Part shown: positions 1 through 26,548 of the stretch, one piece after another | Numbering within the stretch: the stretch's first letter is position 1 | Layout of the letters: the number at the start of each line of letters is the position of its first letter | Source: a virus | Strand: one strand, 5' to 3' | Length of the DNA stretch: 26,548 bases | Virus record (IMG/VR): IMGVR_UViG_3300032240_000667 | Location: 1 to 26,548 of that record | Made by a program: the position numbers and the translations under genes | The notes under the pieces: model-generated | Seen by the model: the letters and a program-made list of their open reading frames with translations, nothing else | Told to the model about the DNA's origin: nothing | Database searches by the model: none

Positions 1-2
1 CT

Positions 3-446
3 TCAATAATTTTAACAGTAACAGCTTCATCGGTTGGAACATTAGTTGCTGGAGTATATATCACTACAGGTGCTACAGTTAACACACTTATCACCGCAAC
101 ATCAACAGAAAACTCTAATTTAACAGGGGCTGGTGCATTAGGTACATATCTTGTTAGTATAAGTCAAACAGTTGGCAGCAGTGGTTCTCCTACACCGATG
201 ACAGGAACTGGATCTGGATATATAAAAATTCCAGGATCTTATGGTTTAGTTATTCCTACAGGCGATGGAAATAATCGTCCAGCATTAGCCTACACTGAAA
301 CTGGTATGGTAAGGTTTAATACAGATCAACAGTTTGTAGAAGTTTATAATGGAACAGCATGGATAAGTGTTGCTGGAGCAAGTAGCGGTATTAGTATAAC
401 ACAAGCTAGCGATATCGCCTTAGGTATTGTAATCAGTTTAGGATAA
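3..446 (+). CDS. Tail/fibre protein, C-terminal part (cut by left window edge)
   Basis: The reading frame is open from the window edge to the stop at 444-446, so only the C-terminal 147 residues are visible. The internal Met at 198 has no ribosome-binding site before it and is not a convincing start. Codons from about 3 to 195 encode a Thr/Ser/Gly-rich module (GVYITTGATVNTLIT, GTYLVSISQTVGSS) related to the A module found twice more in the giant fibre genes. The C-terminal part has the pattern NRPALAYTETGMVRFNTDQQ followed by EVYNGTAWISV, a short motif common near the ends of aquatic T4-like phage tail and fibre proteins. A virion role is inferred from this motif and from the neighbours; the exact position in the tail is unknown. 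Confidence 0.65.
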   Translation, partial: SIILTVTASSVGTLVAGVYITTGATVNTLITATSTENSNLTGAGALGTYLVSISQTVGSSGSPTPMTGTGSGYIKIPGSYGLVIPTGDGNNRPALAYTETGMVRFNTDQQFVEVYNGTAWISVAGASSGISITQASDIALGIVISLG

Positions 447-449
447 AAA

Positions 450-1001
450 ATGACAACAGTTTTTAAAAATCAATTACAAAGCAATGTAGGTCCTGTTACA
501 GCAGTAACCGCAGTGGCACCAAGTACACCATCTGTGGGATCAGTTAGATTAACTTTTTCTACACAGACAACAATACCATTTCCGATAGGAAGTTATATTT
601 CAGTACAAGGTGTTAGCGTATCAGGATATAATGGAACGTTCTTAGTTACTGGAGCCACGACTGGAACTGTAACTTATGCAAATGCAACAACAGGTGCCGC
701 AACCGGCGGCACTATAACTACGGTATTGTGGATATCTAATGCATCAGCTAAGACTACTGTTATCGGAATGAGTTTAACAAATACTACACTTAATGTGGTA
801 TTAACATCAGTGCAATTACAAGATACAGTTGCAAATACAACAGCTTATTATGCTAAAGATGTAGTAGTACCTGCAACGCAAAGTTTGCGTTTAGTATCAG
901 CTGGCGAAAAATTGATTCTTGGACCAAGCACAAATTTATTACTATCAAGTAATGTGGCAGCCAGTATAGATGCAATATTAAGTTTTGTTGAAATTAGTTA
1001 A
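450..1001 (+). CDS. Small beta-rich virion protein carrying an inserted E module
   Basis: This 183-residue protein starts 3 bases after the previous stop, with AGGA at 440-443 as ribosome-binding site. The core (about residues 1-16 joined to 90-183) is a compact beta protein with AKTTVIGMSLTNTT, AYYAKDVVVPATQSLRLV and EKLILGP, resembling small structural proteins of T4-like aquatic phages. Residues about 25-88 form a separate module (TQTTIPFPIGSYISVQGV, YNGTFLVTGATTGTVTYA) closely matching one inside the 3558-residue fibre ([36 protein letters not shown]). Removing it rejoins VGPVT to TVLWISNAS. The 110-residue protein at 20373 has the same kind of core without the insert. Virion function is inferred from family resemblance and position. 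Confidence 0.65.
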   Translation: MTTVFKNQLQSNVGPVTAVTAVAPSTPSVGSVRLTFSTQTTIPFPIGSYISVQGVSVSGYNGTFLVTGATTGTVTYANATTGAATGGTITTVLWISNASAKTTVIGMSLTNTTLNVVLTSVQLQDTVANTTAYYAKDVVVPATQSLRLVSAGEKLILGPSTNLLLSSNVAASIDAILSFVEIS

Positions 1002-1012
1002 GGAATATTATT

Positions 1013-1393
1013 ATGTCATATTATGTAGGTGGTGATTTAAGTTATAGTGATATGTTGGGTGATGGTAATACCCGATATTTTTACGGATTACGCAGAGAAG
1101 ATGATGGTACTTTATATTTTAGTAGGATCGATCAATTAAGTTCGACCAGTATTATTACATTAAATAAACCAGGATCAAATACAAATAACTATGAAAATTT
1201 TGAGTATGGAGTTGATTTCTTTGACGGACGTTTAGAAGAAGATCATAGTCGTCCTTATCCTAATTTATATTTTGATCAGTATCGTTGGGATAATAAAAAT
1301 TGCTATTATTATCTAGATCAGGCAACAGGACAATTAGTGGTACGAATTAATCAGCCTTATACATATACCGCATTGCAAACTGTAAGTACATAA
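1013..1393 (+). CDS. Conserved Tyr/Asp-rich structural-cluster protein
   Basis: This 126-residue protein has a strong ribosome-binding site (AAGGAA, 1000-1005) overlapping the preceding stop. It is rich in Tyr and Asp and has no signal peptide, membrane segment or low-complexity repeat, unlike its neighbours. Segments that look conserved are RYFYGLRREDDGTLYFSRID, FEYGVDFFDGRLEE and YFDQYRWDNKNCYYYLD, with a final LVVRINQPYTY. I recall similar short proteins beside tail genes in T4-like aquatic phages but cannot assign a precise role. The location directly ahead of the giant fibre genes suggests a virion or tail-assembly part. None of the A, C, D or E modules is inserted in it. Confidence 0.6.
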   Translation: MSYYVGGDLSYSDMLGDGNTRYFYGLRREDDGTLYFSRIDQLSSTSIITLNKPGSNTNNYENFEYGVDFFDGRLEEDHSRPYPNLYFDQYRWDNKNCYYYLDQATGQLVVRINQPYTYTALQTVST

Positions 1394-1412
1394 AATACAA
1401 GGAATTTAAGAC

Positions 1413-4400
1413 ATGGCAGCAGAATTTAAAATTGGTAGATTACGTTTTACATGGAACGGAATTTGGGCACCAAGCACATTTTATAACAGAGATGCGGTTG
1501 TAAACTATAACGGTAAAACTTACGTATGCGTAGTACCAAACACATCAAGCAGTAATTTTTATAACGATTTAAATGCTGTTCCTTATTCGTATTGGAACTT
1601 AGTAGTAGATGGCAAAAAATGGATCGGAGCATGGATTACTTCTACATTTTATAGTGTAGGTAACGTAGTTACTTTTGGTGGCAAGGCATACTATTGCACA
1701 CTAGCACATACTAGCACAGCATTCGCTCTTGATTCTAGCAATTGGGCAGTGTACTCTGAATTTGCCACATGGAATTCTGATTGGACTACTGGTAAGACCT
1801 ACGGTGTCAATGATGTAGTAAAATACGGCGGCATAGTTTATAAATGTATCGCAAATCATACTAGTGCAGTATCGTCTGCATCGGGTCTTGAAGCCAACCA
1901 AAGTGCATGGACAATACTATTCAACGGATTAGAGTATAAAGGTATATGGACTGGTGCTTCATTTAGATATAAAGCTAATGATTTAGTAAAAAATGGTCCT
2001 GATCTATGGATTTCATTATCGGGTCACACATCTACAACATTATTTGACCAAACTAAGTGGGCGTTATGGTTACCGGGTCAAGAATACGCAGGTATATGGT
2101 CAGCAAGCACAACTTATCAACCAGGCGATACAGTTGAATACGGCGGATACGAATATGTTAGCCAAACAGCAAATAATATTAATAATATACCATCGATTGA
2201 TGCTGTTGATTGGAAATTATTAAATGCTAGCTTTAACTGGAGATCATCTTGGAATGTAGGATCGGCATACTTGGTTGGCGATACTATAACTAGAAATGGT
2301 GTAACATATACTGCTATTGCAGATAATACTGCTCAAGATCCTGCGGCATTTACTACAAATACAACTTATACAGCTACTGGTAGTTCAGGAACTACTTTAA
2401 AGGTAGCTAGTACGACTGGTATTGTTATCGGAATGAACATTATCGGTGTAGGATTTAATCAAGGTCAAACAGTGTCGACAGTAGTTGACAGCACAACATT
2501 AACAATCAGTGCCGCTCCAGCAAATACAATCGTAGATGCACAGGCATTAAGTTTTGTAGGTGTAAACTATGTTTATTGGAATATACTTTTACCAGGAACA
2601 TACTGGAGAAAATTCTGGACTAATGTCGTTACTTATACAGTAGGTGATCTAGTTGTATGGCAAAATAAAACGTATGTTTGTATTCAAAGCCATACTTCCA
2701 CCGTAAATGTGAGTGGAGTAGTAGCAACAGGAAATCGACCAGATGTTGATACAACAAATACATATTGGGCGCCGTACATTGCACACTCTGCAAAAAATGC
2801 AATGAATACATATGGTGATATAGAAACTTATGGATCGACTAGTCTCCTTGGAAATGTAATTTATACAGGTCGAAAAGCTATTCCAATTGGCACTGAGCAG
2901 TATATGTTACGAAATACTGCCGGAACACCAACATGGACTAAAGTTCTTGTAATTCCAGCAGTGTATTATGTTTCAAATTCAACTGGTATTGATAGATCCG
3001 ACTACGGTACTACATGGGATCAACCATGGAAAACTATTAGATATGCGTGTGACACCGTTGGTGCAGGCACTCAAAATGTGTACGCCGCATCAAATATAAC
3101 TAAAAATAAACTTTGGATCACCACTGAAATGATACAGTGGACATTGTATCAAATAGCCAACAGTCTAAGCGGATTCACTCCGGCATATCAATTAAATCAA
3201 ACTAAGGCTGTTAGAGATGCCGGATATATTATTGATGCTGTTGCATACGATATTGCGCGAGGGGGTAATAGTCAAACAGTAGCGGCAACACTTGCATATT
3301 TTGTCTTTGGAAGTACAAATACTTTCTTTAACGCAGACGTCGCCGCAGACATGCCTTACTATTTGCCGATGCTGAACAGATTAGCAGTGCTAATTAATAA
3401 TGCTGTAACAACCACACCATTAAGCCAAAGTTATCAAACAGCCAGCATAGCAACTGCTTCAGCAGGCACTATTTCTGGATTTACATTCACTGCCAGTGGA
3501 ACTGTTACCGGAACATTTGCAGTGGGTATGATATTATCAGGCACAGGAATTGCAGCCGGAACTTACTTAGTATCCGGTAGTGGAACAACTTGGACTGTAA
3601 ATACATATCAAACAGTTTCTTCAACTAGTATTTCCGGTATAACGGCCGTAATTCCATTTACTGTAGGTTCAACACCTGAAAACTTATCACCGGCAGCAGT
3701 TCAATCATTATTAAGTATAATTACAACAGCACTAACTTCACAAAGTACTGCGCTTGTACCAGTACCAAATACCGGAGTTCAGGCAACTATCTATGTAAAA
3801 ACAGGAACCTACGGGGAAACACTTCCTATAGTGATTCCACCAAACGTTGCTATTGTCGGCGACGAACTGAGAAGTGTTGTCGTTAAACCTGCCGTAGCAA
3901 TTTCAACTACCGCCACAGCAACTTCATCAGCAGATAACACAGTTACAATCACATCAACTACTGGTCTTGTAGACCAAATGCCGGTACAGTTTGTAGATCC
4001 GTCAATTTATACAACCTTTACTTATGTTTCTCCGTTTGCATCTATAACGGCTGGAAAAACTTACTATGTAGTAGGTTCAACTATTACTGCAACAAAATTT
4101 AGTATTACAGGGTCTAATGGAACTTATAATTTAATAACTAGTGTAACTGTAACAGGTACCGGAGTAGGAGCAGAGTTTACAGTATCTCCGACATCCACAG
4201 GATCTTATAACGTTTCACTATATAGTGGCGGTTCGGGATATACTGTCGGTACTTCAATAAAAATACTTGGAACTAGCATCGGCGGCGTAACTCCAGGAAA
4301 CGACATTCAATTAACTATACTTCAAGTTAGTAGTGGCGCAATTACAGCATTCAATTTTATCAGCGGAAGCTCAATAATTCCAATGACAACAGTCACTGGT

Positions 4401-7400
4401 TCTATGACAATGTATGCGGGCGATTGTTTAAAAGATATGTTCCGTATGCGCAATGGTAGCGGATTACGAAATGCTACACTAATAGGATTGCAAGGATCGC
4501 TAGGAGCACCTGATGCAAACTTTATTCAACGTCCGACTGGCGGCTCTTATGCTTGCTTTGATCCAGGCACCGGACCTAATGACACTACTGCTTGGATTTA
4601 TAGAAGAAGTCCTTACGTACAAAACGTTACATCATTTGGTAATGGATGTACAGCATTAAAAATAGATGGAAATTTACACAACGGTGGTGCCAAGACTATA
4701 GTTGCTAATGACTTTACACATATTATCAATGACGGAGTTGGTGTATATTGCACCGGACCGGGTGCGCTTACTGAAGTTATTAGCGTGTTCTCATATTATG
4801 GATACACTGGCTATTTTGCAGAAGACGGCGGCCGTATTCGAGCAGCCAATGGTAATACTTCATATGGTACCTATGGTGTTATCAGCTCAGGTTATGATTT
4901 AACTGAAGCACCAGCTACTGGTATTGTATTCAATCAGTCAAGTCAAGTGCAGGCAACGGTACAAAGTGCGTTTGGAACAACATCTCAACTGTTGAGAATA
5001 AATTATTCAAACGCTGGGTCTAGTTATAGTACTACAACTACGAATATGTTGTACTACACTAATAATTTTATTGGAGCTAACTGGGCTACAGATAGTAATG
5101 TTAGTTTTTCAAAAGTAAATCAAGCACCAACTGGATTAGTTGAAGCATGGACTATGACTGGTACTTCTGGGGTAGCTGGTAATAGTTATGTCTATCAAAA
5201 TATATCAGTACCTCCTCCGGGCGCAACTTATACAAATATTTCAGCAGTTAATGTATCTGGTTCAGGTAGCGCCGCGACTTTTGATATTACTGTTACTAGC
5301 ACAGCCTATGTAGTTGTAGTGAATAATCCAGGAAGCGGATATGCAGTTACTAATCAACTATACATTGCAGGTTCAACATTTGGTGGTGTAAACAACGTTA
5401 ATGATTGTGTTCTTACAATTACAGGACTAGCCGGTAGTACAATTACTGCGGTATCAGTATCTGGAGTTGTTCCAATCAATAGCGCATTAAATTACACATT
5501 CAGTGTGTATGTTAAGCAAGGAACTGCTACTAGTATTGACTTATACGGCATATTCTCAGGCACCTCAACTATGACCAGTGCGATTAGTTATAATTTTGTA
5601 ACTAATACAATAACAGCATCAAGTTCAGGAAGTTATACTATTGGGTCAACTGTGATTAATTCATTTACTCCAATAAACTACGGTGCTATAAATCAACAAT
5701 TATCAACAACTAGTCCAACAGCCGGTTGGTATCGTTTATGGTTTACATTAAATGATAGTTTAGGATTAAACAACAATCTACAATTTAGAATATATCCAAA
5801 AGGATATAGCGGATCGGCTAATGCATACACATTTGTTTACGGCTCGCAAGCTGAATTATCAAAGAGTAATTACGTTCCTAGTTTTTATTTAGAAAATGTA
5901 ACTAACACACGTTATACCGGATACGCTAATTTTAACATTAGTGGCGCTGGTACTGGAGTTGTTACAGTTGCAGATGAAATTAGAACCGGTTCTATATTCC
6001 AGACTCGAGTTATTAACGATTCGTTTGGATTCTCAGGTGGTGCAGGTTACTTAACGTCAAGCAACAACGCTCAATCGGGTGCTGATCAATATATTCAACT
6101 ATCACAATCAGATGCAAATACTAATGCTAACTACACAGGTATGAGATTGTTTATTATTAGTGGCGCCGGCGCAGGACAATACGGCTATATTTCGTACTTT
6201 AATGCAAGCAACAAGTATGCTTATATTCTTAAGGAATCATTTACACCATTAAGTATTGCAAGTACTGATAGTGGCACTAATCAATTTACCCTATCATCCG
6301 GCACAAATACTACGTTATATGTTGGACAACCTGTACAATTTATTCCGACTTATTATACTACATCAATTACTTCGACATCTTTAGCACAAACTACAGTAAC
6401 CGCATCAGTTGGTGGAACAACAAATACACTAACAGTAGCTAGTACTGTTGGACTGGCAGTCAACACTTTAGTAACATTTACTGCTACCGGTGTTGGCCAA
6501 ACGTTGTTTACTTCAGTACAATCAAACTATAATTATTATATCTACGCTATTCTTAACAGTACTACAATACAAATTACAAGTACGATATTTGGTAACGTAT
6601 GGCAGTTAAATAGCGGCACCGGTAGCATGACAATGAACTTTAGTTCTAATACTAGATATTTGCAAGCATCAACAACTAATATGGTAGTTAATTTGCCTAT
6701 GCAATTTACAGGAACTGCGTTAGGTGGTTTAAGTAATGGTGTACAATATTATATTAAAGATATTATTGATTCTAATAATTTTTCAATATCGGGATCATTA
6801 GTTACTATTACAGTAACCGCAACTAATGCTAGTAATGGCCAATTAACCGTTACATCTACGGCGGCGCTAATACCATTGAGTCCTATTATTTTTAGTACCC
6901 CGACTATAGGAACGTTTGTAGACGGAACCAAATACTATATTAGTTCTATTGTTAACAGCACAACGTTCACAGTAGCAAGTACACTATTATCATCGACTGC
7001 GACAGCAACAACCGCAGTAAGTAACTTAGTAACAGTTCCTAGTACAACCGGCTATGTTTCTAATCAACCAATTGTGTTTGTAGGAAATACGTTTGGGGGT
7101 ATCACAGCTGAAACAGTTTATTATATTTTAGCTATTAACAACGCAACAACATTTACAGTTAGTGCAACACCTGGAGGTGCGGCAGTTACCCTATCTACAG
7201 CTTCGGGATTAATGACAGCTAGAACTTGCCCAACATATGTAGTCCCAACTAGTGCTAGCGGTGGAAGTATGATTGGTACTACTACAGGAGCTAAAACAGC
7301 AGTAACATTAAGTATCGGTACAATGACAGGAACCTTCTCAACTAACTTATTTGGTAATGTTGTATTAGGTACAACATACTACATTAATACGATACCTAGT

Positions 7401-9620
7401 ACTACAGTATTCACTATTACAGCAACAAAAGGCAGCGGCACAGCATTTGCACTGAGTACAAAAACAGGAGCCATGAACATAGCAGAAGTAGGATGGGATC
7501 ATTTAAACTTAGGAACTACCCCAGCGATTGCATTTGATGCATCAACTGTTTATTATATCGAACCTAGAGTAATATATTCTGCTCCACCATTTATTCAATC
7601 AAGTTCTATAGTTCCAAGTCTAGCTATCGGTTCTTATTGGACCGCAGTCGCATACGGAAATAACTATTGGCTTGCATTACCAAGTTCAAACTCAACTGGA
7701 GCATATTCAACTGACGGTCTTACATGGTTAAGTATGGCCCTTCCGTCCTCACAGTCGTGGTCAGCAATCGCATTTGGAAATGGTTATTGGGTCGCAGTTG
7801 CTAGTGCCAGTACCGTTGTAGCGGTAAGCAAGTCAAACGGACAAGGTTGGACTACATATTCATTACCGAGTACATCAGCATGGTCATATGTTGCATACGG
7901 TAACGGAGTATTTGTAACAGTAGCATCTGGACAAATTAGCAATACCAATGTAGCCGCATACAGTACTGATTTTGGTAGAACATGGACAGCTTCTACACTA
8001 CCTGCAAGTACTAACTGGGTAAGTTTAACTTACGGTAATGGCATTTTTGTAGCTATATCTGGAGGTAATAATACCGCTGCCGCATATTCAACTAATGGTG
8101 GTCAGACATGGACTTCGTCAACACTACCTAACGCATACTATACTTGTGTAGCGTTTGGTAATAATCAATTTGTTGCAGTTTCACAAGTAGGTACAGCTTC
8201 ATACACAGCATATAGTTTAGATGGTAAAACATGGACACAATCTAATGTACAGCTTCTTGGCAACTATATGGCCTATGGTAACGGAGTGTTCCTAGTCGTA
8301 CCGGGTTCGGGAAGTGCTACAGCATATACATCAGAAGGCGGTGGCATTTGGAAACAACAAACAGTATCTAATATTGAATATAGATGCATTGCATTTGGTT
8401 TAACAGCATCAGGCAGTGGTATATTTGTAACACTAGGTGGAGTAGCAACAGGCACAACTATTAGTACAGGTGCTACAACAAAAGCAAGACCTACTATTAC
8501 TTCAAATACTATTACAGCATTAAACGAATGGGAAGCAGGCGGAGGTTATACATCGACCCCAACTGTCACTTTTACAGATCCTAATGTAACATTATTAGCA
8601 GTAGTATCCCCAAGGATAGGAAATGGAGTATTGGGCAGTCCGTCATTTGTCAGCAGAGGGTTAGGTTACAGTACTTCATCAACATTATCTATTGTAACAG
8701 GTAATGGATATGCTGATGCATATCAAACAGGGTTGACAATTATTTTAAATAATTTAACAAGAATACCGCAACCGGGTGATAACTTAACCATCTCTGGTAT
8801 AAGTCAAGTGTTTAAAGTAACAAGTGCATATGCTGTGTTCAATACTGTTGCTCCAAATTTAGAAGCAAACGTAAGCGTTAGTCCGAGTATTACTACAGCA
8901 ACATCTACTGCTAACGGAACAGCGGTTAGCATAAGATCTAAATATAGCCAAGCACGTTTATCCAATCATGACTTTTTAAACATAGGTTACGGTGACCAGG
9001 CAGCATCAAACTATCCGGGTTACCCATCAGCTGGATATGCTTCGTTACCTCAGAATCAAGTTATTGAAGTTAACTATGGTCGAGTATTTTTTACAAGTAC
9101 CGACCAGGATGGAAACTTTAAAGTAGGTAATTTGTTTGGAGTCCAACAGGCAACAGGTATTATTACTTTAAGTGCTAGTCAATTTGGTCTAAGTGGCTTA
9201 AGTAGTTTGAGTTTAGGTGGTATTAGCGTCGGTGGCTCAAGTGTTGTTATTACACAATTTAGTACAGATGCTACATTTACTGCAAATAGCGATAGTTTGT
9301 TACCAACGCAAAAATCTATCAAGAGTTATATTACAAGTCGTCTAAGTCAAGGCGGAGCAAACACATTTACTGGACAATTAATTGCTGGTTCTGTAGTAGT
9401 TGGTGGACCAAACTTTATATCATCAGCTGTACCAAACGGGACTGCTGGTTCTGTAGTAAGGGTCGGCACCAACGGAACTACTACTAATAAAGTATACATT
9501 GCAGGACCAGCAGGAAATTCTCCGCCAACTTTACCACTTTTTGGTAGTTACGGCGGTGGCGGTGTTGACGGATCAATGGTAGCTTATCACTTCTTTATAA
9601 GACATTCCAGTAAAAAGTAA
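1413..9620 (+). CDS. Giant modular tail fibre/adhesin (2735 residues)
   Basis: The start is set by AAGGAA at 1399-1404. Domains in order, by residue: seven carbohydrate-binding-like repeats (1-459; W..sT.Y..GD.V.Y.G..Y.C..HTS..D...W); a short linker; a beta-helix-type region beginning YYVSNSTGIDRSDYG with DQPWKTIRYAC (517-550); RDAGYIIDAVAYD (601-613); an A module (680-743); GTYGETLPIVIPPN with GDELRS (791-827); a C module holding a D module (829-999); the conserved beta-helix core (1001-1170; RMRNGSGLRNATLIG, GGRIRAANGNTSYGTYGV); a jelly-roll-like domain (1213-1495; TFSVYVKQG, AGWYRLWF) interrupted by a D module; a tandem of C modules (1615-2026); a seven-bladed Asp-box propeller (2067-2348); and a C-terminal block (2510-2630; [27 protein letters not shown]) ending in a Gly-rich tail. 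Late virion adhesin by inference. No signal peptide, so a bacterial surface protein is unlikely. Confidence 0.85.
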   Translation: MAAEFKIGRLRFTWNGIWAPSTFYNRDAVVNYNGKTYVCVVPNTSSSNFYNDLNAVPYSYWNLVVDGKKWIGAWITSTFYSVGNVVTFGGKAYYCTLAHTSTAFALDSSNWAVYSEFATWNSDWTTGKTYGVNDVVKYGGIVYKCIANHTSAVSSASGLEANQSAWTILFNGLEYKGIWTGASFRYKANDLVKNGPDLWISLSGHTSTTLFDQTKWALWLPGQEYAGIWSASTTYQPGDTVEYGGYEYVSQTANNINNIPSIDAVDWKLLNASFNWRSSWNVGSAYLVGDTITRNGVTYTAIADNTAQDPAAFTTNTTYTATGSSGTTLKVASTTGIVIGMNIIGVGFNQGQTVSTVVDSTTLTISAAPANTIVDAQALSFVGVNYVYWNILLPGTYWRKFWTNVVTYTVGDLVVWQNKTYVCIQSHTSTVNVSGVVATGNRPDVDTTNTYWAPYIAHSAKNAMNTYGDIETYGSTSLLGNVIYTGRKAIPIGTEQYMLRNTAGTPTWTKVLVIPAVYYVSNSTGIDRSDYGTTWDQPWKTIRYACDTVGAGTQNVYAASNITKNKLWITTEMIQWTLYQIANSLSGFTPAYQLNQTKAVRDAGYIIDAVAYDIARGGNSQTVAATLAYFVFGSTNTFFNADVAADMPYYLPMLNRLAVLINNAVTTTPLSQSYQTASIATASAGTISGFTFTASGTVTGTFAVGMILSGTGIAAGTYLVSGSGTTWTVNTYQTVSSTSISGITAVIPFTVGSTPENLSPAAVQSLLSIITTALTSQSTALVPVPNTGVQATIYVKTGTYGETLPIVIPPNVAIVGDELRSVVVKPAVAISTTATATSSADNTVTITSTTGLVDQMPVQFVDPSIYTTFTYVSPFASITAGKTYYVVGSTITATKFSITGSNGTYNLITSVTVTGTGVGAEFTVSPTSTGSYNVSLYSGGSGYTVGTSIKILGTSIGGVTPGNDIQLTILQVSSGAITAFNFISGSSIIPMTTVTGSMTMYAGDCLKDMFRMRNGSGLRNATLIGLQGSLGAPDANFIQRPTGGSYACFDPGTGPNDTTAWIYRRSPYVQNVTSFGNGCTALKIDGNLHNGGAKTIVANDFTHIINDGVGVYCTGPGALTEVISVFSYYGYTGYFAEDGGRIRAANGNTSYGTYGVISSGYDLTEAPATGIVFNQSSQVQATVQSAFGTTSQLLRINYSNAGSSYSTTTTNMLYYTNNFIGANWATDSNVSFSKVNQAPTGLVEAWTMTGTSGVAGNSYVYQNISVPPPGATYTNISAVNVSGSGSAATFDITVTSTAYVVVVNNPGSGYAVTNQLYIAGSTFGGVNNVNDCVLTITGLAGSTITAVSVSGVVPINSALNYTFSVYVKQGTATSIDLYGIFSGTSTMTSAISYNFVTNTITASSSGSYTIGSTVINSFTPINYGAINQQLSTTSPTAGWYRLWFTLNDSLGLNNNLQFRIYPKGYSGSANAYTFVYGSQAELSKSNYVPSFYLENVTNTRYTGYANFNISGAGTGVVTVADEIRTGSIFQTRVINDSFGFSGGAGYLTSSNNAQSGADQYIQLSQSDANTNANYTGMRLFIISGAGAGQYGYISYFNASNKYAYILKESFTPLSIASTDSGTNQFTLSSGTNTTLYVGQPVQFIPTYYTTSITSTSLAQTTVTASVGGTTNTLTVASTVGLAVNTLVTFTATGVGQTLFTSVQSNYNYYIYAILNSTTIQITSTIFGNVWQLNSGTGSMTMNFSSNTRYLQASTTNMVVNLPMQFTGTALGGLSNGVQYYIKDIIDSNNFSISGSLVTITVTATNASNGQLTVTSTAALIPLSPIIFSTPTIGTFVDGTKYYISSIVNSTTFTVASTLLSSTATATTAVSNLVTVPSTTGYVSNQPIVFVGNTFGGITAETVYYILAINNATTFTVSATPGGAAVTLSTASGLMTARTCPTYVVPTSASGGSMIGTTTGAKTAVTLSIGTMTGTFSTNLFGNVVLGTTYYINTIPSTTVFTITATKGSGTAFALSTKTGAMNIAEVGWDHLNLGTTPAIAFDASTVYYIEPRVIYSAPPFIQSSSIVPSLAIGSYWTAVAYGNNYWLALPSSNSTGAYSTDGLTWLSMALPSSQSWSAIAFGNGYWVAVASASTVVAVSKSNGQGWTTYSLPSTSAWSYVAYGNGVFVTVASGQISNTNVAAYSTDFGRTWTASTLPASTNWVSLTYGNGIFVAISGGNNTAAAYSTNGGQTWTSSTLPNAYYTCVAFGNNQFVAVSQVGTASYTAYSLDGKTWTQSNVQLLGNYMAYGNGVFLVVPGSGSATAYTSEGGGIWKQQTVSNIEYRCIAFGLTASGSGIFVTLGGVATGTTISTGATTKARPTITSNTITALNEWEAGGGYTSTPTVTFTDPNVTLLAVVSPRIGNGVLGSPSFVSRGLGYSTSSTLSIVTGNGYADAYQTGLTIILNNLTRIPQPGDNLTISGISQVFKVTSAYAVFNTVAPNLEANVSVSPSITTATSTANGTAVSIRSKYSQARLSNHDFLNIGYGDQAASNYPGYPSAGYASLPQNQVIEVNYGRVFFTSTDQDGNFKVGNLFGVQQATGIITLSASQFGLSGLSSLSLGGISVGGSSVVITQFSTDATFTANSDSLLPTQKSIKSYITSRLSQGGANTFTGQLIAGSVVVGGPNFISSAVPNGTAGSVVRVGTNGTTTNKVYIAGPAGNSPPTLPLFGSYGGGGVDGSMVAYHFFIRHSSKK
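1425..2790 (+). repeat. Seven carbohydrate-binding-like repeats, first giant fibre
   Basis: About seven degenerate repeats of 50-60 residues follow the pattern W...t.Y..GD.V.y.G..Y.c...Hts......D...W, which resembles chitin-binding type 3 / CBM5/12-like modules. Clear examples are WAPSTFYNRDAVVNYNGKTY, TTGKTYGVNDVVKYGGIVY and VVTYTVGDLVVWQNKTYVC. The sixth repeat (about 2240-2615) is split between ADNTAQDP and YVYWNILLPG by a roughly 70-residue C-like module (LKVASTTGIVIGMNIIG). Surface-glycan binding is inferred from the family pattern; a ligand cannot be read from the sequence. Confidence 0.7.
6255..7490 (+). repeat. Tandem C modules (about five copies) in the first giant fibre
   Basis: The module runs N.lTVaSt..m.vg.Pi.FtGt.fGgi..gttYYi..I.nsTtFtvsat.gG.avtLsTatG.M over about 60-75 residues. 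Copies include LTVASTVGLAVNTLVTFTAT, MQFTGTALGGLSNGVQYYIK, LTVTSTAALIPLSPIIFSTP, IVFVGNTFGGITAETVYYIL and LFGNVVLGTTYYINTI. The array sits between LKESFTPLSIAST and GWDHLNLGTTPA. In the paralogous giant gene the same two flanks hold only about two copies, so copy number differs at an equivalent site. Function is unknown; a spacer or structural role is inferred. Confidence 0.75.
7612..8455 (+). repeat. Seven-bladed Asp-box (BNR-type) propeller, first giant fibre
   Basis: Seven repeats of about 40 residues share W.sVaYGnG.FVAv followed by aYStDg.tWt.s.lPss. Asp-box-type motifs are visible, for example STDFGRTW and STNGGQTW. Blades begin near SYWTAVAYGN, QSWSAIAFGN, SAWSYVAYGN, TNWVSLTYGN, AYYTCVAFGN, GNYMAYGNG and IEYRCIAFGL. 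Seven blades match a closed propeller. No sialidase arginine triad was recognised, so a binding or structural role is more likely than catalysis. Confidence 0.75.
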
Positions 9621-9647
9621 TCATTATAACACCATAAAATAGATTAA

Positions 9648-9655
9648 GATAAATA
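9648..9655 (+). promoter_or_regulatory. Possible T4-type late promoter element
   Basis: The 53-base gap between the giant genes contains GATAAATA, a 7 of 8 match to the T4 late promoter element TATAAATA. It lies about 20 bases ahead of the start codon, beside the ribosome-binding site AGAGGAA (9661-9667). In an AT-rich genome such matches arise easily by chance, so this is tentative. Confidence 0.35.
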
Positions 9656-9674
9656 TTATCAGAGGAACATTAAA

Positions 9675-12600
9675 ATGGCAGAATTTAAACTAGGTAGAAT
9701 TAAGTTTGTTTATCAAGGTAATTGGACTACAGGAAACTCATATGTAGTCGATGACGTTGTTACAGTAGGCGGTAAGACTTATATCTGTGTGATCAGTCAC
9801 ACAGCATCCGCATTATTTTCGACAGACTTAACTGCTAACCCAACTAATTGGAATGTGGTTGCTGACGGGTTAAAATGGACCGGTTCATGGGCAACTGCAA
9901 CTTACTACAATACCGGGGATCAAGCACTATACGGTGGGACTGTTTATATTTGTAAAACAGCTCATACTTCTGCCGCAACTACTGCATTGGGTCTTGAAGC
10001 CGATCAAAGCAAATGGGATGCATTTGCATCAAACTTTAATTGGCTAAATGCATGGGCAATTAATACTCGATATAAAGTTCGTGATTTAGTATACTACGGT
10101 GGTTACACTTATGTTTGTAACACATACCATACATCAGCCGCAACTACTACATTAGGTCTTGAAGCTGACCTAAGCAAATGGGACATATTTAATGCAGGTA
10201 TCGCATATCAGGGTAACTGGAGCGGAAGTAGTGTTCGTTACAGACTCAATGACGTAGTAACTTACGGTCCAGATTTATGGATTTGTACAACTTCTCATAC
10301 TTCGACTGGTACAGATTTAGATCTAACTAAGTTTAGTTTATTAGTTAACGGCTTCCAATTTGAAAACTCTTGGAGCTCTTCAACAGTTTATCAAATTGGT
10401 GATATGGTTACATATGGTGGTTATACTTACACTTGTATCTTAGGCCACTCTAATCAAACACCTAGTACTGCGTTTTCTTACTGGCAACCATTTACTACTG
10501 GTTTCAACTATCGTGCAGACTGGAATAGTTCAAATAATTATAGAACAGGCGATGTAGTAAGACTGGGCGGATATACATATCTTGCAATATTAGATAATGC
10601 CGTACAAAAAGTAGTTGGAATTAGCACCACAGTTTCATCCGACGGCACTCGTCCTAATCAAATTACGCTTGCATCGGCTATCGCTACAACCAGCGCATCT
10701 GCCAGCGGCGGGACTGCTACTATTGGATATGCGACCCAAACAGGTATTCCGTTTGCAGTAGGACAACAAGTTGTTATCGCAGGAGTTACACCAACTGTAT
10801 TCAATGGAACATGGACCGTAACAGCCGCATCGACAACTAGTGTACAATTTGCACTTACTGGAACATACGGTCCACAAACTGTTTCAGGAACTGTTTCAGG
10901 AACAACTGCTACGTTAAACGTTGGTCTACCAATAACATTTGGCACAGCATTAGGCAATTTGCTAACAACTAGTACATATTATGTAAACACTATCAATGAT
11001 AGTACGCATTTTACAGTAACAGCAACACAAGGTAGTGGTACACCATTTGCATTGGTAACAGCAACAGGCTACACAACAGGTACTACAAATCCAACACCAC
11101 CATACACCACTTACTGGAATAGATTAAATTCTGGTATACGTTGGAATGATGCCCAACGAGTTTATAGTGCTGTAAGTGCAACTAATGTGGCTTCTTCTGG
11201 AAGTTCTGCAACATTTAACGTTACCGCTTCAGGTACAACATATTCTGTAACAGTTGCTTCAGGTGGTTCTGGTTATGTTGCCGCTGATACTTTAAAAATT
11301 CTTGGAACAAGTCTTGGCGGACTAAGCCCAGCTAACGATTTATCTATCACAGTTAATACTGTATCAGGCGGAGTAATTCAATCTGCAGGCGTTAGCACAA
11401 GCGGTATTGCAGTAACATGGAACAGTAGTGTAACTTATGTGTTAGGTGATGCCGTGTTCTGGGGCGCCAGCAGTTATATTTGCGTGGCAGCCCACGTTTC
11501 TGCATCAGGTAATAGACCCGACAATGATACAACTGCATTATATTGGAACTTATTAGCAGCCGGTGCTGAACAATCAGTTCTTACTACAACTGGTGACATG
11601 TTCTATTATGGTAATAATGGTCCTACTCGTTTACCAATTGGTAGTAATGGACAAGTTCTACGTGTTAATAGTAGTGCCCCATCGTGGTCATACTACGGTC
11701 AAATCAATAATATTGTATATGTTTCACCATTAGGAACTGATGCACTGACTAACGGTCAAGGGACTACTTTAGATACCCCTTGGAAAACTGTACGATATGC
11801 TTGTAAACAACTTGAAGAAGGATATTTAAACACTAATTCAGGTTTATTATTATCTGTTAACAAACAATTTATGTTAAAAGAAGTTAACAACTATATTACC
11901 TACAAATATTCTGTAACAGTAACTAGTTCAAGCTCATCAGGAAATATACTAGGCACTAGCTCAACAGCCAATTTGTATGTTAATATGCCGATTGTATTTA
12001 CAGGTACAACATTTGGTAATATTGTAGCAGGTACAACATACTATGTGTTAACTATCGTCAACGCAACAACATTTACAGTAACCGCAACATCTGGCGGCTC
12101 TTCATCAGTTACATTAACAACTACTACCGGATCGATGGTTGGTACATACGCATACGACACAACTAAAACCGAAAGAGATGCAGGACTGGTAATCGACGGT
12201 GTAATATTTGACTTAACACATGCCGGAACTTTTAAGACTACAACAAATGCTCAATCATATTTTAATACAGCAGGTACAGGTTTAGCTACCGGTGTTAATG
12301 CTAACGATATAACCCCATTCGTTGATGCACTAACATACCTAAAAGGAACATTGTTTAATTCAGTGTTGGCAAACTCCGCTCCGAGTAGTAATTATCAAGC
12401 ATTAAATGGAATTAGTTCAGGAAATAGAGCGATTCAAAATACAACTAGTGTTGCTACATCAGTAGTTGAAAGTGGTTCATTGACTACCGTACAAGGATTA
12501 ATAACACTAATCACTAATGCACTATCAGTTGGAAATACAACCCAACTACCAGCGGCTATCGTTCCATATAATACTGTTAGTATTAAAACAGGCACTTACA

Positions 12601-15600
12601 ATGAAATTTTACCTATCATTGTTCCTGCGTTTACAGCAGTAGTTGGAGACGAACTACGTTCAACTATCGTGCAACCAGCAACTGCAATATTAAATTTAGT
12701 TAATGATAAACCTAAATCTATAGCATCATTACAACGAATTTCTGCCGTATTACCTAACTTATTAACCAACGCTACAGTAACCGCAACTACAAGTGTAATT
12801 AATCCAAATACACAAACGCAGGTTACTAGTTTACCAACAGGTGATACCGGGTCACAAACCGCAGTTAATACTGTACTAAGTGATATTGCAATTATCGAAG
12901 ATATGATTTATAACGGTGTTCAACAAGCACCTGCAATATCTGTACCATCTGTAACTAACTATAACACAAGCTACCTAGTTGGTTTTGGAGACGGTAAGGC
13001 ACAGATTTTACAAAACTATAACTTTATCAAAGCAGAAGTTGCAAACTTTTTAAATGTTAACTATAACGCAATCTGGACTGGGGCAGCTTTCCAGGCAGGT
13101 ATTAATGCAGAAGTATTGCGTGATGTTGGATTTGTTTTAGATTCATTAATCTATGATATGTCTTATGGTTGTAACAATCAAAGTATTATTCAGGGTAGTT
13201 CTTATTATTCATTAAATATTCTTCAAATTCCGACAGCTTATTTGTCAGCAAGGGTGGCTGCTTTACAAAGAGTATCTGCTATTATTAGTCAGATAGTAAC
13301 AGCTACAACAGTATCTGCAACAGCAAGTACAGCACCATATTCTTCTGCACAAGTAACAACTGGTACAGCAGGTAGTGCGGCAGCCGCGTCATTTGCGGCA
13401 GCTCGTGTTCAAGATGTTATCTATTGGATACAGAATGGCGTTGCTAATACAAGTGCTCCTGTAGTAACTGGATCAATATCAAGTACAACAATGACTGTTA
13501 CCGCGGTAACTAGTGGAACATTAACTCCAGGTATGCTAATTACAGGTACAGGTGTAAGTACACCAACTTACCTAGTAAGTCAAGTAACTGGTACTACAGC
13601 AGTGGCTTCACCTACATATTCAAGTGGTGGCGCAAATGGAACAAATACTTTTGTAGTTAGTTCTGCAACAGGCATTGTTGCTGGACAATTCGTTACAGGA
13701 ACAAACATTCCAGCAGGTAGTTATGTTATTTCAACATATACTTCTGGTACAACCATTACTATAGTTAATGCATTTGGTTATCCAAATAACTTTGGTGCAA
13801 GTGCTCCAACTGGTACTATTAACTTCTATACAGCAGGTGGAACAGGAACTTATACAGTAAACACAACACAAACAGTATCAAGCACAACTCTAACTGGAAA
13901 TTCAACAATCACTCCAATTACCAGCGGTGCATATGCTAACGTAGCAACCGCCGCATTACAAACTGCTTATACAGCGTTGTCTGGCAGAGCTACTGAGATC
14001 GCAAGTGACTCTCAAGCATGGGTTACAAAATACTATCAAGCATATCCAATTAGTACTACACTAACTAACAGAGATGCAGGGTTTATTATTAACGGTATTG
14101 TATGGGATGTATTGTTCAGCAGTAATTTTAATGCTATTGTAATCGGACGATCATTTAATAGATCAAATACAAGTGCTCAAGCATTGTTAGCTAATACTAA
14201 TCAAGAATTAAATGCAACAGTTGGTTCAATTAATCTTATTGGATTTAAAGCAAAAACAATCGCAGCCAGCGGTTCAGTTATTCGTGCTCAAGGTATTATT
14301 AACGATATAGTGCAAACTATAACAGGTCAAGTTACTACAACACTAACAACAGCAACAACTAGCACAAATGTGTTGACTGTAGCTAGTACAGCAACTATGC
14401 AAATTGGAATGCCAATCGCATTTACAGGTCTACCAGCTAATATCACAACAACATCAACAGGAACTACCAGTTCGGGAAATACAATTACATTGGCTGCAAC
14501 TGTGGCTAGTTTGGGAGTTGCTGTAGGACAACAAGTTTACTTTACAGGAACTGTTCCTCCTCCGATAGTCCCCAATCAGATGTATTTTGTACAATCAGCT
14601 TCAGCAAGTGTAATTACGATTTCAAACACATTTGGTGGCGCCGCAATCACATTAATCACTGCAACACCAACAGGTACAATGAATGTAATCTTCAATAATG
14701 CGGGCGGATTATGGAACAATAATATATATTATGTTGCAAGTATTCCAAGCACAACTACATTAACAGTTAGTGCTAGTTTTAACGGATCAGCTTATACTAT
14801 TACAAATACTAAATCAAGTATGACTGCAACTGCGGTTGCTGGTATCAGTAATTCTGTAGGAACAGTTAGCAGTTATCAAACAACTAATGGAACGTTGACT
14901 TACGATAATTCAAGAACAACTATCCAGGGTGTTGAAGTATTACGTGCAAATACAGCATTCCTAGCTAGTGAAGCTAGTGCATATACAGCATCTACATTCT
15001 ACGGAAACTATACAACTGCATCAAATTCAACAACTGCTAGCGGAACTGCAAGTAGCATTACCGGAACAACATTAACAGTCGGTGGCACAGTCACCGGAAC
15101 ATTTGTAGTTGGTATGGTATTAACAGGTACCGGAGTAACTACAGGAACTTATATTACTGCTCTAGGAACAGGAACAGGAGGTGCAGGTAATTATACAGTT
15201 AGTTCAAGCCAGACAGCTTCATCAACTACAATTACTGGCACAAGTAACTTGTTTACAACAGCATCAGCACATAATTTATCAGTAGGCGATCCTGTACAAT
15301 TTACTGCACCTAGTTACAGCACTACAATTACAGGCACAAATACTAACGGTAATATTACTGTTAGAACATCTACAGGTTGGTTAGTAGGTATGCAAGTTAT
15401 AGTTACTGGAACACAGATTAGTACATTGAATGCCGCAACTTATTATGTTAAAACAGTAGTTAATAGCACAACCGTTACTCTAAGTTCAACTTATAACGGT
15501 TCAACATTTACACCCGGTGCAACTGCAACAGGTACAATGGCTGCTACTGCTGGTGGTATTTTTGGCGGACCATCTACAAGCACTACATATTATGTATTGT

Positions 15601-18600
15601 CAACTCCGTCGACTACTAGTGTAATACTAAGTCCAGTTCAAGCAGGACAAGGAATACAAAGTGTTGTTCCAGCAATTACTGCCAACGGAAACGCCTCATT
15701 AAATTATTATTACAATCCTACATCATGTTTAAGAGATACTACTGAATTTGTAAATGCATTGATATACGATATTCAATATCCAGGTAATTACAAATCAATG
15801 CGAGCTACTGAATTGTATCTAAATGCAGTCGGTGGCTCAACTAGCAAAAATATGTACCAGGTTAGAAACGGTACAGGTGTCAGAAATCAAACCCTAACAG
15901 GTATTACAGGGACACTAAGCTCAGCTAATAGCTTTGGCACAAAACGTCCAACAGGCGGTGCGTATGCAAGTTTAGATCCAGGATTTGGACCAAACGATAC
16001 AAACGTATGGATTACAAGTCGTTCATGCTATACCGTAAACTGTACTATGTTTGGTTATGCCGCAGTTGGCGGTAAAGTCGATGGCGCATTACACGCAGGC
16101 GGTAACCGTTCTATGGTTGCTAACGACTATACTACTGTTCTAGGTGACGGTATCGGTTATTGGATTACTGGTTCAAACGCACTTGCTGAATTAGTTTCAG
16201 TGTTTAACTACTATGGATATTCAGGATACTTAGCAGAGCTAGGAGGACGTATTCGTGCTACTAACGGTAATAGTTCATATGGTACATATGGTGTTATTGC
16301 TGAAGGAGTTGACACATTTGAAACACCTATCTATGGTACATTGAACAATCGTTATTTTGGTGCACAGATTACTAACGTCGTGACAGATTTGACCAATCAG
16401 ATATTACGATTTGAATATGCAAATGCTGGTTCAAACTATACTAACTCAGTAGCAACTATTAGTGGTTCAGGTTATAATGCGGCAGCGGCGCATGATGAAT
16501 TCCGCGATGCTTCGATATTTGAAACTCGTTTAGTCGACCTTAATGATACTAAAGGAGTTGGCGGATCAAGTTATGTAACAACATCTAATGCGGCACAGGT
16601 AACTAGTAATAATTATTCATTTACTATCGCAGCCACTGATACAGCATTGACTGATGCATATAACGGTATGCGCCTCCAACTTACTGCTGGTACTGGTGTT
16701 GGACAATACGCAAACATTATCAAATATAATGCTACTAAAGTTGCAAATATTGTTCGTGATACATTTGTTCCATTACAAATTACAGCATGCCAGACTACAA
16801 ATAATCTGTTTACTGTGGCTAGTACTGCAACGATGTATACAGGTATGCCACTTTATGTATACACAGCATTTGGTCCATTAACAACTGGAACAGTTTACTA
16901 TGTAAACAGTGCTAATTTTTCTGCCACACAGTTCCAAGTAAGCACAACATCAGGCGGATCAGGTGTGGCAGTAACAGTAGCTAGCAACATAACAACCGTT
17001 ACTGTTACTGTTACGGCAACAGCGATCACAAACAATTTAATAACAGCAACTAATACATTGTCAGCAGGCCAGGGTATTACATTTAACAGTTCGTTCAATG
17101 GTATTGATTCTGGAACTACATATTATGTGTTAGCGACAAACTTAACAACTAGTTCGTTCGCTGTTGCAGTATCTCCGTTTACAACTACAGCAGTAACTAT
17201 TACTGCTACAGGTTCTGCTAGTTCAACCGGTACTGTTAGTACAGGTTTATTTGCCGCTGGATTTGATCATATCGTTGCAGGAACTCCAATTGCATCTGGC
17301 ACAGATTTAACTACTACTTACATTATTGAACCACGTATTAGCTATTCTGCTCCTGGCTATCTACCAACATCTAGAACACTACCAGGGGCGAGTGCAACTT
17401 GGTCAAGTGTAACATATGGTGCAGGTAATTTTGTTGCAATCGCTAACGGCCCAAGTACACGAACTGCTTATAGTACAGATGGAAAGACCTGGACTTCGGG
17501 TGGCGCGATGCCAAGTAGCCAAGCATGGAAGAGTGTAGTATATGGTGGCGGCCAAGGTGCTAGAGCAACCGCAGTAGTCGGGGGTCTAGGCGGACAGGGT
17601 GCAGTACTACAAGCAGTTATTGGTACTGGATCCAGTGCTACACAGATTGTAAGTATCACAGTAGTTAACGGTGGATATAATTATACAACTGCACCGACTA
17701 TTATAATTACAGGCGGCGGCGGCTCAGGTGCTACAGCATCATGCACTGTTTTAAACGGTGTAATTCAAACGGTTACTATGTCTATCAATGGTAGCGGTTA
17801 TACTAGCACTCCAACTGTTACACCTTCAACAAGTATATTATCTAGTATTACTGTTAATTCATGGGGAAGAGGTTATTATACAACTCCAACGGTTACTATT
17901 GATCAACCAGCTGGACTGAGTCCAACTGCGTTTGCTTTGAATACCGCAGTTAGCTTAAATGCTTATATTCAAACAGCGGCCGGTAGAATCTATCAAGTGA
18001 CTACCGCAGGTACAACTGATCTTTCAATAACACCTAGTTTTGATTATACAAGTTCTAGTCAAAGTCAAACTAACGGTACAGCAGTATTAAAATATATTGC
18101 TACTCAAGCTCAGGTTAACACTACAAGTATTTTACAAAATAGCGGAGTATACCAATTACCACTATCAGTAACAGGTTATGGTTATGCTGGTACACCAGCA
18201 GTTACTATCCTTGATAGTACAGCTAAATTTGTAGCTATATCAAACGGTAGCACAAGTGCCGCATATAGCACAGTAGCTAACTTAGGTAATACATGGACTG
18301 CAAGTAGCGGAGCATTACCTGCCAGCAACTTACAGGCATTGGCATACGGTAACGGAGTTTATGTAGCCGTAGGTGGTGCAAGCGGAACAGCAACATGCGG
18401 ATCAAGTAGCGATGCATTGACTTGGATTTCAAGAAGCATAACAGGGTTAAGTGCAGGTTACTATTCTGCAATTACTTGGGGTGCCGGTGGAAGTGCGAGC
18501 GGTACATTCGTAGCAGTTAACAATGGCGGTATTGTTACAAGTTGGTCAAACAACGGTGTAACATGGACACAAGGCGGAAACTTACCAAGCGGATTTACTA

Positions 18601-20351
18601 GTGCAGTTTCTATTGCATACGGTAATGGACGTTATGTTGTTCTTGGATCTGATGGTAAAGTTGCTTATAGTTATAATAATGCTGGTACTCAATCAGTACA
18701 AGGTTGGTATGCGTCTCCAACATGTTCAGGTACAACTACAAGCATATTAAGTTCTAGTTTAACATGGACTGCACTAACTTATGCACAGGGTGTGTTTATC
18801 GCAATCGCTCAAGGTACAGCAACTGCCGCAACTAGCCCAGACGGTATCAACTGGACAGTAAGAACTTCAGGAATGCCGAGCAGTTCTAATTGGGCTTCTA
18901 TTACTTTTGGAACTGTTTCTAGCACAATATTAGGAAGCCAACCATTGTTTGTAGCTATAAGTGCTACTAGCGGAAGTGTAGCAGCCAGTGTCAGAACAGG
19001 CGCAACTACCAGTGCAAGGATGAAAATTGTTGGCAACGGAACTACTAATGCAGTAAATGAAGTTAGATTAATAGAACCAGGTAGCGGATATCCAAAAGGT
19101 AACGTTACTACAACTACAACTAGCACTATAACCGCAGATGATATTACAAACTTATCAACAAGTATTGCTAATAATCAACCAGTTGAATTTACAAGTTTAG
19201 ATAGTTATGGCCTTGTAACAAATACAACCTATTACATAATCGGTTCTAGTGTTACAACAACCTCAGCACCGGCTGGTACCTTTCAAGTAACAGCGTCAGC
19301 AGGTAGTACTACTGTAGCAACACTAGTAGCAGGTACAAGTTTATCAGGTACATATCGTGCAGGTGCAGTAACAACACAGTTTGATCCAAATCGTGTAAAC
19401 ACAGCGCCATTACGTGTACGTATGGGGGATGGTGCTTTAGGTAACCCTAGCTTCCAGAACAGAGGTAGCAACAACGCTACAGCTACAGCTACAACAGGTG
19501 GCGATGGTTATGCTGATACGTATCAAAATTCAGCATATCTTAATATTTCTGGATTGTTTAGTATTCCTCAAGCAGGCGCTAACGTACAGTTTGCGTCAAT
19601 CACTGGAACTAGCCAATGGTATAAACTAGTTGCTGTTACTAATATTTTAGGTACTGCAGGAAATTATACAGCACAATTCCAAGTTAATCCAGCATTAAGC
19701 ACATTATTAGCACCTGCACATAGCAACTTAGTTACTACACGCTTGAAATATAGCCAGGTACGTTTAACTGGACATGACTTCTTATATATTGGTACTGGTA
19801 ATCAAACACAAACTAACTATCCGTTTGTTAATCCGGCTAATGCTATACAGGCTAATCAAACTTATCCAACAGGTGGCGGCCGAGTGTTCTTTACAAGTAC
19901 TGACCAAGACGGTAACTTTAACGTTGGTAACTTGTTTGGAGTTCAACAGTCAACTGGTACTGCTACCTTAAATGCTAGTGCGTTTAACCTAGCTGGTCTA
20001 CAAAGTTTGACATTGGGCGCGGTAACATTAGGTATTGGATCAGCTACAATTACACAGTTTAGTACAGATCCGTACTTTACAGCTAACAGCGATAACATTT
20101 TACCAACACAGAAAGCTATCAAGAGCTATATTACAGCCCAAATTGGTGGTGGACAAAGTGTTCTTAACGTAAATACGATCACTTCGGGAAGAATTTTCAT
20201 AGGTGGTAATACGATAAGTACTACTGACGGCCTTCAAATGTACGTGGGATCAAAAATGTACTTTGCAGGTGGCGGTGGAGCAGGTATAACACCAGGCGGT
20301 GGCGGCATAGACGGAGCACCAGTAGCCTGGTTCTTCTTCAGTCAAAGATAA
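9675..20351 (+). CDS. Giant modular tail fibre/adhesin, paralog of the upstream gene (3558 residues)
   Basis: AGAGGAA at 9661-9667 sets the start. Domain order follows the upstream gene with more insertions. Residues: carbohydrate-binding-like repeats (1-635), the sixth split by C plus E modules and the seventh by a D module; beta-helix start (678-711; [23 protein letters not shown]); a C module (744-826); RD-type motifs at 834, 1149, 1466 and 2020; [14 protein letters not shown] with GDELRS (973-1000); an A module (1256-1415) containing another insert; nested C modules (1554-1720, 1856-2006) and a further A (1786-1854); conserved beta-helix core (2060-2220; [31 protein letters not shown]); two C modules (2369-2526); an Asp-box propeller (2571-3116) with one blade split by about 220 residues; a C insert (3144-3232); the shared C-terminal block (3358-3480; [16 protein letters not shown]) and a Gly-rich end. 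Host-recognition fibre by inference. Confidence 0.85.
9690..11580 (+). repeat. Seven carbohydrate-binding-like repeats, two interrupted, second giant fibre
   Basis: The same W..s..Y..GD.V.YGGYtY.C..HTS..D..kW pattern occurs as in the upstream gene. Two neighbouring repeats are nearly identical ([19 protein letters not shown] and [19 protein letters not shown], near 9963 and 10129), suggesting recent tandem duplication. Repeat six is opened between YLAILDN and [10 protein letters not shown] by about 170 residues (C plus E modules). Repeat seven is opened between GIRWNDAQ and [16 protein letters not shown] by a D module (about 11165-11415). The upstream paralog has repeat seven uninterrupted. 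Confidence 0.7.
17385..19020 (+). repeat. Asp-box propeller with one blade split by a large insert
   Basis: Seven blades can be counted: [27 protein letters not shown] joined to [77 protein letters not shown] and [16 protein letters not shown]. The second blade is cut after YGGG and resumes at KFVAIS about 220 residues later. The insert contains Gly-rich repeats of the type [17 protein letters not shown] and [14 protein letters not shown]. Catalysis is not suggested by the sequence. Confidence 0.7.
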
Positions 20352-20372
20352 AATATTTTGGAGAAATAAAAA

Positions 20373-20705
20373 ATGGCAACAGGTAGATTAAATATAGGCG
20401 GCACGGGCATAACACTAGGAACAGGTAATACAACATTGTATACAGTTCCTAGCGGATACTACACCGTCTTTAACGTTTCGCTAACAAATACTAGTGCAAC
20501 AGCAGTCACATTTCAAATAGCGATTGCATCATCAACGACCCCAAACGCTAACGAGTGGATCGAATTTGGTACAACTCTTATTGGTAAGGGTGTGTTTGAG
20601 CGTACTGGTCTAGTACTACAAGCAGGTTATTCTGTAGTAGGATTGGCCAGCACTGGTTCAGTAGTTAATGCTAGCGTTTACGGCATTGAAACAGCAACAT
20701 CATAA
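20373..20705 (+). CDS. Small beta-rich virion protein, no insert
   Basis: This 110-residue protein follows the second giant fibre by 21 bases, with GGAG at 20360-20363 as ribosome-binding site. It is a compact all-beta sequence: TTLYTVPSGYYTVFNVSLTN, then TFQIAIASS, then GVFERTGLVLQAGYSVVGLA. The order of a TVP..-type strand, an SLTNT strand and a late hydrophobic region beginning V(V/L)xA resembles the core of the protein at 450-1001, so the two may be distant paralogs flanking the giant genes. It resembles short decoration or fibre-attachment proteins of aquatic T4-like phages. The role is inferred from context; no catalytic motif, signal peptide or membrane segment is visible. Confidence 0.6.
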   Translation: MATGRLNIGGTGITLGTGNTTLYTVPSGYYTVFNVSLTNTSATAVTFQIAIASSTTPNANEWIEFGTTLIGKGVFERTGLVLQAGYSVVGLASTGSVVNASVYGIETATS

Positions 20706-20720
20706 TAGAGAGATAATAAT

Positions 20721-21611
20721 ATGGCTCGTTATAATACTTCCGCAATCGCAGCAACGGTTGGTGGTACCACTACAATAACATCACCTGGCGCTGGTTTGTT
20801 TACTGAATTTACAGGAACAGGACCATATACGGTTACAATTCCTGATGCTACACTATACCAAGGTACTACGCAGACATTTTATAATTCAACTAGCAGTGTT
20901 GTTACGTTACAAACACCCCAAGCAGGTCAGTATTTTAAAGGTCCAGGCCAAACGGGTACTAGCAACCAATATGCATTAGCATCACAAGGTACAACAATTT
21001 TAGCATCAGATGGAACATTTTATGCTGTTGTTTTAGGTTCTGGTGGTCCAGTTGCGGCAACTACATTAAGTGCTAGTTCAACTGTCACGCTAAGTCCAAG
21101 CGGTGCAAGCGTTACAATTAGTCCAACTGGCGGGTTGACTGTTGCTCCTACAAGTATTACTGGTACGATTGATAACGTAAACATTGGTGCAACTACTCAA
21201 GGTACTGGTCGTTTTAGTACACTGGTAACAACTAGTGCTACACAAGGTTCTAGCGCAACAAGTGGTCAATCTGTATTGCTTGCAGGCGGTGTTGGTATCG
21301 GCGGCACATTATATACTGTTGGTCTAGTCGAAACATCAAGTATTGTGTTTAAAGAAAATGTACAACCACTAGTTAATCCTTTAGATAAGGTATTAAGTAT
21401 GATGGGCGTTACTTATGATCGTAAAGATGGTCATAGAAAAAACGAAGTTGGTTTAATTGCAGAAGATGTTTATAAAATTGCACCTGAGCTAGTTACACTA
21501 GACGAACATGGTAACCCTTATGGTATTCAATATACTAAAGTTACTGCATTTTTAATTGAAAGTATTAAATCATTAAAAGCTGAACTTGATTCTTTAAAAG
21601 GTAAAAAATAA
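20721..21611 (+). CDS. Tail fibre with C-terminal S74 intramolecular chaperone domain
   Basis: This 296-residue protein has a weak GAGAG ribosome-binding site at 20708-20712. The N-terminal part (1-110) is beta-rich with TVTIPDATLYQGTTQTFYNS, typical of phage fibre shafts. The middle carries GTIDNVNIGATTQGTGRFST and LLAGGVGIGGTLY, linkers widespread in fibres. Residues about 203-296 form a peptidase S74 / endosialidase-type intramolecular chaperone: SSIVFKENVQPL, GLIAEDVYKIAPELV and YGIQYTKVTAFLIESIKSLK. The expected Ser-Lys dyad is present as S206 and K211 with the usual spacing of five. In known members this domain drives trimerisation and then cuts itself off; I infer the same here. Its stop overlaps the next start (TAATG), suggesting coupled translation with the first tip adhesin. 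Confidence 0.85.
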   Translation: MARYNTSAIAATVGGTTTITSPGAGLFTEFTGTGPYTVTIPDATLYQGTTQTFYNSTSSVVTLQTPQAGQYFKGPGQTGTSNQYALASQGTTILASDGTFYAVVLGSGGPVAATTLSASSTVTLSPSGASVTISPTGGLTVAPTSITGTIDNVNIGATTQGTGRFSTLVTTSATQGSSATSGQSVLLAGGVGIGGTLYTVGLVETSSIVFKENVQPLVNPLDKVLSMMGVTYDRKDGHRKNEVGLIAEDVYKIAPELVTLDEHGNPYGIQYTKVTAFLIESIKSLKAELDSLKGKK

Positions 21612-22138
21612 TGGCATCATTACAGTCAGGATCAACAGCTGGCGGTAATCCAATTACAGCTTGGCCTACCGGAACAGCAGTATTGTTTAATCAAACATCG
21701 GCCCCTACCGGTTGGACCAAAATAACTTCATACGGCGATCACGCTTGCCGTGTAGTCGGTGGTACTGTAGGTTCTGGGGGTAGCGTAGCATTTAGTACAG
21801 CATGGACGAATAAAACAGTTAGTGGAACAGTTACTGGTTCAGTACAGAGTACAACTCTATCAACAAGCCAAATACCGAGTCATGTTCACTTTTATTCAGG
21901 CGCACCAACTGATGATAACAACTGGTCGGGAACAGGCGGCAACGGCCAAACATACGGACTAATGTCAGACGCTCCACCATATGTATCAAATGATCCTAAC
22001 TACGGTTATGGTAGATATATGCAGGCTACAGGAAGCGGTTCAGCACACGATCACGGTGCAGTCGGAACATCATTTAACGGTAACGCTTTTAACATTAACG
22101 TAACATATGTTGATGTTATTATCGCAACTAGAAGCTAA
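21611..22138 (+). CDS. Short tip adhesin, copy 1 (paired HxH motifs)
   Basis: This 175-residue protein starts inside the stop of the S74 gene (TAATG). It shares with two later genes a fixed plan: N-terminal strand ending VLFNQTSAPTGWTKITSY, then CRVVGGTVGSGGSVAFS, then IPSHVHFYS, a Gly/Asn/Asp-rich loop (DDNNWSGTGGNGQ, SNDPNYGYGRY), SAHDHG and a final TYVDVIIATRS. Two HxH pairs (H91/H93 and H146/H148) bracket the loop. HxH clusters bind metal in the tips of T4 fibre proteins gp37 and gp12; the same is inferred here from the motif only. Likely a trimeric receptor-binding or tail-collar-like tip. Confidence 0.7.
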   Translation: MASLQSGSTAGGNPITAWPTGTAVLFNQTSAPTGWTKITSYGDHACRVVGGTVGSGGSVAFSTAWTNKTVSGTVTGSVQSTTLSTSQIPSHVHFYSGAPTDDNNWSGTGGNGQTYGLMSDAPPYVSNDPNYGYGRYMQATGSGSAHDHGAVGTSFNGNAFNINVTYVDVIIATRS

Positions 22139-22149
22139 GGAAAAATAAA

Positions 22150-22677
22150 ATGGCAACTCTTGCAACTGGATCAACAATGAACAGCGTGCCTATTTTGGCA
22201 CTTCCATCAGGAACAGTTATGTGTTTCCAACAAACTAGCTCTCCTACAGGGTGGACTAAAATCACCAGCTATAATGATGCACACATTCGTATAGTAAACG
22301 GTAGTGTTAGTACAGGTGGCAGTGTATCATTTAGCTCATGCATGTCATTACAAGCAGTCGGCGGCACAGTAACAGTTACAACAAATGCAATGACCCTATC
22401 AACCGGTCAAATGCCAAGTCATGCACACTGGTGTTCTGCTGCCAACATCGATGACTATAACTTTAGTGGTAGTTCTGGTAACGGACAAAATCATGGATTA
22501 GTAAGTGATGCTGGCGGCTATACATCTAACGATCCAAATTATGGAGCTGGACGATACGGACAAGGATCCGGTGGTGGCTCCTCACATGATCACGGACAGG
22601 TCTCGGCAGGCTTCAGCGGAAATAATATAGATTTAAGGATCAAATACGTAGACTGTATTCTAGCCAGTAAGAGTTAA
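22150..22677 (+). CDS. Short tip adhesin, copy 2 (paired HxH motifs)
   Basis: It has the same length (175 residues) and plan as the gene upstream, with AAGGAA at 22137-22142 overlapping that gene's stop. Shared landmarks are SSPTGWTKITSY, GSVSTGGSVSFSS, MPSHAHW (H91/H93), SHDHG (H146/H148) and a final KYVDCILASKS. The loop between the two HxH pairs keeps DD.N..G...NGQ and SNDPNYGAGRY but differs elsewhere, as expected for a receptor-contact surface. It has extra cysteines (C25, C64, C95, C169) compared with copy 1. It is followed 5 bases later by a small partner gene, a pairing repeated at 22952-23847. Confidence 0.7.
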   Translation: MATLATGSTMNSVPILALPSGTVMCFQQTSSPTGWTKITSYNDAHIRIVNGSVSTGGSVSFSSCMSLQAVGGTVTVTTNAMTLSTGQMPSHAHWCSAANIDDYNFSGSSGNGQNHGLVSDAGGYTSNDPNYGAGRYGQGSGGGSSHDHGQVSAGFSGNNIDLRIKYVDCILASKS

Positions 22678-22682
22678 TTAAT

Positions 22683-22940
22683 ATGAAATTTACAGTTATC
22701 GCCGACGATTGTACAGCATATATTAATACTGTTCCTTTACGTATAGATGTATCTGAGATACCGGATAACGTGCATGCATTACAGTATAATTTAGAAACAA
22801 ATAAAGGAAGAATCGAGTTTAAAATGAATGAAGATGAGATTAGACCTGATAATTTAATAATTGATAATTTGCCCGAATGGGGCAACGAGATACTTAAAAA
22901 GTATCAGTGGGAACAGCTTAAAGGTAGTAAATTTTTTTAG
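22683..22940 (+). CDS. Small VHALQ-motif protein, copy 1; possible fibre-assembly partner
   Basis: This 85-residue protein has TAAGAG (22668-22673) as ribosome-binding site and a paralog at 23566. Shared residues run through the whole length: MKFTVIADD, VHALQYN, TNKGRIEFK and NLPEWGNEILKKY. Proteins with a vhALQ..,.G.IEF..,.LP.W pattern are common beside fibre genes in many phages, usually as hypothetical proteins. Acidic and cytosolic by composition, with no signal peptide. The repeated placement after a tip adhesin suggests a chaperone or assembly partner, but this is inference only. Confidence 0.6.
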   Translation: MKFTVIADDCTAYINTVPLRIDVSEIPDNVHALQYNLETNKGRIEFKMNEDEIRPDNLIIDNLPEWGNEILKKYQWEQLKGSKFF

Positions 22941-22951
22941 GATAAGAAACA

Positions 22952-23482
22952 ATGGCAACATTATTAGCTTCAAACATAGGTGGCGTAGCGATCGATACTT
23001 TTCCAAGTACGACCGCGGTATTATTTCAGCAAACTTCTGCTCCTACCGCTGATTGGACTAAATCAACCACCTATACTGATCACGCATTGCGAGTAGTAAG
23101 TGGTAGTGCAGGCACTGGCGGCAGTGTAAACTATAGCAGTGTCTGGGCTAATCAACAATTTAGTGGTTCAGTTAGTGGTGTGACTAACAATAGTACAACA
23201 TTGTCAACTAATCAAATTCCAAGTCATACACACTGGTGTTCTGCATACCCAGTGGACGATAACAATAGAACTGGAACACAAACTAACGGCCAAACACACG
23301 GTGTAGGTAGTGACGCTGGCGGCTATTCATCTAACGATCCAAACTTTGGTGCGGGTCGAAACATATTAGGGCAGGGTGGTGGCGGCTCACACAACCATAG
23401 TATTTCACTAAGTTTAAGCAGTGGTGGAACGTTTGACCTTAGGGTTAACTATGTCGATACTATCATAGCTACTAGAAATTAA
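22952..23482 (+). CDS. Short tip adhesin, copy 3 (paired HxH motifs)
   Basis: This 176-residue protein has AGGA at 22939-22942 overlapping the preceding stop. It has the same plan as copies 1 and 2: TSAPTADWTKSTTYTDHALR, GSAGTGGSVNYSS, IPSHTHWCS (H92/H94), SHNHS (H147/H149) and a final NYVDTIIATRN. One extra residue lies before the first HxH pair (PTADWTK instead of PTGWTK). The inter-HxH loop keeps SDAGGYSSNDPNFGAGR but varies elsewhere. It is closer to copy 2 than to copy 1 in the WCSA and SDAGGY segments. The second small VHALQ protein follows it. Confidence 0.7.
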   Translation: MATLLASNIGGVAIDTFPSTTAVLFQQTSAPTADWTKSTTYTDHALRVVSGSAGTGGSVNYSSVWANQQFSGSVSGVTNNSTTLSTNQIPSHTHWCSAYPVDDNNRTGTQTNGQTHGVGSDAGGYSSNDPNFGAGRNILGQGGGGSHNHSISLSLSSGGTFDLRVNYVDTIIATRN

Positions 23483-23500
23483 TAAAAGGAAAAACTAAAA

Positions 23501-23508
23501 AATAAATA
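23501..23508 (+). promoter_or_regulatory. Possible T4-type late promoter element
   Basis: AATAAATA is a 7 of 8 match to TATAAATA, in the 83-base gap after the third adhesin. It lies 58 bases ahead of the next start codon. Chance matches are expected in AT-rich DNA, so this is weak. Confidence 0.3.
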
Positions 23509-23512
23509 ATTG

Positions 23513-23540
23513 CAAACAATAGTCCTGGTGATTTTGTTTG
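23513..23540 (+). other. Short inverted repeat in the longest intergenic gap
   Basis: CAAACAA (23513-23519) is followed 14 bases later by its exact reverse complement TTGTTTG (23534-23540). The stem is seven pairs, mostly A-T, and no T-run follows, so it is not a convincing intrinsic terminator. It would lie in the leader of a transcript begun at the nearby promoter-like site. Confidence 0.35.
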
Positions 23541-23565
23541 TAGATATTAAATTTAAGGAATAAAG

Positions 23566-23847
23566 ATGAGATATACTATAATTACAGATGACAAGTTGGC
23601 CTATAAAGATACAACGGCACTCGAAGTTGATGTGTCTGTAGCCCCAGCTGATGTTCATGCATTACAATTTAATTCCAACACAAATAAAGGTTGGATTGAA
23701 TTTAAAACTGACGATTTTGACCATAAAAAACCAAATGAGCCAATTACTGAATTGCCATCGTGGGCTGTGGCCATATTTCACAACTATGATACTGTTGCCT
23801 CGTTAAATACACAGCCTATGACTGGAGACCCAGAAACTGGCCGTTAA
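23566..23847 (+). CDS. Small VHALQ-motif protein, copy 2; possible fibre-assembly partner
   Basis: This 93-residue paralog of the protein at 22683 has AAGGAA (23555-23560) five bases before its start. It matches copy 1 in MRYTIITDD, DVHALQFN, TNKGWIEFK, and ELPSW. It has a longer C-terminal tail (about 17 residues after HNYD) with no recognisable motif. An 83-base gap with a promoter-like site and an inverted repeat precedes it, unlike copy 1, which is tightly linked to its adhesin. A role in fibre assembly is inferred only from its repeated position next to adhesin genes. Confidence 0.6.
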   Translation: MRYTIITDDKLAYKDTTALEVDVSVAPADVHALQFNSNTNKGWIEFKTDDFDHKKPNEPITELPSWAVAIFHNYDTVASLNTQPMTGDPETGR

Positions 23848-23865
23848 TTTATACAGAGGAAGCAA

Positions 23866-24198
23866 ATGGAACTTAAACCCGGAAAATTTTGTCCGTTAAT
23901 AAAAAAAGATTGTGTTGAACTAAAATGTGCTTGGTTTATGCAGGTTAGAGGTAAAAACCCAAATACTGGCAAAGACATTGATGAATGGGGTTGTGCAGTA
24001 GCTTGGATGCCAGTCTTAACTATTGAAAATGCTAATCAACAACGACAAACAGGTGCGGCAGTTGAAAGTTTTAGAAATGAAATGGTTAAAGCTAATAATA
24101 CTAACTTAGAAGTGTTAATGGCAGCGGCCGAAGCGGCACAAAATCCAGCACAAATTACTGCAACAATTCAAGATCCACTTAAAAAATTGCAACGTTAA
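23866..24198 (+). CDS. Conserved four-cysteine phage protein
   Basis: This 110-residue protein has a strong AGAGGAAG site (23855-23862) very close to its start. Four cysteines (C9, C16, C21, C43) are spaced C-x6-C-x4-C-x21-C, within KFCPLIKKDCVELKCAWF and DEWGCAVAWMP. They could bind zinc or an iron-sulphur cluster; this is inferred from spacing alone. The C-terminal half (from about residue 56) looks helical, with RQTGAAVESFRNEMVKANNT and an Ala-rich stretch. I recall similar proteins in aquatic T4-like phages without a known function. Its stop overlaps the stop of the convergent oxygenase gene, leaving no room for a separate terminator. Confidence 0.6.
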   Translation: MELKPGKFCPLIKKDCVELKCAWFMQVRGKNPNTGKDIDEWGCAVAWMPVLTIENANQQRQTGAAVESFRNEMVKANNTNLEVLMAAAEAAQNPAQITATIQDPLKKLQR

Positions 24199-24785
24199 TA
24201 TTCAATCCAGCCGTTTAGCAGATATTTAATACCTGTTAGCGGCGGATTGCCACGATGTGCATGGGTAAAATTGCAAGGATATAATAGTAAGGTTCCACAG
24301 TTAGCTGGAACTCTTTTTTGGCAGTATAAAAATTCAGTTTCTCCGCCCGATTCTACATCATTTAAATATATTTGATAATTTAAAAGTCGATTAGATACAT
24401 GCCTACTACTAGATTCAAAATGCCACTGATGGAATCCTTGACCTGGTAATATTTTTTGTATCTTCATTTGATAAATTGCCTGCTTAGAAGCAGTTTCTAA
24501 TATAGCATATTGATTAACATATGCCGGATAAAATATGTTAGTTATTGCTTCAACAACTTGTTGAGTTATTTTACCGCTATAGCTAATGTCATAGCTAAGG
24601 CTATCACTAAAATACACAGTACTATTATCTCTATCTAGCTTACTAGTGCCATGTTTTTCTTGCTGTCTAGTATAGCCAAATCCTCTAGCATTCTGATGCT
24701 CATAATAATCAATAGCATCTTGACAAAATTCAGGTGTAAATGCTGATGTAAATTCCCCAATAAAATTTTCAAATTTTGTTGTCAT
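24195..24785 (-). CDS. 2-oxoglutarate/Fe(II)-dependent oxygenase, prolyl-4-hydroxylase-like
   Basis: This 196-residue protein has the expected double-stranded beta-helix core in its C-terminal half: PGQGFHQWHFE, then LLNYQIYLNDVESGGETEF, then FTHAHRGNPPLTGIKYLLNG. The likely iron ligands are H122 and E124 (HxE in place of the more usual HxD) and H177. K187, ten residues after H177, fits the residue that binds the 2-oxoglutarate carboxylate. Such enzymes hydroxylate protein or small-molecule substrates, and they are frequent in aquatic T4-like phages with unknown substrates. The start overlaps the Nudix stop (ATGA), so the two are probably co-translated. The weak ribosome-binding site supports coupling. 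Confidence 0.8.
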   Translation of the reverse strand: MTTKFENFIGEFTSAFTPEFCQDAIDYYEHQNARGFGYTRQQEKHGTSKLDRDNSTVYFSDSLSYDISYSGKITQQVVEAITNIFYPAYVNQYAILETASKQAIYQMKIQKILPGQGFHQWHFESSSRHVSNRLLNYQIYLNDVESGGETEFLYCQKRVPANCGTLLLYPCNFTHAHRGNPPLTGIKYLLNGWIEY

Positions 24786-25231
24786 ATCAAATCTACCAAA
24801 TTGAATACTGTTTGAAGCTTAGTACGTATCGTTTTGTTACTAAAACTGTTACGCAAACCTTGATGTAGAGGTTTAGGAGCACGATCAATTATGGCCCACG
24901 CCCATGCACAATGTTCATCACTAAGTGTAGGAACAAATTCGCTTTCAATTACGCACAAGTAAGTGTGGAAATTAAATACAGAATCATTACTTACAAATGT
25001 CTCTATAGGGATAGTTTTTTTAATTTCAGGAAGAAATCCAATTTCTTCAACAATTTCACGCTGTAGACCCTGCCACGGTGTTTCACCTTGTATGGTTGTT
25101 CCGCCAACTAACCCCCAAGTGCCCTCGTGTTTACCGTGAGCTTTTTGTACTAGTAAAAATCGTCGTGTTGATTTAGCGTAGAATAATGCTCCGCTACAAA
25201 CAATGCGTTCTGTTATAGTTCTAGTCTCCAT
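24782..25231 (-). CDS. Nudix hydrolase
   Basis: The protein is 149 residues long. A complete Nudix box G-x5-E-x7-R-E-U-x-E-E-x-G-U is present at residues 44-66 (G44, E50, R58, E59, E62, E63, G65), so metal binding and catalysis are expected. Upstream, FLLVQKAHGKHEGTWGLVGG is the usual strand and loop before the box. The family cleaves nucleoside diphosphates linked to another group; the substrate (mutated nucleotides, NADH, sugar nucleotides or RNA caps) cannot be told from the sequence. The start has AGGA just upstream and overlaps the end of the gp15-like gene by 19 bases; the stop overlaps the oxygenase start by 4. This indicates one transcriptional unit. Confidence 0.9.
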   Translation of the reverse strand: METRTITERIVCSGALFYAKSTRRFLLVQKAHGKHEGTWGLVGGTTIQGETPWQGLQREIVEEIGFLPEIKKTIPIETFVSNDSVFNFHTYLCVIESEFVPTLSDEHCAWAWAIIDRAPKPLHQGLRNSFSNKTIRTKLQTVFNLVDLI

Positions 25232-26548
25232 GATCCTGGCTGATATTCACCTTCAAAACTCTTAACCCATGAAACTCCGTTCCACAAGTATTGTATTCCA
25301 GTGTATATATTCGTTTGCCAGATCATAGTAGTTGAATGTTGAGCGTATGCAAATATTACAACCCATGCACTACCAGTATATTCTATAATATCATTTGCTT
25401 TAGCAACAACATTACCCCATGCAACAGCATAATTAGTAGCAGTAGTACCTGCAGTTCCAGTCCATTGACTATTTTTTGTATTAGCTGTTGATCCTATATC
25501 TTCTATAATTAGATAGCGGGTTCCTGCGGCAACTGTTCCCGGATTAAAAGTCAACGGATTAATTATAGCATCAAACGTACCAGTACTATTAGGTCTATAA
25601 CTAGTAGCGGCATTATATCCTGATTCAAAATCTAAATGTCCTAAACTATCTATGCCGGTATTAGTTACAAGGGTATCAGTATCCCAATTAACTAACATGA
25701 TCACGCTGTCAGTTACATTACCACTAGCATCAACTGGTAGTGCTACAGTACCTACTACTTCAGTTCCATTACTTTGTGTTAAAAATACCCTACTAGATCC
25801 TGCTATAAATTTTCCAGGATACCGATCAAGAACTTCCTGCCAATTAATCGGAGTACCGTTTCTTTGCGGTATACCTAATGTTGGTTCTCTTGGAGTATAT
25901 CCTTCACTAGGTGATAATAATACAGCTTGTCCGATTCCGGATGTATTATTGTATACTTGTAAGACATAATCTGTAATAGTTACAATTTCTCTAGCTAGTA
26001 AATCACCGTAACTAGTAGTACCTGTACCTGCCAGGTCTTCACCTAATCCATCAATATATCCTGTCGGACTAGTTTCAGCAGACCCCCAAAGGCTTGTAAC
26101 AATTTTTGTAATAACACCAAGATGTTTAACTTTAACAGGTGGACTGATCCAGATAGGTGTGTCTAATGTTAGTGTAGCAATATCGATTGGAGTATCATTT
26201 CCTACAGGTACTGTACGACTGCTCCAACCGATATCATTTAAATTTAGGACTGTTAGGCTAGTCCAATCGATATAGTTATCAGTAGTCTGTAATTCTAAAC
26301 TAGGATTAAACAATACTAAGATCTGCTCTAAGATCTGCAACTTTTGATCAGTATTTGCACTCCAGATATCGCATTTCATAGTCAATTTAAAAGGTGTAGG
26401 CATCAAACGTTCAACTGTGTAGTTTCTGCCCTGTGTTTGATTATAAGTTACATGTCCTGTAACAGGATCAACTTGTGTATCGCGTTCACGAAAATGCATT
26501 TTACTAACAAAAGAAGCATCACTAGTTCTATTTCTATCTAATGCAAGA
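25213..26548 (-). CDS. gp15-like tail sheath stabiliser, N-terminus outside window
   Basis: The reading frame stays open past the Met at 26499 to the right edge, adding LALDRNRTSDASFVSK, so the true start lies outside and 444 residues are visible. Segments such as YTVERLMPTPFKLTMKCDIW, TDQKLQILEQILVLFNPSLE, TTDNYIDWTSL and TPIWISPPVKVK match my memory of gp15 (tail completion and sheath stabiliser) in aquatic T4-like phages. T4 gp15 is about 272 residues, so this form is much longer, through a Thr/Asn/Gly-rich C-terminal extension (from about residue 170) ending SFEGEYQPGSWRLEL. It is transcribed opposite to the fibre block. Assignment rests on recalled motifs only. Confidence 0.65.
   Translation of the reverse strand, partial: LALDRNRTSDASFVSKMHFRERDTQVDPVTGHVTYNQTQGRNYTVERLMPTPFKLTMKCDIWSANTDQKLQILEQILVLFNPSLELQTTDNYIDWTSLTVLNLNDIGWSSRTVPVGNDTPIDIATLTLDTPIWISPPVKVKHLGVITKIVTSLWGSAETSPTGYIDGLGEDLAGTGTTSYGDLLAREIVTITDYVLQVYNNTSGIGQAVLLSPSEGYTPREPTLGIPQRNGTPINWQEVLDRYPGKFIAGSSRVFLTQSNGTEVVGTVALPVDASGNVTDSVIMLVNWDTDTLVTNTGIDSLGHLDFESGYNAATSYRPNSTGTFDAIINPLTFNPGTVAAGTRYLIIEDIGSTANTKNSQWTGTAGTTATNYAVAWGNVVAKANDIIEYTGSAWVVIFAYAQHSTTMIWQTNIYTGIQYLWNGVSWVKSFEGEYQPGSWRLEL

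Follow-up and report, generated by a model that had tools for sequence, protein, structure and literature searches.

Two adjacent giant tail fibres of an aquatic virus of bacteria, encoded on a 26.5 kb IMG/VR fragment (the window; 26,548 nucleotides analysed at full length), carry small beta modules of four types, A, C, D and E. HMM mapping, empty sites and the joining of separated host halves place these modules inside other domains and inside each other, in frame and in both paralogues, as a preliminary description of this DNA had claimed. What is demonstrated comprises the modules themselves, sites in empty and intermediate states, nesting to several depths, the independent use of one site by different inserts, and inserts both gained and apparently lost. 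The best explanation, to which we give a probability of about 0.8, is a scaffold with repeated in-frame insertion of modules, including into modules already inserted. An old scaffold of CBM5/12 repeats, a tailspike-like beta-helix, a jelly-roll, a propeller and a conserved C-terminus would have received small beta modules of ~55-95 aa many times in frame, mostly into loops, including the loops of earlier inserts.

The fibre genes and their relatives

The reading frames of P0001 and P0002 are open and in frame where the preliminary description had placed them (Table 1), and both proteins match the PHROG 9851 tail fiber profile (E 1e-122 and 2.4e-140, respectively). From its N-terminus, P0001 is laid out as CBM5/12 repeats, beta-helix, jelly-roll, C array, propeller and a conserved C-terminal domain. 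The Pfam family CBM_5_12 (PF02839) matches the two proteins with 107.4 and 101.5 bits, against a gathering cut-off of 26.2, in six N-terminal stretches of P0001 and five of P0002. The gene pair is conserved in about 30 IMG/VR relatives, in tandem in nearly all those examined; 18 of the loci were recovered with P0001 as the query and further loci with other queries. Among isolates, tblastn places Kyanoviridae (P-SSM2, S-SSM7, S-CAM1 and Mosig) closest.

Among the host domains named earlier, the binding repeats were identified as CBM_5_12 and the modules were confirmed as hosts, while the jelly-roll (about residues 1215-1500 of P0001) and the propeller (about 2060-2310) are assigned from sequence motifs and matched no model. 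A tailspike-like beta-helix that includes a helical sub-domain is a further host, which the preliminary description does not name. The combination of this beta-helix with CBM repeats, a jelly-roll and a propeller suggests that the fibres are glycan-binding adhesins.

Table 1. Positions of the fibre genes, inserted modules and host segments in the window (residue numbers are those of the protein concerned).
Feature	Positions	Strand	Residues	Basis or remark
E module in small protein ORF 450-1001	504..719	+		relatives of 109-118 aa without E
P0001 giant fibre gene	1413..9620	+	2735 aa	PHROG 9851, CBM5/12 matches
P0001: A-like module X in CBM5/12 repeat	2358..2561	+	~316-383	state series, HMM
P0001: beta-helix host region with inserted helical sub-domain	2955..5057	+	515-1215	AlphaFold2, Foldseek
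P0001: helical sub-domain in beta-helix	3063..3755	+	551-781	missing in L015; Foldseek phycobiliprotein/globin-like
P0001: A module in helical sub-domain	3456..3641	+	682-743	window only; relatives empty
P0001: C module, N-terminal part, hosts D	3930..4127	+	840-905	HMM, joining test
P0001: D module in C	4128..4361	+	~906-983	L011: A-type insert at same site; some relatives empty
P0001: C module, C-terminal strand resumed	4362..4412	+	984-1000	joining test
P0001: D module interrupting jelly-roll	5220..5492	+	1270-1360	HMM
P0001: outer C, first part, hosts tandem C array	6279..6359	+	1623-1649	joining test
P0001: tandem C modules within outer C	6360..7346	+	1650-1978	HMM, joining test
P0001: outer C, second part	7347..7487	+	1979-2025	joining test
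P0001: propeller-type repeats	7590..8342	+	2060-2310	motif; relatives: LamG-like, C, A or D inserts here
P0002 giant fibre gene, tandem paralogue of P0001	9675..20351	+	3558 aa	
P0002: C first strand in CBM repeat	10620..10685	+	316-337	relatives, joining test
P0002: E module in C	10686..10901	+	338-409	relatives, HMM, AlphaFold2, joining test
P0002: C resumed after E	10902..11087	+	410-471	relatives, joining test
P0002: D module in next CBM repeat	11157..11420	+	495-582	HMM, AlphaFold2
P0002: C module in helical sub-domain	11928..12149	+	752-825	HMM
P0002: outer A, first part, in helical sub-domain	13467..13583	+	1265-1303	relatives, joining test
P0002: inner A	13584..13835	+	1304-1387	relatives, joining test
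P0002: outer A resumed	13836..13898	+	1388-1408	joining test
P0002: outer C, first part	14367..14447	+	1565-1591	HMM, joining test
P0002: inner C	14448..14696	+	1592-1674	HMM, joining test
P0002: outer C resumed	14697..14837	+	1675-1721	joining test
P0002: outer C, first part	15243..15305	+	1857-1877	HMM, relatives, joining test
P0002: inner C	15306..15548	+	1878-1958	12 carriers, 16 empty relatives; joining test
P0002: outer C resumed	15549..15704	+	1959-2010	relatives, joining test
P0002: GGSGY-type (D-like) repeats interrupting propeller repeat	17553..18224	+	~2627-2850	HMM

The module families

Iterated profile HMMs, for which the training sequences were also the sequences mapped, recover all four module types in both fibres and hundreds of copies in relatives, the 64 aligned proteins containing 408 C, 190 D, 116 A and 29 E modules. 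In P0001 the HMMs place A at residues 689-738 and the A-like X at 326-367, C at 842-916, 1671-1740, 1746-1812, 1811-1869, 1871-1935 and 1964-2021, and D at 905-977, 1273-1344 and 2343-2398. The P0002 copies are E at 345-407, C at 406-468, 757-821, 1602-1668, 1668-1717, 1894-1955, 2377-2441, 2454-2515 and 3151-3221, A at 1270-1318, 1324-1365 and 1797-1851, and D at 497-568 and 2681-2726. Modules of these families are also present in other structural ORFs near the fibre genes.

Profile comparison shows A and C to be homologues (hhalign probability 82%, P 1e-5); E resembles C and A weakly in such comparisons and probably has a similar fold. Pfam matched nothing in the modules and only CBM_5_12 in the whole proteins, its Ig-like family matching neither the whole proteins nor the modules tested. 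Single modules gave no sequence-profile match to the E1 FCCH-type barrel up to E 10, and PDB sequence profile searches with E and C returned nothing below E 0.3, that is, chance matches only. In isolates, tblastn of single modules gave weak matches, of C to Microbacterium minor tail proteins and of E to a 'phage stabilization protein'.

Insertion sites and their empty states

For each of P0001 and P0002, 32 orthologues were aligned, and an insertion site was defined by an insert of at least 40 aa between aligned flanking segments at least 40% identical. There are 49 such sites with conserved flanks, and at 35 of them hits to the A, C, D or E models cover half or more of the insert; modules make up 51% of inserted residues versus 22% of all residues. 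Empty versions of the sites are supplied by relatives, and most inserts are 55-97 aa long and made of a module only. The A module found only in the window splits the helical sub-domain of P0001, which is continuous in those relatives that have it. For D in the P0001 jelly-roll no empty site was found, because every relative with a jelly-roll also has D there. The cleanest case of insertion lies beside the fibre genes, in the separate 183-aa protein of ORF 450-1001, into which E is inserted; in L013 and L039 this protein has an extra A-like insert at a different position.

Modules inside modules

Sequence comparison demonstrates nesting at about ten sites. Relatives with an empty site and an uninterrupted host module were found for A in A, A or D in C, C in C (in several loops), C in A and C in D, and E in C is a further combination among the nested sites. 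The fullest series is that of a CBM-repeat site at about residues 310-385 of P0001, which exists in four states, written here with the insert in brackets: empty (L035, L038, L040, L042, L045), X alone (the window and most other relatives), X[A] (L011, L014) and X[A[E]] (L017, L018, L020, L025, L031, L034, L037), while in L024 an A module sits in another loop of X. Likewise, P0002 316-480 is represented across relatives by an empty CBM, A, C or C[E], and P0002 1265-1410 by an empty site, A alone, or A carrying either of two inserts, one of them C-like. The insertion points in host C modules fall near profile positions 6-9, 18-22, 41, 50 and 57-59, which may be read from the sequence as inter-strand loops.

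When the host halves on either side of an inner module of the window were joined, the full profile match was regained. Joined halves scored 69.2 bits versus 43.3 and 27.3 for the separate halves in one C[C], 56.2 versus 27.2 and 21.0 in a second C[C], and 52.6 versus 39.3 and 13.9 in A[A]. The gains are small in C[E] (58.0 versus 53.2) and C[D] (48.2 versus 43.8) because one half is short. Random joins scored as well as the true ones in 0-2 of 200 cases. Nested module boundaries are uncertain by a few residues; for the P0002 A[A], the joining test failed with an inner module starting at residue 1294, and 1304-1387 was adopted in its place.

Predicted structure

An AlphaFold2 model of P0002 218-640 with 25 orthologues has a mean pLDDT of 83.8, and most of C, E and D reaches 85-95 in the CBM context. 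In the model of P0001 515-1215, the beta-helix and the helical sub-domain that act as hosts are confident on either side of the inserts, whereas confidence is low for the window-only A and for the D hosted by C. The claim that the surrounding fold is left undisturbed agrees with the models, in which the host fold is predicted to be intact across inserts. The preliminary description further proposed that insertion lengthens the fibres; more probably, inserts in the loops of barrels and of the propeller add lateral surface, and not necessarily length. In Foldseek, the P0002 model matched CBM5/12 (chitin-binding) domains and phage fibres, with ubiquitin-activating E1 enzymes as weak matches; a possible fold similarity of C and E to the E1 FCCH-type barrel would rest on these UBA1/UBA6 entries (probability 0.35-0.75, E 0.26 or worse), matched at the level of the entry. 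The P0001 beta-helix matched phage tailspikes (best E 8.7e-5) and its helical part phycobiliprotein-like folds.

Gain, loss and exchange of inserts

The repeated domain-insertion process proposed in the preliminary description accords with the empty and intermediate states in relatives, and single-carrier inserts are, by parsimony, best explained as gains; there are at least a dozen of these with five or more empty relatives. The most tenable alternative, somewhat short of even odds, is that the inserts are old and have mainly been redistributed or lost, the fibres being a mosaic of segments exchanged by homologous recombination, with few new insertions. For most modules the nearest copy does lie at the orthologous site (80 of 93 for A, 308 of 331 for C), some sites change many times on the host tree (P0002 column 4194, six; column 109, five), and L011 is without E within a clade that carries it at the P0001 CBM site, a loss or replacement. 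The single-carrier inserts speak against this mosaic, as do several sparse inserts whose closest copy sits at a different site, in some cases within one genome: the window A at P0001 689 has its nearest relative at L013 P0002 1981, and two C copies of L014 are each other's closest (81% nt identity over 102 nt). The first entry of a module into a new host domain is, moreover, left unexplained by exchange.

It is improbable that the observed states are mainly the product of exact deletions in descendants of an ancestor that carried every insert. In-frame losses do occur, since L047 and L048, 99.97% identical, differ by in-frame indels of 120 and 84 nt (helical and CBM pieces). Another near-identical pair, L034 and L037, differs by ~380 aa of helical units; a clean single-module difference was found in neither pair. 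Parsimony on the host-column tree, however, counts 77 changes versus 175 losses if every insert were ancestral; deletions at dozens of sites would also have had to end near module boundaries, and compact outgroup-like fibres (L040, L042 and the cultured isolates) are without most modules. A single uninterrupted linear repeat fold, or solenoid, in which nesting is only apparent is very improbable: linear repeats do exist, in the tandem C array (P0001 1650-1980) and in the GGSGY repeats, yet this reading, named from the outset as the one that would refute nesting, is contradicted by empty sites and uninterrupted host modules in relatives, by joined halves that regain profile matches and by confident AlphaFold2 models of modules. 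A patchwork produced by chimeric metagenome assembly is scarcely credible; every giant version of the fibres is metagenomic, but independent records show the same states (L016, L019 and L026 are identical from three metagenomes), frames are open over 3000 aa and flanks are conserved.

Under the preferred reading of repeated in-frame insertion, illegitimate recombination may capture module DNA from fibre genes, either in the same genome or in related phages, and homologous exchange between fibre genes would then spread it further. An insert would be retained as a compact, close-ended module that is tolerated in a loop and alters the adhesin surface. No target-site duplication was found, flanking direct repeats averaging 4.7 nt versus 4.4 expected, and the DNA mechanism is for this reason one that we infer; the inserts are old (about 70% nt identity), and traces of duplication could be lost. 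The window-only A has no close copy in IMG/VR (best 48-49%). The inserts, mostly 55-97 aa, are too short to bring their own recombinase, transposase or homing nuclease, and no reverse transcriptase or template repeat of a diversity-generating retroelement is among the PHROG matches within the 26.5 kb fragment. That A, C, E and D are a mobile family at the protein level, selected for insertability, spreading through structural genes and into itself and so enlarging fibres recursively, is a speculative and rather unlikely extension.

Relation to known systems

Recursive insertion is known from Si3 of the cyanobacterial RNA polymerase rpoC2, an A1-B1-C-B2-A2 arrangement with six levels (PMC13114784; HABAS/BEAN, PMC11515920). 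In the fibres, too, an insert hosts a further domain and the outer host is complete once the insert is removed, and both systems share the insertion of a small beta domain into its own copies (PMC13114784, PMC11515920). Si3, however, belongs to one conserved housekeeping protein and acquired its insertions only a few times, in deep ancestors (PMC13114784, PMC11515920), whereas the fibres are adhesins of the virion in which many sites are polymorphic and intermediate states survive.

Among phage proteins, the insertion of CBMs in siphophage Dit proteins is well known, and such evolved Dit/Tal adhesins likewise hold an extra domain in a tail-protein loop, its presence depending on the phage; the domains are larger, with one insertion level, and the accessible text of these sources reports no nesting (PMC9692632, PMC9437275). 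Tail sheath proteins similarly have a conserved core split by variable beta domains, but the additional domains are mostly Ig-like and, in the portion of the source at hand, form no module-in-module series (PMC9230969). Domain shuffling is likewise a continuing exchange of fragments in receptor-binding proteins, described in a text that uses none of the terms nested, inserted or recursive (PMC10684548). The PHROG 9851 fibres of the Kyanoviridae isolates named above have the same CBM, beta-helix and C-terminal scaffold, but the orthologous fibre of cultured members is 1090-1477 aa long and has zero A, C or E matches.

The preliminary view that the pattern is undescribed must therefore be narrowed, given recursive insertion in RNA polymerase and single insertion in phage adhesins; it holds for phage fibres, for which no description of nested modules was found in the literature searched, most subscription papers lying outside it. 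What is new here is nested insertion in phage fibres, unusually well resolved, recursive insertion being already known elsewhere, and the fibre case is notable because the intermediates survive. Nested domains are usually seen as finished products, while here empty, one-, two- and three-deep steps coexist in related phages, so that domain entry, the loops that accept it and the enlargement of adhesins become directly testable. The fibres also supply a ready set of natural insertable beta modules together with their insertion sites.

Variation within the fibre genes

Of the two tandem giant tail-fibre proteins, P0001 and P0002, the first carries a helical sub-domain inserted in the beta-helix (see table), which in a fold search matched phycobiliproteins and globins (probability up to 1.00, TM about 0.5), and helical motifs like those of this sub-domain occur again in P0002. 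L034 (22286-23508) has helical units totalling about 380 aa that its 95% identical relative L037 lacks, as if this stretch had been gained or lost between helical repeats. In 12 relatives a domain of about 200 aa, called LamG-like (concanavalin-type) on its motif, is inserted in the propeller region (e.g., aa 2284-2480 of the P0001 orthologue in L018). In the fibre of the cultured phage P-SSM2 (PSSM2_301), the beta-helix is interrupted by about 60 aa that show a weak A-like motif; the other isolates compared lack this insert. At a finer scale, the records L047 and L048, 99.97% identical, differ by in-frame indels of 120 and 84 nt in the two fibre genes (around 15865 and 22851-22971), whose ends have short stretches of bases in common.

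Genes flanking the fibres

Relatives of the small protein encoded upstream are about 110 aa long and lack the insert of module E; two relatives have an additional A-like insert at a different position. Downstream, after the second and again after the third of the three similar proteins, comes a small relative (85-93 aa). As in the window, 2OG-Fe(II) oxygenases also adjoin the fibre of the cultured isolate Mosig.

Features of the window in and around the fibre genes
Feature	Position	Strand	Remark
Small protein	450-1001		upstream of fibres; contains E insert
Helical sub-domain	3063-3755		inserted in beta-helix
Three similar proteins, 175-176 aa	21611-23847		at 21611, 22150, 22952
2OG-Fe(II) oxygenase and NUDIX hydrolase genes	24195-25231	minus	adjoin fibres

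Follow-up and report, generated by a model that had tools for sequence, protein, structure and literature searches.

The stretch of DNA analysed here (the window) is a 26,548-base record of an uncultured phage, and its plus strand carries at 9675-20351 a tail-fibre gene (P0001) for a protein of 3558 amino acids with CBM5/12-type repeats at the N-terminus. In a Pfam scan this protein matches PF02839 (CBM_5_12) with 101.5 bits in seven stretches, the whole-protein cut-off being 26.2 bits, and it matches the profile of the tail fiber family phrog_9851 with 470.3 bits; a megablast of the gene against named phages gave no match. The adjoining ORF (P0002, 1413-9620) encodes a paralogue of 2735 residues, 45% identical across the N-terminal repeats. 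The virus is a T4-related aquatic phage. Its neighbouring genes at 20721-26499 include a Peptidase_S74 chaperone-type ORF (20721-21611), a near-tandem trio of similar ORFs of 175-176 amino acids without a Pfam match (21611-23482), a 2OG-Fe(II) oxygenase (24195-24785), a NUDIX ORF (24782-25231) and a T4-gp15-like tail sheath stabiliser (25213-26499).

The sixth CBM5/12-type repeat of P0001 (10494-11144, plus strand, residues 274-490, as placed by peptides, profile, alignment and the strands of a structure model) is split into two halves. It breaks off after the peptide YLAILDN (10578-10598), where an insert that we call the C module begins (approximately residues 309-470), and is resumed at 11085-11144, as judged by peptide position, the loops of relatives and alignment. 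The intact repeat scores 15.3 bits against CBM_5_12 (model 2-23) and its left piece alone 20.6 bits; with the whole insert deleted, as the sequence-only reading had suggested, the score rises to 24.0 bits (model 2-37), which is still below the cut-off of 26.2, with naturally empty repeats of relatives reaching 24.3 and 28.5 bits. We read it as a CBM5/12-like repeat, putatively of carbohydrate-binding type. In the paralogue P0002, the same loop of the sixth repeat (2352-2534) holds a different module (GTTLKVASTTGIVIGMNIIGVGF...), as it does in the relatives L021 and L022.

The C module (10599-11084, plus strand), which occupies the loop in front of the repeat's last strand, is itself a discontinuous β-barrel, with a left arm at 10599-10679 and a right half at 10902-11084. 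Between its second strand (NQITLAS, 10656-10676) and its third lies the E module, a complete β-barrel of 74 residues (10680-10901, plus strand, residues 336-409), which matches a profile of 73 columns, built from 63 sequences of relatives, over its entire length (78.0 bits, E=6.9e-26, model 1-73 of 73). Relatives are here viral contigs (L-numbered), and P0001, L004, L005, L006 and L007 were excluded from this profile as well as from that of C (90 columns, 255 sequences from relatives). The sequence-only reading had proposed this threefold nesting from the peptides YLAILDN, NQITLAS and TYYVNTI (10974-10994) and from further ones at 10734-10787, 10800-10832, 10914-10958 and 11097-11126, all of which lie where it had put them; its location of E was correct, and the core that it had delimited now extends to the full domain of 74 residues.

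If E interrupts C, its removal should restore a C module. With E in place, the C profile scores 43.0 bits and sees the right side only; after deletion of E in silico, it scores 59.8 bits and covers model positions 9-88, and in a scan of 118 deletions of the same length the score was highest with starts at residues 334-338, i.e. at the E boundary. A C profile unable to bridge the E segment, which according to the sequence-only reading would speak against nesting, was not what we found, though a local HMM alone cannot span a gap of 74 residues. The shortness of C's left arm, only about 27 residues, keeps the gain modest: the right half alone accounts for the bulk of the signal (51.9 bits), while the arm contributes about 8 bits and is weak by itself (5.8 bits). 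Shuffling the left arm 500 times gave a mean of 52.7 bits (sd 1.8) and a maximum of 62.0, compared with the observed 59.8. These controls show that the contribution of the left arm is real but small, and a weak arm together with shuffles reaching 62.0 bits makes the profile test alone a moderately strong one only. Alignment points in the same direction: unguided, MAFFT placed a single gap at E, at the same site, in all 11 unbroken C repeats of relatives, and a 45-row alignment has the gap at E in every E-less row displayed, with the proviso that merging many C and E rows into one alignment misplaces the left arm of C.

An AlphaFold2 model computed from the checked alignment (mean pLDDT 92.3, pTM 0.85) has the same arrangement, although its input alignment itself contained the gap pattern; an input in which plain-C rows were shifted onto E yielded low confidence in the left arm of C. 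In this model, the numbering of which is converted to that of P0001 by adding 271, the CBM repeat contributes strands 7-11, 22-26, 29-33 and 210-212 (P0001 278-282, 293-297, 300-304 and 481-483), C six strands (41-48, 58-61, 148-151, 163-169, 174-178 and 192-200) and E seven strands between 65 and 138. With strands 41-48 and 58-61 sitting on the C side of E, the prediction supports a single barrel formed by the two halves of C, which enclose E as a complete barrel of its own. E superposes on the FCCH domain of UBA6 (Z 10.0, 2.3 Å, 79 residues) and on FCCH-type barrels overall with 2.3-2.5 Å. On the model from the checked alignment the FCCH class aligns in two ways, namely with 60-142, which is E, and with the span 38-203, the latter matching the contiguous FCCH of Uba1 (180-260) with Z 8.0, 1.9-2.0 Å and 77 residues; domain 2 of EF-Tu also aligned, to model positions 38-200. 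By its length and ends, the span 38-203 fits the two halves of C closed round E, and the ranges suggest that the aligned residues exclude E itself. As the same FCCH barrel superposes on the C span and on E, the predicted folds of C and E are shared, and E appears to sit in a barrel of its own fold, which is FCCH- or EF-Tu-domain-2-like. Since Z values of 7-8 can mean merely a common arrangement, this likeness is silent on function.

Relatives provide a natural series of fillings for the same loop, with 52 sixth repeats classified by profile. The loop is empty (13-17 residues) in 23 of them and holds a plain, unbroken C in 11, a count that sets aside L012 (a duplicate of L010), L028 (with a B-like insert by eye) and L062/L063. 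C with E was found in four by profile, with L004 as a fifth read by hand (the carriers being P0001 of the window, L004, L005, L023 and L026), and C with another module, B, in eight; single cases are C with both B and E (L055), B alone, and C inside C in one phage (L062/L063), where the outer C (model 7-42, then 44-88) is split by a full inner one (10-87). The related phages L055 and L054 differ at this point by one clean gap of 73 residues, which is E, present in the former and absent from the latter; on either side of the gap, DNA identity in blocks of 20 columns is mostly 72-83%. This series, i.e. the 23 empty loops, the 11 plain C modules and the L055/L054 pair, is stronger proof of nesting than the deletions scored by profile, and the sixth-repeat loop is a combinatorial hot spot for modules. 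With empty and intermediate stages found in related phages, these fibres appear to grow by modules being slotted into modules.

Taken together, profiles, unforced alignments, the L055/L054 pair and the structure model back the nesting of E in C in a CBM5/12-type repeat of a tail fibre so consistently that we hold it with high confidence. A competing arrangement would be tandem rather than nested, with E and a shortened C side by side in the loop of the repeat and only a linker role for the NQITLAS arm. It could draw on the right half of C carrying most of the profile signal, the arm adding so little, but the tag DGTRPNQI (and its variants) leads straight into the right half of C in six plain C modules and into E and then C in five, L055 and L054 differ at that point by E only, and in the model the two arm strands lie on the C side, with a contiguous FCCH domain covering both halves; a tandem order is therefore very unlikely. 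Even less credence is due to the view that E is a mobile element, for instance a homing insert or a small intein. Its scattered in-frame presence and absence at one site would suit such an element, but 74 residues fall well short of intein size (about 130 or more), the Pfam scan of P0001 returned CBM_5_12 only and no intein or endonuclease family, and E is predicted to be an ordinary barrel. Moreover, a search for insertion-element repeats or a target-site duplication bracketing E found none, and a 12-nucleotide tandem (AACTGTTTCAGG, 10877-10900) falls inside E's own end. That the architecture is a chimera of metagenome assembly, as might be suspected of a fragment of an uncultured virus, we regard as negligibly probable, because the same architecture recurs with diverged sequence in five further contigs (L004, L005, L023, L026 and L055), the frames stay open and omega is low.

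A different matter is whether these modules serve the phage. The nesting could be real and the modules mere passengers, which spread into tolerant loops, fold harmlessly and bring no benefit. E does occur in many host contexts, among them propeller-like regions, the loops of CBM repeats 2 and 3, another repeat 5 loop (L010) and numerous further phage proteins, and 23 relatives do without any insert at the sixth-repeat loop. Against this stand omega values of 0.05-0.19 for E, which indicate strong purifying selection, though the constraint of folding alone could suffice, and the fact that different phages fill the sixth-repeat loop with different modules. We therefore consider passengers a reading of some weight, but rather doubtful. 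By contrast, a function of the nested modules in varying the fibre surface that makes contact with the host is what we regard as probable. An E module is also borne by a separate small ORF of the window (450-1001; residues 23-90, 63.7 bits), and L163, L175 and L182 have similar small ORFs.

E and C have separate histories within one protein. Between L004 and L005, E is 93% identical in amino acids and the right half of C 43%; between P0001 and L004, it is the right half of C that is more alike (80%, with 51% for E), and E and the right half of C differ at informative sites with a Fisher p=4e-14. E thus recombines independently of its host C. The closest counterparts of P0001's E module are not the E modules of its nearest C relatives but those of L026 and, in other host contexts, of L070 and L008. 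On a tree of 70 E modules, the in-C state needs three changes, two of them forced by starred branches, although the AU test (p=0.10) does not reject a single clade, or a single origin, of the in-C copies at repeat 6. Searches of the E and C consensus sequences against named phages gave no match.

Mechanistically, the C module would have entered the repeat at the loop before the last CBM strand, and E would have entered C at the loop between strands 2 and 3. Barrels whose ends lie close together could be placed by in-frame recombination into permissive loops while leaving the host fold intact, and every inserted barrel would supply loops for the next insertion. The separate swapping of C and E would then have followed. 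Stacked in this manner, the barrels might jut sideways from the fibre and thereby vary its surface, either for binding or for spacing.

Further along P0001, at 14316-14834 (residues 1548-1720), a complete second C (1590-1670) breaks up an outer C module (model 5-50, then 35-89), and at 15192-15551 (1840-1959) the start of a C (model 4-43) is followed by a complete one, possibly C in C; in P0002, successive partial and complete C matches at 6225-6998 (1605-1862) suggest more nested or tandem C modules. At the level of profiles, E and C align in register in hhalign but formally weakly (probability 6%). The scores of E with C and of C with B exceed those of block-shuffled controls (0 of 150 each), the Thr-rich sequence calling for caution in the E-C comparison, whereas the score of E with B does not rise above 150 such controls; a common barrel family is therefore plausible. 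Because C and E share a fold, because of the E-C and C-B scores and because of the C-in-C cases in the window and in L062, there is a hint that B, C and E have diverged from one another within a single family of self-inserting barrels, in which each copy is both an insert and a landing site, so that fibres grow recursively. We give this idea nearly, but not quite, even standing.

Exchange of domains between phages is a recent and ongoing process in the tail fibres that serve as receptor-binding proteins (Smug et al. 2023, PMC10684548), and P0001 resembles the mosaicism described there in that tail-fibre domains are exchanged; the main text of that study uses neither 'nested' nor 'inserted', whereas P0001 has modules within modules, up to three levels deep and with one loop being reused. 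Structurally, E resembles the barrels of the endosialidases of phi92 (4hiz; Z 9.1, 2.1 Å, 77 residues) and endoNF (3gvj; Z 8.1, 2.3 Å, 74 residues). In endoNF the barrel is inserted in a propeller. These enzymes have a single insertion, however, with no barrel in a barrel, and are merely 13-20% identical to E. The FCCH domain of the ubiquitin E1 enzymes (UBA6, UBA1; PF16190), likewise inserted into its host protein, shares its fold with E and C but has an unrelated function and no nesting in its own fold; the E1_FCCH profile matched neither E nor C modules at E-values up to 10, a search in which HMMER filters can drop weak matches. Among closer relatives, the phrog_9851 tail fibres of cyanophages and pelagiphages (P-SSM2, Mosig EXVC030M) have the N-terminus of CBM repeats and the family in common with P0001. 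The homologue of Pelagibacter phage Mosig has approximately 1245 residues compared with 3558 in P0001, and B, C and E modules found no match within 1146 amino acids of it. Ig-like and BACON decorations of virion proteins are, like E and C, small and promiscuous β domains, but to our knowledge they are mostly added in tandem or at termini rather than by recursive insertion into loops. In the open-access literature we found no description of a nested insertion, or of a recursive same-fold barrel insertion, in a tail fibre. Thus, domain mosaicism in tail fibres is known; what is unusual is that insertion proceeds recursively into a like fold, at a site used repeatedly, and that intermediates are present.

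As a rule, nested domain insertions are visible solely as old and finished products. Here, one loop is found empty and singly, doubly or multiply filled, and the related phages L055 and L054 differ by the innermost module, so that the sequence of events, as well as which loops and which modules take part, can be studied directly. If B, C and E were indeed one self-inserting family, fibres would have grown by insertion of like into like from about 1245 residues, as in the bare relative, to the 3558 of P0001. Furthermore, the nesting of modules helps to explain fibre genes of 8-11 kb as well as why profile searches catch only fragments of fibre domains.

Follow-up and report, generated by a model that had tools for sequence, protein, structure and literature searches.

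The window, by which we mean the whole 26,548-base virus record that was analysed, carries a tail-fibre tip module on the plus strand within positions 20373-24198. The initial annotation had drawn the unit at 21611-23847; the genes in that interval are real, but the unit runs on to 24198 and takes in P0006, which had been missed. The genes are as follows.

20373..20705, plus strand: P0007, 110 aa; no family match (Pfam, PHROGs); syntenic upstream of P0008
20721..21611, plus strand: P0008, 296 aa; Peptidase_S74 (chaperone of endosialidase) C-terminus; tail-fibre PHROGs
21611..22138, plus strand: A1 (P0001), tip protein, 175 aa; HxH at 21881-21889 and 22046-22054; slot-1 clade 99/92
22150..22677, plus strand: A2 (P0002), tip protein, 175 aa; HxH at 22420-22428 and 22585-22593; slot-2 clade 100/97
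22683..22940, plus strand: S1 (P0003), small VHALQ protein, 85 aa; apparently a fast-evolving duplicate
22952..23482, plus strand: A3 (P0004), tip protein, 176 aa; HxH at 23225-23233 and 23390-23398; slot-3 clade 100/99
23566..23847, plus strand: S2 (P0005), small VHALQ protein, 93 aa; conserved member, of a family that forms the N-domain of fibre-assembly chaperones
23866..24198, plus strand: P0006 ("C6"), four-cysteine partner protein, 110 aa; C9, C16, C21 and C43 invariant in 44 sequences

The stop of P0008 and the start of A1 overlap by one base, and the spacing is 5 nt from A2 to S1 and 83 nt from A3 to S2. Orthologues of P0008 lie directly upstream of A1 in the related loci L005 (78% identical) and L007 (58-59% identical). 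Because a gene for the T4 capsid protein Gp23 was identified on the L005 contig (E 1.4e-99), we take the module to belong, on sequence grounds, to a T4-like phage lineage; no Gp23 gene was found on the window or on the L007 contig, both of which are fragments. A promoter scan returned 20 candidates, compared with a shuffle mean of 13.9, and nothing usable, and a DNA repeat scan mirrored only the gene duplications and detected no other repeats.

The three tandem reading frames of 175, 175 and 176 residues described in the initial annotation are real, and the paralogy of their products lies far above shuffled controls. A1-A3 are 54-55% identical in pairs, with global alignment scores of 457-513 compared with a shuffle maximum of 83 (500 shuffles per pair). 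The two HxH pairs reported at fixed positions are indeed in register, at H91/H93 and H146/H148 in A1 and A2 and at H92/H94 and H147/H149 in A3. All four histidines are invariant across 15 aligned copies and near-invariant across the wider family (102 of 103, 102 of 103, 105 of 105 and 104 of 105 rows, by position). Searches of Pfam (E up to 1), PHROGs and NCBIfam gave none of the three proteins a library name. Pfam Collar (PF07484) had no match in P0001, P0002 or P0004 at E up to 1, and Pfam Gp10_C (PF21939, threshold 27 bits) had none in the window copies and only sub-threshold matches in relatives (22.1 bits in L044, 15.2 in L269 and 14.9 in L266).

A profile of the tips matches the solved tail fibres 9qgo (E 2e-10) and 9nxk (E 0.0019), entries of three chains each, with both HxH pairs aligned. 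Homology to solved trimeric tail fibres was thus found by profile, and the fold comparison was weak: the monomer model (mean pLDDT 74, pTM 0.49) is weak in the loop, its best Foldseek match has an E of 0.19 and its best Z is 3.7, and the five entries listed by VIA-align all have Z of 3.7 or less. In Roseobacter phage CRP-361 the tip domain forms the C-terminus of a genuine 914-aa fibre with a T7 tail-fibre N-domain (2.4e-25), and in Prochlorococcus phage P-SSM2 it stands behind collagen-like repeats, which leads us to read A1-A3 as probable stand-alone tips. The CRP-361 fibre and the profile matches also bear out the original view of these proteins as being of the receptor-binding-tip type; by homology, A1-A3 are tail-fibre tip proteins, and they would be expected to bind a receptor. 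With at least two conserved C-terminal HxH pairs, they fit the class of tips with HxH metal layers typified by T4 gp37 and gp12. T4 gp12 binds zinc. Seven irons are quoted for T4 gp37 in a passage of PMC11705849, and by analogy with gp37 the HxH layers of A1-A3 would bind metal.

A single-protein search with A1 identified seven loci, and each locus with enough sequence contains exactly three tandem tips. All three tip frames are intact in the window, L004, L005, L006 and L007; in L008, copy 1 is cut by the contig end. Compared with the window, the tips of L005 and L007 share 65-77% identity at the same position and about 52-59% between different positions, and reciprocal best matches among the window, L005 and L007 likewise follow gene position, or slot. 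In a tree from which two fragments, identical copies and L011-L013 (the same contigs as L005-L007) were left out, slots 1, 2 and 3 form three supported clades within one 14-row clade (100/99). Three slot clades inside one clade indicate that a single triplication in this lineage gave rise to A1-A3 and that it predates the divergence of these phages; the window clade represents only three independent lineages. A second lineage comprises the three-tip loci L009 and L010, whose tips are reciprocal best matches by slot with each other and fall outside the A1-A3 clade on long branches. L165 also has three tips, yet shows no slot pairing with L009 or L010.

The initial annotation had the loop between the HxH pairs varying from copy to copy. 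We found variability only across the wider family, where tips with bodies 55-90% identical have a mean loop identity of 0.25 (7,708 pairs outside the window clade; loops were parsed in 291 of 355 tips, the other 64 were not parsed, and 228 unique tips were used). In the window clade the loop is frozen in each slot: between phages no other segment of a copy is as well conserved (identity among orthologues 0.84 in the loop versus 0.62 in the body, with synonymous sites saturated). Among A1-A3 themselves the loop is 52-63% identical, much like the N-terminal part at 51-57%. Pairs were then matched at a P0006 identity of 0.70-0.85, where mean body identity was 0.60-0.62 in all four sets. Same-slot loops of the window clade have a mean identity of 0.84, with 15 of the 17 pairs at or above 0.79, these pairs being non-independent since they come from three lineages. 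The corresponding means are 0.27 for single-tip loci (589 pairs from 105 loci, 2 pairs at or above 0.79), 0.47 by slot for two-tip loci (126 pairs) and 0.24 by slot for the other three-tip loci, L009 and L010 (n = 3 pairs), where the loops are not conserved.

Codon comparisons, nine in all, gave nonsynonymous differences of 0.044-0.155 in loops and 0.222-0.323 in bodies, with near-saturated synonymous differences of 0.54-0.83 and 0.57-0.76, respectively; amino-acid change is 1.6 to 6 times lower in the loop than in the body. Low nonsynonymous difference combined with near-saturated synonymous difference points to selection rather than a recent swap, and the codon alignments thus place each slot's loop under purifying selection in the window clade. 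A hypervariable receptor loop, which does hold for the wider family, is ruled out for the window clade by the loop conservation and the nonsynonymous deficit.

Tips used one at a time, or swapped for host range, would be in keeping with the hypervariable loops of the family as a whole, as for receptor-binding loops generally. We consider this quite improbable for the module: the slots remain separate clades and every slot is retained, the loops of the window clade are its most conserved part and are under purifying selection, and the repeat scan yielded gene duplications only. Thus, where alternative or mixed tips had been suggested at the outset, the alternative half is disfavoured by retained slots and frozen loops, and the mixed tip is the favoured reading. 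It is highly improbable that a single copy is functional and the other two are redundant remnants of the duplication. Single-tip relatives are the commonest kind (209 of 279 loci, counted with a motif pattern that missed some copies), but the window and L004-L007 keep three intact frames, with only copy 1 of L008 cut, and in all three slots nonsynonymous change falls far short of synonymous change. Taken together, this suggests three non-interchangeable tip chains rather than interchangeable spares.

A precedent for such chains in one complex comes from the DSLV2 virophage, in which three consecutive collar tail proteins form position-specific clades and, when co-expressed, a 1:1:1 heterotrimer; co-expression, native PAGE and electron microscopy are reported in support, and the authors relate the tails to Synechococcus phage tails (PMC12724248). 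The window and L004-L008 likewise have three consecutive, similarly long tip proteins that cluster by gene position. This likeness is one of gene arrangement and clade pattern. The DSLV2 proteins differ in being mounted on a virophage capsid and in their reported PF07484 domain, whereas the module belongs to a tailed phage, lacks PF07484 and has VHALQ and four-cysteine partners. A "heterotrimer" of cyanophage A-1(L) was rejected as a further precedent, as the passage in question concerns baseplate wedges and not fibres.

Given the three chains of the solved relatives and the DSLV2 precedent, we prefer a single A1:A2:A3 trimer, so that the mixed tip is favoured, though not proven. The main rival is three separate homotrimers side by side, each specific for a fixed receptor of its own and carried either by different fibres or by one that is branched. 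The solved relatives, both from Pseudomonas phage Pa223, are unlike the module in that each entry has one chain type, in three copies, and 9qgo is a 434-residue fibre. Single-copy tips are also the rule by the motif count given above, so a tip can consist of one type of chain, and branched multi-spike phages exist, such as CBA120 (PMC8825819). On the other hand, only some 20 residues precede the tip domain in A1-A3, hardly enough for three distinct anchors. Near relatives whose contigs reach far enough all retain the three together, and DSLV2 provides a case of mixing. We regard three homotrimers as a serious possibility, albeit a doubtful one. Frozen slot loops would result from the fixed contacts of three unlike chains or from three homotrimers with three fixed ligands, and the structure models cover single chains.

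S1, after A2, and S2, after A3, are the two small VHALQ paralogues described at the outset, and their paralogy exceeds shuffling (34 of 85 positions identical, or 40%; global score 156 versus a shuffle maximum of 46). The tree, which uses few alignment columns, joins them as sisters at a support of 82; its S1 branches are long, and S1 has the appearance of a duplicate of S2 that evolves fast. A small protein is encoded between tip genes 2 and 3 in the window and L004-L008 with the exception of L007, which has three adhesins, one small protein and none between A2 and A3. Neither S1 nor S2 matches Pfam at E up to 1; S1 has two weightless matches in PHROGs (E 0.043 and 0.23) and one sub-threshold match in NCBIfam.

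A profile of seven VHALQ proteins searched against viral contigs gave 459 stretches, of which 385 were confirmed and the best 80, representing 79 loci, were kept; the set examined comprised 82 loci (the window, L004-L010 and L014-L087). In this best-scoring subset, a tip gene accompanies the VHALQ gene in 78 of the 82 loci, the adjacency expected of fibre-assembly chaperones, and a P0006 homologue is present in 80; 57 of the 82 show the most frequent order, tip, P0006, VHALQ. In CRP-361 gp41 a Phage_tail_APC domain (PF16778, 3.3e-20) comes after the VHALQ domain, and in the bacterial locus L284 a DUF4376 domain (2.5e-23) takes that place. The chaperone domains PF16778 and PF14301 have no match in S1 or S2 and are carried by longer relatives only, so S1 and S2 share just the N-domain with these. 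V22 gp27, a DUF4376 protein, is described in part of PMC7289586 as an essential fibre chaperone that is needed for a functional fibre. Domain fusions and gene order thus support S1 and S2 as probable fibre-assembly proteins.

The small proteins had been proposed as dedicated assembly partners of the adhesins, and the fibre-assembly part of that proposal stands. One small partner per adhesin is ruled out: in the 65 multi-tip loci (among 279 loci, same-contig repeats included), VHALQ genes are fewer than tips in 61 and equal to them in 4, and L007 has one. It is also very doubtful that P0006 and the VHALQ proteins enter the virion as caps or tip subunits instead of helping assembly. Chaperones of the A5/V22 DUF4376 type may remain as transient caps, according to a passage of PMC10579305, but fusions join the VHALQ domain to tail-assembly-chaperone domains, and the copy numbers per locus do not track tip number.

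The order of the module recurs in named phages. CRP-361 gp39-gp40-gp41 encode a tip domain, a P0006 homologue and a VHALQ protein in the same order; unlike in the module, the tip is single and forms part of a long T7-type fibre, and gp41 adds Phage_tail_APC. P-SSM2 has a tip domain, a P0006 homologue (3.4e-42) and a VHALQ protein (2e-9) in order in PSSM2_028-029-030, and differs in its one tip behind the collagen-like repeats. The pairs V22 gp26/gp27 and A5 gp8/gp9 resemble the module in their downstream chaperone with DUF4376, which L284 joins to VHALQ, and the published passages that describe them make no mention of P0006 or HxH. A three-chain tip has a precedent in DSLV2, and the open-access literature searched yielded no paper on P0006 or on such a cassette in a tailed phage.

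P0006 is a near-constant partner of the tip. The following fractions describe best-scoring subsets of longer match lists that overlap in contigs. Among the best 80 of 553 confirmed P0006-centred viral loci, a tip is present in all 80 and a VHALQ gene in 48; among the best 80 of 543 confirmed tip-centred viral loci, P0006 is present in 75 and a VHALQ gene in 70. Five tip loci lack P0006: the sequence of three stops with the tip gene, that of a fourth continues for 452 nt, and L214 alone could accommodate it. In 37 of 38 bacterial loci the tip lies beside P0006, and the remaining one has P0006 at the contig start; 21 of the 38 have a VHALQ gene. All 65 multi-tip loci (same-contig repeats again included) have exactly one P0006. 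P0006 itself has no match in Pfam, PHROGs or NCBIfam, and 43 of its relatives have none in PHROGs. Its AlphaFold2 model is of low confidence (pLDDT 65, pTM 0.28), and a fold search from that model returned nothing below E 1.4. Given cysteines 9, 16, 21 and 43, invariant in the alignment, and its constancy beside HxH tips, P0006 may act in metal or thiol handling through a putative cysteine site, which is the weakest step of our reading.

We tentatively propose, with a confidence a little short of even, that the module encodes the distal tip of a T4-like fibre. A1, A2 and A3 would be three double-HxH tip chains from one triplication that have since kept their order and their own loops, and that act together as one heterotrimer. 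In each HxH layer, six histidines from three different chains would hold one metal ion. S2 would be a folding and trimerisation helper and S1 a dispensable extra copy, and P0006, present once per array whatever the tip number, would aid maturation, for example of the metal or thiol state of the tip. A stricter version, with an obligate three-gene heterotrimer, each HxH metal site built from three chains and P0006 as a dedicated metal-loading or thiol maturation factor, we consider unlikely. In that version P0006 represents an as yet unnamed protein family that accompanies almost every such double-HxH tip, in phages and bacterial genomes alike. With its five or six small genes, the module makes directly testable both how metal enters HxH tips and whether a tailed phage can form a tip from three different chains. 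P0006 can also flag such tips in genomes where neither Pfam nor PHROGs recognises them. The 161 P0006 loci fall into 99 clusters at 90% identity, and in L039 P0006 lies behind a fibre with a different end.

Immediately downstream of the tail-fibre tip module (20373-24198, plus strand), on the opposite strand, lies a gene of the 2OG-Fe(II) oxygenase type identified by both Pfam and PHROG matches. It is followed by two further minus-strand genes, and two genes for giant proteins lie upstream of the module:

1413-9620, plus strand, giant protein 1 (2735 aa), with short similar modules repeated in its N-terminal part
9675-20351, plus strand, giant protein 2 (3558 aa), likewise with repeated short similar N-terminal modules
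24195-24785, minus strand, 2OG-Fe(II) oxygenase (PF13640, 6.8e-9; PHROG 61)
24782-25231, minus strand, NUDIX hydrolase (PF00293, 1.3e-14)
25213-26499, minus strand, protein of 428 aa; the near relatives L005 and L007 have a homologue in the corresponding position

Genes of the oxygenase type, annotated as such or readable, are also found near the tip genes of P-SSM2 (piuC), S-SCSM2R and S-SCSM1. Since the P-SSM2 fibre contains collagen-like repeats, it is possible that the oxygenase is linked to the tip module as a fibre-modifying hydroxylase. Reading by eye places a gene of this type near the tip genes of L160 as well.

The NUDIX hydrolase adjoins the module in L005 and L007 too (82-85% identical), and the homologues of the 428-aa protein there are 60-69% identical. 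Upstream, a single L005 protein matches giant protein 2 with 68% identity across 2,271 residues and giant protein 1 with 37% identity across 681 residues.

Three-tip arrays were observed elsewhere in L181, L097, L136, L140, L160 and L165, each with one homologue of the four-cysteine partner protein P0006. The tip copies in L097 and L181 are more alike (0.65-0.80), which suggests that these two arrays arose by later triplications. The tip-P0006 pair is also contained in bacterial genome records (L251-L288), many of them from Nitrosospira and others from Mesorhizobium and Desulfovibrio; these loci are presumably prophages. The second of the tip proteins of Synechococcus phage S-SCSM1 (L171, 4675-5940) carries a long Arg/Pro/Phe/Gln-rich repeat flanked by two parts that each match the tip profile separately.

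Within the module, the 83-nt gap upstream of the small VHALQ protein S2 (23483-23565) contains AATAAATA at 23501. We take this to resemble a T4 late promoter and give the likeness no weight, because it is a single match in AT-rich DNA.
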